DNA of 64,000 nucleotides from Clostridia bacterium (lineage in GTDB: Bacteria; Bacillota; Clostridia; TANB77; CAG-465). Made by a program: the position numbers and the translations under genes. Each line of letters starts with the position of its first letter. The first letter of the stretch is position 1. Shown piece by piece: positions 1-64,000 of the stretch. The notes under the pieces are model-generated. The model made no database searches, had not been told where the DNA came from, and saw only the letters and a program-made list of their open reading frames with translations. Location of the stretch: assembly GCA_026415435.1 (NCBI GenBank), contig JAOAHC010000037.1, forward strand, positions 1 through 64,000, in the 5' to 3' direction.

Positions 1-27
1 TAAGTCTTGTGTTATACTATTACTCAT
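1..27 (-). CDS. 5' end of an unidentified gene, possibly a transposase (partial)
   Basis: An ATG at 27 reading leftwards is preceded by a good ribosome binding site (GGAGG, minus strand, 36-40). Only nine codons lie in the window (MSNSITQDL). The short hydrophilic start resembles N-termini of some insertion-sequence transposases that I recall, but nine residues cannot establish this. It is certainly not the start of rpoB, which would be expected downstream of rplL in this orientation. Confidence 0.35.
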
Positions 28-88
28 AGGAAGTACCTCCGATATTGTTTGTCTGAACAACTAAACTATATCATATTGGGTACTTCCT
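28..88 (-). promoter_or_regulatory. 10-bp inverted repeat at the start codon of the edge gene
   Basis: AGGAAGTACC at 28-37 and GGTACTTCCT at 79-88 form a perfect 10-bp inverted repeat. In the minus-strand transcript the 3' arm covers the end of the Shine-Dalgarno and the bases up to the ATG at 27, so the hairpin could hide the initiation region. It could equally be part of a mobile-element end. Nothing recognisable lies in the AT-rich 89-306. Confidence 0.5.
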
Positions 89-306
89 TTCAATATTTTT
101 TATTTAACTTAGTGTGACATATCTATTGTAAACCTATATATAATATAACGATTTATTTATAAAATGATTATCGTTTTTTCTAAAAATAATAATATTGACT
201 ATTTTAATATATTAATATATAATTAATTTAATATATATTAAAAATTATTTAGCTAATAGCTATTTATAATATATGTAAACTATTGTTACATAAAGGAGCG
301 ATTTCT

Positions 307-489
307 ATGAAAAACTGTATAATTATGTTAGTTTTATCATTTACCTCACTTATATTTACAACACTTGTAGCTTTTGGAATAGTTAATAAAGTATTCTTAA
401 TATTCACTATCATTAGTCTATTCCTTCTTTTTATAACAATCATTATTATTACAATTAAATCAATAAAAAACAAAAGACTGAATTTCTAG
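307..489 (+). CDS. Small two-helix membrane protein, function unknown
   Basis: A 60-residue protein. The ATG at 307 is chosen over the upstream in-frame ATG at 283 because AAAGGAGC at 292-299 is correctly spaced for it. The product is almost entirely two hydrophobic segments (about residues 3-24 and 28-51) followed by a basic tail (KSIKNKRLNF), which predicts a small membrane protein with its C-terminus in the cytoplasm. It stands alone, convergent with rplL, and shares a terminator with it. I recognise no family. The good ribosome binding site and hydrophobic pattern argue that it is real. Confidence 0.6.
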   Translation: MKNCIIMLVLSFTSLIFTTLVAFGIVNKVFLIFTIISLFLLFITIIIITIKSIKNKRLNF

Positions 490-506
490 AATTCAGTCTT
501 TTTATA
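472..506. terminator. Bidirectional terminator between the small membrane gene and rplL
   Basis: AAGACTGAATT / AATTCAGTCTT stem around CTAG with A and T runs on both sides. It serves both convergent transcripts. As the rplL-side terminator, it ends the ribosomal operon without rpoB. Confidence 0.8.
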
Positions 507-518
507 TTATTTACAATT

Positions 519-884
519 TTATTGCATTTCTGCCATAGCGCCTGCTTCTTTTAATGCAGCTACTAATTTTTCAGCATCTTCTTTTGGAAGTGCTTCTTTA
601 ACTGTTTGTGGAGCTGTATCAACTAAGTCTTTAGCTTCTTTTAATCCTAAACCTGTAGCTTCTCTTACAACTTTTATAACAGCTATTTTAGTTGCACCTG
701 AATCTTTTAACACTACGTTAAATTCAGTTTTTTCTTCAACCGCTGCTGCTGCAACTGGTCCTGCTGCAACTACTGCAGCTGCTGCTGATACTCCGAATTT
801 TTCTTCTATTGCTTTTACTAAATCTGCAAGTTCAATTACTGATAATGTTTCTATTTCAGAAACTAATTTTTCTATTTTTTCCAT
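519..884 (-). CDS. rplL: 50S ribosomal protein L7/L12
   Basis: Full-length, 121 residues. L7/L12 forms the stalk dimers on the large subunit that recruit translational GTPases. The layout is typical: an N-terminal dimerisation helix ([20 protein letters not shown]), an alanine-rich hinge around residues 33-50, and the C-terminal domain with [11 protein letters not shown] and the [12 protein letters not shown] helix. AAGGAGGATTTTAAAATG gives a clear start. It lies 34 bp after rplJ as the last gene of the rpmG-to-rplL operon. A terminator follows rather than rpoB. Confidence 0.98.
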
Positions 885-918
885 TTTAAAATCCTCCTTA
901 AATTTATATTAACTTATA

Positions 919-1425
919 TTACGCACTAGCATTTTCTTTTTTTTCTCTTGTTTGATCTAAAACAACTGCTAAATTACGTATATTTCCAAGTAATGCTGAT
1001 GCAAGCATAGCATATAATGTATCTTTTGATGGTAGTGTTGCAAGTTTTGTAACTTCGACATTTGATATAACTTTACCATCCATAATACCTGCTTTGATTT
1101 TATAGAAATCATGAGTTTTTGCATAGTCATTTATTGTTTTGGCTGGTGCTATATAATCATCATAACCTATAACTACTGATGTTGGTCCTTCTAAAACTGC
1201 ATCTAAACCTTCAATACCTGCTTCTTTTGCAGCGTGGCTTATAATTGAATTTTTAGCAACAACATATTCATTATTTTCTTTTCTTAAATCACCACGTAAT
1301 TTTGTATCATCAGAAACATTTATTCCTCTATATTCTGATAAAACAACCATTTTTGCTTTCTTTAATTTTTCAGAAAGATCTTTTACTAACTCTTTCTTCT
1401 TTTCAAGAATTTTTGCACTTGGCAT
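919..1425 (-). CDS. rplJ: 50S ribosomal protein L10
   Basis: 168 residues, normal for L10, which anchors the L7/L12 dimers to 23S rRNA at the stalk base. Recognisable segments are KKELVKDLSEKLKKAKMVVLSEYRGI at the N-terminus, the KNSIISHAAKEAG region, GPTSVVIGYDD, and a C-terminal helix that binds L7/L12. The start at 1425 has AAGGAGGTG upstream. The L10 leader RNA precedes it, so expression is probably under L10(L12) feedback control. Confidence 0.98.
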   Translation of the reverse strand: MPSAKILEKKKELVKDLSEKLKKAKMVVLSEYRGINVSDDTKLRGDLRKENNEYVVAKNSIISHAAKEAGIEGLDAVLEGPTSVVIGYDDYIAPAKTINDYAKTHDFYKIKAGIMDGKVISNVEVTKLATLPSKDTLYAMLASALLGNIRNLAVVLDQTREKKENASA

Positions 1426-1436
1426 ATTTTACACCT

Positions 1437-1561
1437 CCTTAAAAAACAAAATTTTCGCCTTACAGATACCTAACAAGATATCTTTCAAGCGAAAATTAAT
1501 TTTCCCTATCAAAATACCTCGGTAGGATTTATGGATACTATCCACCTACTGTCTTAGGCTA
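1437..1561 (-). promoter_or_regulatory. L10 leader RNA (ribosomal protein autoregulatory leader)
   Basis: The rplA-rplJ gap, read on the minus strand, shows the conserved features of the Bacillota L10 leader: a GACAGTAGGTGG arm pairing with AATCCTACCGAGG (conserved internal-loop region), then a second long hairpin whose arms TTTTCGC/GCGAAAA enclose GATATCTTGTTAGGTATC. It ends just before the rplJ Shine-Dalgarno. L10(L12)4 is known to bind such leaders. Boundaries are approximate. Confidence 0.85.
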
Positions 1562-1574
1562 TATTTTACTAATA

Positions 1575-2261
1575 TTATATCTTAGCTGATGGATTTAATT
1601 TAATACCTGCACCCATAGTAGTTGATATTGAAACAGATTTTAAATAAGTTCCCTTTGAAGCTGCTGGTTTTGCTTTTATTATTGTTTCCAATAATGCTAC
1701 ATAGTTTTCTTTTAATTTATCTATTCCAAATGATACCTTACCTATTGGACAGTGTATTATATTATTTTTATCAAGTCTGTACTCAATTTTACCAGCTTTA
1801 ATTTCATTTATAGCTTTTGTCACATCAGTTGTAACAGTTCCAGCTTTTGGGTTCGGCATAAGACCTTTTGGTCCTAATATTTTTGCCACTTTACCTAAAG
1901 CAACCATCATATCTGGTGTAGCAACTATAACATCATATCCAAACCAATTTTCAGTTTGAATCTTTTGAATCATATCTTCTTCACCAAAAAAGTCTGCACC
2001 TGCTGCTTGAGCTTCTTTTAATTTATCACCCTTTGCAAGTACTAAAACTTTTTTTGTTTTACCAGTTCCGTTAGGAAGTACTAATATACCTCTAACTTGT
2101 TGATCTGCTTGTTTAGAATCAACTCCTAGTTTAATATGCATTTCAACTGTTTCATCAAACTTTGCTTTTGGCATTTTTAATGCAAGATCAAAAGCTTCTT
2201 GAATATCATACAATTTGCCTGATTCAACTAATTTTTTTGCTTCATCCATTCTTTTACTCAT
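1575..2261 (-). CDS. rplA: 50S ribosomal protein L1
   Basis: 228 residues from the ATG at 2261, the usual L1 length. AAAGGAGGG lies at 6-bp spacing, and an upstream in-frame extension has no ribosome binding site. L1 forms the mobile E-site stalk. Diagnostic segments are [12 protein letters not shown] at the N-terminus, [31 protein letters not shown], the [16 protein letters not shown] signature, and the C-terminal [14 protein letters not shown]. It sits 50 bp downstream of rplK. Confidence 0.98.
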
Positions 2262-2311
2262 TTTTTTCCCTCCTTTGGTTTTAGCGAACACATAAATATG
2301 TTCTCCCATTT

Positions 2312-2740
2312 TTAGCCTATTACTTCGATCCCCATTGATCTAGCTGTACCTTTTATCATAGATACTGCAGATTCTAAAGATGATGCGTTTAGGTCTACCA
2401 TTTTTAACTTAGCTATTTCTTCTACTTGTGCAAGTGTTACTTTACCAACTTTATCTTTATGTGGCTTAGCTGAAGCTGTTTCAACTTTAGCTGCTTTTTT
2501 AACTAGAACTGAAGCTGGTGGTGTTTTTAAAACATATTCAAATGTTTTATCTGCATAAACTGTTAAGATAATAGGAAATGTCATTCCCGCGTCTTTTGCA
2601 GTTTTTTCGTTGAAATCTTTACAAAATTGCATTATATTTATACCTGTTGGTCCAAGTGCAGGTCCAACTGGTGGTGCTGGATTTGCTTTACCAGCTGCTA
2701 TTTGTAATTTAACAACGTGAGTTACCTTTTTTTCTGCCAT
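2312..2740 (-). CDS. rplK: 50S ribosomal protein L11
   Basis: 142 residues from the ATG at 2740 (AAGGGGGTG at correct spacing; a start three codons earlier fits worse). L11 binds the GTPase-associated region of 23S rRNA and is needed for RelA-type sensing. Visible signatures are the [20 protein letters not shown] segment (thiostrepton-region loop), [25 protein letters not shown], and the C-terminal [11 protein letters not shown]. Confidence 0.98.
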
Positions 2741-2796
2741 CTTTTTCACCCCCTTAAAGCTATTACTATATATAATTTAAAATTATATTCGCTATT

Positions 2797-3330
2797 TTAT
2801 ATTTTTTGAACTTGGTTAAATTCTAAATCAACTGTAGTTTCTCTACCAAACATTGAAACTTTAACCTTTACTCTCTTCTTATCTTTAAATATCTCTTCTA
2901 TAATTGCTGGATAGTTATAAAAAGGTTCTGTAATTATTCTTACTGAATCTCCAACTGAATAATCTAAATTGATTATTTCATCTATACCTAAAGTTTGCAT
3001 TTCCTTTTCAGTAAGAGGTAATGGTTTCTCACCAACTCCTACAAAACTAAAAACTCCTTTTATACTTTTTACAGCATACCAAGTTTCATCTTCCATAAAC
3101 ATTTTTACAAGAACATACCCTGGAAAAACTTTCTTAATTGATGTTTTTTGTTTTCCATCTTTTATTTCTATTTCTTCTTCCATAGGAATTATTATTTCTA
3201 AGATTTTATCTTGTAAATTCCTATTTTCAACTATTTTTTCAAGAGTTGCTTTTACCTTATTTTCATAACCAGAATAGGTATATACAACATACCAATGTGC
3301 TGAATTTTCCTGTGTTTTATAACTTTCCAC
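2797..3330 (-). CDS. nusG: Transcription termination/antitermination factor NusG
   Basis: 177 residues. NusG binds the RNA polymerase clamp and couples transcription with pausing, termination and translation. The NGN domain begins at HWYVVYTYSGYENKVKATLE and continues through FPGYVLVKMFMEDETWYAV. The C-terminal KOW domain shows GDSVRIITEPF and RVKVKVSMFGRETTVDLEF. The start is a GTG at 3330 with AAAGGAG ten bases upstream. It sits between secE and rplK, the standard bacterial order. Confidence 0.97.
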   Translation of the reverse strand: MESYKTQENSAHWYVVYTYSGYENKVKATLEKIVENRNLQDKILEIIIPMEEEIEIKDGKQKTSIKKVFPGYVLVKMFMEDETWYAVKSIKGVFSFVGVGEKPLPLTEKEMQTLGIDEIINLDYSVGDSVRIITEPFYNYPAIIEEIFKDKKRVKVKVSMFGRETTVDLEFNQVQKI

Positions 3331-3368
3331 AGATAATCAACTCCTTTACTTATGTTAAGTGTAGCATT

Positions 3369-3566
3369 TTAACCAATTTTACTAGAAATAAAATTCCATA
3401 AACTAGAATCTATTAATTCTAATATAAGATCAAAACTTAAAACTACGGCTGATAAAATTACTACAAGCACAACAACTAATAATGTGTTATTAATTAATTG
3501 ATTTTTAGTTGGCCATACTACTTTTTTTAATTCAGATTTTATTCCTTTTAAAAATCCATTTGCCAT
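3369..3566 (-). CDS. secE: Protein translocase subunit SecE
   Basis: 65 residues from the ATG at 3566 (GAGG ten bases upstream; a GTG three codons earlier is too close to it). This is the short single-span Gram-positive form of SecE, which clamps SecY in the translocon. It has an amphipathic helix (GFLKGIKSELKKVVWPTKNQ) with the conserved VVWPT motif, then one membrane segment at about residues 28-50. Its place between rpmG and nusG confirms the call. Confidence 0.97.
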   Translation of the reverse strand: MANGFLKGIKSELKKVVWPTKNQLINNTLLVVVLVVILSAVVLSFDLILELIDSSLWNFISSKIG

Positions 3567-3585
3567 ATTAGTCACGCCTCATTTC

Positions 3586-3735
3586 TTACTTTGTTTCTTT
3601 GTGTACTGTATGTTTTTTACAAAATTTGCAAAACTTATTCATTTCTAATCTATCTGGATTATGTTTTTTTTCTTTTTCAGTTTCATAATTTCTTTGCTTA
3701 CATTCTGTACATGCTAATGTTATACTTTCTCTCAT
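3586..3735 (-). CDS. rpmG: 50S ribosomal protein L33, zinc-binding form
   Basis: A 49-residue protein starting [20 protein letters not shown]. The two CxxC pairs (Cys9/Cys12 and Cys36/Cys39) mark the zinc-containing C+ form of L33. The [14 protein letters not shown] and [18 protein letters not shown] segments are typical of L33. The start at 3735 has an AGGTG-type site just upstream. It is the first gene of the rpmG-secE-nusG-rplKAJL operon; the AT-rich 3736-3871 upstream must carry the promoter. Confidence 0.96.
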
Positions 3736-3871
3736 TCAAAACACCTCCGTGCCCTTATAAATCATATATGCCATAGTATTTTAACATATAAAAACATAAA
3801 AGTCAATAAAATATGTTATTTTAGGAAAAAAAGTGATGATTTTTTTACTTTTATACCCTTTATATATAAAC

Positions 3872-4747
3872 TTATATCAAATTTTCTCTTACATTATAAA
3901 ATAGATGCTGCTGAACTATACCAGAATATTCCCCGAAATTTTTGTTTGAATATTCAATTATTTCTTTTAAAGATACATTTTTTCTAAAATATAAATTCTC
4001 CATAACGCGTTTTACCCAAACATCTACTGGAAAAGTATTTTTTCTGGAATATGCAAAAAGTAATATGCAATCTGCAACCTTAGGACCTACACCTTGGAAT
4101 TTTAGTAGCTTGTCTCTTATTTCAAAATCATCAAATAAATCTAACTCGCGTAAATTAATTCTATTATTTAGTATTTCTTCTATTGTATGTTTTATGTATC
4201 TAGCTCTAAATCCAACACCACATTTTTGGAATTCTTCAGTGGTAATATCAGCTAATTGCTCTATTGTTGGAAATAAAAAAAACTCGTTGTTATCAAAAAA
4301 AACTCTTGTTCCATATTTTCTAGATATATCATTTACTGATCTTGATATTCTAGGTATATTATTATTAGCTGAAATTATGTAAGATATAAGAGTTTCAAAA
4401 GGATCTTGTTTTAATATCCTGATCCCACTTGTATTTTTTACAGCCAAATTAATATTATTATCAATGCTTGCTATCTTTTCTTCAATTAAAGAATAATCAG
4501 TATTCAAATCAAAATATTGCATTATTTTATATTCCAGATTTTCTATTTTATTTGAACATACGTACAAATATTCTTTTTTTTGCCATATTTTAATTACCCT
4601 ATCAGATATTATACCAATATATTCGTTATTTATATCATCTACTTTTTTCCATCTAAAGCATTGTCCACACTCTAATGTATATTTTAAATTAAAATTACTA
4701 ACTTTAATACATAGATCTGATTTTTTTTCTATATCATTTAGTTTCAT
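3872..4747 (-). CDS. ogg: 8-oxoguanine DNA glycosylase, OGG1 type
   Basis: 291 residues. It excises oxidised guanine from DNA (base excision repair) with an associated lyase activity. The N-terminal OGG domain has YTLECGQCFRWKK. The HhH-GPD core has the helix-hairpin-helix FQGVGPKVADCILLFAYS, whose Lys corresponds to the catalytic Lys of OGG1, followed by FPVDVWVKR with the catalytic Asp. Substrate-contact segments such as LISYIISANNN and GVGFRARYI are present. It lies beyond a terminator downstream of tRNA-Gly and has its own ribosome binding site. Confidence 0.93.
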   Translation of the reverse strand: MKLNDIEKKSDLCIKVSNFNLKYTLECGQCFRWKKVDDINNEYIGIISDRVIKIWQKKEYLYVCSNKIENLEYKIMQYFDLNTDYSLIEEKIASIDNNINLAVKNTSGIRILKQDPFETLISYIISANNNIPRISRSVNDISRKYGTRVFFDNNEFFLFPTIEQLADITTEEFQKCGVGFRARYIKHTIEEILNNRINLRELDLFDDFEIRDKLLKFQGVGPKVADCILLFAYSRKNTFPVDVWVKRVMENLYFRKNVSLKEIIEYSNKNFGEYSGIVQQHLFYNVRENLI

Positions 4748-4764
4748 TTATTTCACCTAAACAA

Positions 4765-4790
4765 AAAAACCGATGTATATCGGTTTTTAT
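4765..4790 (-). terminator. Terminator after tRNA-Gly
   Basis: AAAACCGAT/ATCGGTTTT stem with T runs, directly after the CCA end of the tRNA on the minus strand and before ogg. Confidence 0.8.
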
Positions 4791-4864
<74 letters not shown>

Positions 4865-4979
4865 GTCAACTACTTTAATATTATACTTATATTTATATTA
4901 ATTGTCAATAGTTTTTATGAATTTTTTTATAAATTTTAATATTTTTAAAAGCAAAAATATGTTTTGTTTAACAAAACTA

Positions 4980-5008
4980 TTGCTATTATGTAAACTTAGT
5001 GTTATAAT
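4980..5008 (+). promoter_or_regulatory. Sigma-A-type promoter for the 5066 gene
   Basis: TTGCTA at 4980-4985 and TATAAT at 5003-5008 with a 17-bp spacer, about 60 bp upstream of the start codon. Confidence 0.65.
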
Positions 5009-5065
5009 ATATTTAAAATTATAGTGTTATATCTTTTTTAATAATTAAAGAGAGGTGATTAAACG

Positions 5066-5452
5066 ATGATAATCTTTGAAAAAAACAAATCATTTTTAGA
5101 AACGATAGTAAATTATTCTGCTCTTGAAGCAAGTATGGAATTTAAAAACCTAAGTATTGAGCAAAAAGATGACTTCATCTTGTGGCTCATAAACAATGGA
5201 CCTAGATCACCGCTATTTTCATATTTAGTTCATGAGGTTGTGAGATCTCAATATTTTCCAAAGATATTGGAAAATAAGCATATAGTTAAAACTATATGTG
5301 AAAACGATACTTTTGGTGAACTAGACAGCGGAATACAAAACCTATTTCTAGAAAAATATTCTCCACAAATTAGAAAAGTTTCATTTATAAATCTACTTAG
5401 AACTTTGGGGAAAAACGAAGAAACATATTGGCAAAAAATGTATGCCAAGTAA
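5066..5452 (+). CDS. Hypothetical soluble protein of 128 residues
   Basis: A single-gene unit with its own promoter, a GAGAGGTG ribosome binding site and a strong terminator, so it is very probably expressed. The product is hydrophilic and predominantly helical (for example NYSALEASMEFKNLSIEQKDD and YLVHEVVRSQYFPKILEN), without signal peptide, membrane segment or Cys pair. I recognise no family. It is divergent from tRNA-Gly and convergent with the 3D-domain gene, so neighbours give no hint of function. Confidence 0.8.
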   Translation: MIIFEKNKSFLETIVNYSALEASMEFKNLSIEQKDDFILWLINNGPRSPLFSYLVHEVVRSQYFPKILENKHIVKTICENDTFGELDSGIQNLFLEKYSPQIRKVSFINLLRTLGKNEETYWQKMYAK

Positions 5453-5456
5453 ATTT

Positions 5457-5490
5457 AAAAGGGATAGAGCAATTGCTTCTATCCCTTTCT
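5457..5490. terminator. Bidirectional terminator, 5066 gene and 3D-domain gene
   Basis: AAAGGGATAGA/TCTATCCCTTT stem around GCAATTGCT with A and T runs on both sides. Confidence 0.8.
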
Positions 5491-6330
5491 TCACCTTTTA
5501 CTATAAAATGGCATTCTTCTATAATCCATTATATGTACTGTTACATCTTTTTTGCATATAAGCACATCATCCCATCTTACTATATCAATAACATTACCTA
5601 TAACTTTTTTTCCAATATCTACTGAAACAAAATATCCAGAATGAGCTTTTGAACCATCAGGATCCTCAATATAAATTAAGGAGCCTAACGGTATTACTTT
5701 CGGATCAGTAGCTACTGCTCTTGCACCCTTTAAAATTGGTATCCCAGACTTAGATATGCCCTTTCCAGCTTTAGTACACTTATATGGATCATAGACAGTG
5801 GTTTTAACTTTCAAAGTTTTTTTAATGTACTTTTTATCTAAAGTTTTTGGAAAATCAAATAGGCTTAATCTGTAATCAGATATATCTTTACCCCTTGAAT
5901 TTTTTCTGACTGCAACTAATCTACTTTTAGGTTTAGTCACTATCTTAGATGTTCTCTCATCTTTTATACCCTCTTTTCCAGAAAAGTATTCAACTGAAAT
6001 ATTCGATTTCATACTACCATTTATACATTCAACATATTTAGTATCAGGTTCTACTTTAGATTGCTTTTTTGCTACTTCTTCATATTTTTTGGATAATTTA
6101 TCAATTTTAAGTGTATAAAACCTTTTATTAAAAACTAAATCATTCTTTTCTAAATATGAAGTCGAACTATTTTCTTCAGTAGTCATTACGTTATTATTCA
6201 TTACAATAGTATTAGTACTATTATACTTATGTCCAGAAAAACCATTTGTGAAAGTAAATAATAAGTAGATCGTTAAACCAATAAATCTAAAAAATTTAAA
6301 TTTGTTAAACCGATATTTTCTACGTAACAT
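5491..6330 (-). CDS. Secreted 3D-domain protein (cell-wall lytic type)
   Basis: 279 residues from the ATG at 6330 (AGAGGAA upstream; a longer in-frame version from 6390 lacks a ribosome binding site). A basic stretch and a hydrophobic segment (FIGLTIYLLFTFTNGFSG) form the signal peptide. The C-terminal third is a 3D domain: KVKTTVYDPY, GARAVATDPKVIPLGSLIYI, and VDIGKKVIGNVIDIVRWDD, including conserved aspartates. 3D domains are double-psi beta-barrels related to MltA and occur in YabE/Rpf-like wall hydrolases. The middle is low-complexity and Lys-rich. It probably acts on peptidoglycan; the substrate is not evident. Confidence 0.85.
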   Translation of the reverse strand: MLRRKYRFNKFKFFRFIGLTIYLLFTFTNGFSGHKYNSTNTIVMNNNVMTTEENSSTSYLEKNDLVFNKRFYTLKIDKLSKKYEEVAKKQSKVEPDTKYVECINGSMKSNISVEYFSGKEGIKDERTSKIVTKPKSRLVAVRKNSRGKDISDYRLSLFDFPKTLDKKYIKKTLKVKTTVYDPYKCTKAGKGISKSGIPILKGARAVATDPKVIPLGSLIYIEDPDGSKAHSGYFVSVDIGKKVIGNVIDIVRWDDVLICKKDVTVHIMDYRRMPFYSKR

Positions 6331-6537
6331 TGTTAATTCCTCTTTTCTAATTAGATATGGATATAATTTTAATTCAATAAATTTTAACATATTATACTTA
6401 TTACGTCAACCTTTTTTAAATAATAAATTTACATTATTTGATAATTATCGACACAATTTAAGTATTATAATTTTATTGTCTTGATTTTTATTTCATTCTC
6501 TTGATTTTATGAAGAAAATATGATAATATATATTCAT

Positions 6538-6624
6538 GCCGAAATGGTGAAATTGGCAGACGCGTCGGACTCAAAATCCGAAGAGGTAACACTCGTGTGG
6601 GTTCAAGTCCCACTTTCGGCACCA
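6538..6624 (+). tRNA. tRNA-Leu (anticodon CAA)
   Basis: 87 bases including CCA. The acceptor GCCGAAA pairs with TTTCGGC and the discriminator is A. The anticodon stem TCGGA/TCCGA carries loop CTCAAAA (CAA). A long class II variable arm (AGAGGTAACACTC) confirms leucine. A terminator follows. Confidence 0.97.
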
Positions 6625-6635
6625 ATATTTTAAAT

Positions 6636-6672
6636 AAAAATAGACTAGTATTAAATACTAGTCTATTTTTAT
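6636..6672. terminator. Terminator after tRNA-Leu, shared with the adhesin gene
   Basis: AAAATAGACTAGTATT / ACTAGTCTATTTTT stem with poly-A and poly-T flanks. It works for the plus-strand tRNA and for the convergent gene ending at 6677. Confidence 0.85.
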
Positions 6673-6676
6673 TTAT

Positions 6677-9298
6677 CTATGTTGAATTAAAAGTAAGTTT
6701 AGCTCTACCATGTCCGCTATTTCCTCCTACGCTTGTACTGCCACCGCTAACTCCACCTATATAACTTGAGCCGCCACCGCCGCCCATACCATAGCTTCTA
6801 GATCCACCGCCGCCGCCATACCAGCCGCCGCCGCCGCCACCGCCGCTTGCAGAAGAAGGAGTGATATAACCACCACCGCCACCGCCAGATCCAAAAGTAC
6901 CAGCGCTCGAATCATCCGTGTTATTTCCATATAAACCTCCGCCACTCTGTGTTCCACCGGCACCACCTCTGTATGTAGTATTATATGAATACCCATCTAT
7001 TCCATTAAGACCCCCGCCATTTCCACCATTTCCTTGTGGTGAATATTGACCAGATCTAGATCCACCGCCGCCTCCACCGCCAGCAACAATTATTCTAGAA
7101 TTTAGGTCGCCTGAATTTGTTCTTACATCTGTTGCTCCACCGCCGCCGCCGCCACTACTATAGTAACCTGATGCACGAGAAAGCACATTTTCATATCCGC
7201 CAGGCGCACCACCATTCCAGCCACCAAGTGCTGAACCAGTAGATTTATTATGATAGAATCCTGATTCACCTGCACCACCTACCATAACATATAAAACCTG
7301 GCCTTGTGTTACATTTATAGTTCCTCTAGCATAGCCACCTGCCCCAGGATATCCTCCACTATATGTTGAACTGTTACAATCTGCATTACCTCCACTAGCA
7401 CCCCATACTTCTATTGTAAGTGTTCCATTTCTAGGTGCAGTCCATGTTTGTGCTCCACCATTATAATTAAAATCTGTTACAGTATTAATTGGCTGTGATC
7501 TTATTATTGTATACATATCCGATGATGGACTTATATTTCCAACATTATCTATTGCTCGTATATAAAAGTTCCAGCTTCCATCCCAACTTATTACCCATGG
7601 ATTAGGACAATCCAACCAATTTGCATTGTCATGAGAATATTGATATTTTTGTATTCCACTTCCCACATCTGTTGAACTAAATGTTTGAGTTACATTTCCA
7701 GAGGTAGTTGTACCACTTACATATCCATTTAAATTAACTGTAGGTTTTGTAGGTGAAGTTTTATCTATGTTATTTACTGTTAATGTAGCTTGAGTTGTTT
7801 GATTTCCAGCTACATCAAAACCTCTACCATAAACAGTAGTGTTATTTGTAGTAACAGATATTGGACTCGTATATAAGCTCCAAGTAGTACCATTTGTGCT
7901 ATATTGCTTTGTCACAATTTCAGAAGGATACTGTATTGTTACGTTAACATTTAAATTTGTCCATGAAGTTGTACTTGCAACCATGGTAACATTTCCAAGT
8001 GTACTAGTAGTTGCACTAGCAGCACTTGACTCAGCAGTATTACCCGACTTATCAGATACTTTTGCTTTAATAGTGTATGTACCCGAAGTTAGACCGCTAA
8101 ATGTATAATTTTTATCACTTGTTGTTTGTGTCCATGTTACACCATTATCTTTTGAATATTGATAACTTAGATCATTTATACCACTCTCAGCATCAGTTGC
8201 TGATGCATTTACCGTTATACTTGATGTTGTTATATTTGATGCTGTAACTGTAATGTATGGAGATACTTTATCTATTTTTGTAATTGTTAATGAAGAAATT
8301 CCACTTTCGTTTCCAGCACTATCAATACTTTTTGCATATACTGTTGTATTATTTGTTGTTACCTGTATTGGATCAGTATATGTATTCCATGTTATTGAAT
8401 CAAAACTATATTGTTTAGAATTTGAATCATCTGAATATGTTATTGTTACTGTCACATCAGAATTTGTCCATTCTGTAGGACTAATTGACATATCAGGATT
8501 ATTTGGAGCTTCATTATCTAGAAAAAATCCTGTTAACGATGAAACACTTGATTCATTTGAACGCCCAGTTGAATTTTTTACTGCACCTGGTTTAATAACT
8601 AAATTATATTCCCCATCTATTAATGTATTTGTCTTAACTTCTATTTCTACTTCTCTTGATATATCACTACTTGTACCACTTGCAGTTCCTATTATTATTT
8701 CTGGCTGTGGATCAATTGGTGTTCCTGTACTTGACACAACTTCAACTTTGTTAGTTAAATCTATTGTTGTAATAGGGTTACTTGATAAGAATCTAACTGT
8801 ATATACAATATTCATTCCTTGCCTTACCACATTCTCAGCTGAACCTATTACCGTCACTGTAGGAGCATCTCCAGCTATAACCTCAACCCCATTTTTTGTT
8901 GCCCATTCCTGCATATCAGTATTTGCACCTTGATATACAAGATTACCAGATATTATTTTAAATTGTCCCTCATATTTTCTATTATTACTTAATCCCGGAA
9001 TTATATCTGTAATATTTTTGCTCACATTTACATTTCCATTATATGTTATACTTGTACTATCAGCTTGTAGTTTTGACATATCATAAGTACCAACGCTACT
9101 TATATATTCGCTTCCTTTATATGCTTCTAATTGCTCCCTAAATACTACTAAATCATTTAAAAAAGCAGCTTTATTTGCTGAATCAACCGGATTATTATTT
9201 GACATAGTAATAACAACGGCAACTGCTACTATAACAACTACTATTATAGTAATAACTAGAATTAATAACGACACACCTCTTTTTTTATTAAAATTCAT
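6677..9298 (-). CDS. Large prepilin-like secreted adhesin with Ig-like modules and an ALK-type glycine-rich C-terminus
   Basis: 873 residues. The N-terminus is prepilin-like: a short basic leader, then Gly-Val-Ser and a hydrophobic helix (KKRGVSLLILVITIIVVV), but it lacks the Glu at +5 usual in type IV pilins. Residues about 40-250 match the N-terminal region of the 42930 gene. The middle has four or five beta-sandwich modules of about 90 residues ending in motifs such as VYAKSIDSAGNES. From about residue 600, TLTIEVWGASGG, GGYARGTINVTQGQVLYVMV and IIVAGGGGGGG define a glycine-rich domain like that of ALK/LTK receptors. No LPXTG, SLH or C-terminal membrane segment is seen, so the N-terminal helix is the only anchor. 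It is a monocistronic unit. Binding partner unknown. Confidence 0.85.
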   Translation of the reverse strand: MNFNKKRGVSLLILVITIIVVVIVAVAVVITMSNNNPVDSANKAAFLNDLVVFREQLEAYKGSEYISSVGTYDMSKLQADSTSITYNGNVNVSKNITDIIPGLSNNRKYEGQFKIISGNLVYQGANTDMQEWATKNGVEVIAGDAPTVTVIGSAENVVRQGMNIVYTVRFLSSNPITTIDLTNKVEVVSSTGTPIDPQPEIIIGTASGTSSDISREVEIEVKTNTLIDGEYNLVIKPGAVKNSTGRSNESSVSSLTGFFLDNEAPNNPDMSISPTEWTNSDVTVTITYSDDSNSKQYSFDSITWNTYTDPIQVTTNNTTVYAKSIDSAGNESGISSLTITKIDKVSPYITVTASNITTSSITVNASATDAESGINDLSYQYSKDNGVTWTQTTSDKNYTFSGLTSGTYTIKAKVSDKSGNTAESSAASATTSTLGNVTMVASTTSWTNLNVNVTIQYPSEIVTKQYSTNGTTWSLYTSPISVTTNNTTVYGRGFDVAGNQTTQATLTVNNIDKTSPTKPTVNLNGYVSGTTTSGNVTQTFSSTDVGSGIQKYQYSHDNANWLDCPNPWVISWDGSWNFYIRAIDNVGNISPSSDMYTIIRSQPINTVTDFNYNGGAQTWTAPRNGTLTIEVWGASGGNADCNSSTYSGGYPGAGGYARGTINVTQGQVLYVMVGGAGESGFYHNKSTGSALGGWNGGAPGGYENVLSRASGYYSSGGGGGGATDVRTNSGDLNSRIIVAGGGGGGGSRSGQYSPQGNGGNGGGLNGIDGYSYNTTYRGGAGGTQSGGGLYGNNTDDSSAGTFGSGGGGGGYITPSSASGGGGGGGWYGGGGGSRSYGMGGGGGSSYIGGVSGGSTSVGGNSGHGRAKLTFNST
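6757..7180 (-). repeat. GC-rich polyglycine-coding tract
   Basis: Within the adhesin gene, runs of GGC codons (minus strand; CCGCCGCCG on the plus strand near 6778, 6808, 6829, 7063 and 7141) stand out from the AT-rich surroundings. The tract encodes the polyglycine blocks. Trinucleotide runs of this kind can change length by in-frame slippage. Confidence 0.8.
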
Positions 9299-9662
9299 AT
9301 ATTTACACCTCTTAAATTTTACATCAGTTTATTATTCTATTCAATACAATACATATTTTTAAAAATATAATAAAATTATATCCTTTATCAATGCCTATCT
9401 ATTCAATTTTTTCCTCCTTTGTTGTTATATTTAATATTTAAGCTAAAAACGCAAATATATTGATACATTAAATTATCCTATTCAACATATTTGCATTAAT
9501 TAAATATAGTTGTACATTATACAGATAATTATACTATATCTGTTTATTTTGTCAATAGAATAAAATAAGATTTATTTTTTTTTATAATTATGACTATAAT
9601 TAATATTTCAATAAAGACAAAAAACGTGATTGAAAATTAGCATTATAATTAAAGGTTTAATA
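9299..9662. other. AT-rich intergenic region, no gene seen
   Basis: About 360 bp between the adhesin start and the tRNA-Gly promoter. It must hold the adhesin promoter on the minus strand. It contains related AT-rich words (CGCAAATATATTGATA near 9450 and CAACATATTTGCATT near 9483 in inverted orientation), but I see no convincing gene or RNA. Confidence 0.5.
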
Positions 9663-9690
9663 TTGTAATTTATAAATTTTATGATATAAT
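9663..9690 (+). promoter_or_regulatory. Promoter of the second tRNA-Gly
   Basis: TTGTAA at 9663-9668, a 16-bp spacer, an extended TG at 9682-9683, and TATAAT at 9685-9690, ending 11 bp before the tRNA. Confidence 0.8.
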
Positions 9691-9701
9691 ATAATTATTA
9701 A

Positions 9702-9775
9702 GCGGGTTTAGTATAGTGGTAGTATAAAAGGCTTCCGATCTTTTGGCGTGAGTTCAATTCTCACAACCCGCTCCA
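9702..9775 (+). tRNA. tRNA-Gly (anticodon TCC), diverged second copy
   Basis: 74 bases including CCA. The acceptor GCGGGTT pairs fully with AACCCGC and the discriminator is T. The D stem GTAT/GTAT needs two G-U pairs, the D loop is AGTGGTA, and the anticodon stem AAAGG/TCTTT is weak with one G-U. The loop CTTCCGA reads TCC with G at position 37. The T arm is regular. It has its own promoter and terminator, so it looks functional but clearly differs from the standard tRNA-Gly(TCC) at 4791. Confidence 0.9.
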
Positions 9776-9796
9776 AAAAAATTGGCTATATAATTA

Positions 9797-9839
9797 ATGT
9801 TGGAGTGAGAAGTAAAATTCTCTTTCAACATATTTTTTA
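9797..9839 (+). terminator. Terminator after the second tRNA-Gly
   Basis: ATGTTGGAGTGAGAA / TTCTCTTTCAACAT imperfect stem, then a T-rich tract. Confidence 0.75.
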
Positions 9840-9852
9840 TATAAATTTGTAA

Positions 9853-9882
9853 ATAAAAAGGTAAGCATTTCTACTTACCTTG
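9853..9882 (-). terminator. Terminator of the DUF2344 gene
   Basis: AAGGTAAG / CTTACCTT stem, followed on the minus strand by TTTTTATTT. It lies about 80 bp beyond the stop codon at 9961. Confidence 0.65.
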
Positions 9883-9960
9883 ATCTATATTCATTTTCTT
9901 TTTCCTTTCATATTCAACTACTCCTATATTTCGTACACGTGTATAATTAAAGGTAAATTT

Positions 9961-10644
9961 TTATTTATATAATATTTTTAATCTTTTTATATTACATTTC
10001 ATATTTTGATCAATATATTCATTATATCCTTTAACAATATATTCTGGCTTTAATGCGTACTTTATTCCATCATCAACTGAAACTTGTAGATTTCCATCAA
10101 TTAAGAAATTATACCCAAGTATTTGTTTTTTTATATCTATTCTTTCCATTCTACTTTCTGATTTTTTTACTACCAGAATGTTTTCTTGTTCCATATATTC
10201 TTTCATTTTACATATGTACCAGTTTTTTATTTCATCTATTTGACTTTTGTTTTTGTTAATAAATTTTGATTCATCATATACAATCTGTATTTCATATATT
10301 GATGCATACACACGTGAACGTATACTTTCTTCTTCAGCATCTACGTATTCGGCAGCAAGTATTGTTATACCACTAGGAAGTACATTATTCATTTCTTTTA
10401 TAAAGAAGGCTATTGGCACTCTTTCAGTAAGTGGTATCTCGAGTATTTCACCTGTACTTTCCATTCCTACTGGAAGTGAACATGCAAACACCAGTTGAGG
10501 TTTTAGGGAATTTTCACTTAAATTTTTAGTTTTTATCCATTCTTTTAATTCTTTTAATGCTTTTTCAAATATTCTAACCAAATCAATTTGAGTTAGATAC
10601 ACTGCTTCTTTAGATATGCTATATATAAATCTTATTTTTTCCAT
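9961..10644 (-). CDS. DUF2344 / TIGR03936 'radical SAM-linked' protein, stand-alone
   Basis: 227 residues with AAAGGAGAAAATATTAATG at the start. The N-terminal half matches the family pattern: IRFIYSISKEAVYLTQIDLV, RIFEKALKELKEW, LVFACSLPVGMESTGEILEI and VLPSGITILAAEYV. Family members are usually fused to, or next to, a B12-binding radical SAM protein (TIGR03960), often near ribonuclease G. No such partner lies in this window, and the usual His of the HLD motif is Gln here (TQIDL). The biochemical role of the family is not settled. Confidence 0.85.
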   Translation of the reverse strand: MEKIRFIYSISKEAVYLTQIDLVRIFEKALKELKEWIKTKNLSENSLKPQLVFACSLPVGMESTGEILEIPLTERVPIAFFIKEMNNVLPSGITILAAEYVDAEEESIRSRVYASIYEIQIVYDESKFINKNKSQIDEIKNWYICKMKEYMEQENILVVKKSESRMERIDIKKQILGYNFLIDGNLQVSVDDGIKYALKPEYIVKGYNEYIDQNMKCNIKRLKILYK

Positions 10645-10780
10645 TAATATTTTCTCCTTTAAAAGCTATATTTCAATAGTATTCTATGTGTTTATCTGTC
10701 ATTTTCACCTATTATATCATATATTTTTATTTTTTAAAAGAATATGAAAGAGATTTCTAACAAACTTTTAGCAATATAAA

Positions 10781-10817
10781 TAAGAAGTAAAGAACTTAAC
10801 GCTTTTACTTCTTATAC
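10781..10817. terminator. Terminator of the DUF4349 gene
   Basis: ATAAGAAGTAAA / TTTACTTCTTAT stem at 10780-10815. The T tract on the minus strand is weak (TTATTTATA). Confidence 0.6.
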
Positions 10818-10830
10818 TTTTAATTACAAA

Positions 10831-11754
10831 TTATTTTTTCTTTTTAGATAATTTAATTATGCAATATATTATTAATACAATTATTAAAAATAATATTAGA
10901 TAAGGTATTGTATATACTATAAACATAACTATAGCTATACCCATTTCCTTCATTTGTGATAATGAAGATTGAAAAGCATCCTTCATTCTATTAAACATGT
11001 TTTTTTCTTTTATTTCAACACTTTGTACTTCAGTTAATCTTAATGTAATAGTTGAATATTCTATTTGGTTATCATAAGAATTCTTTTGTCTTTGTAAATA
11101 TTCTCTTTGTTGTATTACATTTTGAATTTGATTACTAATTTCAAGTAAATCTTTAGCTGTAGTCGCTTTTTTTAATAAGTCATTTAATTGCGCTTCTTGA
11201 AGTGTGTATGATTGTATTTTTGCCTCTATGTCCGAATAAGTAGATGATATATCTTGTGCTTCTTCATAATATGAAATAACATTAGCAGTTTTTTTAAGTT
11301 CTGTATTAAGATTATCAAAATTATCTTTTGGAACTTTTATAATCATATCAATACTTCTATACTTTTTATCTGATGTTTCCACTATTTCATAAGTATTACC
11401 TTGGTTTTCTTGTATCCTTACAATCATAGCACTTGAGTTTTTAATCAAATTATTAATATTCTTTAAACTAGTAACATAATTATCCGTTTGCATCGTTACA
11501 TTTGATTTTTTAATGATTTTAGTTGGATCTTGCTTATCGTAACTTTCTTGACTAACAATACCTGTATCATACGGAGGTACTATTGAATCTGATTTAGATG
11601 TGCTAGGAGTTTGACCTTTACCCGCACTGTTTGTCGAACCATTTGCTATACCTAGATTTCTTCCACCCTTGTTATAGTTTGCATATATTGTGGCTGATAC
11701 TATAAAAATAACTATTGCTGTAATAATTAAGATGCCTTTTAACTTTTTTGACAT
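10831..11754 (-). CDS. DUF4349 membrane protein
   Basis: 307 residues from the ATG at 11754 (AAAGG eleven bases upstream; a GTG three codons earlier is too close). An N-terminal membrane segment (GILIITAIVIFIVSATIYA) is followed by a Ser/Gly-rich linker. The DUF4349 region runs from SNVTMQTDNYVTSL through IIKVPKDNFDNL, then a long coiled coil (IEAKIQSYTLQEAQLNDLL to NQIEYSTITLRL). A second membrane segment near residues 275-300 is followed by a basic tail. Function of the family is unknown. It probably forms an extracytoplasmic coiled-coil structure between two membrane anchors. Confidence 0.85.
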   Translation of the reverse strand: MSKKLKGILIITAIVIFIVSATIYANYNKGGRNLGIANGSTNSAGKGQTPSTSKSDSIVPPYDTGIVSQESYDKQDPTKIIKKSNVTMQTDNYVTSLKNINNLIKNSSAMIVRIQENQGNTYEIVETSDKKYRSIDMIIKVPKDNFDNLNTELKKTANVISYYEEAQDISSTYSDIEAKIQSYTLQEAQLNDLLKKATTAKDLLEISNQIQNVIQQREYLQRQKNSYDNQIEYSTITLRLTEVQSVEIKEKNMFNRMKDAFQSSLSQMKEMGIAIVMFIVYTIPYLILFLIIVLIIYCIIKLSKKKK

Positions 11755-11863
11755 AATAAACACTACCTTTCTTCTTATATTTTTATTATACTTTATTATC
11801 TAAATTTATTCAATAGGAAAATCAATGTTTATTACTTAAATTTAAACAAACCTTATTTCATAG

Positions 11864-13072
11864 CTATCTATTAACTTTAAACATATTAATATCCTTAGTA
11901 TAGTAACCATCTACAGCATCTTTTAAAATTTTAGCTCCTAGAACTGAATATAGCACTCCATTTGATCCAAAACTTAAATTGCAAAAGCAGTTTGGCATAT
12001 CATCTAACTCATCTATTATAGGTAATGTATCTTTAGTATATCCAAAAGTTCCATTATATGCATATTCTATTGGCACCTCATTTAAATTATAAAATGTCTT
12101 TTGCATTGAAACATATAACTTTTTGTATTTTGAATTCGCTAAATTTTCTAAATATTTTTCATTAGTAAACTTTTCTGTAAGTTTTACATCTTCCCCACCA
12201 TATACTATTCTCCCATCTTCTGTGAAGCGTATATAATTATGTGGATCCAATGTGTTTTTTGCAGTAAAATTTATATCAATTTCTTTTAATTCAGGTACCT
12301 GTTTACTAACTAATGTAAATGTTTTATACAATTCTACAGGAACATTTTTTAAATGCTTAAGTGTTTCAAATCCAGATGTAAATATCATCTTATCTGAATG
12401 TATTCTAAAATTATTATTTGTCCTACACTCCACATAATCAAATTTTGCTTTAATATTATCTACTCTCGTATTTTCATATATTCTTACATTATCAAGTTTT
12501 GATAAATATATAAATATTTCTTGTGTAAGTTTATACGTATTTATTGTTGCACTTGATCCTTTTGTAAGTATTCCAGTGTTTATATCTATTATTTTATGTC
12601 CATCTAAAAATTTCATATCAAAACCAAGTTCTTTTCTTAACTCATATTCCTTTAACATATTAGATTTTTGAATAAATTTATTAGAAAAATATATGGTATC
12701 TTTTCTTTTAAATTCCAGCTTAGAATCAATTTCTTCCATTATTTTTTGAATATCCTCTAATGCCTCGTAACACAACTTATATATTCTTTTTGCATAATTT
12801 GCACCTATAAGCTTTTCAAGCTTATTTAATTCAATATCTACTTGATATTCTAATATACCTGTATTAGCACTAGTACTACCATATCCTACTATATTTTTTT
12901 CTACTACTACAATATCAAAGCCTTCTTTTGCTAAAAAAAATGCAGTAATTGCACCAGTTATTCCTCCTCCAATTATTAATATTTCACAATTAATATCATG
13001 GCTTAAATATGGATAGGTATTTTTAATTTTTTCATTTTTTTGAAAATACAAATTACCATCTGTAAGTTGCAT
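11864..13072 (-). CDS. FAD-dependent oxidoreductase (DadA/glycine oxidase family)
   Basis: 402 residues. The Rossmann dinucleotide motif is CEILIIGGGITGAITAFFLA at about residues 28-47, followed by the FAD ribose-binding acid in IVVVEKN. A substrate domain of the DAO type follows, and the C-terminal FAD contact is NLSFGSNGVLYSVLGAKIL. Members oxidise amino or imino substrates; the substrate cannot be read from sequence. AAAGAGGTGG precedes the ATG. It stands alone upstream of the DUF4349 gene, with about 100 bp between them. Confidence 0.85.
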   Translation of the reverse strand: MQLTDGNLYFQKNEKIKNTYPYLSHDINCEILIIGGGITGAITAFFLAKEGFDIVVVEKNIVGYGSTSANTGILEYQVDIELNKLEKLIGANYAKRIYKLCYEALEDIQKIMEEIDSKLEFKRKDTIYFSNKFIQKSNMLKEYELRKELGFDMKFLDGHKIIDINTGILTKGSSATINTYKLTQEIFIYLSKLDNVRIYENTRVDNIKAKFDYVECRTNNNFRIHSDKMIFTSGFETLKHLKNVPVELYKTFTLVSKQVPELKEIDINFTAKNTLDPHNYIRFTEDGRIVYGGEDVKLTEKFTNEKYLENLANSKYKKLYVSMQKTFYNLNEVPIEYAYNGTFGYTKDTLPIIDELDDMPNCFCNLSFGSNGVLYSVLGAKILKDAVDGYYTKDINMFKVNR

Positions 13073-13196
13073 GTTTTACCACCTCTTTTATTATTTTTGG
13101 CAATATTTGAAATAATATACAGTATATATTTTTAAATTTGTTACAAATAATTATATATTTAAAAATTTTGCACAATATATTTGTGAGGTGATTTTT

Positions 13197-14168
13197 ATGA
13201 CACATATTAGAAAGAAAATATCTACTATCTTATTTATATTAGCTTTAATATTATTCTTTCTTTCAAATTCAAATGCAGTTGTAACTAAAAACTATAAGCC
13301 AAAATATGGTGTTTTAACTGATAAAGTAAATTTCAGAACTAAGCCTGATTCATCAAGTTCGTCTATAATAAAAACTCTTGCCAAAGGAACTTCTATTAAA
13401 ATGGTTGCAGAGGTTTCAAATTTTTATATTGTACAATTAGGAAATAACGAAATTGGTTATATTTCTAAAAGCTATGTAAATGAAACTTCGACACCACCTT
13501 CAGGTGCTAAGACATACACTAGTATTTCTCCATTTTATGCAACTGCAGATAGTGGTATAAATGTGAGAGGTGGTCCTTCAACCAGTTATAGAATAGTGGT
13601 TTCTCTTACTAAAGGCTCAAAGGTTCAAGTTGTAGGATCAATTGATAATTTTTATTTAATCGTAACTGGCTCTAATTATGTAGGTATGGTACGTAATGAT
13701 CTTATATCAAAAGTTTCAACTTCAACTCCAACAACTACTCCTTCAACTCCTACCTCTCCTTCAAAACCCGCTACAACTACTTTAGGTGATGCAAATGAAC
13801 AACTAGTTTTAAGGCTTATTAATGAGGCAAGAGCAAAAGAAGGTTTACCAGCTCTAATTATGGATTCAAAACTTCTTTATCTATCAAGACTCAAAGCTCA
13901 AGATATGGTAGCAAAAAACTATTTTTCTCATACTTCTCCTACATATGGAGATCCATTTACTATGATGAAAAATAATGGTGTAACTTATAAAACAGCAGGA
14001 GAAAACATAGCAGGTAACCCAAGTATTTCCGGAGCCGTAGAAGCTTGGATGAATTCACCCGGACATAGAAAAAATATTCTTTCAACTTCTTACAACTATA
14101 TTGGTGTAGGAGTTGTAAAAAGTAGTGTATATGGATATGTTTTTGTTACTATGTTTATAGGAAAATAA
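13197..14168 (+). CDS. Secreted SH3 - SH3 - CAP (SCP/PR1, YkwD-like) protein
   Basis: 323 residues from the ATG at 13197 (GAGGTG at 13184-13189; the GTG at 13188 overlaps that site). The signal peptide is KISTILFILALILFFLSNSNA. Two bacterial SH3 domains follow (VLTDKVNFRTKPDSSSSSII; DSGINVRGGPSTSYRIVVSL), then a Thr/Pro/Ser linker. The CAP domain runs from about residue 195 to the end: LVLRLINEARAKEGLPAL, SRLKAQDMVAKNYFSHTSP, AGENIAG, AWMNSPGHRKNIL, with the conserved His and Glu of the CAP cavity. It probably binds cell wall through SH3 and acts outside the cell. No partner gene is adjacent. Confidence 0.92.
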   Translation: MTHIRKKISTILFILALILFFLSNSNAVVTKNYKPKYGVLTDKVNFRTKPDSSSSSIIKTLAKGTSIKMVAEVSNFYIVQLGNNEIGYISKSYVNETSTPPSGAKTYTSISPFYATADSGINVRGGPSTSYRIVVSLTKGSKVQVVGSIDNFYLIVTGSNYVGMVRNDLISKVSTSTPTTTPSTPTSPSKPATTTLGDANEQLVLRLINEARAKEGLPALIMDSKLLYLSRLKAQDMVAKNYFSHTSPTYGDPFTMMKNNGVTYKTAGENIAGNPSISGAVEAWMNSPGHRKNILSTSYNYIGVGVVKSSVYGYVFVTMFIGK

Positions 14169-14188
14169 CAACTCTCAACTATATAAAG

Positions 14189-14228
14189 AACAACCCTATT
14201 ATTAAAAATAATAAGGTTGTTTTTTTTA
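14189..14228. terminator. Bidirectional terminator, CAP gene and patatin gene
   Basis: ACAACCCTATTATT / AATAATAAGGTTGT stem with one mismatch, then eight T on the plus strand. Confidence 0.8.
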
Positions 14229-15119
14229 CCAATTACTAATCATTTTTTTTATTTCGTCTATGTTCTTCTTAGTCTCATTATATCCCTGTGTAGCAGAATA
14301 ATCACATTTATTACATTCTAGTAACATCATATTTTTTATTTTAGGTCTTATTATGTAGTCAGCAGATTCAAGTTCTGATCTATTAATTTCATGCCCCATT
14401 ATATCAAAAGTTTTCATTGCAACATCAATTATATTACAGTGGACTGTAGTATCTTTTTTTATTCCATCAAAACTTACAGCTATTACCTTCTCTGCACCCA
14501 TTTTTTTTAATATATTAACTGGTGTATTTACTCTCACACCACCATCAATTAAAATTCTATTATCTAGTATCTTAGGTTCAAAAACAGTAGGAAAACTAGA
14601 ACTTGCCCTAACAATACTTGCGATATCCCCTTTATACATATATGATGGAATATCATCATATAAACTATTTAAATAGTTCAAAGATACTCTTTCTTTTATT
14701 TCTTTATTCAAATAATATACAACTTCTCCAGTATTCAAATCAACCGTTGGTATAGCAATTGGCATTTTTATATCCTTTATATCTATAACAGATCTTTGTT
14801 TACAAAAATTACAAATTGTATTTTCTAAATTATTCCCTCTTGCGAGACCTTTAATCTTGAGTCTACCTGTAAATACCATTCCTATTATTTTAAATGGTAA
14901 AAACCTATCATAATCTGACATGTTTTTACAGTAACAATTAAACATATGTAAAATATCATACGGACTATACCCACAAGCATACATTGCCGCTACAATGCTA
15001 CCACTACTCGCTCCCGATATATAGTCAATTTTTATTCCTTCTTCTTTGAGCGCCTGTAGCACACCTATATGTGCTCCTCCTTTAGCACCACCTCCGCTTA
15101 GCGCAAGTCCTAAAGACAT
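14226..15119 (-). CDS. Patatin-like phospholipase (RssA/YchK type)
   Basis: 297 residues from the ATG at 15119, with AGGAGGTG upstream. All patatin hydrolase elements are visible: the oxyanion loop LALSGGGAKGGAHIGVL at the N-terminus, the nucleophile elbow GASSGS, and the Asp dyad in RILIDGGVRVNTPV. It should hydrolyse acyl esters of lipids; the physiological substrate is unknown. There is no signal peptide, so it is cytoplasmic or peripheral. The C-terminus (ADYIIRPKIKNM) is typical of the group. It lies about 85 bp downstream of ruvC in the same direction. Confidence 0.93.
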   Translation of the reverse strand: MSLGLALSGGGAKGGAHIGVLQALKEEGIKIDYISGASSGSIVAAMYACGYSPYDILHMFNCYCKNMSDYDRFLPFKIIGMVFTGRLKIKGLARGNNLENTICNFCKQRSVIDIKDIKMPIAIPTVDLNTGEVVYYLNKEIKERVSLNYLNSLYDDIPSYMYKGDIASIVRASSSFPTVFEPKILDNRILIDGGVRVNTPVNILKKMGAEKVIAVSFDGIKKDTTVHCNIIDVAMKTFDIMGHEINRSELESADYIIRPKIKNMMLLECNKCDYSATQGYNETKKNIDEIKKMISNW

Positions 15120-15205
15120 AAAAAAATACACCTCCTATAAAAATAACAAAAGATTTATATGGTGTATTATATTCTTGTACATATACAGTTGTTACATTTT
15201 CAAAC

Positions 15206-15697
15206 TTATTTTAACTTTATACTATTAAACTTACAACTATGAGTATGACATACTGCAATAGCAAGTGCATCAGTTGTATCATCTAGTTTAGGCATTTTTT
15301 CTAGGTTTAAAAAAGTCTTTATCATTGTTTTCATTTGAAGTTTATCTGCTCTACCATATCCAACTAAAGCTTGTTTTACTTGAAGCGGAGTATATTCATA
15401 TATTAATACAGAATTTTTTTCTAATATGCTTAGTATAACTCCCCTTGCTTGAGCAACATTTATTGCAGTTTTAGTATTAGTATTAAAAAACAGTTCTTCT
15501 ATTGCTGCTGCATTTATTTTATATCTTTTTATTATCTCTTCTAAGTCTTCTGCTATTTTATGTAGTCTCTTAGAAAAACTATCTTTTGAATCTGTAGTTA
15601 TACTACCATATTCTAAAACTCTATATTTATTTTTATTATAATCTACTATCCCATACCCTACTATTGCATATCCGGGATCTATACCAAGTACTATCAT
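15206..15697 (-). CDS. ruvC: Crossover junction endodeoxyribonuclease RuvC
   Basis: 163 residues, normal for RuvC, which resolves Holliday junctions. The RNase H-like acidic residues are present: Asp in MIVLGIDPGYAIVGYG, Glu in AAAIEELFFNTNTKTA, and the acidic pair in KLDDTTDALAIAVCH. Other signatures are ARGVILS and PLQVKQALVGYGRADK. AAGAGGTAAAAATATG marks the start. ruvA and ruvB are not in this window, so it is separated from its usual partners. Confidence 0.96.
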   Translation of the reverse strand: MIVLGIDPGYAIVGYGIVDYNKNKYRVLEYGSITTDSKDSFSKRLHKIAEDLEEIIKRYKINAAAIEELFFNTNTKTAINVAQARGVILSILEKNSVLIYEYTPLQVKQALVGYGRADKLQMKTMIKTFLNLEKMPKLDDTTDALAIAVCHTHSCKFNSIKLK

Positions 15698-15765
15698 ATT
15701 TTTACCTCTTATATTTCATTTACATTTTATATCTAACTTGCATTATTGTCAATACCAAAAACTGA

Positions 15766-15799
15766 TAAAAAGCACATGAAAAACTTCATGCGCTTGGTA
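15766..15799 (-). terminator. Terminator after the debranching-enzyme-like gene
   Basis: AAGCGCATGAA / TTCATGTGCTT stem with one mismatch, then TTTTTA on the minus strand. It separates the murB-glmR group from ruvC. Confidence 0.7.
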
Positions 15800-15813
15800 T
15801 ATCAAGATATAAC

Positions 15814-17607
15814 TTATATAAGCATATCATATAGACGTACTATTTCTGATATAGTGTATAGATCAAATGGAAAACCTGAAAGTTCTAGGCCTCTTTCATG
15901 ATAAGCTTTCTTAATACCACCATTTACATGCTTACCAATCTCTTGCATTAATTCTTTTACCAAATTATATGCAATTTTTTGTGTTGCTCTAGTAACTCCA
16001 CTCTGTCTTAAATTAGCTTTAACAAAATGTGCCATATATTTAGGATATATATATCCTTTATAATTTTCACTGTTTTTTGAAATTTCTCTTAATCCATATG
16101 GAGTATATAGTTCTTTAAAAATCGTATCTAAGATTTTAACAGAATTTTCGTAACTAGCAACTTGATATGATAGACTTATTGAATATATCATATCTACTGT
16201 ACAATATAAATTATTATCTTTTAAACTACTCTTCAATATTCTTTTATCTTCTTGCCAGAAATCATTATTAACTATATTTTTTACCTTTTCAGCTATTGAA
16301 TATATATTATCGCTTTTTAGATTTTCTTTATCTAATATGAATTCATATACTTTAAGTGCATTATACCAAAGGCATATTAATTCCAAATATACTAAATGAT
16401 AATCAAATCCAGTCTTTTCAAGCTGCAAAATTTCATTTACTTCATTTTGAATAAACCTGTATATAACATTAGAACTATCATTATATGTTACTTTTTGTAT
16501 AAACCTATTTGCAACTTCAATATACCATAGTTTAAGCAATAATAAATTTATTATATCTTCTTCTGTCTTAATTATACTGTTTTTCATACTTAGCTCTATA
16601 GACTTAATTAACTCTTTATATTTCACTAACTTATTTTCAGCCTCATCAAATCTATTTGTTGTTATATATTGTCCTTCTAAAGATTTTATAATATCTATTA
16701 ACCCTATAACATTAATATTTTCATAATTTTTACAAGGTATAGATGAAACTAAATCTTGCATATCAAAATTATCTATTAATAGTTCTAAGCCTTTAAGTTC
16801 CCTATACTCCTCTTTTATGCTATTAGATATTTCCAATTGTCTTGATTGTCTCTTATTAATCTTTTCATCAATTTCATCCACGACGTTAAAATCTTTTGAT
16901 GCCACAAATAGTCTAACCCTTTGAGTTGTGAATGGTTTTATAGAGGTTTGAAATTCTCCTGGAATATATAGATCTTCTAAATATATCCTTTTATTTAAGT
17001 TTTCATCAACATCTTCATGACTAACATTATTAAAAAACTGATCACATTTTTTGTAAATTGAGCAATCTGATTTTAATATTAAGTTTTCTTGATTTGTGAC
17101 ACTTAAATTTAAAAGACACCCATTTTGTACAGGTCTTTGATTAAATTTTAGTCTAGCCATTTTTTTCATAGCATATAATTCTCTATATGTTACATGTGGT
17201 ATAAACGTAAACTTTGCTTTTGAATTTGACTTATTTTCTATAATGTACTCTATACACAAAATGTCATCTTTTTCAAAAAATATCAGTTTCTTTGAATACA
17301 CTAAATTATTTAAATCATATATAATTTCGGCATTATTTAAGTCAACACTTGATATGTAATCATATAATTCACAAAATTGAGAAGTCGCATCAAAATTTGC
17401 TACTTTATATATCTTTCTTTCAAGTTCTATTTTCTCTATAATATTTGCAAGCATAATCTTGCCTTTTTTTATATATAATCCATGATATGGTTTTCTATTT
17501 TCAAAAAAAGCATTCATCGATAAATATGTATCTATATTATTGCTTAAACAAAACTCCATTTTTTTTGCTTGTTCTATATTATTAATTTTTCTTTTGTACT
17601 TATACAT
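15814..17607 (-). CDS. Degenerate glycogen-debranching-enzyme-like protein in the murB-glmR operon
   Basis: 597 residues, starting 1 bp after the glmR stop. The first 250 residues resemble the N-terminal beta-sandwich of bacterial/archaeal amylo-1,6-glucosidases (EIIYDLNNLVYSKKLIFFEK, FIPHVTYRELYA). The end resembles the GH133 C-terminus (TPYGLREIS, GYIYPKYMAHFVKANLRQSG, SGFPFDLYTISEIVRLYDML), where active enzymes have a YHxGTxWPW-type segment. The catalytic middle is not recognisable: no GRDT-type motif is seen, and the helical centre is Lys/Glu-rich. I infer a non-catalytic or altered (alpha/alpha)6 protein, perhaps a sugar sensor working with GlmR. Fold assignment is moderate; function unknown. 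Confidence 0.6.
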   Translation of the reverse strand: MYKYKRKINNIEQAKKMEFCLSNNIDTYLSMNAFFENRKPYHGLYIKKGKIMLANIIEKIELERKIYKVANFDATSQFCELYDYISSVDLNNAEIIYDLNNLVYSKKLIFFEKDDILCIEYIIENKSNSKAKFTFIPHVTYRELYAMKKMARLKFNQRPVQNGCLLNLSVTNQENLILKSDCSIYKKCDQFFNNVSHEDVDENLNKRIYLEDLYIPGEFQTSIKPFTTQRVRLFVASKDFNVVDEIDEKINKRQSRQLEISNSIKEEYRELKGLELLIDNFDMQDLVSSIPCKNYENINVIGLIDIIKSLEGQYITTNRFDEAENKLVKYKELIKSIELSMKNSIIKTEEDIINLLLLKLWYIEVANRFIQKVTYNDSSNVIYRFIQNEVNEILQLEKTGFDYHLVYLELICLWYNALKVYEFILDKENLKSDNIYSIAEKVKNIVNNDFWQEDKRILKSSLKDNNLYCTVDMIYSISLSYQVASYENSVKILDTIFKELYTPYGLREISKNSENYKGYIYPKYMAHFVKANLRQSGVTRATQKIAYNLVKELMQEIGKHVNGGIKKAYHERGLELSGFPFDLYTISEIVRLYDMLI

Positions 17608-17608
17608 C

Positions 17609-19117
17609 TTATTTTTGCACCTTACCTTTTATTTTAACTGTTTTTTTTAACATTTGTGTAAGCGTTTTAGATGTTTTCTCACTAGATTTACTATCCGATA
17701 AAACCTTTGAAATATTATTCTTACTTAATTGTTCACTTTTTTTGCTTATTTTGTATTTAATATTTTTTAATAATAATACACCTATATTGTCTCCGTTAAT
17801 CAGCTTTTTTTCTTTTTTTAGATGTTTTTTCTTTACTTTTACAATATTCAAATCACCTATTTTTTTTGATTTAGCTATAGACATAAGTATTTGAGCTATT
17901 CTTTCACTATCATGTAATATAGAATTAGGTGCTGTTAATACTAAATCATCTTCTATAACAGATATTGCTCTATTTTGTATATTTTCAAGATCATTTTTAA
18001 CCGGTGTTGAATTTCCTTGGTTAAAATCTTTTATCATTTCTTCAGTTATTTCTCCATCATTTGCTATACAATAATCAAGAACGTGTTTTCCAATATATCT
18101 TTCAATTTCATTAACATGTTTTGATAAAGTATATCCATCTGTTTCACCAGGTTGATTCATAAGATTAGCAATAAATACTTTTTTTGCTTTACTTTGAATA
18201 ATTGCTCTTGAAACTTCATCTACAAGTAAATTACAAGCCACACTTGTATATAAACTACCCGGTCCGATAACTATTATATTTGCATCCTTTATGCTTTCTA
18301 TAACTTCAGGAGCAGGTTTACAAGAACCTTCTTTTAAAAATATCTGCTTTATTGGACTCTTTATTTCTCTTACTCTAGCAGGTATATTATCTTCACCTAC
18401 AACTACTTCACCATTATCAAGTCCTGCACATAGTTTCATTTTGTCCAATGTAACAGGTAATACTTTACCCCTTATTTTAAATATTTCAGATATTTTTTCT
18501 ACTGCATTTGCAAAACTTCCTGTAATATCAGTCATTGCAACAATAAAAAGATTTCCTAAAGAATGATTATCTATATGTCCATCTCTAAATCTATATGTAA
18601 GTAATCTTTCAACTGTAGCTTCAGAAGTAGATAGAGCTGCTATACATTTACGTATATCTCCTGGTGCCAAAACATCCATTTCTTTTACAAGCTTACCTGT
18701 ACTTCCGCCATCATCAAAAGTAGTTACAATAGCAGTAATATTAGATGTGTGCTCTTTTAATCCTCTAAGTATATTAGAAAGACCACTTCCCCCACCTATC
18801 ATAACAATTTTAGGTCCTTTTTTAAGTGCATTGTTTGAATAAAGTAATTTCTTTAAGTTTATATTTTGCTCTTTACCAGAGATATTTTTTAGTGACAATG
18901 CTAAAATATTTTTTTGTGCAATTATAAATGAAAAGATTATTCCAAATAAAGCTATTGTAACTAAGAATACGTATGCAATTAATTTTTTAATATCTATATC
19001 GTAAGTTGTAAATAGTGTCACTATACAAAAAATAGCAAGTATTATAGAAATTAATTGTATAAATAAATACCTTTTAATATGTGCTCCTGGTTTTAGCCAT
19101 TCAAGTATCACCTTCAT
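17609..19117 (-). CDS. glmR: GlmR (YvcK), gluconeogenesis factor / UDP-GlcNAc-responsive regulator
   Basis: 502 residues. Two or three membrane segments at residues 17-73 precede a CofD/YvcK domain: KIVMIGGGSGLSNILRGLKE, TAIVTTFDDGGSTGKL, LAPGDIRKCIAALS, NHSLGNLFIVAM, and VIGPGSLYTSVACNLLV. B. subtilis GlmR binds UDP-GlcNAc and stimulates GlmS. The membrane-spanning N-terminus is a known clostridial variant. After about residue 410 comes a Lys-rich tail of about 90 residues, longer than usual and probably disordered. Start and stop abut murB (0 bp) and the debranching-like gene (1 bp), so the three are translationally coupled. Confidence 0.93.
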   Translation of the reverse strand: MKVILEWLKPGAHIKRYLFIQLISIILAIFCIVTLFTTYDIDIKKLIAYVFLVTIALFGIIFSFIIAQKNILALSLKNISGKEQNINLKKLLYSNNALKKGPKIVMIGGGSGLSNILRGLKEHTSNITAIVTTFDDGGSTGKLVKEMDVLAPGDIRKCIAALSTSEATVERLLTYRFRDGHIDNHSLGNLFIVAMTDITGSFANAVEKISEIFKIRGKVLPVTLDKMKLCAGLDNGEVVVGEDNIPARVREIKSPIKQIFLKEGSCKPAPEVIESIKDANIIVIGPGSLYTSVACNLLVDEVSRAIIQSKAKKVFIANLMNQPGETDGYTLSKHVNEIERYIGKHVLDYCIANDGEITEEMIKDFNQGNSTPVKNDLENIQNRAISVIEDDLVLTAPNSILHDSERIAQILMSIAKSKKIGDLNIVKVKKKHLKKEKKLINGDNIGVLLLKNIKYKISKKSEQLSKNNISKVLSDSKSSEKTSKTLTQMLKKTVKIKGKVQK

Positions 19118-20032
19118 TTAATTTTCTCCTCCAATTATTTCCACTTCAGTTTTTAAAAGTACACCAAATTTTTCATTAACGGTTTTTATTACCAACTCTA
19201 TTAAATCTAATATATCTTTTGCAGTAGCATTATCTCTGTTTATTATAAAGCCAGTATGTTTTTCAGATACTTGTGCTCCTCCAAGCATAACTCCTCTAAG
19301 ACCACTATCACTTACAAGTTTGCCTACAAAATAGCCCTGAGGTCTTCTAAAAACACTTCCAGCACTAGGATATTCAAGTGGTTGTTTGGTTTGTCTTGCT
19401 AAATTATTTTCATTCATTTTCTTTTCTATTTCTTGATATTCAGATTTAACTAATTTAAATTTTGCAGCAAGTACAATAAGTTTTTTATTCTCAGAAAATA
19501 TGCTATGCCTATATGAAAATTTTAAATCATCCTTACTAAAAGTTTTTACATTTCCTTCTTCATCTAGATAATCAACACTATCTATAATGTCACACATTTG
19601 CCCATCATATGCTCCAGCATTCATTTTTACTGCCCCACCAATTGTTCCAGGTATTCCGCATGCAAATTCAAACCCAGAAAGACAATTTTTTTTAGCATAA
19701 TATGCTACTAAAGGTACACTAACCCCACTATATGCAATTATGTATTCACCGTTTACATCTATTTTACTATAGTTTTGTGTTAATTTTATGACAATACCTC
19801 TAATGCCTTCATCTCTTACTATAACATTACTACCATTTCCTAGTACCATCCATTTAATATCATTTAACTTAGCATAATCTATAACTAGTTTTATTTCATC
19901 AATTGTTGTAGGAAGCACCATTACATCACATGGACCTCCAACTTTCATAGTAGTATGTTTTTTCATAGGCTCGTTATATTTTATCTTAGTTTTATCAATT
20001 ACTTTTTCAAGCCCAAAATAATCTTTATTCAT
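19118..20032 (-). CDS. murB: UDP-N-acetylenolpyruvoylglucosamine reductase
   Basis: 304 residues from the ATG at 20032 (AAAGGG nine bases upstream; an ATG three codons earlier abuts the ribosome binding site). MurB reduces enolpyruvyl-UDP-GlcNAc to UDP-MurNAc. FAD-domain motifs are KKHTTMKVGGPCDVMVLP, VLGNGSNVIV and FACGIPGTIGGAVKMNAGAY. The catalytic Ser is in YPSAGSVFRRP, and the C-terminal Glu lies in TEVEIIG. It is coupled to glmR, so the gene pair links precursor synthesis with UDP-GlcNAc control. Confidence 0.96.
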   Translation of the reverse strand: MNKDYFGLEKVIDKTKIKYNEPMKKHTTMKVGGPCDVMVLPTTIDEIKLVIDYAKLNDIKWMVLGNGSNVIVRDEGIRGIVIKLTQNYSKIDVNGEYIIAYSGVSVPLVAYYAKKNCLSGFEFACGIPGTIGGAVKMNAGAYDGQMCDIIDSVDYLDEEGNVKTFSKDDLKFSYRHSIFSENKKLIVLAAKFKLVKSEYQEIEKKMNENNLARQTKQPLEYPSAGSVFRRPQGYFVGKLVSDSGLRGVMLGGAQVSEKHTGFIINRDNATAKDILDLIELVIKTVNEKFGVLLKTEVEIIGGEN

Positions 20033-20057
20033 ATACAGCATCCCTTTCTATTTGAGT

Positions 20058-20801
20058 TTAAGCATAGTAGTCATTATTAATTATTTCTTTACTTATAACG
20101 TTAAATTTACTATCAAAATTATATATATATGCCCCACAAGTAGCAAATAAATTTTCAAAAGCATCACTATACTCTTGTATATTTTCTATTTCTTTTACTA
20201 TAAGTTTCAATGCGTATGCATGAGAAACAACAAGAACAGTACTACTCATATGCTCTTTAAAATACGGTAGCAAATGATTATTTAAAAAAAGCTTAACTCT
20301 TTTTTCAACATCAGCTATTGACTCCGATTTTGGAACTATCTCCTTTAAAACTGATTTTTTTTGCATATATGTATCTGAATCGTTAATCTCCATATATTTT
20401 TTGATAAGCTCTTCATGTTCTCTATTAGATATTTGTGGAGGTTTGGTATCTGCATACAACCACTTATCATATATATATGCATATTCTTGTATAAGCATTA
20501 ATTCTTTTCTTCGTTTACCCTGAAAAACGCCATAATGTCTTTCATTTAATAAATATGTATTATGGGCATCACAATCTAGTTCCTTATTTGTTTCATCAGC
20601 AATAATTTTAGCAGTATCGATTGTTCTTTTTAAATCTGAAGTATATATTTTATCAATAGAAATTTTTTTAGATCTTAAAATTTCTCCTAATTCTTGAGCT
20701 TGATTTATCCCTTTTGAAGTAAGCATATAATCTTCCCAACCATTATATACTCCGTCTACCAATCTTTCACACTCACCATGTCTTGCAAGAATAAGTTTCA
20801 T
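20058..20801 (-). CDS. Histidine phosphatase family protein (phosphoglycerate mutase-like)
   Basis: 247 residues. The RHG catalytic motif is at the very N-terminus (MKLILARHGECERL), followed by YTSDLKRTIDTAKIIADE with the phosphate-binding Arg, NERHYGVFQGK, and the second His in LVVSHAYALKLIV. It resembles dPGM/GpmA in part (LNERHYG, WxYADTKPP), but the spacing and C-terminus differ. A true mutase or a broad phosphatase are both possible. It lies 31 bp after ftsY and 25 bp before murB, probably in one operon. Confidence 0.88.
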   Translation of the reverse strand: MKLILARHGECERLVDGVYNGWEDYMLTSKGINQAQELGEILRSKKISIDKIYTSDLKRTIDTAKIIADETNKELDCDAHNTYLLNERHYGVFQGKRRKELMLIQEYAYIYDKWLYADTKPPQISNREHEELIKKYMEINDSDTYMQKKSVLKEIVPKSESIADVEKRVKLFLNNHLLPYFKEHMSSTVLVVSHAYALKLIVKEIENIQEYSDAFENLFATCGAYIYNFDSKFNVISKEIINNDYYA

Positions 20802-20832
20802 ATAATCACATCCTTAAAAATTTTCTTTTGTC

Positions 20833-21744
20833 CTAAATAATAGAATCTACAAAATCAACACTACTAAACTCAGATATATCTTCCATTTTTTCTCCTGTAC
20901 CTATATATCTTATTGGTATATTTAATTCATCAACTATTGAAAGCACAACTCCACCCTTTGCAGTAGAATCCAGTTTAGTAAGTATAATACCACTAACTTG
21001 CGTTCTTTCAAAAAAGTTTTTAACTTGTAATATAGCATTTTGACCAGTTGTAGAATCTAAAACAATAAATACTTCTTCTTTTACATTAGATATATTTTTG
21101 TCAATAATTCTTTTTATTTTCTCTAGCTCATCCATTAAGTTTTTCTTATTATGTAGTCTACCTGCAGTATCACATATTAATATATCATAGTCTTCTTCTT
21201 TGAATTTTTTTACAGCTTCATACACCACAGAAGCTGGATCTTCCATAGGCTTTCCTAGACAAATATCACTATCTGATCTATTTGCCCATATTTCTAATTG
21301 ATCTATAGCACCTGCTCTAAATGTATCAGCAGCTGCAAGTAAAACCCTTTTACCTTGCATTCTATACAAATTAGCTAGTTTACCTATAGATGTAGTCTTT
21401 CCTACGCCATTTACCCCTACTACTAATATTATTTGTTTTGCTCTATCATAGTTCTCATAATTTGTAGAATTAGCCTTAGCTCTATCTAAAATCTCAACCA
21501 TTTGATCTTTTAATAATTTTTTCAGATTTTCACTACTTCTATCTTTTTCTGATTTTATAGATTTTCTTAGATTATTACAAATTTTTGCACTAGTGTTTAC
21601 ACCAACGTCAGATAGTATTAAAACTTCTTCAATTTCATCAATAATTTGTTCATAATCTTTGTTTTGTCCAAATATATTATCAAGTTTTATATCAAAAGCT
21701 TCCTTAGTTTTCTTTAAATTTTCTTTTAGTTTAGAAAAAAACAT
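20833..21744 (-). CDS. ftsY: Signal recognition particle receptor FtsY
   Basis: 303 residues, the short Gram-positive form without a long acidic A domain. FtsY is the GTPase that docks SRP-ribosome complexes at the membrane. After the helical N domain come the G motifs: GVNGVGKTTSIGKLANLY near residue 110, AADTFRAGAIDQLEIW, ILICDTAGRLHNK, ILTKLDSTAKGG, and the closing IRYIGTGEKMEDI. It heads the minus-strand ftsY-phosphatase-murB-glmR-15814 group, with ATAAAGGAG before the ATG. Confidence 0.97.
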   Translation of the reverse strand: MFFSKLKENLKKTKEAFDIKLDNIFGQNKDYEQIIDEIEEVLILSDVGVNTSAKICNNLRKSIKSEKDRSSENLKKLLKDQMVEILDRAKANSTNYENYDRAKQIILVVGVNGVGKTTSIGKLANLYRMQGKRVLLAAADTFRAGAIDQLEIWANRSDSDICLGKPMEDPASVVYEAVKKFKEEDYDILICDTAGRLHNKKNLMDELEKIKRIIDKNISNVKEEVFIVLDSTTGQNAILQVKNFFERTQVSGIILTKLDSTAKGGVVLSIVDELNIPIRYIGTGEKMEDISEFSSVDFVDSII

Positions 21745-21916
21745 ATTTTCTCCTTTATATTAAAATAATTCTAAATTACAACGAGATTATATCACAAATT
21801 CTATCTTTCTTCAATAAAACAAAAGAAATTTAATATTTTAATTTTTATATAATTTAATATTGTACTCACCATAAAACTATATTTTTCATAATATATTTTA
21901 GAGGAGGATGAATTCT

Positions 21917-22906
21917 ATGAATATCGTCGTACAAAAATATGGTGGTACATCCGTCGAAAACAAAGAAAAATTAGAAATCGTTTGCGATAAGATATTAGAA
22001 TACTCTAAAAAAAATGCAAAGCTTGTAGTTGTAGTTTCAGCACAAGGTAAAACTACAGACCAACTCATATCAAAGGCTAGTGAGTATTCCTGTAAGCCCT
22101 CAAAACGTGAATTAGATTTGCTTTTAATGACAGGTGAACTCCAAACAGTAGCACTCCTTACAATGATGCTAAAAGAAAGAGGAGCCGATGCAATAGGCCT
22201 TACCGGAGAACAAGCTGGAATTATAACTGATTCTACCTATGGAAGTGCTACCATAGAATCAATATACATAAATAATATCTTAAACTATTTGAATAATAAT
22301 CTAATTGTTGTTGTGGCAGGATTTCAAGGTATAGATAAGTTTGGAAATATAACTACGCTTGGTAGAGGTGGCAGTGATCTGACAGCTGTTGCACTTGCTT
22401 CTGCGCTAAAAGCTAGAAAATGTGAAATATATACAGACGTAGATGGAGTATTTACAGCTGATCCTAAGATAGTTGAAAAATCTAAGCTACTTAGAAAAGT
22501 ATCATATGATGAAATGTTAGAGGCAGCTACTGCAGGAGCTAAAGTACTACACAATCGTTCAGTTAGTGTCGGTAAAAAACATAATTTAAAGATACTTGTT
22601 AAAAATTTTAAAAACTCTAAAACAGGAAGTCTTGTCGAAAAATTGAGTGAAGATGAAATTGCAAGTAATTTAGAAGAAACAAAAGTTAAATTTATAACTA
22701 AAAACGATAATATAACTAAAATATCAATTATTGGAGACCTGCTTATAACTAATAAAAATATAGTTAATAAGATTTTCAATATTGCTTATGAACAAAACGC
22801 TGAAATATATATGGCTGCATTTAGTGAGCTATCTATTAATCTAGTAGTCGATAAAAACAAAGCTGAAGATTTAATAAAAAAACTACATGAAGAATTAATT
22901 TATTAA
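21917..22906 (+). CDS. lysC: Aspartokinase, short form with one ACT region
   Basis: 329 residues from the ATG at 21917 (GAGGAGG nine bases upstream; the ATG at 21908 touches it). It phosphorylates aspartate, the first step to Lys, Thr and Met. The kinase domain shows VVQKYGGTSVENKEKL, VVSAQGKTTDQL, LLMTGELQTVALL, LTGEQAGI, LGRGGSDLTAVALASAL, and EIYTDVDGVFTADPKIV. After about residue 240 there is one ACT-like region of 75 residues; typical enzymes are 400 or more with two ACT domains. No lysine riboswitch is visible upstream. It is a single-gene unit. Reduced feedback control is an inference. Confidence 0.93.
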   Translation: MNIVVQKYGGTSVENKEKLEIVCDKILEYSKKNAKLVVVVSAQGKTTDQLISKASEYSCKPSKRELDLLLMTGELQTVALLTMMLKERGADAIGLTGEQAGIITDSTYGSATIESIYINNILNYLNNNLIVVVAGFQGIDKFGNITTLGRGGSDLTAVALASALKARKCEIYTDVDGVFTADPKIVEKSKLLRKVSYDEMLEAATAGAKVLHNRSVSVGKKHNLKILVKNFKNSKTGSLVEKLSEDEIASNLEETKVKFITKNDNITKISIIGDLLITNKNIVNKIFNIAYEQNAEIYMAAFSELSINLVVDKNKAEDLIKKLHEELIY

Positions 22907-22912
22907 CATAGA

Positions 22913-22957
22913 AAATACACCCAGGTTCAATTGAACTGAACCCAGGTGTATTTTTAT
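22913..22957. terminator. Bidirectional terminator, lysC and the Ig-repeat gene
   Basis: AATACACC-CA-GGTTCA / TGAACC-CA-GGTGTATT, a long stem with one internal mismatch, A and T tracts on both sides. Confidence 0.85.
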
Positions 22958-22970
22958 TTATAGATAAAAT

Positions 22971-25900
22971 TTATAATCCTCTTACGTAATTATTTGCATA
23001 GTAATCTTTATTACCTGCCTTATCTTCTACCCATAAAGATATTTTTACTTGTTGACCATCTGTAACACCAGTTACATTGTCATATAAATATATATAATCT
23101 AACGAGTAATCTGAGAATAATACTAATATTGACTCAGTATCCCTATATAGTTGCTTTTTAGCAAGCAATACGTTATTAGACATATCTTTTACTTCCATAT
23201 ATAGTTTTATATTTACATCATCAACTGTTTCATTTAAAGTAGAATTATCAAATATACCATCTACTCCTATAACACTATCTTCATCATAGAATATTATGTT
23301 ATTCATTAAATTAATTGAGTAATTATCCATATCTATTTCAGGAGCTATATTATCAATCTTATATGTACCAGTTGATCTATTAACAGCAGATTTGTTACCT
23401 GCTTCATCTTCTGAATAATACCATAAATAATATTCGCCATCATACTCAGCACCTGTAAAATCAATTACTGGTGATGCAACATTTGCAACTTGATCATAAC
23501 TACCAGGGGCTGTACTACCATCTGAAGTTATTTTATACATTATTTTTGATATACTCGATACACTATCGCTTGCTTCAACTGTAATTTGAAGTGAATTTAC
23601 ATATGTTGCTGTATTCTCCACATCTATTGAAGCATCGGGATTAGAGTTATCTATTTTATATGTACCAGTTGATCTTGTTTTTGTACTTTCATTACCATTT
23701 CCATCAACTGCGTAGTACCATAAATAGTACTCACCATCATCTCCCAATGTTGGGAAATTAATTGTAGTGTTGTTTACACCATTTACTTCTGTATAATTAA
23801 CTGTATTTTCTGCTACAAGTTTTGGAACAGCTTTATAGAATATTTTTGATATTCCATTAATATCACTAGCACTTATAACTACATCTTTTGATTTAACATA
23901 AGTTGCAGTTTGTTCCACATCTAGACTTACTACTGGTAAAACACCATCTATCTTATATGTACCAGTTGATCTTGCTGGAGTTGAACTATTTCCTGCTGTA
24001 TCAACTACGTAATACCATATGTAATATTCGCCATCATCACCTAGTGTTGGGAAGTCTACTGTTATACTATTTGTATCAGAAACTTCTGTGTAATTAACTG
24101 TATTTTCTGCTACGAGTTTTGGAACAGCTTTATAATATATTTTAGAAATATCTGATACTTCTTCATTTCCTGTTATTACTACACTTTGAGAAGCAACATA
24201 ATTTGAAGTTTCTTCTATACTTAAACTTACACTTGGAAGTGAATTATCTATTTTATATGTACCAGTTGATCTTGTTGGTACAGAACTATTTCCTGCTAAA
24301 TCTTCAATGTAATACCAAATATAGTACTCACCATTATCTGCTACTGTTGGAAAATTAATTGTAACAGTGTCTATATCAGAAACTTCAGTATAGTTAATTG
24401 TACTTTCATTTATCATCTTCGGTACAACTTTATAATATAGTTTAGCTATACTTGAAGTTGCGTCTGTTGCAATTATATTAGCATCACAATTTTTAACATA
24501 TGAAGTAGTTTCTTCAAGATCTAACGATACACTAGGAAGTGTATTGTCAATTTTATATGTACCGTTTGATCTTATTGGAGTTGAACTGTTTCCATTATTA
24601 TCTTCAGCATAATACCAAATATAATATTCGCCATTATCTCCAGCTGTTGGGAAGCTAACAGTAACACTTGATACAGAAGCCGCTTCTGTATAGTTAATTG
24701 TACTTTCAGCTGTCATCTTCGGTACAACTTTATAATATATCTTAGATATTCCAGATACATCATTTGCATCTATATCAACATCTAAACTAGTAACATATGA
24801 ATCAGTTTGAGAAGCACTTAAACTAACCTCAGGATCATTCTTATCAATTTTATATGTACCTGTTGACTTATTAATATCAGAGATATTTCCTGCTGAGTCA
24901 ACTGCATAATACCAAATAACGTATTCTCCATCTTCTGTTATAGCTGCAAAATCAATACTTGCACCTGTAGAATTGATAACTTCGTCATAATTAGTAGGTC
25001 CATCAGTAATACTTGCTGGAAGTATCTTATATTTAATTATTGATATGTCTGAAAGATTATCTGTAGCCGAAATATTTACATTTACATCAGTCACATAATT
25101 AGCTGTAGATTCAACATCTAAACTAACAACCGACTTAGTATTATCAATCTTATATGTCCCAGTTGATTTTTTTGCAACAGATCTATTTCCTGCTACATCT
25201 TCAGCATAATACCAAACGCAATATTCACCATTATATGATCCAATAGATAGATCTACATTAGCATTATTTACATTTGAAATTTCAGTATATGCAGATGGTT
25301 CATCTAAATCACTTGAAGGCACAACTGCATATTTTATCTTAGCCACATTTGAAATATTATCACTTGCAGATATATTTACTGTAGGTGAATGAACATATGA
25401 GCTTGTATTTTCAACATTTAAACTTGCATTTGGAGCTATATTATCTATTTTATATGTACTAGAAGATCTTGTTTGAGGACTAGCATTTCCATTATTATCT
25501 ACTGCATAGTACCAAATATAGTATTCACCATTGTTTCCTATAGTAGGAAAACTTATAGTTGTAGTAGATAAGCCCAATACTTCTATGTATTCTATACTGT
25601 CTTTAGACAATTCTACTGGAACCACCTTATAATATAACTTTGAAATACCATAAAAGTCATTTGCACTAAAATTAACATCTTGAGATTTCACATAATTTAC
25701 TGTTCCTTCTAAACTAAGCGACAGACTAGGAGCAGTGTCATCTATTTTATATGGTCCACTTACCTTTACTTCACACGCATTATTAGATGTATCTACTGCA
25801 TAATACCATATATAATATTCACCATTATTCCCATTTTCAGGAAAAGATACAACACTATTTTTTAAACTAATACTGTTAAATTTTGTAGGTTTGTTTGTAT

Positions 25901-26324
25901 TATCTTTTGATACTGCATAATATATCTTTGACACACTTACATTATCTTTTGCAATAATTTTAACATCAATACTACGTACAAATTTATCTGTACTGACTAT
26001 ATCAACACTAACTTCTGGCAACACTTTGTCGACTACACTATTTGTTGTATCAACATTTGTATTTGGGTCAGAATTAGTATTTGTATTTTGATCTACATTA
26101 GCATCATTATTTCCTTGGTTGTTATTTGTAGAATTACCATTAGAGTTATTATTCTCATTTTCTAAGGCATTCTCCTCATTATTACCATTTAATCCCTGAT
26201 TATGAGTTTTACTCTTATCCCAGGCATCCTTTGCAAAAATTGTACCAAATACTAATAATACAACTACGCCAAAAGCCATAGTTCCTATTATTAATATTTT
26301 AAATAAATTATTTTTATTATTCAT
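22971..26324 (-). CDS. Membrane-anchored surface protein with nine Ig-like repeats
   Basis: 1117 residues. A single N-terminal membrane segment (ILIIGTMAFGVVVLLVFG) acts as uncleaved anchor, followed by an Asn-rich linker (residues about 48-92). Nine repeats of about 95 residues follow, each running from xPxVSLxxExTxxYV through KIYYKVVP and GEYYIWYYAVDxAGNxS to TGTYKID, a pattern seen in OmpL47/Ig-like stalk domains. The last 120 residues are a different beta domain (SINLMNNIIFYDEDSV). There is no sortase or SLH signal. It lies 200 bp past the SLH gene beyond a terminator, in the same direction. A stalk that projects a C-terminal domain is a reasonable inference; ligand unknown. Confidence 0.85.
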   Translation of the reverse strand: MNNKNNLFKILIIGTMAFGVVVLLVFGTIFAKDAWDKSKTHNQGLNGNNEENALENENNNSNGNSTNNNQGNNDANVDQNTNTNSDPNTNVDTTNSVVDKVLPEVSVDIVSTDKFVRSIDVKIIAKDNVSVSKIYYAVSKDNTNKPTKFNSISLKNSVVSFPENGNNGEYYIWYYAVDTSNNACEVKVSGPYKIDDTAPSLSLSLEGTVNYVKSQDVNFSANDFYGISKLYYKVVPVELSKDSIEYIEVLGLSTTTISFPTIGNNGEYYIWYYAVDNNGNASPQTRSSSTYKIDNIAPNASLNVENTSSYVHSPTVNISASDNISNVAKIKYAVVPSSDLDEPSAYTEISNVNNANVDLSIGSYNGEYCVWYYAEDVAGNRSVAKKSTGTYKIDNTKSVVSLDVESTANYVTDVNVNISATDNLSDISIIKYKILPASITDGPTNYDEVINSTGASIDFAAITEDGEYVIWYYAVDSAGNISDINKSTGTYKIDKNDPEVSLSASQTDSYVTSLDVDIDANDVSGISKIYYKVVPKMTAESTINYTEAASVSSVTVSFPTAGDNGEYYIWYYAEDNNGNSSTPIRSNGTYKIDNTLPSVSLDLEETTSYVKNCDANIIATDATSSIAKLYYKVVPKMINESTINYTEVSDIDTVTINFPTVADNGEYYIWYYIEDLAGNSSVPTRSTGTYKIDNSLPSVSLSIEETSNYVASQSVVITGNEEVSDISKIYYKAVPKLVAENTVNYTEVSDTNSITVDFPTLGDDGEYYIWYYVVDTAGNSSTPARSTGTYKIDGVLPVVSLDVEQTATYVKSKDVVISASDINGISKIFYKAVPKLVAENTVNYTEVNGVNNTTINFPTLGDDGEYYLWYYAVDGNGNESTKTRSTGTYKIDNSNPDASIDVENTATYVNSLQITVEASDSVSSISKIMYKITSDGSTAPGSYDQVANVASPVIDFTGAEYDGEYYLWYYSEDEAGNKSAVNRSTGTYKIDNIAPEIDMDNYSINLMNNIIFYDEDSVIGVDGIFDNSTLNETVDDVNIKLYMEVKDMSNNVLLAKKQLYRDTESILVLFSDYSLDYIYLYDNVTGVTDGQQVKISLWVEDKAGNKDYYANNYVRGL
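23340..26040 (-). repeat. Tandem coding repeats of about 290 bp (nine units)
   Basis: The Ig-like units of the 22971 gene. The boundary words for TGTYKID recur (for example near 23356, 23657, 23947, 24256, 24550, 24850, 25150). Units 7 and 8 share a nearly identical stretch (YKAVPKLVAENTVNYTEV), suggesting recent duplication by unequal recombination. Confidence 0.85.
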
Positions 26325-26456
26325 AACAATTCACCTATTTTCATCGATTTAATCCGTTTAAAGATTTACATAAAAATTATATCACAATTCAATAGAAAAA
26401 TCAACTTTTTTTAGCGATTTGCGACAAAATTATGCATATTTCTTACGTTTTGATAA

Positions 26457-26490
26457 TAAAAAATAAGCCGCTAAATTTTAGCGACTTAAA
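26457..26490 (-). terminator. Terminator after the SLH-domain gene
   Basis: Minus-strand AAGTCGCTAAA / TTTAGCGGCTT stem followed by ATTTTTTA. A separate perfect 8-bp dyad AGTCGTTT-N5-AAACGACT at 26513-26533 overlaps the end of the gene. Confidence 0.75.
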
Positions 26491-26523
26491 ATACTCTCTC
26501 TATCTAGATAGTAGTCGTTTGGC

Positions 26524-27900
26524 CTAAACGACTTCACTTATAACTTCAAATGAAAAATCAATACTTTTTCCTTTCAATTCATTTTGTTCCTCGTCAGAAT
26601 CAAATAAATATAGTGTGATTTCATACTCATCAGATGCACCTGGTGGTATAATCACATTATACAGTACAGGTTCTATCACTTCCTCCTTATTAAATAAATT
26701 TTTGAAAAAGTCTATGGGATTATCAAGAAATAATTGCATTGAAGATGATGGTATATTTAAAAGATCCTTAAGAAAAGTTTTTTCAAGCACAATTTGGCTT
26801 GTATCCTTATCTTTGATCTGTATCTGGAAATTTTTGTTGTAATCTGGATTTTCAATAATAGCTTTTTCTATTCTTAACTCATACTTCAAAGGTTGTTGCT
26901 TATTATTTTTTACTATTAATGTATCACTATCCCTCCATCCCGGTAATATATTTTCTATATTACTAAAAAAGTTTGATGTAGTTATTTCTGAAATTGCTCC
27001 AAGATTATTTCTTGTATATAAAGATATTAACGCAACATTAGGATCTTCTCCTGGATCCGGTGTCGGACTAGTACCTCCTCCTCCATTATTTGGTGGTGGA
27101 CTCGAGCCACCTCCTCCATTACTTGGAGGCGGGCTTGTGCCTCCTCCTCCGTTATCTGGTAGTGGTATTGTACCTCCTCCTGGTATTATTTCATCAGTTG
27201 GTGTTGGACTCGGACTTATGCTAGGACTAGGTGTTGGCGTTGGAGATATTGTTGGCTTAGGAGTTGGCGTTTCTTTAGGTTTAACTTCGACATCTTTTTT
27301 AAAATTATCATATCTTAATACTACCGAAGCTCCTTCAGCTCTTGTTATTTTGTCAGCCGGTTTTATCTTTCCTCCATTTCCTAATATTATTCCCTGAGTT
27401 ATTGCCCATTTCATAGGTTCTATAGCCCATTTAGAAACATCTGAAAAGTCTTTGAATTTTGATGAATAATCTATGCTTTCATCAATTTTCTTATCTTTTG
27501 ATGCTTTATACATGAGGACGATTGCTTGTTCCTTGCTAATATATTCATTAGGTATAAAATAGTTGTTTCCGCCTCCTTCAGCTCCGGATCTCATAACTAC
27601 TTCATAGTCTGGATGACTTTTTGGTATATCTTTAAAATCCTTCTTTCTTTTCGGACCATTGACATCCAAAATCCTTACAAATTCGAGTCTTGTCATCTTA
27701 TTTCCAGGCCGAAATGTTCCATCCGAATAACCTTTTATCTTTCCATCTTTCCTTAATTTTTCAACAGCTTCATACATCCAGTCGCCTTTTTTAACATCTT
27801 TATATGCGTAAGCAACATTGTACTTCGAAAATATTGAGCTAAAAATTATAACAATCAGCAAAATCATTGCAAAAAAAGTAAATCTTTTTTTATTACTCAT
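26524..27900 (-). CDS. S-layer homology (SLH) domain surface protein
   Basis: 458 residues. The signal peptide ([17 protein letters not shown]...AYA) is followed by three SLH domains at about 33-200: [19 protein letters not shown] with [33 protein letters not shown]; and [17 protein letters not shown] with [16 protein letters not shown] triads bind pyruvylated wall polymers. A Thr/Pro/Ser linker then leads into GGGGTSPPP-type repeats, and a C-terminal beta domain of about 160 residues follows. It starts 16 bp after sipW, so it belongs to the sipW/TasA-like operon and probably anchors that assembly to the wall. Confidence 0.9.
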
Positions 27901-27916
27901 GGTATAACCACCTCAA

Positions 27917-28570
27917 TTAGTTTAATGTTTTATTAATAAGTCTAGTTTGATTTTTACTACTTTTTTTCCTTACAGATATAATCTGAATAAATGTTAAAAG
28001 GAGTATGGCTATAATTGCAATGCAATTTACAATAGCTTTGTTAGTAACTAAGTGTACAAATACATTTTTATAAATATAGTTTTTAATTTGCATAAACATA
28101 ATATTCACATATCCAGTTTTTGGAATTATAAAGACAACCTTGCCTATTATATCCTTTTGATATACTGAGTACATTTCACCAATATTATTTGCATCACCTC
28201 TCGTATGTATTTTAGTTTGTTCCAGCTTTTTGTCATCACCTTTTTCGATTTTTTCAATTCTATGAGTTATGATCTCTGATGTTTTTGAAACCATACCAGG
28301 AAAATCACTGTACGAAACATAAGATATAATGTCTCCTTCTTTTAATTCATCAATATTTTTTATGGGCTTAACAACTACTGCATCACCATACTTTATATGG
28401 TTTTTATATTTTGCAGACCATTCATTAGTTCCCTGCATTGAAATACCTTTAATATGAAAAAAAGAATATCCTGCTATTTTACCATAAATCTGCAATGAAG
28501 AAATAAGAATTATAGATACTAATATTACGTATAACGCAATTGAACCAATAGTTTTTGATACTTTATTCAT
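27917..28570 (-). CDS. sipW: Signal peptidase I, SipW (ER/archaeal) type
   Basis: 217 residues. It has an N-terminal membrane segment (IALYVILVSIILISSLQIYG) and a C-terminal one (AIVNCIAIIAILLLTFIQII), typical of SipW. The catalytic pattern is the ER type: Ser in KGISMQGT, His instead of Lys in EIITHRIEKIEKGD, and Asp in HTRGDANNIGEM. The usual GSMEP is here ISMQG. SipW enzymes process TasA-like fibre proteins. The start overlaps the upstream TasA-like gene by 8 bp, with GGAGG inside it. This dedicated peptidase with two candidate substrates directly upstream is strong context. Confidence 0.92.
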   Translation of the reverse strand: MNKVSKTIGSIALYVILVSIILISSLQIYGKIAGYSFFHIKGISMQGTNEWSAKYKNHIKYGDAVVVKPIKNIDELKEGDIISYVSYSDFPGMVSKTSEIITHRIEKIEKGDDKKLEQTKIHTRGDANNIGEMYSVYQKDIIGKVVFIIPKTGYVNIMFMQIKNYIYKNVFVHLVTNKAIVNCIAIIAILLLTFIQIISVRKKSSKNQTRLINKTLN

Positions 28571-29993
28571 ATAAGTATCCTCCTGTTAAAAAGTTATTAA
28601 TAAATGATGGTTCATCAAACAAAAAGTTTCCTAACGATGATTCGTTATCCATATTATACATTAATTCCATTTGTGTATTGATTGTAGAATCTGATGTTAG
28701 TTCATCTTGTCGTACTTCTGTACTGGGTGTGATGACTGTTTCATCTGTAGTTCCTGCTTGTGGTTGCTCATCTTCTACTATATCTGTTGTTGAATCTGCA
28801 GGTATTTCTTCAACAGGTTCTATAACTGTTTCGTCTGTAGTTCCTGTTTGTGGTTGTTCACCTTCTACTATATCTGTTGTTGTTTCTGCAGGTATTTCTT
28901 CAACAGGTTCTATAACTGTTTCGTCTATAGTTCCTGTTTGTGGTTGCTCATCTTCTACTATATCTGTTGTTGTATCTGCAGGTATTTCTTCAACAGGTTC
29001 TATAACTGTTTCGTCTGTAGTTCCTGTTTGTGGTTGCTCATCTTCTACTATATCTGTTGTTGTATCTGCAGGTATTTCTTCAACAGGTTCTATAACTGTT
29101 TCGTCTGTAGCTCCTGTTTGGGGTTGTTCACCTTCTACTATATCTGTTGTTGTTTCTGCAGGTATTTCTTCAACAGGTTCTATAACTGTTTCATCTGTAG
29201 TTCCTGTTTGAAGTTGCTCATCTTCTACTATATCTGTTGTTGTATCTGCAGGTATTTCTTCAACAGGTTCTATAACTGTTTCATCTGTAATTCCTGTTTG
29301 TTGTTTTTCGTCTACTATTACATCATTTGTTGTATCTGTTGGTACTTCTTCACCCATAAACATGTTGTCACCATAAGATAATCCACCATCACCAAACATT
29401 GAAAAAAGACTAAACATTGCAAAAGACTGCACTTCATACTGAGGATCATAAGGAATTGCAACTGCTCTTACTGAGAGATTGTATCCTGCACTGAGTCCAG
29501 AAGTATTTGTTGAGAATGCATAAAACTTTATGTATAGTTCACAAGTATCACCTGCTGCCAAGTAATTGTTAATAAATAAATTAGGATCGTTCTTCATGTA
29601 TCCAAGTGTAACTGAAATAGTTGAACTTTGAGTGACAGTATATGCCCTAGCAGCTAATTTATTAGTAAGAAGAGTATCGCCATGTAAATTTGTTATACCT
29701 AACCGAACCTTACAAGGTAGAGTTCCAATATTTTTAATTTTTATATGATAATCCGGCGAAGTATAGTTACTATTAGGATTAATACCTTCATAACTTACAG
29801 GTAATAGTGGTTGATCATTATTATCTGTAAGCTCAATTTTGGCATCTCCAGTACTTATTACAAAACTTTGTGTAGGAGATTTTGCAGTTAATTTTGCGTT
29901 TGACTCATTAAAGGTATTTAGAAAGATAATGAAAAATGCAGTAAATAACAAGAAAGCTCTGTATACCTTTGATCTAAATATTTTTTCAAGCAT
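28563..29993 (-). CDS. TasA-like SipW-dependent protein with acidic C-terminal repeats
   Basis: 476 residues from the ATG at 29993 (GGGGGT upstream; the longer in-frame start at 30095 lacks a site). The signal region (FLLFTAFFIIFLNTF) and the following NESNAKLTAKSPTQSFVIS are like those of the two genes upstream and of SipW substrates generally. A beta-rich TasA/CotN-like domain reaches YNLSVRAVAIPYDPQY at about residue 210. Then come seven 30-residue repeats (consensus PADTTTDIVEDEQPQTGTTD plus ETVIEPVEEI), strongly acidic, and a short tail. It lies downstream of the first TasA-like gene past a partial terminator and is coupled to sipW. Confidence 0.8.
   Translation of the reverse strand: MLEKIFRSKVYRAFLLFTAFFIIFLNTFNESNAKLTAKSPTQSFVISTGDAKIELTDNNDQPLLPVSYEGINPNSNYTSPDYHIKIKNIGTLPCKVRLGITNLHGDTLLTNKLAARAYTVTQSSTISVTLGYMKNDPNLFINNYLAAGDTCELYIKFYAFSTNTSGLSAGYNLSVRAVAIPYDPQYEVQSFAMFSLFSMFGDGGLSYGDNMFMGEEVPTDTTNDVIVDEKQQTGITDETVIEPVEEIPADTTTDIVEDEQLQTGTTDETVIEPVEEIPAETTTDIVEGEQPQTGATDETVIEPVEEIPADTTTDIVEDEQPQTGTTDETVIEPVEEIPADTTTDIVEDEQPQTGTIDETVIEPVEEIPAETTTDIVEGEQPQTGTTDETVIEPVEEIPADSTTDIVEDEQPQAGTTDETVITPSTEVRQDELTSDSTINTQMELMYNMDNESSLGNFLFDEPSFINNFLTGGYLYE
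28726..29350 (-). repeat. Seven 90-bp tandem coding repeats
   Basis: Each unit encodes 30 residues. The plus strand shows TTCAACAGGTTCTATAACTG every 90 bp. Units 3 and 6 share the same variants (GAA for GAT giving PAET, and EGEQ). Units 2-4 and 5-7 thus form a D-E-D pattern twice, pointing to a 270-bp block duplication. Confidence 0.9.
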
Positions 29994-30192
29994 GTTATTA
30001 CCCCCATTATACGAATTTAGTATTTTAAAAGATCTATATAAATTTAAATTTATTTTCCAAATTAATATAAAAAATATATAATATGCCATAAGCATTAATA
30101 ATCTCTTATTAAATAAGTAATTAATCTAATTTTAAAATTAACTCATATATAAAAATAATAATATTTTCTAATTGTATATTAGCAAAATAATA

Positions 30193-30229
30193 AAAATGGA
30201 GGTCATCTATTAAATGACCCCCATTATAA
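30193..30229 (-). terminator. Intercistronic terminator/attenuator between the two TasA-like genes
   Basis: Minus-strand ATGGGGGTCAT / ATGACCTCCAT stem with one mismatch, then TTTTTATTATTTT, just after the stop at 30242. It would favour transcription of the first TasA-like gene over the genes downstream. No gene is seen in 30096-30192. Confidence 0.7.
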
Positions 30230-30241
30230 AACATGCCTTTA

Positions 30242-30928
30242 TTATGGTATCGCTACTGCTACAAAATCGAGATCGAACGATGTATCTTGCCCCTTAAATA
30301 GATTATTGGCAGCTCCTGCACCGTACGTCAAGTCTTCAAAATTTATTTTTGTATTATCAACATCATCAATATAGAGTGTTACTCTTATCTTTGAAATATC
30401 AGCACCTGCTGCTAAAAGACTACCTGATCCTAAGCTTACTGCATCAACATTTGATCCATCAATAGAGTAAGTTTTTTTATCAACTCCTATTGCACTAAGA
30501 GTAGTAGAAGTTCCATAGCTTCCTACATTGTATGCTGCAGTTCCACCTGCATCAGCTATTTTGAATTTTATATTGTCATTTATAACCTTTCCATTAGTAA
30601 GGAAGGTACCTTTTACTAACAATGTAAAATTCGATTTTAATGTCGTCGCCGCATTAGAAGATACATAGATATCGAAGGATTTTTCTGTATTATTATGCGG
30701 CAAGAGATTGCTAAACAATGCTGTCAAATCTTCCTGAGTATAGAGATCTCCGTTAGCAGGATTATGAAAAGTGTAATTCAAATCCTTAAGATCACCAGCT
30801 TGTATGGTTTGAGTACCTGTTGTGGTGTGCTCTGTAAATTTTGCACCTGAATTACTGTTTACTATAACTGCTACAAGAGATAATACAACTGCCATAACAA
30901 CACATAAATTCCGAACGATTTTTTTCAT
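30242..30928 (-). CDS. TasA/camelysin-like SipW-dependent secreted protein
   Basis: 228 residues with GAGGAGATG upstream. The N-terminus has the SipW-substrate layout: KKIVRNLCVVMAVVLSLVAVIVNSN then SGAKFTEHTTTGTQTIQAGD, corresponding to the usual AYFTD...AG-L region. The mature part is beta-rich and ends in FDLDFVAVAIP, a motif shared with the neighbouring 28563 protein (RAVAIP). TasA-type proteins polymerise into matrix fibres by donor-strand exchange; a similar structural role is inferred. Its place just before a strong terminator suggests that it is the major subunit. Confidence 0.78.
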   Translation of the reverse strand: MKKIVRNLCVVMAVVLSLVAVIVNSNSGAKFTEHTTTGTQTIQAGDLKDLNYTFHNPANGDLYTQEDLTALFSNLLPHNNTEKSFDIYVSSNAATTLKSNFTLLVKGTFLTNGKVINDNIKFKIADAGGTAAYNVGSYGTSTTLSAIGVDKKTYSIDGSNVDAVSLGSGSLLAAGADISKIRVTLYIDDVDNTKINFEDLTYGAGAANNLFKGQDTSFDLDFVAVAIP

Positions 30929-30990
30929 AGTTAAAACATCTCCTCATAATTTTATTTTTTATTTTTAATTTTTACCTTAACACAAAGAAG

Positions 30991-31137
30991 TTAACCCGTT
31001 GTTATTGTGAATCCACCTACTACCTCCTCGTCTGTGAACTTAGCATTACTTCCATTAAAGGAGCAGAAAAGTAGCACAAACAAAATTAAAATCAAAACTA
31101 AGAAGATTGGCCATTGTTTTTTCATTTTTGTTTTCAC
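30991..31137 (-). CDS. Micro-ORF consisting of a SipW-type signal region
   Basis: 48 residues from a GTG at 31137 (GAGAGGAGA about ten bases upstream), or 44 from the ATG at 31125. Sequence: a basic start, the hydrophobic WPIFLVLILILFVLLFCSF, then NGSNAKFTDEEVVGGFTITT and a final Gly before TAA. The post-signal part aligns with SNAKLTAKSPTQSFVISTG and SGAKFTEHTTTGTQTIQAG of the two TasA-like neighbours, but the ORF stops where their mature domains begin. It is first in the cluster, 62 bp before the first TasA-like gene. It could be a small secreted subunit/peptide or a truncated paralogue. The 138 bp upstream should hold the cluster promoter. Confidence 0.65.
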   Translation of the reverse strand: MKTKMKKQWPIFLVLILILFVLLFCSFNGSNAKFTDEEVVGGFTITTG

Positions 31138-31276
31138 ATATTTTTCTCTCCTCTCAAAATTTTTTAAAGGACTTATTTAATCTTATGTAAACATTATAAC
31201 ACATTTGTATTTTTATGTCAACGCTTTTTGTAAACTTTTTTAAAATTTATTTACATAATATATTTAGATGTTGTCA

Positions 31277-31316
31277 TAAAAACGTTGATAATTAGATAAC
31301 TATCAACGTTTTTATT
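31277..31316. terminator. Terminator after the AI-2E transporter gene
   Basis: AAAACGTTGATA / TATCAACGTTTT perfect 12-bp stem with T-rich flanks. It lies downstream of the gene ending at 31339 on the minus strand and insulates the TasA-like cluster. Confidence 0.85.
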
Positions 31317-31338
31317 TTAAATATATTTTTTATGTAAA

Positions 31339-32439
31339 TTACTCTATATCATGAATAATTATTTTTTCTTTTTCTTCTTTTTCAAAAGTATATTTCAAAA
31401 TAATCTTAAGGGCAGCTATAACTGGAACCGCTATTATCATGCCAAACATTCCAAATAATAAGTTGAAAATTATAAGTCCTGCAAATACAACTACCGGATG
31501 TAAATTTACTGATTTTGCTACAATATTAGGTTGCAATATATTAGCATCTATAATTTGTATTAGAACTAATAATGCGAATGTTATTATAGCAAATACTACT
31601 CCACCTGTTGCCAAAGCATATAATGTTATTATTATTTCTGATAACAGAGCACCAATATACGGAATTAGATTTAGTACCATTATAAGTATTCCAAAAATTA
31701 TTGCATAGTCTATGCCAAGTATATAGCATAAGATTGTTACCAGTACCCCTACTATAAAGCTATCTAACAACATTCCTTTAATATATGAATTTAAAATATA
31801 GTCTATTTCCATTACCATTTTATATCTTTTTGTATTTTTACTATTTTTAGATAGGAATTTAACAGCTGATTCCTTAAATTTATCCATATCCTTAACCATG
31901 AAAAACGAAACTACAATTGTCGTAAATATTCCTATTATAACACTAATCGCACTTTGTGCTGTATTTATTGAATAATTTAAAGCATTAGTTAAATATTTAT
32001 TTATAAAATCAATATTTTTTATATTAGACGAAATATCTATTATTTGGTTAGACTCCAATCCTAATTTTTCATACAATAAGCTATTTACATTATCTATAGC
32101 ATTTCTATATATATCAGGTAAATCTTTAATTAAATTACCTATTTCAGTTACAAGCATAGGCACAATTAAAGATACTATTAATATGAATATACCAAATATT
32201 ATAAGTAAAGATACTACCGCTGCAGATCTATCTTTAAGTCCAATTTTTTTCAATTTATTGGCAAGTGGCATTGATAACCAACATATAATTATACCTATAT
32301 ACACTGGTACGAGTGCAACTAAAACATTTGATATCTTTTCAGTAATTCCTAGATTTTTTAATACATAGAATATTACTATTGCAGCTCCAACATACATTGT
32401 TACATTTAAAAACTTAAAATTAAATTTTTCTTGTTTCAT
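31339..32439 (-). CDS. AI-2E family transporter (TqsA/PerM-like membrane protein)
   Basis: 366 residues, the normal size. It has about eight membrane segments: two pairs at the start (MYVGAAIVIFYVL; NVLVALVPVYIGIIICWL; AAVVSLLIIFGIFILIVSLIVP), an extracellular helical region (residues 95-150), then the characteristic C-terminal block with FFMVKDMDKFKESA, DSFIVGVLVTILCYILG, LNLIPYIGALLS, and QPNIVAKSVNLHPVVVFAGL. Members have been linked to AI-2 export, ion antiport or other efflux; the substrate is not deducible. It lies 33 bp after the thioredoxin gene in the same direction. Confidence 0.93.
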   Translation of the reverse strand: MKQEKFNFKFLNVTMYVGAAIVIFYVLKNLGITEKISNVLVALVPVYIGIIICWLSMPLANKLKKIGLKDRSAAVVSLLIIFGIFILIVSLIVPMLVTEIGNLIKDLPDIYRNAIDNVNSLLYEKLGLESNQIIDISSNIKNIDFINKYLTNALNYSINTAQSAISVIIGIFTTIVVSFFMVKDMDKFKESAVKFLSKNSKNTKRYKMVMEIDYILNSYIKGMLLDSFIVGVLVTILCYILGIDYAIIFGILIMVLNLIPYIGALLSEIIITLYALATGGVVFAIITFALLVLIQIIDANILQPNIVAKSVNLHPVVVFAGLIIFNLLFGMFGMIIAVPVIAALKIILKYTFEKEEKEKIIIHDIE

Positions 32440-32472
32440 TTAATCCTTCCTCCTTTATCATTGTATAAACTA

Positions 32473-32784
32473 CTATATATACTTTCTAATTGTTTCGATT
32501 ATTTTCTCTTTTTCTACATAACCAATAATTCTATCTTGTTGAATACCATCTTTAAATATTATTAATGTTGGGATTGAGCTCACAGAATACTCATTTGCTA
32601 CAACAGAATTAGTATCCAAATTTATTTTAAGTATAGTAACCTTTTCTTCTTTAGCTATTTCTTCCATAACAGGCATTAAAAGCTGACATGGTGGACACCA
32701 ATTTGCAAAAAAATCTACTACAACTAGTCCCTTTGATTCTATAACTTCTTTTTCAAATTCAGATTCATTAATATTTTTTATCAT
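32473..32784 (-). CDS. trxA: Thioredoxin (CPPC active site)
   Basis: 103 residues with the thioredoxin fold: VVVDFFANWCPPCQLLMPVM, the cis-Pro in SSIPTLIIFKDG, and a C-terminal helix. The active site is WCPPC instead of the classical WCGPC. This variant raises the redox potential in other thioredoxins, so it may favour isomerase or specialised reductase roles; this is inference. There is no signal peptide. It is followed closely by the AI-2E transporter gene. Confidence 0.92.
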   Translation of the reverse strand: MIKNINESEFEKEVIESKGLVVVDFFANWCPPCQLLMPVMEEIAKEEKVTILKINLDTNSVVANEYSVSSIPTLIIFKDGIQQDRIIGYVEKEKIIETIRKYI

Positions 32785-32951
32785 ACTACAACTCCTTAAA
32801 ACAAATTATTTATATATAATTAATTATACACTAAAATAAATTATTGTCAACAAATATATTTTTGGTAGAAATTTTTAGTAATAATCTACTAATTTTCCAT
32901 CTATTATATATTGTGATATTTTTAGATATATATATGTTTTCTTTACATATA

Positions 32952-32980
32952 TTGATTTAATTTTACTTTTATGTTATATT
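32952..32980 (+). promoter_or_regulatory. Promoter of the natAB-type operon
   Basis: TTGATT at 32952-32957 and TATATT at 32975-32980 with a 17-bp spacer and a TG at 32972, about 38 bp before the start codon. Confidence 0.55.
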
Positions 32981-33017
32981 TTGTATATAACGTTTATACA
33001 TTAGAAAGGAGAAAGTT

Positions 33018-33758
33018 ATGATAAAACTAGTTAATTTATCTAAAAATTTTGGTAGTAAAGAAGCAGTTAGTAATTTGAATTTAGAAATTAAAGACGGTGA
33101 AATTTTTGGACTTCTTGGTGAAAATGGAGCTGGAAAAACTACTACATTAAGAATGCTTGCAACTATGTTAAAACCTACCAGTGGTAACGCAATTATAAAT
33201 GGTTATGATAGCGTAAAAAATGATGAAAAAGTAAGAGAAAACATTGGAATATTATTTGGAGGCGAAACTGGTCTTTATGATAGACTTACTGCCAGAGAAA
33301 ATATTGAGTATTTTGCAAATTTATATGATATGGAAAAAAGTAAAATTAAAAAAACTATTGAAAACATCGTAAAAATATTTAATATGAGTGATTATATTGA
33401 TAAAAGAACATCTATATTTTCAAAAGGTATGAAACAGAAAACTGCTTTTGCAAGAGCTACAATTCATAATCCTTCCATTTTACTTCTTGATGAACCTACC
33501 TCTGGTCTTGATATAACAGCAGCTAAACAAGTTCATGATTTTATAAAATCATATAAACATGAAAATAGAACTATAATTTTTTCTTCTCATTCAATGGATG
33601 AAATCGAAAAATTATGTGATAGAATCGCTATAATACATAAAGGTAAAACCATTGAAATAGGTACACTAGATGAGATAAAGAAAAAATACAATAACAATAA
33701 TCTTTCTGATATATTCAGTGATCTTATTTCAAAAGGAGGTAATGATTATGAATATTAA
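33018..33758 (+). CDS. ABC transporter ATP-binding protein (NatA type)
   Basis: 246 residues. Walker A GLLGENGAGKTTTLRML at about 33-49, Q-loop region GILFGGETGLYDRLTARENI, signature FSKGMKQKTAFA (a CcmA/NatA-type variant of LSGGQ), Walker B ILLLDEPTSGLD, and the H-loop in IIFSSHSMDEIE. With the overlapping permease gene it forms a NatAB-like exporter; B. subtilis NatAB extrudes Na+, but related pairs export drugs or peptides. AAAGGAG precedes the ATG. Confidence 0.93.
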   Translation: MIKLVNLSKNFGSKEAVSNLNLEIKDGEIFGLLGENGAGKTTTLRMLATMLKPTSGNAIINGYDSVKNDEKVRENIGILFGGETGLYDRLTARENIEYFANLYDMEKSKIKKTIENIVKIFNMSDYIDKRTSIFSKGMKQKTAFARATIHNPSILLLDEPTSGLDITAAKQVHDFIKSYKHENRTIIFSSHSMDEIEKLCDRIAIIHKGKTIEIGTLDEIKKKYNNNNLSDIFSDLISKGGNDYEY

Positions 33759-35001
33759 GCATATATTAATTGTTTTTAAAAAGGAAATGAAAGATTGTTT
33801 TAGAGATAAAAAATCAGTAATTAGTAATATTCTACTTCCTATTTTTTTAATACCTATTATGTATTCTATTATGAATATGGTAATGACAAGTACAACTAAA
33901 GAAATAGAAAACAATATGAAAATAGGTATAGTGTATACTCAAAATATTGAACAGGCAAAATCTTTCACTCAAAACAATATAGTTGCTACTGAAAAAATAG
34001 ATGTTTTAACCTACTCTAATGAGCAAGATGCTACTGAAAATCTTATGAATGGTAATATTAATTGTGTTATAATCTATCCTCAAGATTTTTTTGAAAATAT
34101 GCAAAACAGCAAAATATCCGATATAAAGTTAAAATTTAACTCAACAAAGAACTCTTCTCAAAGTGCTATACAGATAATATCTTCAAAATTTGCTATTTTA
34201 AATTCGAATTTAGCTGCAGGTAAGCTAAAAGAATTAAATATACCAACTGAGATCTTATCATTGATTACTATAAAAACTGAAGATGCTCATATTGTAGTAG
34301 ATTCTGGTGAAAATAAAGATGCTGCAAACGGGGCACTTATAATGATACTACCCATGTATTTAGGAATTATAATTGTCACTGCTGGTATGCCACTTGCACT
34401 TGATTTATTTGCAGGAGAAAGGGAAAGAAATACATTTGAAGCATTATTTTCTACAAAAGCAAAAAGATTATCAATATTATTAGGTAAATACGCTGCTGTA
34501 CTCGTATTTTCAATAATTGCAATATTTACATCATTTATAGGTCTAATTCTAGGTATTGTTATGAATCCTGAGATGTTTATTGCTGATAAATCAGAAACAC
34601 TTAACATTACAACAATACTTGCTTCACTTAATATGTCACTGAGTACATTAATCCTTGTGCTACTATCATGTATAACTCTTGCTATAGTTTTTGGTGGTAT
34701 ACAAATAGCAATAAGTACTTATGCAAAATCTTTAAAAGGAGCTCAAACTTATCTTTCCTACATAACAATACTTGCTATGATTCCTTCATTTGCATCAATG
34801 ATGTTAGGAGCTGGAGATATGAAAATGTTTATGTCATTTATACCTATATTTAATACAGTATCTTCTTTAAAAATGACGCTTTCTGGAATTGTAAATAATA
34901 ATTTTTTATTTACATCAATAGCAGTAAATTTAGTTTTCTCAGCTATTGTATCTTATATAGTTATAAAAATGTTTAAAAATGAAAAAATAATTGTTAGATA
35001 A
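33748..35001 (+). CDS. ABC-2 type permease (NatB type)
   Basis: 417 residues from the ATG at 33748 (AAAGGAGGT at 33732-33740), overlapping the ATPase gene by 11 bp. The NatB layout is clear: a first membrane segment after FKKEMKDCFRDKKSVISNIL, a large extracytoplasmic domain (residues about 45-205), and five or six C-terminal segments beginning GALIMILPMYLGIIIVTAGM, with the conserved LDLFAGERERNTFEALFSTK coupling segment. It exports an unknown substrate together with the 33018 ATPase. Confidence 0.92.
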   Translation: MNIKHILIVFKKEMKDCFRDKKSVISNILLPIFLIPIMYSIMNMVMTSTTKEIENNMKIGIVYTQNIEQAKSFTQNNIVATEKIDVLTYSNEQDATENLMNGNINCVIIYPQDFFENMQNSKISDIKLKFNSTKNSSQSAIQIISSKFAILNSNLAAGKLKELNIPTEILSLITIKTEDAHIVVDSGENKDAANGALIMILPMYLGIIIVTAGMPLALDLFAGERERNTFEALFSTKAKRLSILLGKYAAVLVFSIIAIFTSFIGLILGIVMNPEMFIADKSETLNITTILASLNMSLSTLILVLLSCITLAIVFGGIQIAISTYAKSLKGAQTYLSYITILAMIPSFASMMLGAGDMKMFMSFIPIFNTVSSLKMTLSGIVNNNFLFTSIAVNLVFSAIVSYIVIKMFKNEKIIVR

Positions 35002-35017
35002 AAATTTATAATAAATG

Positions 35018-35052
35018 TCAAAAAAGTATTGAAATTATCAATACTTTTTTTG
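35018..35052. terminator. Bidirectional terminator, permease gene and GDPD gene
   Basis: AAAAAGTATTGA / ATCAATACTTTTT stem with A and T tracts on either side. Confidence 0.85.
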
Positions 35053-36522
35053 TTAATCATTGAAAAACTTACCTTCTCCAATAAATCCATCACAAAAATC
35101 AAGATATGGTTCGCCTTCTTCTTTTGTTCTAGGCGCATACAAATATATCCGATGGCCTATTATTATATTAAACTTAGCAAGTGCATACACAGTTGGACTA
35201 ACATTATATACTATACCATCTGGATTTGATTTATAAAATAGTATAAAGTTAATCCAAATTGGAACTCTTTTACTAAATTCTCTAAGGCTATCTATACTAT
35301 TTCCTACTTGTAGTCTTATTATTTCAGAATTGATTTTAGCGTATTCTATTAGAGTTCTTGGATCTGGAGACATTACAACATAAGTATCGTATTTTTTACA
35401 TCTTATGTTTGGCTGTATATAGTCATAAGTTAAAAATCTACTAACATATTTATCAAAATATGCTACAATTCTTGCTATATTTTTTCTACTAATGAATCTT
35501 TTGTCTACACTAAACTTTAAATCAAAAATAAGAGGTACTATCCCATTTGCAATTTCCAATATTTCCTTAAGTTGTGAAGCACTTTCTATTTTTACTTTAT
35601 TCGCGCATGATTTAGGTTGACCTAGTTTATCACTATATTTATCATCATGGTAAACTATAAATTCAAACCTATTTTTTTCCAACCTTATAGTTACATCAAT
35701 CTCAGCTGCATATCTCTTACTCTCATCTTGGGTATTTTGATTTAATTTAGCTATATATTTTATAGCCTCTACACTATTTTCACAAATATTAGGATCTACT
35801 ATCATTCGATGAGCTTTTAAATGTGTATTTAACCAATGATCGTCCTTTATTCTAGAATTAGATTTATTCGATGCATACCACATTTTTTTAATCAGATTTT
35901 TCAATTTGTCCTCAGATTCTAATCCAATCAAAATATCAGTTAGGCTCGGTAAATCTGAAACATTAAAAAGTTTAGTTGGCATATTCTTATAGTCTTTATC
36001 TTTGCAGTAGTCAAATCTCTTTCTTAGAATATTTGTTGAAAGAAATACTTTTTTTCCAAATATATTTTTTAGTTTAATATAATTTTTAAACTTAGCTGTT
36101 TGAAAGTATACTGTCCCACTGTAGTTTAAAAGAACATTTTCAAGTTTCTTTAGAAACTTGTCATTTATATTTGTTTTCACATCTAAAATTATTGGTACTC
36201 TTCCGTCTATTACTGAAATTGCCTGTTCAAGTGTAGGTACATAGTTTTTTGTTTTTTCAATCATATATTTATTAATTATATCAAAATTGCAATTTTCTAT
36301 TTTGCCTGGTATTCCAAGTTTATTAAACATGTATTTATCATGAAAACACACAATTGAATTATCTTTTAAATACCGGACATCTATTTTAATTGCAAGACCC
36401 ATCTCAACTGCATTTTCAAAAGCTTTAATTGTATTTCCTGGGCAGTCCCTATGTAAGCCTTCATCTGCAATTAATAATTCATATATTTCTTTTGATTTTT
36501 TTGATATATATGGTAGTATCAT
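35053..36522 (-). CDS. Tandem glycerophosphodiester phosphodiesterase-like protein, first domain degenerate
   Basis: 489 residues, two GDPD-like (TIM-barrel) domains. Domain 1 (residues about 15-210) begins LLIADEGLHRDCPGNTIKAF, where the canonical AHRG is ADEG, so the catalytic His and Arg are lost; the metal-binding ELD is KIDV, although FHDK survives. Domain 2 (residues about 225-489) retains LKAHRMIVDP, ICENSVEAI, AAEIDV and FIVYHDD, which fit the active residues. There is no signal peptide. The 36612 gene upstream is a close relative of domain 1. Enzymes of this fold hydrolyse glycerophosphodiesters or related lipids; here domain 2 alone could be active. Confidence 0.8.
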   Translation of the reverse strand: MILPYISKKSKEIYELLIADEGLHRDCPGNTIKAFENAVEMGLAIKIDVRYLKDNSIVCFHDKYMFNKLGIPGKIENCNFDIINKYMIEKTKNYVPTLEQAISVIDGRVPIILDVKTNINDKFLKKLENVLLNYSGTVYFQTAKFKNYIKLKNIFGKKVFLSTNILRKRFDYCKDKDYKNMPTKLFNVSDLPSLTDILIGLESEDKLKNLIKKMWYASNKSNSRIKDDHWLNTHLKAHRMIVDPNICENSVEAIKYIAKLNQNTQDESKRYAAEIDVTIRLEKNRFEFIVYHDDKYSDKLGQPKSCANKVKIESASQLKEILEIANGIVPLIFDLKFSVDKRFISRKNIARIVAYFDKYVSRFLTYDYIQPNIRCKKYDTYVVMSPDPRTLIEYAKINSEIIRLQVGNSIDSLREFSKRVPIWINFILFYKSNPDGIVYNVSPTVYALAKFNIIIGHRIYLYAPRTKEEGEPYLDFCDGFIGEGKFFND

Positions 36523-36611
36523 AAATACTGCCTCCTCTCTTTAAATATTAATTTAATTTTATATTATAAATAAACGTATATAATTATATCACTTTATTGA
36601 ATTTTGTCAAA

Positions 36612-37145
36612 TTAATGTACTAATCTAAATTTTATAAAATTGAACCTTTTCCTAAACAAATTAATTATCCAAAAAACCTTATCTTTCCATATTTTCTTTG
36701 CTCTAAAATATGCAATTATATTTTTAACATGAAAATAATAGACCCCTTCATATTCGTCCATTATTTTAATTAGTTCTTTTCTAAAATTTAAATTGAAAAA
36801 ACCTTTTATCTCTATTAAAACTGGAACCTTTGAATCAATTAGCATTAGTGCCTCTTTAAGTGTCGGAATTTTTTCATGTGTAGGTTCAAGACTTAGAATT
36901 TTTATTTCAGTTAATTCAACATCATTTACTTTTTTATTTATTTTAGTAAGTCTTTTTAAATTTCTGTCATGAAAGCATATAATGTTATCATCAGCAAGTA
37001 TTCTTATATCTAATTCAATTGCAAGTCCAAAATTTATAGCATTTTGATACGCCGTAAGAGAGTTTTCTGGACAATTTTTATGATAGCCTCTATGTGCTAT
37101 AATCCAATCATATATTTGCCTGGATTTTTTTGGCTTATAAAACAT
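36612..37145 (-). CDS. Glycerophosphodiester phosphodiesterase family protein, short
   Basis: 177 residues; full GDPDs have about 240. All N-terminal catalytic elements are intact: WIIAHRGYHKNCPENSLTAY, ELDIRILADDNIICFHDRNL, and the LKEALMLIDSKVPVLIEIKG strand with its metal-binding Glu. The C-terminal barrel strands are missing. The last segment (KVFWIINLFRKRFNF) matches KVFLSTNILRKRFDY in domain 1 of the 35053 protein, where that protein carries on. The gene thus looks C-terminally truncated after duplication. AAAGGAGGAG gives a good start, about 90 bp before the tandem gene. Confidence 0.82.
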   Translation of the reverse strand: MFYKPKKSRQIYDWIIAHRGYHKNCPENSLTAYQNAINFGLAIELDIRILADDNIICFHDRNLKRLTKINKKVNDVELTEIKILSLEPTHEKIPTLKEALMLIDSKVPVLIEIKGFFNLNFRKELIKIMDEYEGVYYFHVKNIIAYFRAKKIWKDKVFWIINLFRKRFNFIKFRLVH

Positions 37146-37185
37146 ATAGATAACTCCTCCTTTATTTTAATGTATTATGTAAATA

Positions 37186-37229
37186 TAAAAAAATAGCTGT
37201 AACTAATATTTAATAAACAGCTATTTTTA
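37186..37229 (-). terminator. Terminator after spoVT
   Basis: AAAAATAGCTGT / ACAGCTATTTTT 12-bp stem with a 15-base loop. Confidence 0.75.
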
Positions 37230-37235
37230 TATAAG

Positions 37236-37781
37236 TTATATTTCCATTTGCTTTCCTAAAAATATTGAAGCAGATTGTATTAATTTAATCTCAACATCTC
37301 CTACTTCTTTTTTATAATCAGTAGAAACCAAAATAACAGTTCCAATTGCATCTGCTTGACAAATAATAGGTGACACAATCTGAGAATAGTATTTTGAAAT
37401 TTCGTCATCTTTTACAATTGGTATTATCTGTCCTTCTTTACTAGTCCAAAGTGCTCTTTCTCCCATAATATTTATTATATCATCACTAATATGCTTATCC
37501 AGATACTCTTTTTTAGAAGTACCAGCTACTGCTATTACTGTATCATTATCTGTAATATATACTATACACCCAGTACTTTTAGCAAGCACATCTGCATACA
37601 CAGCTGATAGTTCCATTATATCTCCCATAGGAGCATATTTTTTTAGTACTATCTCACCGTTTTTTTCTGTATACATTTCAAGTGGATCACCCTCTCTAAT
37701 CCTTAAACTTTTTCTAATTTCTTTTGGTATAACTATCCTTCCTAGTTCATCAATTTTCCTTACAATTCCTGTTGCTTTCAT
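37236..37781 (-). CDS. spoVT: Stage V sporulation protein T
   Basis: 181 residues from the ATG at 37781 (AAGGAGGT upstream). The N-terminal AbrB-type swapped-hairpin DNA-binding domain is MKATGIVRKIDELGRIVIPK with IRKSLRIREGDPLEMYT. A C-terminal GAF-like domain follows (residues about 55-178; GCIVYITDNDTVIAVAG, PIICQADAIGTVILVS). SpoVT regulates forespore (sigma-G) genes. Its presence, with the germinant receptor at 48-52 kb, shows an endospore former. Confidence 0.95.
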   Translation of the reverse strand: MKATGIVRKIDELGRIVIPKEIRKSLRIREGDPLEMYTEKNGEIVLKKYAPMGDIMELSAVYADVLAKSTGCIVYITDNDTVIAVAGTSKKEYLDKHISDDIINIMGERALWTSKEGQIIPIVKDDEISKYYSQIVSPIICQADAIGTVILVSTDYKKEVGDVEIKLIQSASIFLGKQMEI

Positions 37782-37869
37782 ATTACCTCCTTGTATTAAA
37801 ATCATAAATATTATTTGTTAATTTTTGTAATTTTATACTTGAAGTATGAATATTATATAGGCAAAATGA

Positions 37870-37921
37870 AAAATAAATGTCAAAATATACAGCTATTTAC
37901 TATAAATTTGACATTTATTTA
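37870..37921 (-). terminator. Terminator after the KAP NTPase gene
   Basis: AAATAAATGTCAAA / TTTGACATTTATTT 14-bp stem with a 20-base loop; T-rich on the minus strand. Confidence 0.7.
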
Positions 37922-37935
37922 ATTATATAAATTAT

Positions 37936-39924
37936 TTACATTTTCACTTCATAACTCTCTGCAATTGAATTTATTATATTAGATATATTTCCAAGAAGTA
38001 CTTTTTTAATAGTTTTATCCTTTGAGCCTCTGCTTTTATCAATAATATCGCATAATTTTTTTAAATTTTTACTGTCAGCCTTAAATAATTCTTTCTTGTT
38101 TTCATATCTTACATGGAACATATTTACTATATTATATAAATCATAATTTGGTGTTAATTCAAATTTATTATATAAATCTTCCATATCGTATTTTGAAAAC
38201 ACAGGAAGATTTTGATAATCACCTACAATACCTTTATAGAATTCTTGTATATTATTAGGTAAGTTTTTAAATAATTCAGAAGCTTTTTCAATCGCCTTTT
38301 CCTCTATTGCTCTTTCCTTAGTTTTAACATACTGATTAACAGCCCATAATGTATCCTTATCTTCTTTATCATAATCAAAATCTATATCGTTTTCAATTAG
38401 ATCTATATTTGGGCATTGTGAAGCCGCTACTTGAAGCCCTAATTGATAGGCAGACTTAAGCTCCGTCATATTAATATCTACAAGACCACTTTTAATCAAA
38501 TATTTATATATACAGAAGATTTTAACATGTTCTTTAAATTCAATTTTACCTTGTCTTATCTCTTCTAATACTTGTTTTGATAATGTATCAAAATCAAAAT
38601 CAGATAGTTTTAAATAATCTCCATTTAATATTTTCAAATATCTATGCTCATTTATTTTTGATGTACTTGTTAACTTATTAGTTGCAACCTTCATATTTTC
38701 TTTATAAAGTTTTTCATCAAAATATCTTGTCCTAATATATACTTCAACAAATTTGAAAAATCTGTATTCTTCAGCATTATTTAAAAAATACTTATTATCG
38801 AATTCCCTTAAATAGAATTGATTGTTATCATTCAATATTTTTGAAGTAAATATTATAGAAGTATATTCATCATTATCCTTTATTGATTTTAATTTTTCTT
38901 TACTTATATTTCCTGCTTTTATTTCAAAAGAAACAGCTATCGTAAATGTAAGTATTGTACGAAGTACACTATGTGATATATCAGGAAAGTCACGTACTAC
39001 ATTGTTAAATATTTTTTCAAAATCATTTAAAGCATGTTTTAAAATTCTTAAATTTCTAGTTTTAGATTTATTAAATGCGGCAATTATAGTAGAATTATTA
39101 CGTTTATAGAATTCAGATAGTTGCTCATTATATGAGTATTTCATTATCATCCCACTTAGTATATATGAATATTCAGGAATATATTCGAAAGTTTCACCTA
39201 TTAACTTTTCTTTTATTCTTTCATAAGCATTAGCCCTATCAAATATATCTGTTATTTTTTCTTCCAAAAGATTTGCAAGTGGTTTTTCATAACTATCACT
39301 TTCGTTTTTTGTATCTGCTTTTGATACTAGTTTACCCTCTTTATCTAACATTATAGTTGCAATTAAAGTTTTAAGCTCAACATTATTATTTTTAAATTTA
39401 GTTGCAAGCTCATTTTCATTACATATTAATATTGTTTTTATACCATCGTGTTCAACAAAATTATTTATATAGCCAAGTATATCAATAACGTCAACGTTAG
39501 CACGCTCTAAATCATCAAAACATAGTATTTTATCGTCTATTGTAAATAGCTTTGAAAAATCAAGTTTGTCTGAGCTAAATTGCATAGTTCCAAATAAATT
39601 TGCCATATCAAGACCTGTTTTTACATACTCAGGTATCAAATTACCTTCTCTTGAATCAACAAATTTTTTCAAAGTCTTGCTTATCATTGGATTTGTCTCA
39701 ATAAATATTTTTTTGCTTATTTCTTCTAAACTATTTATGCCATATAGTGACATATATATTGTCTTATATTTTTTACCATTAACTGTTATAGACTCTATTC
39801 TATTACGTAGTTTATTATTCCAAAAATATGTCTTTCCACTTCCCCATTCACCATTTATCATTACAGCGTAATCAGTGTATGGCTTTCTTATATATTCACA
39901 TATACATTCAATTAATTCTTCCAT
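37936..39924 (-). CDS. KAP-type P-loop NTPase
   Basis: 662 residues. Walker A is VMINGEWGSGKTYFWNNKL (GEWGSGKT at 25-32), preceded by a short N-terminal helix. Walker B is KILCFDDLERANVDVIDILG near residue 135-150, followed by ILICNENEL, the KAP sensor-like strand. This WGSGKT...DDLER arrangement is typical of KAP/STAND-like ATPases, several of which work in phage defence or at membranes. The remaining 450 residues are helical with no recognised domain or membrane segment. AAGAGGGTG precedes the start. It is divergent from a small membrane protein across a 238-bp spacer. Role unknown. Confidence 0.82.
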   Translation of the reverse strand: MEELIECICEYIRKPYTDYAVMINGEWGSGKTYFWNNKLRNRIESITVNGKKYKTIYMSLYGINSLEEISKKIFIETNPMISKTLKKFVDSREGNLIPEYVKTGLDMANLFGTMQFSSDKLDFSKLFTIDDKILCFDDLERANVDVIDILGYINNFVEHDGIKTILICNENELATKFKNNNVELKTLIATIMLDKEGKLVSKADTKNESDSYEKPLANLLEEKITDIFDRANAYERIKEKLIGETFEYIPEYSYILSGMIMKYSYNEQLSEFYKRNNSTIIAAFNKSKTRNLRILKHALNDFEKIFNNVVRDFPDISHSVLRTILTFTIAVSFEIKAGNISKEKLKSIKDNDEYTSIIFTSKILNDNNQFYLREFDNKYFLNNAEEYRFFKFVEVYIRTRYFDEKLYKENMKVATNKLTSTSKINEHRYLKILNGDYLKLSDFDFDTLSKQVLEEIRQGKIEFKEHVKIFCIYKYLIKSGLVDINMTELKSAYQLGLQVAASQCPNIDLIENDIDFDYDKEDKDTLWAVNQYVKTKERAIEEKAIEKASELFKNLPNNIQEFYKGIVGDYQNLPVFSKYDMEDLYNKFELTPNYDLYNIVNMFHVRYENKKELFKADSKNLKKLCDIIDKSRGSKDKTIKKVLLGNISNIINSIAESYEVKM

Positions 39925-40031
39925 AAATATTTCACCCTCTTATTTTAATAAATCCATTCTATCATATATAGAAAAAATATTCAAATATTTTGTTAAATTT
40001 TATCAACTATTCTAAGAGTTTACTCCATTTA

Positions 40032-40060
40032 TTGATATGTCATGAAAGATATGATATAAT
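40032..40060 (+). promoter_or_regulatory. Promoter of the 40163 membrane protein gene
   Basis: TTGATA at 40032-40037, a 17-bp spacer with extended TG at 40052, and TATAAT at 40055-40060. Confidence 0.75.
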
Positions 40061-40091
40061 AAAGTAAATTTTATTAAATATTTAGTTAACT

Positions 40092-40128
40092 ATTGTTACT
40101 AAATGTACCTAATATATTTGGTAACAAA
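40092..40128. promoter_or_regulatory. Dyad in the KAP/membrane-protein divergent spacer
   Basis: ATTGTTACTAAAT at 40092-40104 and an inverted ATTTGGTAACAAAT at 40116-40129; the perfect core arms are TTGTTAC / GTAACAA. It lies just downstream of the plus-strand promoter and could be an operator or a 5'-UTR hairpin. Confidence 0.5.
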
Positions 40129-40162
40129 TATGTATTACAAAAATATATAGGAGGATTAATTT

Positions 40163-40657
40163 ATGAAAAAGAGTACTATAGTATATTGCATAATCATTGT
40201 GGTTTTAACAATTTTATTTTCCTCTATAATAAATCGAAATTTAGTTATTACTGACTCTAGGTTAGTTAAGTCATTTGAAACCCTAATAATTACTATTTCA
40301 ATAATAGTTATGGGAACATTTTTAGGTATTGTTATAATTTGGCTTAAAGATGATATTATTAGAATACTAAATCAATTCAAAAATTCTAGATTAATTAGAT
40401 GTATACATAGTAATAAAAAAATAAGAATAGCCACAAATCGTATAATTATGATTACACTTCTATTAACTCCAATAGCTATTATTCTTTCTACATTTTTTGA
40501 AAATAGTACTGTATTTCATACTATATTTATATTTATATTATTTATAGCATCAATAATTTGTCTATTAAGAGGCATATTTTATAAGGAAGATTCCAATTTG
40601 TCTTTTATTACATCTTTTTTATCTGCTCTAACAGCTATTTTAAATTTATTAATGTGA
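40163..40657 (+). CDS. Multi-span membrane protein, function unknown
   Basis: 164 residues with GGAGG and a consensus promoter. Four or five membrane segments: residues about 5-22, 36-59, 91-111, 114-135 and possibly 145-163. A basic cytoplasmic loop sits between the second and third (ILNQFKNSRLIRCIHSNKKI). I recognise no family. It is divergent from the KAP NTPase, and the spacer between them carries a dyad. A functional link is possible but only inferred from arrangement. Confidence 0.75.
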   Translation: MKKSTIVYCIIIVVLTILFSSIINRNLVITDSRLVKSFETLIITISIIVMGTFLGIVIIWLKDDIIRILNQFKNSRLIRCIHSNKKIRIATNRIIMITLLLTPIAIILSTFFENSTVFHTIFIFILFIASIICLLRGIFYKEDSNLSFITSFLSALTAILNLLM

Positions 40658-40661
40658 ACTA

Positions 40662-40698
40662 TAAAGAGCCACAACTTCTATGTTATGGCTCTTTTCCT
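40662..40698. terminator. Bidirectional terminator, 40163 gene and recD2
   Basis: AAAGAGCCACAAC / GTTATGGCTCTTT stem around TTCTAT with T tract. Confidence 0.8.
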
Positions 40699-40705
40699 AT
40701 ATACT

Positions 40706-42889
40706 TTATAGACTATTTATTATCTTGTATTTTAATCCTGTCTTTCTCTTTTTTTCTTCAATATTGTCTACCATATAATTTATAGTATTTCTGCTACCTA
40801 CTAATATTAACATTTTTTTAGCACGAGTCATAGCAGTATATAATAAGTTTCTAGTAAATAGCTTTGGATATCTATTGAACAATGGGATTATAACATAATC
40901 AAATTCGCTACCTTGACTTTTATGAATTGTCACAGCATATGCATGCTCTAATTCATCTAATTCTTCGAAGCTGTAATCTACTTGCTTATTATCATCATAT
41001 CTTACTATTAAATATTCATATTCTAAATCAATCTTTTCTATATATCCAATATCCCCGTTATATATTCCTTCAATATCTACACCTTCATGAGAAAATTTCT
41101 TATCGTAATTATTTACTATTTGCATTACTTTATCGCCTTCTCTATATATTCTTCCTCCATATTCTTTTTGCTTCTTTTTAGAAGATTTAGGATTTAATAC
41201 ATTTTGAATACTCTTATTTAACTCAATTGTACCTAATTCATTTTTTTTCATAGGTGTAAGAATTTGTACATCTCTTATAATATCTAGCTTAGCAAAATTT
41301 TCTAATCTATATGATAAAAGAGATCTTATTTCTGATATTGTGTCATCTACAGAATCTGTATTTATATAGTATAAGTCTGTGTCTTTTGATTTAAAATCGG
41401 GATATTCTCCACTATTTACTTTATGCGCATTTAATATTATATCGCTTTTAGAACTCTGTCTATATATCTGATTTAAATACACCGTATTTATCACTTTTGA
41501 ATCAATTATATCTTTGAGTACACTACCAGGTCCTACCGATGGAAGCTGATTTACGTCTCCCACAAATATTATCTGTGTTGAAGCGTTTAAGGCCTTTAAT
41601 ATATTATTCATCATCAGACAATCGATCATAGAAGATTCGTCAACAATTAATACATCAGCTTCAATATTTTTAACTGTGTAATTTAAAAACATGTCTAAAT
41701 CTTTATCATCTAGTTTTGTAATTTCTAAAAGCCTATGAAGCGTTTTTGCCTCTTTTCCGGTAGTTTGAGTTATTCTTTTTGCAGCTCTTCCTGTAGGAGC
41801 ACACAACACATAAGTCTTGCCAATATATGAAAGAATATCTATTATACATTTTATAATTGTAGTTTTTCCCGTACCAGGGCCTCCAGTTATTATTGATAAA
41901 GAACTATTAAGGCATGTAGAAATAGCATTTTTTTGCTCATCAGATAATACTAAACTTTGCTGTTCACTGACATTTTCAATTTCTTTATCGTAGTTTTTCT
42001 TCTTTATATTTTTTTGACTATACCTTGTTACACATTCAGCAATATTTTTTTCTGCTAAATAGAAGCTACGTCTAAAAACGTATTCAGTATCTTCAATTTC
42101 TTCCATATATACTTTTTCATCTAACTTAAGACTAATTAAACTATTTAGTATTACTTCTTTTGATACTTTTAGCATATCTGATGAATATTCTGTTAGCACA
42201 TCTAGTTCTACACAGGTATGTCCAAAATCTGTTATCTGAGAAAGAGCATATTGTATACCAGCAGATACTCTGGCTTCACTATCTAGTGGAAGCCCTAATT
42301 TTTGACCTATAGAATCAACTGCTGTAAATTCAAGCGTCTTCACAAAATATAGTAGACTATACGGATTAGTCTCTACAATATTTATTGTATCTTTACCTAA
42401 ATTTTGATATATCCTATTTGCCGTAACAACCGAAATATTAAATTTTGATAAATATGAAATAACATTCCATTTATCCCACTCAATATTAAAATATTCAGAC
42501 ATAAAATTTATTTTTTCTTCATTTAAGCCTTTAATACATTTTAATTTATCGGGAGAGTATCTTATAACGTCTACGGTATCATCACCAAACTCATTTACTA
42601 TATTTGTTGCAGTTTTTTTACCTATTCCTTTTATATTATCAGAAATATACTGAATCAATGCCAAAGTGTCCTTTGGCATTGATTTTGAATATGTTGAAAA
42701 TTTAAATTGTTCTCCATAAGTTTTATGACTATCAAAGATACCTTCTAATTCTATTTGATCTCCCACTTCTAACTCATGAGTTTCACCTACTGCTGTTATA
42801 TAATCATCATCAGTTTTAATAAGTACAACTGTATAATTATTAGTATTATTTTTATATATAATTGTTGCTACTTTTCCTTCAATTTTCAT
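40706..42889 (-). CDS. recD2: RecD2-type ATP-dependent DNA helicase
   Basis: 727 residues. RecD2 is a 5'-3' SF1 helicase of genome maintenance in bacteria lacking RecBCD. The N-terminal OB-like domain (GDQIELEGIFDSHKTYGEQF) is followed by helix-hairpin-helix repeats (NIKGIGKKTATNIVNEFGDD). Helicase motifs are: I, IITGGPGTGKTTIIK near 335; II, VLIVDESSMID; III, IIFVGDVNQLPSVGPGS; IV to VI, LNQIYRQS, AYAVTIHKSQGSEFDYV and YTAMTRAKKMLILVG. GTTTTAAGGGG precedes the start. It lies 40 bp after the adhesin gene, possibly co-transcribed. Confidence 0.94.
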   Translation of the reverse strand: MKIEGKVATIIYKNNTNNYTVVLIKTDDDYITAVGETHELEVGDQIELEGIFDSHKTYGEQFKFSTYSKSMPKDTLALIQYISDNIKGIGKKTATNIVNEFGDDTVDVIRYSPDKLKCIKGLNEEKINFMSEYFNIEWDKWNVISYLSKFNISVVTANRIYQNLGKDTINIVETNPYSLLYFVKTLEFTAVDSIGQKLGLPLDSEARVSAGIQYALSQITDFGHTCVELDVLTEYSSDMLKVSKEVILNSLISLKLDEKVYMEEIEDTEYVFRRSFYLAEKNIAECVTRYSQKNIKKKNYDKEIENVSEQQSLVLSDEQKNAISTCLNSSLSIITGGPGTGKTTIIKCIIDILSYIGKTYVLCAPTGRAAKRITQTTGKEAKTLHRLLEITKLDDKDLDMFLNYTVKNIEADVLIVDESSMIDCLMMNNILKALNASTQIIFVGDVNQLPSVGPGSVLKDIIDSKVINTVYLNQIYRQSSKSDIILNAHKVNSGEYPDFKSKDTDLYYINTDSVDDTISEIRSLLSYRLENFAKLDIIRDVQILTPMKKNELGTIELNKSIQNVLNPKSSKKKQKEYGGRIYREGDKVMQIVNNYDKKFSHEGVDIEGIYNGDIGYIEKIDLEYEYLIVRYDDNKQVDYSFEELDELEHAYAVTIHKSQGSEFDYVIIPLFNRYPKLFTRNLLYTAMTRAKKMLILVGSRNTINYMVDNIEEKKRKTGLKYKIINSL

Positions 42890-42929
42890 GTTTACCCCTT
42901 AAAACTAAATTTATTTTTTTATAGGTACG

Positions 42930-45900
42930 CTACGGTATAACATATATAGGTACAGACTGTCCAAAACTTTGCGACACGTTTCCAGCCTTATCTATTGCTA
43001 CACCATAATCTATTGAAATAGTAAAATCTCCAGTATCTGTTACATTTGATATGGCCACAAGTCTTACATTTGACGTACCACTAGTACTTAATGTTCCTTT
43101 AACTCCACCATGCCTATATAGTTTTACATTTGACGGTGACAAAGTAGTTGAATCAAAATTATCATCTATAAATGTTACTAAAAATTCTGCTACTTCACCT
43201 GTTCTAATAGGAGTCCTAATAGGTACTACACTAATCTGTGGAGGTGTATTATCTACTATTATAGTTTGCGATGGTCCTGTTTGTATAGCTAAATTTCCTG
43301 ATCTATCTTGTGCTGTTCCTGCAGCAATTGTGATAGATAATGTACCATCTCCAGTAAAGTTACTAAGCATTACAGTATAATTATTAGCATATCCATATGC
43401 ATTAATAGACGCATTTGCTGTTCCAGTTTTATTTAATATAACTTTTGCTGTAGTTAAATTAGAACTATCAAAATTTGCATCAGAATAAGTTATAGAATAA
43501 GTAACTGTATCATATGATTTTGCATATGCTTTGCTAGGTGAACTTATTGTTATAACTGGAGGTGTAGCATCAACATTTAATACTGACGATGTAGCACCTG
43601 TACCCAAATTACCCGCTTTATCAATTGAAGTATTATTTGCTACAGTTATTCCTAAAGTTCCTTCACCTGATATATTACTTAAAGTAACTGTTCTAGTATT
43701 TCCAGTTCCTGATACAGAGACAGTTGCATTTGCAGTTGCAGTCTTATTTAATGTAATATCTGCACTTGTAAGGGTTATATTGTTAAGGTTAATATCGTTA
43801 TATGTTAGAGTATATGTTACCGTATCATTTAATTTCGCAGAAGACTTACTAGGAGCACTTATGCTTACAGTTGGTTTTGTATTATCAACAATAAAGCTTT
43901 GTGATGGTCCTGTATAGTATGAACCATTTTGAGCTATATCAGTTGCTGTACCATAAGCTATAGATATTGATAAGCTGCCATCTCCCGTTATATTACTTAA
44001 TGTAAGAGTTCTTGTATTACCCGTTCCAGATAATGACATATTTGCATTTGCTGTTACCTGTCTATTTAAAGTGATACCTGATGTAGTTAAAGTACAATTG
44101 TAGAAGTTTGTATCAACATATGTAATATTATATGTTACAGTGTCACCTGTTTTAGCGTATGCTTTACTAGGAGCACTAATATTTACTGTAGGCCAAGTGT
44201 TATCTACAACTAGTATACCTGAAGGTCCAAAACCTGGTACTAAATTTCCATTTTTATCTCTTGCAGTACCTGCAGCTATTGAGAATGATATTGTTCCTTC
44301 TCCTGTTACATTTCTTATTTGAACTGTTCTTGTATTTCCATTTCCATATACTAGTACACTAGCATTAACTGTACCTGTCTTATTTAAAGTTATATCTGCT
44401 GCACTAAGAGTTGAACTTGTAAAATTCGTTGGATCATACGTAACAGTATAATCTGCAGTTTCTCCTGCTCTTATACCCAATTTACTTGGAGCACTTATTG
44501 ATATTATCTGTTGAATAACTGTTCTTAACACAAATGCATTAGATTTAGCGACAACTTGATTGCCTGCATTGTCTGCTGCCTTTATCCAAAGATAATATGT
44601 TCCATCAACCGCACCAGCTTTTGAAATATATGTATTATTTTCAAATGATGTCCAACCTATAGTCGGAGCCACTGAGTTTTGAGTATCCCATACATATAGC
44701 AAACTACTATTAACTAATCCACTTGTTCCTGCATCACTCACGATAACCTTATCTTTTAATTCAGTAGCATTAGCAGCTCCGCCAAGTTCAAAGCTTACAA
44801 GTGGTGCTAGTTTATCTATATTTGATATTATTAATGATGATTGAGAGCTCTGATTTCCAGATCTATCAAAAGATCTTGCATATACAGTTGTATTATTTAG
44901 TATCGAAATATCTCCAGTATATGTATACCAATTAACTAAATCAGTGCTATACTCTCCTACTTTTGTATCAGATGAATACTTAATTTTAACTGTAACTGCA
45001 TTTTTTGTCCATGTTGTAGGTGTCACTGTAATTATAGGACTAACAGGTATTGTGCTATCTACATTAAATGAAGTAGATGGCCCAGATTTTGCTGAATAAT
45101 TTCCTACTAAATCAACTGCTGTATTATCTAATATTGATATAGATAATTTTCCTTCTCCTGATATATTACTAAGAGTTACTATTTTTGTATTTTGCTTTGT
45201 AGCACTATTTGTTACTGCTATATTTGCATTTGCAGTCGAAATTTTATTTAAAACTATATCTTGTACACTTAGAGTTATATCACTAAGATTATCATCTGTA
45301 TATGTAACTTCATATGTTACTGTATCGCCTGTTTTAGCAGTTATAAGGCTAGGTGAACTAATATTTATTTTTGGTGCAGTATTATCAATATTGGTTATTT
45401 TTTTACTAACAACATTGCTTAATTTATTAAGTTTTGCTACTCTAGCATAAACTGTTATATTTTCATTTATTTCAAACTTATCACTATATACCTGCCACGT
45501 TCTTGCGTCATCAACACTATATTGTATTACAGAATTAATTTCAATTGTGGTTATAGTTACTTCCACTTTTGATGATATATCAGTTCTATTTAATGCTATT
45601 TGTGGTTCACTTATAGGATAATTATTTATAACTTGGAATGTATCTTTAGAAATATAACTTATATTATTTGTATTATTCTGAGTATTCGAAATTGCTTGAG
45701 ATTTAATCCTTAGTCTGTAATTTCCATTAACTAAAGTTGTTGTATCTACATATGTTCTAACATTACGAACTGTTGATGTATCGGTTCCGCTAACTTCTCC
45801 AATTGTTATAGCTGGTTGAGTTTCTATTAAATTTCCGTCAGCATCAACTATATCAATTTTATTTGCAAGATTAACTGAATTTATTGGTGCAGGTGAGGAA

Positions 45901-46415
45901 AATGTAAGTAAAAACATAACTGCATCACTAGATTGTACAATAGGTTTATCTGGAGAAGAAATATCTACAGTAATAGTTTCTGTAACTTCAGATGGTATTA
46001 TTTCTGTAGGTATATCTAGCTCCTTAGCCCAATTTTTTTGATCTAAATTTTCACCTTTATATATTAATTTTCCTTCATAAACTTCATAAAAATCTATATA
46101 TGTACTATTCTTTAAAGCTGGTATTATATCAGTTATATTTATGCTAGTATCTTTACCATCATTATATGTAACAGATGTTTTATCCGCGTATAGTAAGTTT
46201 TCATTGAATGTTCTTGAAGAATTTATCTTTTTATTATTAATATATAGCTCTAAATCAGTTTGAAATGTTTTAGAATCACTTAAAAACTTTTCTTTAACAG
46301 CATAGTTTATAGCCACATCTCTAATAAAAATTATTGTTGTTGTGGATAAAATAATAAGTATAATTACTGTTATTACTAAAGCTATTAAAGATATTCCCTT
46401 ATATTTATAATTCAT
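42930..46415 (-). CDS. Large prepilin-like secreted protein with Ig-like repeats
   Basis: 1161 residues. The N-terminus is a prepilin-like segment, YKGISLIALVITVIILIILS, again without Glu at +5. The following region (FLSDSKTFQTDLELY, INITDIIPALKN, GKLIYKGENLDQKNWA) is paralogous to residues about 40-140 of the 6677 protein. About ten beta-sandwich modules follow. From roughly residue 580 they form a regular series of about 105 residues: ISAPSKxxAKxGDTVTYxxT, LNKTxTANAxVSVSGTGN, TVTLSNISGEGTLxI, GPSxxxxVDN. It ends without any anchor motif (SFGQSVPIYVIP). AAAGGAG lies about 15 bases before the ATG. Inferred role: surface adhesin or fibre. Confidence 0.83.
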   Translation of the reverse strand: MNYKYKGISLIALVITVIILIILSTTTIIFIRDVAINYAVKEKFLSDSKTFQTDLELYINNKKINSSRTFNENLLYADKTSVTYNDGKDTSINITDIIPALKNSTYIDFYEVYEGKLIYKGENLDQKNWAKELDIPTEIIPSEVTETITVDISSPDKPIVQSSDAVMFLLTFSSPAPINSVNLANKIDIVDADGNLIETQPAITIGEVSGTDTSTVRNVRTYVDTTTLVNGNYRLRIKSQAISNTQNNTNNISYISKDTFQVINNYPISEPQIALNRTDISSKVEVTITTIEINSVIQYSVDDARTWQVYSDKFEINENITVYARVAKLNKLSNVVSKKITNIDNTAPKINISSPSLITAKTGDTVTYEVTYTDDNLSDITLSVQDIVLNKISTANANIAVTNSATKQNTKIVTLSNISGEGKLSISILDNTAVDLVGNYSAKSGPSTSFNVDSTIPVSPIITVTPTTWTKNAVTVKIKYSSDTKVGEYSTDLVNWYTYTGDISILNNTTVYARSFDRSGNQSSQSSLIISNIDKLAPLVSFELGGAANATELKDKVIVSDAGTSGLVNSSLLYVWDTQNSVAPTIGWTSFENNTYISKAGAVDGTYYLWIKAADNAGNQVVAKSNAFVLRTVIQQIISISAPSKLGIRAGETADYTVTYDPTNFTSSTLSAADITLNKTGTVNASVLVYGNGNTRTVQIRNVTGEGTISFSIAAGTARDKNGNLVPGFGPSGILVVDNTWPTVNISAPSKAYAKTGDTVTYNITYVDTNFYNCTLTTSGITLNRQVTANANMSLSGTGNTRTLTLSNITGDGSLSISIAYGTATDIAQNGSYYTGPSQSFIVDNTKPTVSISAPSKSSAKLNDTVTYTLTYNDINLNNITLTSADITLNKTATANATVSVSGTGNTRTVTLSNISGEGTLGITVANNTSIDKAGNLGTGATSSVLNVDATPPVITISSPSKAYAKSYDTVTYSITYSDANFDSSNLTTAKVILNKTGTANASINAYGYANNYTVMLSNFTGDGTLSITIAAGTAQDRSGNLAIQTGPSQTIIVDNTPPQISVVPIRTPIRTGEVAEFLVTFIDDNFDSTTLSPSNVKLYRHGGVKGTLSTSGTSNVRLVAISNVTDTGDFTISIDYGVAIDKAGNVSQSFGQSVPIYVIP

Positions 46416-46605
46416 ATTCTAGTACCTACACTCCTTTCATAAAAGTTTACAATATTATTATTGCATTTTTTTGGAAGATTTATATAGTAACTTTCAATTT
46501 TTCGTTATTTTACTAAATTATATGAATTTTATCATAAAGAGAAATAATAGTCAATGCGAATTTGTTACGTTTTTTATGTTTTTTTGGAAAGTTAGTAAAA
46601 AAGTA

Positions 46606-46634
46606 TTGACAATATGAATAATATATATTATACT
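46606..46634 (+). promoter_or_regulatory. Promoter of tRNA-fMet
   Basis: Perfect TTGACA at 46606-46611, a 17-bp spacer, and TATACT at 46629-46634, fifteen bases before the tRNA. Confidence 0.9.
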
Positions 46635-46648
46635 ATCTTAGTACTCAT

Positions 46649-46700
<52 letters not shown>

Positions 46701-46724
<24 letters not shown>

Positions 46725-46770
46725 TAAAAATACAGTGTTTCATAATATTGTGAAACACTGTATTTTTTTG
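46701..46770 (+). repeat. Direct repeat copy 1: tRNA-fMet 3' end plus terminator
   Basis: Begins in the T arm (GTTCGAGTCATACTCCCGCA), runs through the CCA, and covers the terminator stem TACAGTGTTTCA / TGAAACACTGTA with seven T at 46764-46770. It is the intact member of a three-copy family (see 47840 and 48340). Confidence 0.85.
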
Positions 46771-46772
46771 TT
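46729..46772 (+). terminator. Terminator of tRNA-fMet
   Basis: AATACAGTGTTTCA / TGAAACACTGTATT stem around TAATATTG, followed by a run of T. Confidence 0.85.
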
Positions 46773-46896
46773 TTTATACATATTTTACATACTCTATATA
46801 ATATTCAAATTGTATAATCTTATTTATCAGTTTTGCTAAATATATACTTAGTTTAATGGGTTTATATATTAATTTTTGAAATAAATTTACTTTACC

Positions 46897-47622
46897 CTAT
46901 AATTCTTCTAAACTAACTTCTGGATCGCTATTTTTTCTATCAATATGTAAAATATTTCTATAATCCAAATACGCTAATAAAACCTCATCAGTCGAATTAA
47001 TATCTTGCTTTTTTAGTTCATTTATTAACCAATTGTATTCTTTATTTAAACTAATAAGGTTACTATTAAGTATTTCACCATCTATAATTAGATTTATACA
47101 AAGTCCTTTGTATGCAGTAGTAATATTAAGATCACTTGGTGTTACTGGTTGTTTATTTGATTTTAGCTCAACACTAAGCTTACCACTAGTCTCTAATATT
47201 GCAAACTCAACATTAGCAATATTAAATACTTTATTATATCTAAGTTGCTTAAGTAAATCATTTATTGTTAGCTTTGCTTTTTTTAAGTTTTTCTCTACTA
47301 TTTTACCATTTTGTATTAAAATTGTAGGAGTACCTTCAAGAAATTTTCTTATTTTAAGATTTTTCATAGACATGTATGATAAAACCAGAGGAAATATTGT
47401 TAATATTATCATAGCAGTAATACCTTGATAATATTTTATAGTATTATTTATAGCCATAGATGCCGCTAAAGTACCTATACTTATTCCTACAACATAATCA
47501 AAATATGTTAATTGTGATATCTGTTTTTTTCCCATTATTCTAGTAAAAAAATATAAAGCGGTAATTGAAATTATACTTCTAATAGTTATGTTTAAAATTT
47601 CATAAGTAACTGAAATATCCAT
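46897..47622 (-). CDS. DUF421 / YetF-family membrane protein
   Basis: 241 residues from the ATG at 47622 (AAAGGA ten bases upstream; an ATG three codons earlier abuts it). Three N-terminal membrane segments (TIRSIISITALYFFTRIMG; YFDYVVGISIGTLAASMA; GITAMIILTIFPLVLSYM) include the conserved GKKQISQLTYFDYVVGISIG. The soluble YetF domain follows (GTPTILIQNGKIVEKNLKKA, LLKQLRYNKVFNIANVEFAI, ETSGKLSVELKS). Family members occur in spore formers and some act in germination or envelope stress; the role is uncertain. It is the only gene between repeat copies 1 and 2. Confidence 0.9.
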   Translation of the reverse strand: MDISVTYEILNITIRSIISITALYFFTRIMGKKQISQLTYFDYVVGISIGTLAASMAINNTIKYYQGITAMIILTIFPLVLSYMSMKNLKIRKFLEGTPTILIQNGKIVEKNLKKAKLTINDLLKQLRYNKVFNIANVEFAILETSGKLSVELKSNKQPVTPSDLNITTAYKGLCINLIIDGEILNSNLISLNKEYNWLINELKKQDINSTDEVLLAYLDYRNILHIDRKNSDPEVSLEEL

Positions 47623-47839
47623 ACATAACATTTCCTTTCTTAATTTATATTTTTTTAACCTATTATTTATTATTAACTTATAACTTGAATTTATTCAATA
47701 AAAAAATAACTAATAAGATTGTTAAAAGTAAATTATTAATTACTATTTTTTATATTATATACAAATAATATAACTATATTTTCAAAAAGAATTATTCCGT
47801 CTTTAATAATAGGAATTTTAATTGGTGGCATATTAATTG

Positions 47840-47911
47840 GTTCGAGTATTACTCAAGCAATCATGGAGAATACAGTGTTTCATAATATAGTACAGCATTA
47901 TATTTTTTTGC
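47840..47911 (+). repeat. Direct repeat copy 2: degenerate tRNA-fMet 3' end plus terminator
   Basis: GTTCGAGTATTACTC, GCAATCATGGAGAA, then TACAGTGTTTCATAATAT align with copy 1. The distal stem arm is decayed (TACAGCATTATA), though the T tract persists. There is no 5' tRNA part before it. The 350-bp gap 47632-47983 otherwise holds a possible decayed coding fragment around 47780-47850 (hydrophobic, SKRIIPSLIIGILIGGILIG), without a start codon. Confidence 0.75.
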
Positions 47912-47983
47912 ATATATATGATATTTTTACGAATACTAAAATCATACAGATAACTGTATAATTTATTTTAGGAGGATATAGAA

Positions 47984-48331
47984 ATGGGAATTGTAAGTAA
48001 TATCACAGATAAGTATCAATCATGTATTGATGAATGCAATAGATGCGCTCAAGCGTGTTACGAATGTTTTAGAGCATGCTTAAGTGAATCAAATGTAGAG
48101 GATAGAATTAATTGTATAAGTACTCTTATTGAGTGTGCTAAAATGTGTGAGCTATCATCAATGCTTATGTCAATAGATGCTAAATCTTCTAAAGAACATT
48201 GTAAACTTTGTGCTGACGTATGTGCTAGATGTGCAAAAGAATGCAATATGTTTCCTGATGATCATTGTACTAAATGTGCAGATGAATGTCGTAGATGTAC
48301 TAATGAATGTATGCAAATGAATAATATGTAA
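47984..48331 (+). CDS. Cysteine-rich four-helix-bundle copper-binding protein (Csp/DUF326 type)
   Basis: 115 residues with 19 cysteines in helical spacing: CIDECNRCAQACYECFRACL, CISTLIECAKMCELSS, CKLCADVCARCAKEC, CTKCADECRRCTNEC. Csp proteins hold many Cu(I) ions inside a four-helix bundle. No signal peptide is present, so it would be the cytosolic (Csp3-like) type, storing or buffering copper. AGGAGG gives the start. It lies alone between repeat copies 2 and 3 and ends 9 bp before copy 3, suggesting acquisition as a cassette. Confidence 0.9.
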   Translation: MGIVSNITDKYQSCIDECNRCAQACYECFRACLSESNVEDRINCISTLIECAKMCELSSMLMSIDAKSSKEHCKLCADVCARCAKECNMFPDDHCTKCADECRRCTNECMQMNNM

Positions 48332-48339
48332 ATTAATAA

Positions 48340-48408
48340 GTTCGAGTTATACTCCCACAACCATAAAAAATACAGTGTTTCATAATATTGTGATTCACTG
48401 TATTTTTT
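48340..48408 (+). repeat. Direct repeat copy 3: tRNA-fMet 3' end plus terminator
   Basis: GTTCGAGTTATACTCCCACA, ACCATAAAAAA, then TACAGTGTTTCATAATATTG and TGATTCACTGTATTTTTTT. It differs from copy 1 by about four substitutions and one extra A over 70 bases. There is no tRNA 5' half. The hairpin still works as terminator for the copper-protein gene. Confidence 0.88.
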
Positions 48409-48477
48409 TATGTTTTCATAATATTCGCTCTTATTCCTTTATATAATGTTTATTTAAATTATTTTATATACTATTTT

Positions 48478-49926
48478 TTAATTCATTTTATTAGCACGCT
48501 TAGGATCCTTGGTTTTTAAATACCCTTTTCTAAATGATGATGTATCCTTACCATTAATAATAGTATATTTAAAATCTCTATAGTTAAATGGTGCAAAAGG
48601 TGCAAAATATGGTACTCCAAATGAATTGTTTGATACAAGATTAATAACTATAATACTAAAAGCAATAACAAAACCAATAAGTCCAAAACAGCTTGAGACT
48701 ATAATTAAGAAAAACTTTAGTACTCTCAATGCATTTGTTATAGTATAATCAGGTATAGTAAAAGATGACATTAATGATATTGATACAATTACTAATATTA
48801 TTGGACTAAAAAGTTTTGATGAAATAGCTGCTTGACCAATTATAATACCACCAACTACACCTATAGATGCTCCTATTTGTTTTGGTACTCTAATCATTGC
48901 TTCTCTTATCATTTCAATAATTAGTTCAACCACTAATGCACTGGTAAAAATTGATAATGGAATACCATGATTATAGTTGTTAATTGAAATAATGAACTCA
49001 GCAGGCATTGTATCAATATGAAAATCAACTATTGCTACATATAGAGCAGTAATTGTAAATGATAATAACCCCGCAAACATTCTTATAAACTTACCTACTA
49101 TTGCTATATATTTATTATCTAGTAAATCATCACACGATCTAAAAAAATCACTAAATACCACTGGTGCACAGATAGCCAGGGCACTTCCTTCTACTAATAT
49201 AACTACCTTCCCATCTAATAGTGTTGAAGCTGCCATATCGGATCTTTCAATTATACTCATTTGTGGAAATAAGTCTGTCCCTTTATTCAATAGTAACGAT
49301 TGTAATTCACCCGAATCAACTATACCATCAACATCTATTTTAGTAATTCTTCTTGTAACTTCTTTTACTATTTCGTCATTTGCAATATCTCCTATATGTA
49401 ATATTGCAACTCTAGTTTTAGTTCTTCTACCTACTTCTAATACATTCACATTTAAATTTGGATCCTTTATTCTATATCTTACTAGTGATAAATTTACATC
49501 TAAATTTTCATTGAAACAATCCCTTGGTCCTCTCAAGGTAAATGTTAGTTCAGGTAAATCTACTCCTCTATTTTTAATATTTTTTAAATTTGCTATAATA
49601 TATTTATTATCATCTGGAATCAATATTACTGTCATTCCACTTAATATATATTCAATAATCTTATCTTCATCATTATCTAAAGAATATTCACAATTCATTA
49701 TGATTGATTTTGTAATATAATCAGAGTCAATTTCATATTTAAACATATTATTATACTCTGTAATAGGTTTTATGATATGTTCTGATAGCATGTTTATATC
49801 TGTCATTTGGGAAATATATAATATAATTATACTTTTATCATTTTTTATTAATTCTCTTTTTTTTATATCTAATTTTGAGTTTTCGATATTTTTCAATACA
49901 TTTTTATATTTTATAAATTCAGTCAT
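48478..49926 (-). CDS. Spore germination protein, GerA family (receptor A subunit)
   Basis: 482 residues. The N-terminal soluble domain has the family strands (IIILYISQMTDINMLSEHII, VILIPDDNKYIIANLK) and the PRDCFNENLDVNLSLVRYRI signature. The linker TKTRVAILHIGDIANDEIV leads into GIVDSGELQSLLLN and PQMSIIERSDMAASTLLDGK, the most conserved GerA motif. Membrane segments follow from about residue 285, including RVPKQIGASIGVVGGIIIGQ. The C-terminus has FAPFNYRDFKYTIIN. It acts in the spore inner membrane as part of a nutrient receptor. It is last in the gerB-gerC-gerA operon. Confidence 0.94.
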   Translation of the reverse strand: MTEFIKYKNVLKNIENSKLDIKKRELIKNDKSIIILYISQMTDINMLSEHIIKPITEYNNMFKYEIDSDYITKSIIMNCEYSLDNDEDKIIEYILSGMTVILIPDDNKYIIANLKNIKNRGVDLPELTFTLRGPRDCFNENLDVNLSLVRYRIKDPNLNVNVLEVGRRTKTRVAILHIGDIANDEIVKEVTRRITKIDVDGIVDSGELQSLLLNKGTDLFPQMSIIERSDMAASTLLDGKVVILVEGSALAICAPVVFSDFFRSCDDLLDNKYIAIVGKFIRMFAGLLSFTITALYVAIVDFHIDTMPAEFIISINNYNHGIPLSIFTSALVVELIIEMIREAMIRVPKQIGASIGVVGGIIIGQAAISSKLFSPIILVIVSISLMSSFTIPDYTITNALRVLKFFLIIVSSCFGLIGFVIAFSIIVINLVSNNSFGVPYFAPFAPFNYRDFKYTIINGKDTSSFRKGYLKTKDPKRANKMN

Positions 49927-49938
49927 TTGTTTTATCTC

Positions 49939-51117
49939 CTACTCATAATTAATCAATTTTGTTGAAACAATTTTTGAATTAACATTAACATTAAATTTAG
50001 CAGATATATATTTTTCTTCCCAATTTATTTGCTTAAATACAGAACCATATTTTGCTCTAAAATATTTATAGAAATTTAGGTAATCACATGAATATTTAGT
50101 TTGTGAAGTTTGAATTGCAGCTATAATATCTTGTTCTATATTGTCAGAAATCTTTTTTTGTATTTCTTTAATATCATTATCATCTAAATTTATCATTTGA
50201 GACATATAATTTATATCGCTATCTAAATTTAAATTTATATCGAATGTAACAACTCCATTAGTGTAATCTGTCTTTATTTTAAACTTATCAGTATATGAAG
50301 AAATAAAAATATCTGTTGACTTGTGTTGAATCATATATCTGCTAAAACAATTGTTTATTAAAAGTAGATTTACTCCCTTTGATTCATTTTCAGAAAGTAT
50401 TCCTATCTTTTTAGCATTTTTAAAAATTGTATACCCATTTTTCTCTACTTTATTATCTATTACATCAAAATTTCCTATTAAAAATCCAGCATCTTTTATG
50501 GTAATATCTTCAAGTACCTGTGATACAGTGGATTTAATTGCTAACTTAGAGTTAATTAATTTTTTGTACATATGTTCAATATCAAATCCTATGTTTTGTG
50601 TTTTTAGAGTTTGTTTATCAAACATATTTTGTATTTTAGTATTAGTTGTAAATACAAATACTGTTTTTCTATATTCTATTTCTCCTTTAATCCTGTTAAT
50701 ATATTCTTCAATTCCACTTTTAGCATAATTATCAGAAAATATAACCGATCTTACAGCACCTAAATACATATCATCAGATGATCTTCTCTGATATGAATAT
50801 AAAGCTTCAATAAGTGAATTTCCTGATGAAACTAAGATATCATCTGAATTTATATTAGCATAATTATTACTGTTTTTGCTACTACTATCTTCTCCATTAC
50901 TACTTTTACTTATATTATCACTGTTATCTGTGCTACTACCAGGTATTTCTTTATGTCCTGGTTCATACTCAAGTAATATCTTAATCTCATCATCTATTTT
51001 ATCTATTCCAACTAAAGTAGTTATAGTATAATCAGTTATATTAATTCTATCCCATCCTCCAACAATTGATATAACAGCTGTTATTAACATTACAACAATA
51101 AAAAATTTTATCTTCAT
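49939..51117 (-). CDS. GerC-family germination protein lacking the lipobox cysteine
   Basis: 392 residues. The N-terminal hydrophobic segment ends ITAVISIVGGWDRINITDY. Family members have L-x-G-C-W-D/N here with Cys lipidated; in this gene residue 21 is Gly (codon GGA), two base changes from a Cys codon. The Ger(x)C architecture is otherwise intact: TTLVGIDKIDDEIKILLEYE, the TDVFVFTTNTKIQ-like segment, and a C-terminal domain with FDINLNLDSDIN and QTSQTKYSCDYLNFYKYF. A Ser/Asn-rich insertion (residues 60-95) is present. It overlaps gerB by 4 bp. Anchoring would rely on the uncleaved helix. Confidence 0.9.
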   Translation of the reverse strand: MKIKFFIVVMLITAVISIVGGWDRINITDYTITTLVGIDKIDDEIKILLEYEPGHKEIPGSSTDNSDNISKSSNGEDSSSKNSNNYANINSDDILVSSGNSLIEALYSYQRRSSDDMYLGAVRSVIFSDNYAKSGIEEYINRIKGEIEYRKTVFVFTTNTKIQNMFDKQTLKTQNIGFDIEHMYKKLINSKLAIKSTVSQVLEDITIKDAGFLIGNFDVIDNKVEKNGYTIFKNAKKIGILSENESKGVNLLLINNCFSRYMIQHKSTDIFISSYTDKFKIKTDYTNGVVTFDINLNLDSDINYMSQMINLDDNDIKEIQKKISDNIEQDIIAAIQTSQTKYSCDYLNFYKYFRAKYGSVFKQINWEEKYISAKFNVNVNSKIVSTKLINYE

Positions 51118-52196
51118 AGTTTTCTCACCTTTGCAATTATATATAATTTAATTGGTATTATAAATGCAACAACAATCCCATATATTGGTACAATATTATT
51201 TAGTAAAAACTTTAATATATCTTTATTAACGATATATCCACTTAAAATTAATATTACAAATGATATTATAATAATTATTGTATTTTTATTTGTTCTTGGT
51301 AATAATTTAGTTACATTTTCACTTAATGTATTAAAAACTATTGATAAACAACAGATAATTCCCATAATACCAACTGTTGCAAATATAAAATCTATACGTT
51401 CAGGGATAAATGTACCAGGAATAGTCGTTTCTCTCATAGCTTCTAACAGAGCATTATCATAATTCACAATACTATTTATACCTATTATTGCAATTGAACT
51501 TTCTATTGTCATAATATAAAAAACCCCAACAAATAGTACTGATAATAAACTATATAATCTACCTTTTTTTGTATTTACATTACCAAATGGAATCATAGTT
51601 AATATTTCTATTCCTAAAAATGGAACTATTAGATCTTTTACTCCAAAAATGTATTGTTTTATTTCATTTTTTTCAAAGAAAGGTTGTATATATTTTGTGT
51701 CTCCTAAAAAAAGCATGGTTATGTACATGAATATAAAAACCAAAACATATATTATACCATAAATTTCACAAATTCTTCCTATGTTTGTAATTCCTTTATA
51801 TGAATTGTATGCTGATACAAATAGTATTAAAGCAGTAATTACAAACAATGGTGTCAGATGTAAATAATTATATTTAATAAACTCTGATACCGCACGAAAA
51901 AGAAATACAGATATAATTAAAAAATATACTGAATAAATCGATGTAATAACTTTAGACATAATTTTTCCAACTATTAAACTCGAGTACTCACTAAGTACTT
52001 TACCTTCAAACTTTTTATTTAGACTTACAATAAAAAACATTCCAAACATAAATCCAATGGTAAGTAGTAAAACAGTAATCCATGCACCTGTACCAGCAGA
52101 TTTAACTGCATCTTTTGGTATAGAAATCAAGCTATATCCAGTTAATGTTAAAAATATTATAAAGAAAATCTGTCTATTAGTAACGGTGGATTTCAT
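51114..52196 (-). CDS. Spore germination permease, GerB family
   Basis: 360 residues, about ten membrane segments of the APC-superfamily type. Family features are the N-terminal QIFFIIFLTLTGYSLISIPK, the GTGAWITVLLLTIGFM segment, and a GERB-like LIVPFLGIEILTMIPF loop with VPxxGxE character. It is probably the ligand-binding subunit of the germinant receptor. First gene of the operon, with GGAGG before the start; the stop overlaps the gerC start. Confidence 0.93.
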   Translation of the reverse strand: MKSTVTNRQIFFIIFLTLTGYSLISIPKDAVKSAGTGAWITVLLLTIGFMFGMFFIVSLNKKFEGKVLSEYSSLIVGKIMSKVITSIYSVYFLIISVFLFRAVSEFIKYNYLHLTPLFVITALILFVSAYNSYKGITNIGRICEIYGIIYVLVFIFMYITMLFLGDTKYIQPFFEKNEIKQYIFGVKDLIVPFLGIEILTMIPFGNVNTKKGRLYSLLSVLFVGVFYIMTIESSIAIIGINSIVNYDNALLEAMRETTIPGTFIPERIDFIFATVGIMGIICCLSIVFNTLSENVTKLLPRTNKNTIIIIISFVILILSGYIVNKDILKFLLNNIVPIYGIVVAFIIPIKLYIIAKVRKL

Positions 52197-52462
52197 AAAA
52201 GCACCTCCATTTCACAGTTTTTTACTATATTCAATATATTTTTAGTATGGTTCAAATAGGAATTATGTATTCATTTTATTTAATTAAATAATAGTAAATC
52301 TTTAGTTTTAATACATACTTTAATATATTACTAAAAATACTATGATAAATTAAACATACTTATTGATTTTTAATACAAATAAGTTTAAAATATTTATAAG
52401 AGAATATCTATCATTATAATTTTCACTTTTTTGTTTATATATTAAATTATTTTGGGGGATTT

Positions 52463-53638
52463 ATGAATAGGAAGATCTTAATTTTGACAATAGTAATTAT
52501 ATTATCAACTCTTGTAACAATATTTTTTAATAATAAAGATGAAAATACTACCTTAAATGAAAATAATATTGTCACTAATGAACATGTAAATGAAGTACCT
52601 ATCATTGAAGAGAAAGAATACTCTGTTACAATATCAGCAGTTGGTGATATCCTTATACATGATACAATATATAAATCTTCAAAGGTAAACAATACATATG
52701 ATTTTAGAAATATTTTTGAACCTGTAAAACAATACATAGAATCTTGTGATATTGCTATTGCCAATTTAGAGGTACCGGTTGCAGATGAAAGCTTTAGTTA
52801 TTCTAATTATCCTGCAATGAATTGCCCTAAAGAAATATTAGATGGGTTAAAATATGCTGGATTTGATATAGTCACTAATGCAAACAATCATACTTTAGAT
52901 AGAGGTGAAAAAGGCCTTTTAAGCTCGATTGATAATATTAAAAAAAGTGGTCTATTATACACTGGTACATCTGAAAACGAAGAAAATAGTAAACCTCTTG
53001 TAATTGAAAAAAATAATATAAAAATAGGATTGTTTTCGTACACGTACGGAACTAATGGCATTCCTATACCAAAAGGAAAAGATTATCTAGTTAATATAAT
53101 TAATACAGATAATATAAAAAATGATATTGATTATTTAAAATCCCAAAATGTTGATTTTATTATATCCTCTATTCACTTTGGTGTTGAATATAGGACAAAA
53201 TCAAATAACGAACAAAAAGAATTAGCTAAGTTTTTAATAGAAAATGGTGTTGACGTTATACTTGGATCACACCCTCATGTTTTAGAAGAAGCAAAATTAG
53301 AAAGTATAAATATTAATGGAAATAAAAAAAATGTCTTTTACATATACTCAATGGGAAATTTCATAGCAGATCAGTATTACCCAAATACAAATACAGGAGT
53401 TATAGTACAATTAGAATTATATAAAAACACTAAAACTGGAAATACAATAAATAGTTATAAATTAATACCAACGTATATAGATAAATATTTAGAAAGTGGA
53501 AAAAATAAATGGAGAGTTATTCCAATAAAAGATACAATAGACAAATATTTAAATAATGAAAAAAATATATCAGAGTCAAAATATAAAGTTTTAAAGAAAG
53601 AATTAGATAATGCAAATAGTATATTAAACTATTATTAA
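52463..53638 (+). CDS. CapA-family (PGA_cap) metallophosphatase-like protein
   Basis: 391 residues. An N-terminal membrane anchor (KILILTIVIILSTLVTIFF) and a short linker precede the CapA domain: SAVGDILIHDTIY, CDIAIANLEVPVADE, FDIVTNANNHTLDRGEKGLL, IKIGLFSYTYGTNG, FIISSIHFGVEY, and DVILGSHPHVLEEA followed by FYIYSMGNFIAD. The Asp, Asn and His metal ligands are present. CapA proteins take part in polyglutamate capsule handling, but no capBC genes are here, so a surface polymer hydrolase or another phosphoesterase is equally possible. The 266 bp upstream show no other gene. Confidence 0.9.
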   Translation: MNRKILILTIVIILSTLVTIFFNNKDENTTLNENNIVTNEHVNEVPIIEEKEYSVTISAVGDILIHDTIYKSSKVNNTYDFRNIFEPVKQYIESCDIAIANLEVPVADESFSYSNYPAMNCPKEILDGLKYAGFDIVTNANNHTLDRGEKGLLSSIDNIKKSGLLYTGTSENEENSKPLVIEKNNIKIGLFSYTYGTNGIPIPKGKDYLVNIINTDNIKNDIDYLKSQNVDFIISSIHFGVEYRTKSNNEQKELAKFLIENGVDVILGSHPHVLEEAKLESININGNKKNVFYIYSMGNFIADQYYPNTNTGVIVQLELYKNTKTGNTINSYKLIPTYIDKYLESGKNKWRVIPIKDTIDKYLNNEKNISESKYKVLKKELDNANSILNYY

Positions 53639-53651
53639 TATATATTTAAAA

Positions 53652-53692
53652 AAGTGAAAGTTCAGCTCAAATAGCTGAACTTTCTGTTGTAT
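53652..53692 (+). terminator. Terminator after the CapA-like gene
   Basis: GAAAGTTCAGCT / AGCTGAACTTTC 12-bp perfect stem; the T tract is weak (TGTTGT). Confidence 0.65.
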
Positions 53693-53708
53693 AATTAAAT
53701 AGACATAG

Positions 53709-54056
53709 TTATTTTTTATGCTTTACAAATTTAGCAGCACCGTTATGTGGTATTTTTGTTATATCCTCAACTTTAACAATTTCTATACCTTGTTCTTTTA
53801 TGGTTTGATATATAATCTCGCCATTACGTCCAGTACTATTCAAATATAACTCTATTTTATTTATATCTTTATTTTTTGCAACTTCAGCAACACACTCTGC
53901 AATTTTTGCACATGCCTCCATAGATATTTTCCTCATTCCTTTAAAACCTAAATCATCAGCACTTATATGAAAAGTTGAGTTTCCATTCTCATAAGAGAAA
54001 GTTCCAATGGTATTAGTAAAAGAATATATTTTTAACGCTGAATAACCTAAATCCAT
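53709..54056 (-). CDS. Divergent paralogue of ribosomal protein S11
   Basis: 115 residues with TAGGGAGGATTAAAAATG. The whole protein aligns with bacterial uS11: [10 protein letters not shown] for [30 protein letters not shown] for [40 protein letters not shown] for [20 protein letters not shown]; and [20 protein letters not shown] for [20 protein letters not shown]. The basic N-terminal tail and the GPG turn are lost, and the end is less basic (KFVKHKK). True rpsK lies in the alpha operon (rpsM-rpsK-rpsD-rpoA), which is not here. It is a lone gene downstream of purA, and its function is unknown. Confidence 0.8.
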   Translation of the reverse strand: [115 protein letters not shown]

Positions 54057-54151
54057 TTTTAATCCTCCCTACAAAAATTATTTTAATAAGGTTGTACTTT
54101 TCTTTTGTATCATTATATACCCCTCAACTATTTCTGTCAAGTCATGTTTAT

Positions 54152-54188
54152 AACAAAAAAAGTGGTTTATATAAACCACTTTTTTGTA
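54152..54188. terminator. Terminator after purA
   Basis: AAAAAAGTGGTTTA / TAAACCACTTTTTT near-perfect palindrome; effective in both directions. Confidence 0.85.
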
Positions 54189-54205
54189 CATCTTCTTCTC
54201 ACCCA

Positions 54206-55793
<1,588 letters not shown>

Positions 55794-56459
55794 ATGGATA
55801 AAATAATTTTAGTAAGGCATGCAGAAAGTAATCAAAATTTGAGGGTTAAAGGAGGCCTTCTGTCTTTATTTAAATATAAGCACATCGTTGATCCAGATGT
55901 TGTGATCACTCAAGAAGGAATTAAACAATCAAAAGATTTGGCAATTTTTCTAAAAGAGTATATTGATAAGGAATGTCAAGGAAAGAAGATTCGGTTTTGG
56001 TCAAGCACATATTTAAGAGGTCGTCAAACTACAGATGAAATTCGTAAAGCATTTAATTTAACAAATAATGAAATCTTTTATGATTGTAGATTACGTGAAC
56101 AAAACTTTGGAAAATTTGATGGTGTTCCTGAATGGCTTTGGTGGCTTGTTGATCTTCCTTCTTATTTACATTACAAAAAAATGTCCTCATCACCAAGAGG
56201 AAGATTTATTTGCGAAAAACCTTTGGGAGAATCTAATTCTAAAGTTTATGACAGATCAAGTTCTTTTATTGAAACCATATTTAGAGATAAGGATATTGAT
56301 GTGCATATTATAATATCTCATGGTGTTTTCATTAGAACTTTTCTAATGCGTTTTTTTCATTATGATGAAGACTGGTACTATGCTCAAAAAAATCCAAATA
56401 ATTGTTCTACTATACTTATTGATGTTAAAAACAAACTATTCAAAAATATTTATAAGTAA
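55794..56459 (+). CDS. Histidine phosphatase family protein
   Basis: 221 residues with TTGGAGG before the ATG. RHG-type catalytic motif IILVRHAESNQNL at the N-terminus (RHA in place of RHG), phosphate-binding Arg in FWSSTYLRGRQTTDEI, the acid in LREQNFGKFDGVPE, and the second His in HIIISHGVFIRTFLMRF. It resembles the broad-specificity phosphatases related to PhoE/GpmB with a longer insert (residues 115-155, Trp-rich WLWWLVDLPSYLHY). The substrate cannot be read. It is divergent from purA and a single-gene unit. Confidence 0.88.
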   Translation: MDKIILVRHAESNQNLRVKGGLLSLFKYKHIVDPDVVITQEGIKQSKDLAIFLKEYIDKECQGKKIRFWSSTYLRGRQTTDEIRKAFNLTNNEIFYDCRLREQNFGKFDGVPEWLWWLVDLPSYLHYKKMSSSPRGRFICEKPLGESNSKVYDRSSSFIETIFRDKDIDVHIIISHGVFIRTFLMRFFHYDEDWYYAQKNPNNCSTILIDVKNKLFKNIYK

Positions 56460-56472
56460 TAGTAAGCATTTT

Positions 56473-56512
56473 AAAAAGCATTTCTTGAACTCAAGAAATG
56501 CTTTTTTCTTTA
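56473..56512. terminator. Bidirectional terminator, phosphatase and DUF2935 genes
   Basis: AAAGCATTTCTTGA / TCAAGAAATGCTTT stem followed by T run. Confidence 0.85.
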
Positions 56513-56535
56513 TATTATTAAATATTTATTTATTT

Positions 56536-57300
56536 CTATTTTATAAGTTCTGTTATTTTATTTATGTAATATTTTTCTTCCCTAATCATATGATCTGGCA
56601 CTAATGGCTTAATAGCTCCCATAGCTTTACAATTTTGTCTTAGTATTTTTATTTTTTCAAGATAATTAATAAATTTGTTCATATTTTCTATTACTTCTTC
56701 ATTAATATATGCAAGTGTACCATTATCAATAGAAGCTCTAGGTATCATTTTTTCTAATTCAAAAGCTTTTATAAATAAATTATTAAATATCTTTTTAAAC
56801 TCTTCACCTTCATTTATAAGTATTGCTTCAGTCGGATCTAAATCTGATACAATTGAAGCTGCATGACCTGCAGCATCTGGTAACCATATTGTATGTAAAA
56901 ATATATTTTCCTGTGCTTTATTTAATAAATTAGATTGATTTTGTGCTTTAGCTAATGTACGTAAAAATTCTAATGCTTCATTTATCATATGATTTACAAA
57001 TGTAGGCGGTAGACCCAATTCAATATCACATTCAAGTAATTTTCTAAGCAACATTTGTTTATATGAAATATACTCATTAAGTAGTTGAGTAGTTTTTATA
57101 ACAAGAGCTGTCTCTTCTTGTTTATTTGCATTTTTCATTAATTGTTCGGCTTCTTTCTCAATTTGAATAAATAAATTTTTAAATCTTTGTGACATCATTA
57201 CATATTGCATTTCTCTAGACGAAAGAGCTAGAATTTGAAATTCTGCATGATCTCTCATTATACCTGACCAAAAATATATATCAGTAGCAGTGTTTGGCAT
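56536..57300 (-). CDS. DUF2935 helical metal-binding-type protein
   Basis: 254 residues from the ATG at 57300 (GAAAGGGGGG upstream; a TTG 18 bp earlier is an alternative). An all-helical protein of two similar halves, each a four-helix-bundle type. The pattern YFWSGIMRDHAEFQILALSS near the start and FLHTIWLPDAAGHAASIVSD in the second half carry the His/Glu/Asp residues common to this ferritin-like family. Function unknown; common in Clostridia and Bacilli. The ferritin-like gene at 58357 is one gene away. Confidence 0.85.
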   Translation of the reverse strand: MPNTATDIYFWSGIMRDHAEFQILALSSREMQYVMMSQRFKNLFIQIEKEAEQLMKNANKQEETALVIKTTQLLNEYISYKQMLLRKLLECDIELGLPPTFVNHMINEALEFLRTLAKAQNQSNLLNKAQENIFLHTIWLPDAAGHAASIVSDLDPTEAILINEGEEFKKIFNNLFIKAFELEKMIPRASIDNGTLAYINEEVIENMNKFINYLEKIKILRQNCKAMGAIKPLVPDHMIREEKYYINKITELIK

Positions 57301-57381
57301 AATAACCCCCCCTTTCAAGTACCAATATATTATATGGGATATCTTTTATTTTGCTACATTATTAAAAAAAGATAAAACATT

Positions 57382-58239
57382 TTAATAAGGAATGATATTA
57401 ATAATTGTATCATTAACTAAATCTATTTCATTTACTCTTTTTTTTATATTGTTAGCTATACTATCTCCCTCTTTTACAGTCAAATCACCAATAACAGAAG
57501 CTCTTACAATTATTATATAATTAAAACCTGTGGGTTTAGCAACAATCCTCTCTACATACTCTACACCATCAATCAATAAGATTTCTTCTTTTATTTTTTC
57601 TACTACACTATTTTCCATATTAGTATCCATTAAAACCTTATACGATTGTATAAATACCTTTATTCCAGTATGTATCATAAATACTGAAACAAGTATTGAA
57701 ACTATAACATCAATCCAAAAGATATTACTAAATAAAATACTAATAAAAGTACCTGATGTTATAAGCATATCATTTCTATATTCTTTTGAATTAACTAAAG
57801 CTAGCATATTTTTATAAATTTTAGCTATTTTCCTTGTATATAAAAATAAAATTAGTTTAATAATTAGCGCAAAAATACAAACTATCATTAACCAAATAGA
57901 AAATAATATTCTCTGACCACTTAAGTAATTAGATATTATATTACTAATCATATTTACATATACAAAAACAATAAATATACCTACTAACATTGAAAATATA
58001 TATTCTGATTTTCCATGACCAAATGGATGGTCTGTGTCATTTGGTTTACATGCAATTTTATTACCAATGAAAGTCATAATTGCAGAAAAAGTATCTTGTA
58101 CACTGTTTAATCCATCTGTAATCATAGACTGACTCATAGATATAATTCCAATAGAGAGTTTAAATATTGATAAAAATATATTAGTTATTATGCAAATGAT
58201 TGCCATTTTTTTTGTCTTAGTATATCTTTCAAGATCCAT
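57382..58239 (-). CDS. Cation diffusion facilitator (CDF) family transporter
   Basis: 285 residues from the ATG at 58239 (AGGTG nine bases upstream; a GTG four codons earlier lies inside that site). Six membrane segments and a C-terminal cytoplasmic domain (KIKEEILLIDGVEYVERIVA). The TM2 metal site is MITDGLNSVQD (two Asp). At TM5 the usual HxxxD is ExxxD (EYRNDMLITSG). KIACKPNDTDHPFGHGKSEYI is the conserved loop. It exports a divalent metal, probably Zn, Mn or Fe; the altered TM5 site leaves the metal open. Confidence 0.9.
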   Translation of the reverse strand: MDLERYTKTKKMAIICIITNIFLSIFKLSIGIISMSQSMITDGLNSVQDTFSAIMTFIGNKIACKPNDTDHPFGHGKSEYIFSMLVGIFIVFVYVNMISNIISNYLSGQRILFSIWLMIVCIFALIIKLILFLYTRKIAKIYKNMLALVNSKEYRNDMLITSGTFISILFSNIFWIDVIVSILVSVFMIHTGIKVFIQSYKVLMDTNMENSVVEKIKEEILLIDGVEYVERIVAKPTGFNYIIIVRASVIGDLTVKEGDSIANNIKKRVNEIDLVNDTIINIIPY

Positions 58240-58316
58240 TTTAAATTTCACCTATTTAAAATAGTATGAAATTTAATATCTAATTGTTAAAATATTAAAT
58301 AAGTAATTACAAATTC

Positions 58317-58356
58317 AAAAAGCATCTAATAATTTAAATTATTAGATGCTTTCTAT
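58317..58356 (-). terminator. Terminator after the ferritin-like gene
   Basis: AAAGCATCTAATAATTT / AAATTATTAGATGCTTT, a 17-bp perfect palindromic stem. Confidence 0.85.
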
Positions 58357-59598
58357 TTATTTTACTCTACCAACTGAAGTATTATCAACTTTTCTATTTT
58401 GAAGTTCAATTATTGGATTTTTATCTACTTCAAATCTATAGTCTTCTCCCTTTTTATTAATATAGTCATCTATTACAATGTGACTTGGAACTTTTGATAT
58501 ATCTTTATTAACAATATCTTGATATTTAAAGAAATCAGCATTTTGTGGTAATTTGTCAACACCAATATATTCTTCTTTATTATCAGTTAAATTAACAGTA
58601 TTTTTCAAAATATTTCTAACATATTCTACATTAGGTCCTAATTTTAAAAGCTGTGGGAATTCCCCATTTGGAATAACCTGTTGCCACTCTTTATTTTCAT
58701 ATTTTTTTAATAACTCTGCTACCTTATGCAAATGAGAAACTTCTTGTTCAAAGATTTGTTCCCATATTTTCTTAATGTATGGATCGGTTTCATCTTCAAA
58801 ACATGAATAATATAGATAGCATTCTGTATATTCATGCATTAACTGACTCTCAAGCCATGTAGCATTTGGATCCATTAAACTTCCATAGTGAGTTACATGT
58901 TCTTCCTCAACAAGTCCTATTTCTTGATATAACTTACGTCCAAGATCCGAGTTATAGAAACAACCTATATTCATATAATAATTCATAGTTTGTTGTTCAG
59001 CAGCAGTGATAATTCCTATATGTAATTTTGTTATTAAATCAGTTTTTTTATAATCAGTAAATTTTCTAATTGTATCAAATGGATGTCGATGATGAGCAAT
59101 TGTAGGTCTTCCTGGCATTATCTCAGTATACTTACCTACTAATTTTTCAACATGCACACCTGATTCAATTTCTAGTAAATCAGCATAACGATATAAATGA
59201 TCAAAATCTTCAAGTAGCGCAAAATCAAGTGCATTTTTAACATTTGCATCTGGTTCTGACTGCGCTAGTCTGGCTGTTAAATCAACTGCTAATTGTTCAT
59301 AAGAAATCGTAGTTTCTAAAATAGGTTCATTAATAGGTTTAAGACAACTTATTTTCTTTTGTTGTTGCTGTTCAATACGTCTAAGTAAAGAAAGTTCTCT
59401 TCTTAAATCATTATTATTACAATGTCTAGAAAATTGATGTGAAAAAAATGTAGCCTCATATTCTGTACCATTCATAAGAATAATACGAGTTTTAGTATAT
59501 GGGCTAACTTCATCTTTATTATATGATTTTGGATATATATTTTCCCAATCATAAATAGTTTTTTCAATATTTATAGGTTTTTGTTCAAACGGATTCAT
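58357..59598 (-). CDS. Ferritin-like diiron-type protein
   Basis: 413 residues from the ATG at 59598 (AGGAG ten bases upstream; GTG three codons earlier overlaps it). The central bundle (residues about 95-310) has the carboxylate/His pattern of ferritin-like proteins: FALLEDFDHLYRYADLLEIE, GIITAAEQQTMNYYMNIG, EIGLVEEEHVTHYGSL, LMHEYTECYLYY, and IFEQEVSHLHKVAEL. The N-terminal 90 and C-terminal 100 residues are specific to this group and include a Gln run (RRIEQQQQKK). It is probably cytosolic and involved in oxidative or iron stress; the exact activity is unknown. Confidence 0.83.
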   Translation of the reverse strand: MNPFEQKPINIEKTIYDWENIYPKSYNKDEVSPYTKTRIILMNGTEYEATFFSHQFSRHCNNNDLRRELSLLRRIEQQQQKKISCLKPINEPILETTISYEQLAVDLTARLAQSEPDANVKNALDFALLEDFDHLYRYADLLEIESGVHVEKLVGKYTEIMPGRPTIAHHRHPFDTIRKFTDYKKTDLITKLHIGIITAAEQQTMNYYMNIGCFYNSDLGRKLYQEIGLVEEEHVTHYGSLMDPNATWLESQLMHEYTECYLYYSCFEDETDPYIKKIWEQIFEQEVSHLHKVAELLKKYENKEWQQVIPNGEFPQLLKLGPNVEYVRNILKNTVNLTDNKEEYIGVDKLPQNADFFKYQDIVNKDISKVPSHIVIDDYINKKGEDYRFEVDKNPIIELQNRKVDNTSVGRVK

Positions 59599-59937
59599 AA
59601 ATATCACACTCCTGAAACTATTATGTGTTTTTAATTCTTACATATACAATCATGTTTAACAAACTTAAATTTTACTATATCTCTATTATAATAACTACAG
59701 ATAATACTTAAATTTGAAATTTATAATAAATGTATAAAAAAAAGTATTTCGAGATTATGAAATACTTTTTAATTATTCTAATTTATACTTTGTGGAAATT
59801 TTAAATTTGTAGCATTCGGAAAATTTAGTCCTATTAAGCATCCTACTCATTAGCAACTATATTTTTTTCTGTATAGTCAATTAATTCTAAACTGATTAAG
59901 ACATAACACGTAAGGCCAAAATACCTACAAGAAATAC
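59599..59937. other. Intergenic region with a hairpin and a possible decayed coding remnant
   Basis: A terminator-type stem AAAGTATTTC / GAAATACTTT with T tract lies at 59741-59770. Minus strand 59936-59850 reads as hydrophobic segments in two frames (VFLVGILAL, then TCYVLISLELIDYTEKN ending at a TAG), as if one membrane segment had been broken by a frameshift. There is no start codon, so I do not call a gene. Confidence 0.4.
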
Positions 59938-61359
59938 TTATTTATTATCGTTGCCCATGAAAACTGATAAATTAGAATCTATTGTTTTATCTATGGATTT
60001 TATAAGGTTATTTTTAACTTGTATGTTTGATAAATTATTTATACTATATAGGTTTTGTTTAACCGATTTAACCGTGTTTATAGCACTAAATGGTATTATG
60101 ATTATCAAAGAAACTATTGCAAAAGTCCTAACTAAATAAAAAACTTTCTTCTTTTTCTTTATTTGTGCTTCAGCATCATCACTACGTTTCTTAAATAAAG
60201 TATAACTTAATATAATTAGTATAATACCTATTACTATTAGGACAATTCCTTGTAATAGTATAAAATCTAGTACGCCATTAATATATGAATCTATAATTTT
60301 TTTTAGATATGTTAGATCAATATTATTAACATTATTTAATGAAGAATCTATATTTGTGTTTACAATACTTATTATATAATTAGAAAAATATTTTGGAATC
60401 ATATATAATATACCGACTATAACCAAGGGATATGCTATTATTCTAGAAAAATTCTTAAATCTAAATATTATCAGGTATATAATAAGCATCAGTATTAACA
60501 ATATACATAAAACTTCCAAATAAATATATAATTTTATATTGTTAATGGAACTTTTAAGTACTGTAACAGAATTTGTGTCTGATTCATACATATTTTTAAA
60601 TAACAACTGCATATCTAAGTTATCTTTTACATAATTCATACCAAGTTTATCTCTAACAATTATTTTCATTATATCTTCAATAAATTGAGCATCATTTACA
60701 CTACCGGCTTTTCTTTCAATAAATTTCACATATATTTTAGATGCACTGTACTGACTAAGTTTCAAGTCAGAAAACACGCTATCATTTAAAATAATATTAA
60801 TAGATTCTTGTGTTACATCTTGAGATTCACTGCCATTTTTACTCGAATCATTTAACCTTTTTGATAATTTTTCCATTATATCTTTTTGCTTAGAATCAAT
60901 ACCATCATTTCCATTTTTACTAATTTGATCAGCATAAAAATTTATTACTGAGTCAGTCAGCGGTTTAATGTAAATAGTTGGTAATGATTTTTCCGAATTA
61001 GTAAAATATGAAAAACTACCTTTTAATAGTTTTGGTAATTCAGTAGAAATCCATTTAGAATCAATATCTTTTCTTATTGTATTTTTATATTCTTCTACTA
61101 TTTCATTTGCAAGTTTAAATTCTTCTTCATTTTTTGTATTTTCTGTAATATAATGCTTTTGATAATTAGTGATTGCTTCATCTATTGTTGTATCGATATT
61201 TTGTGCAGATATATTTTTATCAAATTGACTACTAAAATATTTGCCATTTAACACTGTATAAGTTAGTGTGTTAACAAGAATGAATACAACTAGTACTATT
61301 ATAAATAATAGCGTAAAAAATAGTGCACTACTATATTTTAAAAATTTTATAAAAAACAT
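59938..61359 (-). CDS. Multi-span membrane protein with a large extracytoplasmic domain, function unknown
   Basis: 473 residues with TTGGAGG before the ATG. One N-terminal membrane segment (ALFFTLLFIIVLVVFILVN), a hydrophilic Lys/Asn-rich domain at about 40-270, then segments near 275-297, 306-322, 365-388 and 405-425, with a short tail. The charged loop KKRSDDAEAQIKKKKK marks a cytoplasmic face. I recognise no family. A weak internal similarity exists between the first and last membrane segments' surroundings, but not enough to claim a repeat. Single-gene unit. Confidence 0.75.
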   Translation of the reverse strand: MFFIKFLKYSSALFFTLLFIIVLVVFILVNTLTYTVLNGKYFSSQFDKNISAQNIDTTIDEAITNYQKHYITENTKNEEEFKLANEIVEEYKNTIRKDIDSKWISTELPKLLKGSFSYFTNSEKSLPTIYIKPLTDSVINFYADQISKNGNDGIDSKQKDIMEKLSKRLNDSSKNGSESQDVTQESINIILNDSVFSDLKLSQYSASKIYVKFIERKAGSVNDAQFIEDIMKIIVRDKLGMNYVKDNLDMQLLFKNMYESDTNSVTVLKSSINNIKLYIYLEVLCILLILMLIIYLIIFRFKNFSRIIAYPLVIVGILYMIPKYFSNYIISIVNTNIDSSLNNVNNIDLTYLKKIIDSYINGVLDFILLQGIVLIVIGIILIILSYTLFKKRSDDAEAQIKKKKKVFYLVRTFAIVSLIIIIPFSAINTVKSVKQNLYSINNLSNIQVKNNLIKSIDKTIDSNLSVFMGNDNK

Positions 61360-61420
61360 CTATATTCCTCCAATTCATAATTTATATAATCCAATAAAAC
61401 AAATAACTATATAAATTTCT

Positions 61421-61914
61421 TTAATTTTTACGTGATAATATAATATCACTCAAAGTTTTAATAAAATCTTCTCTGCTTAGTTTTATTAATTCAGCATCCA
61501 TTCCAAGCTTAGTATTAGTTATTTCTTCGCCGAACCAACTAGGAATATCAAAGTTATTAAAATCATATTCACTATCAAATTCTACCTCTACTCTAATTAA
61601 TCCTTCATATAATCCTTCATATAATCCTTGATATATCTTAATACTAATATATAACTATCTCTAATTATGCCATTTAAACAGCCACTTTTTAATTCTTGGA
61701 ATTTTTCTTCAGTTATTAATTCTTTATACTTTCTAAATATATTGTCTTCATCCTTTATTTTTCTTTCAATTTGAAAAGAATCATCTACTTTTTGAATTCT
61801 AACTTGATTATTAACATCATTGTTTAAATAATATCTTTCATACCTTATAGGTAATATACTACCTAAATCAGGCATATTGTTTATTAAAAACTTTCTTTCT
61901 ATTTCATATAACAT
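61421..61914 (-). pseudogene. CYTH-domain protein, frameshifted
   Basis: The N-terminal frame from 61914 has the CYTH signature MLYEIERKFLI, RYYLNNDVNNQVRIQ, SFQIERKIKD, FRKYKELITEEKFQEL, then loses register and stops at 61597. The rest of the domain lies in another frame: IYQGLYEGLYEGLIRVEVEF, DSEYDFNNFDIPSWFGEEIT, MDAELIKLSRED, ending at TAA 61421. The break is at about 61635-61665, beside a 12-bp tandem repeat. CYTH enzymes are triphosphatases or thiamine-triphosphatase/adenylate-cyclase-like. It could be a real pseudogene or a sequence error. Confidence 0.85.
61599..61634 (-). repeat. Three 12-bp tandem repeats in the CYTH gene
   Basis: AATCCTTCATAT twice, then AATCCTTGATAT (plus strand); encodes repeated YEGL on the minus strand. 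It keeps frame by itself, but sits next to the frameshift. Confidence 0.85.
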
Positions 61915-62010
61915 ATATACCTTACCCCTTCTTATTATGATAATATATTATCACATAATATTAATTATTTCAAACAAAATATTCTAATTAAATTATTTTA
62001 TAGACAACAA

Positions 62011-62042
62011 AAAAAGATGATATGACATGTGTCACATCATCC
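62011..62042 (-). terminator. Terminator after the HExxH-protein gene
   Basis: GATGATGTGACA / TGTCATATCATC stem followed by seven T on the minus strand. Confidence 0.8.
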
Positions 62043-62081
62043 TTATTGATTATCTTATTTTATTATTAGGATTCCTTATTT

Positions 62082-62867
62082 TTAAATATCTTGACTTATT
62101 AACTTATATATTGTTGAAAAATCAAGTTCTCTATATGCGAGAAATCTGTCAATGTTGTTTGGATATGAAGTTCGTATGTATGTATCCAAATATTGATTAT
62201 TCAAGTTACTATAGACTTTTTCAAATACACCAGGGCCTCTTAACATGTTGACATTTCTTATAAACATTGCATATTCATAGCCCCTAGGATCAAAACCTAT
62301 TTTTGTAAGGTGATCTTCTCCTGTAATTTTTTCCATAAGTCTTGCCAATTTGGCTTCTTTGAAGTGACCTGCAGGAGCACAGAAATCAATTCCATATTTT
62401 TTGCACGTTTGCCTCGTCCTATGTTCCGTAATACCTTCGCATTTAATACCTCCACCAATTCCTATTAAATGCATTGCCTCATGTGGTAATGCTGATAAAT
62501 AAAAATCTTCTGTTTTCATACCTTTCAAAATAGCATATCTGATATAATCCAGATAATCTCTTTCGTTTTCTACAAATTCATCATCTGATACAAATACTAT
62601 ATTTGGATCTGTACCATAAACTTTGCTGTCAAAAACCACATCATTTAAAAAAGCAGGTATTTCATTTGAATACACTATGTAACTTTCGTCTTCACACCAT
62701 ACACCCATTCTAGAATCAGAAAACTGTATTACATTATCTACGAATGCATCTTGTTTTAAAAGCCGTAGCTTTTCCTTTTTTATATAGCTTTCAAATTCTC
62801 CTACATAGATTTTAAGTATTTTTCTTAACTCATAAGTCAATAATTCATTTAAATCTTTATTATTCAT
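62082..62867 (-). CDS. Putative zinc metallopeptidase (HExxH), family not recognised
   Basis: 261 residues from the ATG at 62867 (TGGAGG seven bases upstream; the longer in-frame stretch to 63032 has no site and is not protein-like). The zinc-binding helix is LPHEAMHLIG (His129, Glu130, His133), followed by GGGIKCEGITEHRTRQTCKK, where Glu144 or Glu148 could be the third ligand, as in gluzincins with EGxTE. There is no signal peptide, so it acts inside the cell. It was not matched to any family that I know. Convergent and divergent neighbours give no hint. Confidence 0.75.
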   Translation of the reverse strand: MNNKDLNELLTYELRKILKIYVGEFESYIKKEKLRLLKQDAFVDNVIQFSDSRMGVWCEDESYIVYSNEIPAFLNDVVFDSKVYGTDPNIVFVSDDEFVENERDYLDYIRYAILKGMKTEDFYLSALPHEAMHLIGIGGGIKCEGITEHRTRQTCKKYGIDFCAPAGHFKEAKLARLMEKITGEDHLTKIGFDPRGYEYAMFIRNVNMLRGPGVFEKVYSNLNNQYLDTYIRTSYPNNIDRFLAYRELDFSTIYKLISQDI

Positions 62868-63261
62868 TTTCAATCCTCCAAATTTTCTTAGATTTATAAT
62901 ATCTCTTAGATATATTATACCATAGATTACATAAAAATACAATTGTTGTATTGTAATTATATGGTAAATATAGTAAATATCGATTAAATTAAAATTTTTA
63001 TACAATAAAATAGATATCCTGACATATGTCAAAGTACCCTAGTGTGATTATTTATTTTTTGCGTCTTGTATCACCAAGCATATATTATGTCCCCTTCCTC
63101 GAAAAGTACCTATAGTAAAAATATTTCATTTACCATACTATACACTTTTATTAATAATTAATTATTAAAAATATAAAATACTAATTCTTAGTACTACTCT
63201 CTAGCAATTAACGACATAATATGATATAATGCTAGTTGACTTTGTATAAGGAGTGTTTTAT

Positions 63262-63792
63262 ATGGATGAGTTTAAAAGATTAGATAAAATAAATTATTAT
63301 TTAGATATTGCAGAAGCTGTATCTGAAAGAGGAACATGTTATAGAAAAAATTATGGTAGTATTATTGTAAAAAATGATGAGGTAATATCAACAGGATATA
63401 CCGGTGCTCCAAGAGGCAGAATTAACTGTATAGATTTAGGATATTGCGTAAGAAGAGAAAAATTCCCTGAAATAGGTAACGGAGAAAGATTTGATATTTG
63501 TAGATCTGTTCATAGTGAACAAAACGCTATAATAAGTGCTGCTAGAAAAGATATGATTGGTGCATCTTTGTTTATGGTAGGAAAATATTCTAAAATAAGA
63601 AAATACAATAATGACATAGCAGGTACATACGCTAAAGATCCGGACAGTTGTCAATTTTGCAAAAGATTTATAATTAATTCTGGAATTGAAAAAGTATATA
63701 TTAGAATAAATAAAGACGAATACAAAGAAATAAATGTTGCTGATTGGATAGATAAGGATGAACTTTTAGAGGGTAATTTAGGATATAAATAA
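63262..63792 (+). CDS. Deoxycytidylate (dCMP) deaminase family protein
   Basis: 176 residues from the ATG at 63262 (AAGGAG at 63249-63254; a GTG at 63253 overlaps it). Zinc ligands and catalytic Glu are in SVHSEQNAIISAA (HSE where most have HAE) and PDSCQFCKRF (CxxC). YGSIIVKNDEVISTGYTGAP and NCIDLGYCVRREK are typical of dCMP/ComEB-type deaminases. It feeds dUMP to thymidylate synthesis. TATAAT at 63225-63230 is a likely -10 box. A GNAT gene follows 16 bp later, probably in one operon. Confidence 0.9.
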   Translation: MDEFKRLDKINYYLDIAEAVSERGTCYRKNYGSIIVKNDEVISTGYTGAPRGRINCIDLGYCVRREKFPEIGNGERFDICRSVHSEQNAIISAARKDMIGASLFMVGKYSKIRKYNNDIAGTYAKDPDSCQFCKRFIINSGIEKVYIRINKDEYKEINVADWIDKDELLEGNLGYK

Positions 63793-63808
63793 TAGGAGGT
63801 ATCCCAAT

Positions 63809-64000
63809 ATGAATAATTTAGTTCTAAGAAAAGCTGAAATAGATGATATATTGGATATTCAAAAACTAAGTCAGGAACTATTTGAATATGAATATCATGA
63901 ATTAGATAATAAAATTATTAATATGGAATGGTCTCTAAGTAAAGATGGCGAAGATAATTTTAAAAACTTAATTGAAGATCACTTTGTATATGTTGCTGAG
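63809..64000 (+). CDS. GNAT-family N-acetyltransferase (partial, runs off the window)
   Basis: 64 codons are present from the ATG at 63809, with TAGGAGGT at 63793-63800. The start NNLVLRKAEIDDILDIQKLS is the typical first strand and helix of a GNAT domain, and HFVYVAE at the edge would be the next strand. The acetyl-CoA-binding motif lies beyond the window, so the substrate cannot be judged. Confidence 0.8.
   Translation, partial: MNNLVLRKAEIDDILDIQKLSQELFEYEYHELDNKIINMEWSLSKDGEDNFKNLIEDHFVYVAE

Follow-up and report, generated by a model that had tools for sequence, protein, structure and literature searches.

Described fibre systems and layout of the locus

In fibres of Bacillus subtilis, every TasA subunit lends its N-terminal strand to the following one, whose beta-sandwich is thereby completed (PMC9674648). 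The accessory protein TapA supplies the first strand and sits only at the filament start, and biofilm formation is intact in a strain whose secreted TapA consists of residues 44-57 alone (PMC10151520). In Clostridium perfringens, the sipW-bsaABCRSD cluster produces BsaA matrix filaments and contains an internal terminator, for which read-through has been reported (PMC7395162). It is not settled how the cell holds on to TasA-type fibres, and little work has been done on them outside Bacillus.

The window analysed here, a stretch of 64 kb (contig C42), belongs to a genome of 1.45 Mb that is 94% complete and has no genus-mate among the relatives listed in this analysis. On its minus strand lie, in order, a micro-ORF, a first TasA-like gene (TasA-like-1), an acidic-repeat TasA-like gene, a SipW gene and an SLH gene, followed by an Ig-repeat gene. 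The features of the cluster are as follows.

31193-31221, minus strand: predicted sigma-70 consensus promoter, TTGACA-17-TATAAT with TG before the -10 (sequence match 12/12)
30991-31137, minus strand: micro-ORF encoding a signal peptide and a 17-residue donor-strand-like mature peptide, AKFTDEEVVGGFTITTG
30242-30928, minus strand: TasA-like-1 (228 aa), SipW-type N-terminus ...NSGAKFT (window-free profile, E 2.1e-9)
30195-30225, minus strand: terminator-like hairpin in the gap between TasA-like-1 and the acidic gene (14 pairs, T-rich tail)
28563-29993, minus strand: acidic-repeat TasA-like subunit, 476 aa from its likely start (window-free profile, E 2.0e-8)
27917-28570, minus strand: SipW-type signal peptidase, 217 aa (TIGR02228, E 1.5e-10; NF046067, E 8.4e-10)
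26524-27900, minus strand: SLH-TasA protein and likely anchor, 458 aa (SLH match, E 3.5e-26; TasA-like profile, E 3.6e-11)
26464-26488, minus strand: terminator-like hairpin 3' of the SLH gene (hairpin scan)

Every part of the gene order proposed by the sequence-only reading is thus present in that order on one strand: the SipW gene overlaps the second TasA-like gene by 8 bp, the SLH gene follows the SipW gene after 16 bp, and the nine-repeat Ig-like gene (22971-26324) lies beyond the terminator-like hairpin 26488-26464. That reading had also called the locus a complete clostridial fibre or matrix system. The analysis supports a clostridial surface fibre cluster of the SipW/TasA type, whose likely wall anchor is the SLH protein; its completeness is unproven. 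Taken as a whole, the cluster probably makes a wall-anchored protein fibre of the TasA type (camelysin family).

Compared with tapA-sipW-tasA of B. subtilis, the locus likewise combines SipW with TasA-like subunits, places a small accessory gene first, and has a TasA fold, as modelled for the C-terminal domain of the SLH protein, and a putative N-terminal strand common to accessory and subunit. It differs in an accessory reduced to a signal peptide and a strand, lacking the Ig domain of TapA, in the addition of a likely SLH wall anchor and an acidic-repeat subunit, and in its transcription, since two units seem likely rather than one. Because the hairpin at 30225-30195 parts the micro-ORF and TasA-like-1 from the acidic, SipW and SLH genes, the cluster is not plainly one operon. 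A terminator inside the cluster, in the window a predicted one, is shared with sipW-bsaABCRSD, a SipW-dependent clostridial filament system that, like the proposed fibre cluster, includes accessory secreted proteins. In contrast to that cluster, the window cluster has no adjoining two-component genes and carries a likely SLH anchor, whereas an S-layer anchor is unmentioned in the report on the C. perfringens system (PMC7395162). A further likeness is found in CapP-CalY-TasA of Bacillus cereus, where fibre assembly is under the control of an accessory protein that has a repeat tail and stays with the wall; CapP, however, is a DUF4047 protein, and SLH is absent as a term from the report (PMC13082335).

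The promoter upstream of the micro-ORF is the sole 12/12 consensus match in 10 kb (22500-32500), an interval in which the overall number of promoter-like matches does not exceed that of shuffled sequence. Two observations concern the surroundings. A gene for an AI-2E-family-like membrane protein lies near the TasA/SLH cluster both in the window (31339-32439) and in the Clostridiaceae locus L065 (7416-8552), possibly by coincidence. Elsewhere on the minus strand of the window, two adjoining genes (35053-36522 and 36612-37145) appear by eye to be glycerophosphodiester phosphodiesterase-like, the second being short (177 aa) and possibly truncated.

TasA-like subunits and the SipW-type peptidase

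A TasA-like profile was derived from 79 named SipW loci and one further genome, G538, with PF12389-matching clostridial proteins and their relatives as seeds and no window sequence among them. It matched three of the 110 window ORFs and none of their 110 reversals: the SLH protein at aa 305-453 (E 3.6e-11), TasA-like-1 (2.1e-9) and the acidic protein (2.0e-8), these E-values applying to a database of 220 sequences, the ORFs and reversals together. TasA-like domains are present in all three large proteins. The earlier description of the two subunits as TasA-like is therefore borne out by a profile free of window sequences. The two go unrecognised by curated models: neither subunit gave a useful direct match in Pfam or NCBIfam, including PF12389 and NF046066, and no window protein reached a curated TasA, camelysin or SipW-signal cut-off. 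The genome itself gave no TIGR04088 match at E 0.01.

When family profiles that included the window proteins were compared with PDB sequences, TasA (5of1/5of2) and the TasA fibre (8aur) ranked at the top, followed by the archaeal AbpX. The AlphaFold2 model of TasA-like-1 was weak (pLDDT 59.5, residues 1-17 below 50) and its Foldseek search uninformative. A phmmer match of this protein to phage T4 gp5 in the PDB was rejected as composition-driven. Apart from the own genome, none of 290 genomes of the order matched TasA-like-1 and none of 398 genomes of the phylum matched a profile of the two window subunits; TasA-like-1 gave no match among viral contigs either. Both subunits read ...AVAIP at the proline box, and Q232, the glutamine conserved in the TasA proline box, is apparently not kept.

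The most likely start of the acidic protein is ATG 29993 (MLEK..., preceded by GGGGG), which shortens it from 510 to 476 aa. Its TasA-like domain occupies 29526-29951 and about seven copies of a 90-bp unit lie at 28735-29352; its net charge is -74.

The SipW-type peptidase displays, by direct reading and alignment, the catalytic Ser (GISMQ), His (ITHR) and Asp (TRGDANN) motifs. It scored 41.2 bits against TIGR02228 (cut-off 51.85) and 38.5 bits against NF046067, the equivalog of Bacillus SipW (cut-off 190), and is on sequence grounds classed as a diverged relative outside the Bacillus equivalog. About ten extra residues separate its catalytic Ser-Met from the conserved Gly-Asp, unlike in four aligned relatives. 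Owing to these extra residues and to scores below the curated cut-offs, its activity is an assumption here. A scan of the genome contigs with the window SipW as single query gave no match.

From these parts we infer the processing and co-assembly of the fibre, its anchoring and polarity, and the role of the micro-peptide. In the proposed fibre, SipW would free the products that bear putative SipW-type signal peptides, namely TasA-like-1 and the acidic subunit, and probably that of the micro-ORF as well. The N-terminal strand thus set free on each subunit would slot into the open beta-sandwich of the one that follows, in the manner of B. subtilis TasA. TasA-like-1 and the acidic-repeat protein would be the extending subunits, the acidic one bearing a long charged tail.

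The micro-ORF at the head of the cluster

The micro-ORF can be read from GTG 31137 (48 aa) or from the in-frame ATG 31125 (44 aa), with its predicted mature part at 30994-31044. The mature peptide AKFTDEEVVGGFTITTG aligns without gaps to AKFTEHTTTGTQTIQAG of TasA-like-1, with 8/17 identities, and to AKLTAKSPTQSFVISTG of the acidic protein, with 7/17. An ungapped N-terminus, AK[FL]T...G17, is common to all three SipW-type products, and the micro-ORF stops where the strand ends. In shuffling controls, p was about 2e-4 for the alignment with TasA-like-1 and about 8e-5 for that with the acidic protein; the joint value without the AKxT motif was 0.003. A profile of TasA-like-1 and the acidic protein, from which the micro-ORF had been left out, had a single match in the genome besides these two, namely the micro-ORF (E 8.8e-4), and the micro-ORF sequence as query returned the acidic protein as its best genomic relative (E 0.008). 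Another apparent relative, at 40163-40279 of the window, was rejected as a chance match to a multi-helix membrane protein. Identities with the acidic gene amount to 18/37 at first, 24/37 at second and 8/37 at third codon positions, a distribution that fits similarity between proteins and not recent similarity of DNA.

Judged from its sequence, the micro-ORF product is not a member of the TapA family, being a strand that lacks an Ig domain, and is at most an analogue of tapA1-57. The latter consists of a signal peptide and 14 residues, the micro-ORF of a signal peptide and 17. Because TapA cut down to tapA1-57 still supports biofilm formation in B. subtilis, the micro-ORF may be a natural minimal initiator: its product, little more than a strand, would begin the fibre as the natural counterpart of minimal TapA. 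We advance this role tentatively, its chances falling somewhat short of even. Should the micro-ORF work in this way, the truncation made by experimenters would have a counterpart in a natural gene, and the initiator model of TasA could be tested with a 17-residue peptide.

There is an even chance that the micro-ORF yields, instead, no working product and is either what truncation left of a TasA-like gene or a leader that is translated; the remaining genes would then make an ordinary anchored TasA-type fibre. The micro-ORF is unique to the window genome, a single sequence; a search of about 80 SipW loci and of the surroundings of the SLH fusions gave nothing comparable, nor, except for one frame at a contig end, did the SipW-signal matches in 245 genomes. 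Against a remnant or leader, on the other hand, stand the perfect consensus promoter and the good ribosome-binding site directly upstream, the end of the frame where the donor strand ends, and the following 60 bases, which hold no TasA-like remnant in any frame. The codon-position pattern also fits a similarity kept at the protein level, although the divergence could predate a truncation. As a leader or attenuator in particular, the micro-ORF was rejected, because its structure does not go beyond that of shuffled sequences (z 0.20); no leader-typical hairpin and no Rfam match were found.

The SLH-TasA protein and its relatives in Clostridia

The SLH protein comprises a conventional-looking signal peptide, an SLH region (27313-27804), a Pro/Gly/Ser linker and a C-terminal TasA-like domain (26542-26988). 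Pfam PF00395 scores two repeats (E 3.5e-26), between which a degenerate third can be recognized by eye. Its C-terminal 178 residues match a protein adjoining SipW in G538 (E 3.4e-6; BLASTP 2e-9), itself a clear member of the camelysin family (PF12389, E 7.8e-12) with a SipW-type signal (TIGR04088, E 9.7e-7). The model of the C-terminal domain is of moderate confidence (pLDDT 70.4, pTM 0.63; residues 1-17 below 50), and its best PDB match by Foldseek is the cryo-EM fibre of TasA, 8aur (E 2.4e-5, prob 1.00), with a modest TM-score of 0.47 by query. Weaker matches include a type 1 pilus tip protein, archaeal bundling pili, archaeal threads and cannulae. The archaeal bundling pili (AbpA/AbpX) and archaeal threads resemble the proposed fibre in being strand-exchange beta-sandwich filaments; we know of no SLH anchor in either.

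Given the profile match and the match of the model to 8aur, the SLH protein can be described as a wall-binding module fused to a TasA-like domain. The sequence-only reading, which had cast the SLH protein as the anchor, had missed this domain (aa 305-453), and its presence strengthens the case for a likely wall anchor. The same reading had looked to the predicted folds of the 28563 and 30242 products for a resemblance to TasA; it is the C-terminal domain of the SLH protein that matches the TasA fibre, while of those two products that of 30242 was modelled poorly. For a wall partner of the anchor, a pyruvylated polymer made by CsaB, support is incomplete: the genome holds two other SLH loci, and a check for CsaB yielded one distant pyruvyl-transferase-like match, at 40.6 bits against a cut-off of 213.1.

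In the proposed fibre, the SLH-TasA protein would be exported by its ordinary signal peptide and bind a wall polymer through its SLH repeats. Because its TasA-like domain has no free N-terminus, it could accept a strand and would not readily donate one; capturing the strand of the last subunit, the C-terminal domain would both end and anchor the fibre.

It is possible, although we lean against it, that the SLH-TasA protein starts fibres as a wall-bound TapA analogue presenting a strand, or is mere self-complemented decoration. The junction between linker and domain loosely resembles a subunit N-terminus in alignment, and the known accessory TapA is a strand donor whose Ig fold is complete (PMC10151520). 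The lack of a free N-terminus at the TasA-like domain speaks against a starter, as does the placement of residues 1-17 of the modelled fragment, which is not confident (pLDDT below 50); the best Foldseek match is to TasA in its fibre form, a result that cannot tell the two roles apart. Returning to the SLH-TasA protein as terminal anchor, a further version of the model would be that the locus combines a donor-only micro-peptide, which starts and caps the fibre, with donor-plus-acceptor subunits and an acceptor-only SLH-TasA anchor. We consider this version rather unlikely; if true, this one locus would supply every component that a minimal strand-exchange polymer needs, dispensing with an usher and with a separate folded chaperone.

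It is improbable that the products are surface proteins whose TasA-like domains stay monomeric or oligomeric and form no fibres: many SipW-linked TasA-like proteins of Clostridia are uncharacterised and the long acidic tail is unlike TasA, but the N-terminal strand layout is common to SipW-type products, and the characterised relatives (TasA, CalY, BsaA, archaeal bundling pili) form filaments.

An SLH protein adjoins SipW in 3 of the 79 SipW loci, namely in Caloranaerobacter azorensis DSM 13643 (L043), a Clostridiaceae MAG (L065) and a Clostridia MAG (L048); in the first two, a TasA-like domain is followed by three SLH repeats. A profile of the anchor-type TasA domain, built from L043, L065 and G538, found matches in 11 of 391 genomes of the class, and SLH repeats stand behind the TasA-like domain in nine of the 391, from two families (f25, f72). 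In one genome (G417), the SLH-TasA gene is split over two overlapping frames. Most of these sites adjoin SipW and TasA-like genes, and several are cut by contig ends. Other Clostridia thus have SipW, TasA-like and SLH-TasA genes side by side, and the synteny check proposed by the sequence-only reading, like that of the fold, did not refute its interpretation. The proteins of the other two matching genomes (L113, 481-1452; L114, 6599-7933) carry an anchor-type TasA domain with a C-terminal hydrophobic tail and basic end and no SLH repeats, which suggests that anchoring modules are exchangeable.

Like the window, the SLH-TasA clusters (L043, L065, L010/G538, L105, L106 and others) combine SipW, TasA-like subunits and an SLH-TasA protein, and many have an acidic protein with a low-complexity tail as neighbour. 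As a specific mark of SLH clusters this tail is weak, because 19 of 78 SipW loci have an acidic neighbour under loose criteria. Since the combination of SLH, TasA-like and acidic proteins recurs in Clostridia, it is not unique, and the earlier impression of a non-standard arrangement is only half correct. What is peculiar to the window is the reversed anchor, with SLH first and the TasA-like domain last where other Clostridia have the TasA-like domain N-terminal and SLH C-terminal, and the micro-ORF, which the other SLH-TasA clusters lack. The sequence-only reading had noticed neither this reversal nor that the micro-ORF ends with its donor strand. A literature search, which left most subscription journals outside its reach, located no published description of SLH together with TasA, camelysin or SipW, and the SLH-TasA anchor, though recurrent, is apparently undescribed. 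Joined to a fibre-subunit domain in several clostridial genera, the wall-binding module offers a direct, testable anchor.

Some of these clusters have features of their own. In clusters with SLH-TasA proteins, the SipW-type peptidases encoded at L109 (708-2006), L110 (4106-5311) and L112 (1444-2658) measure 400-430 aa and have a long extension at the N-terminus. Between the TasA-like and anchor-type genes of L114 lies a gene (8009-10807) for a 932-aa acidic repeat protein with EEPSSDVNEKEEIKT repeats and a SipW-like N-terminus, SYYANSF, a parallel to the acidic subunit of the window.

The Ig-repeat protein (22971-26324, minus strand) has nine repeats of OmpL47-type domains (NF047446, E 1.5e-32); its N-terminus looks like a membrane anchor, and it lacks a sorting signal. 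Its suggested role as a stalk finds no backing: it has its own signal-anchor, lies beyond the terminator and contains no TasA-like domain, and comparable Ig-like repeats occur in other proteins of the same genome. At 42930-46415 of the window, the minus strand encodes a protein of 1161 aa in which an N-terminus resembling that of type IV pilins, MNYKYKGISLIALVITVIILIIL, precedes a large number of Ig-like repeats, and repeats comparable to these are found in an SLH protein of the window genome (L117).
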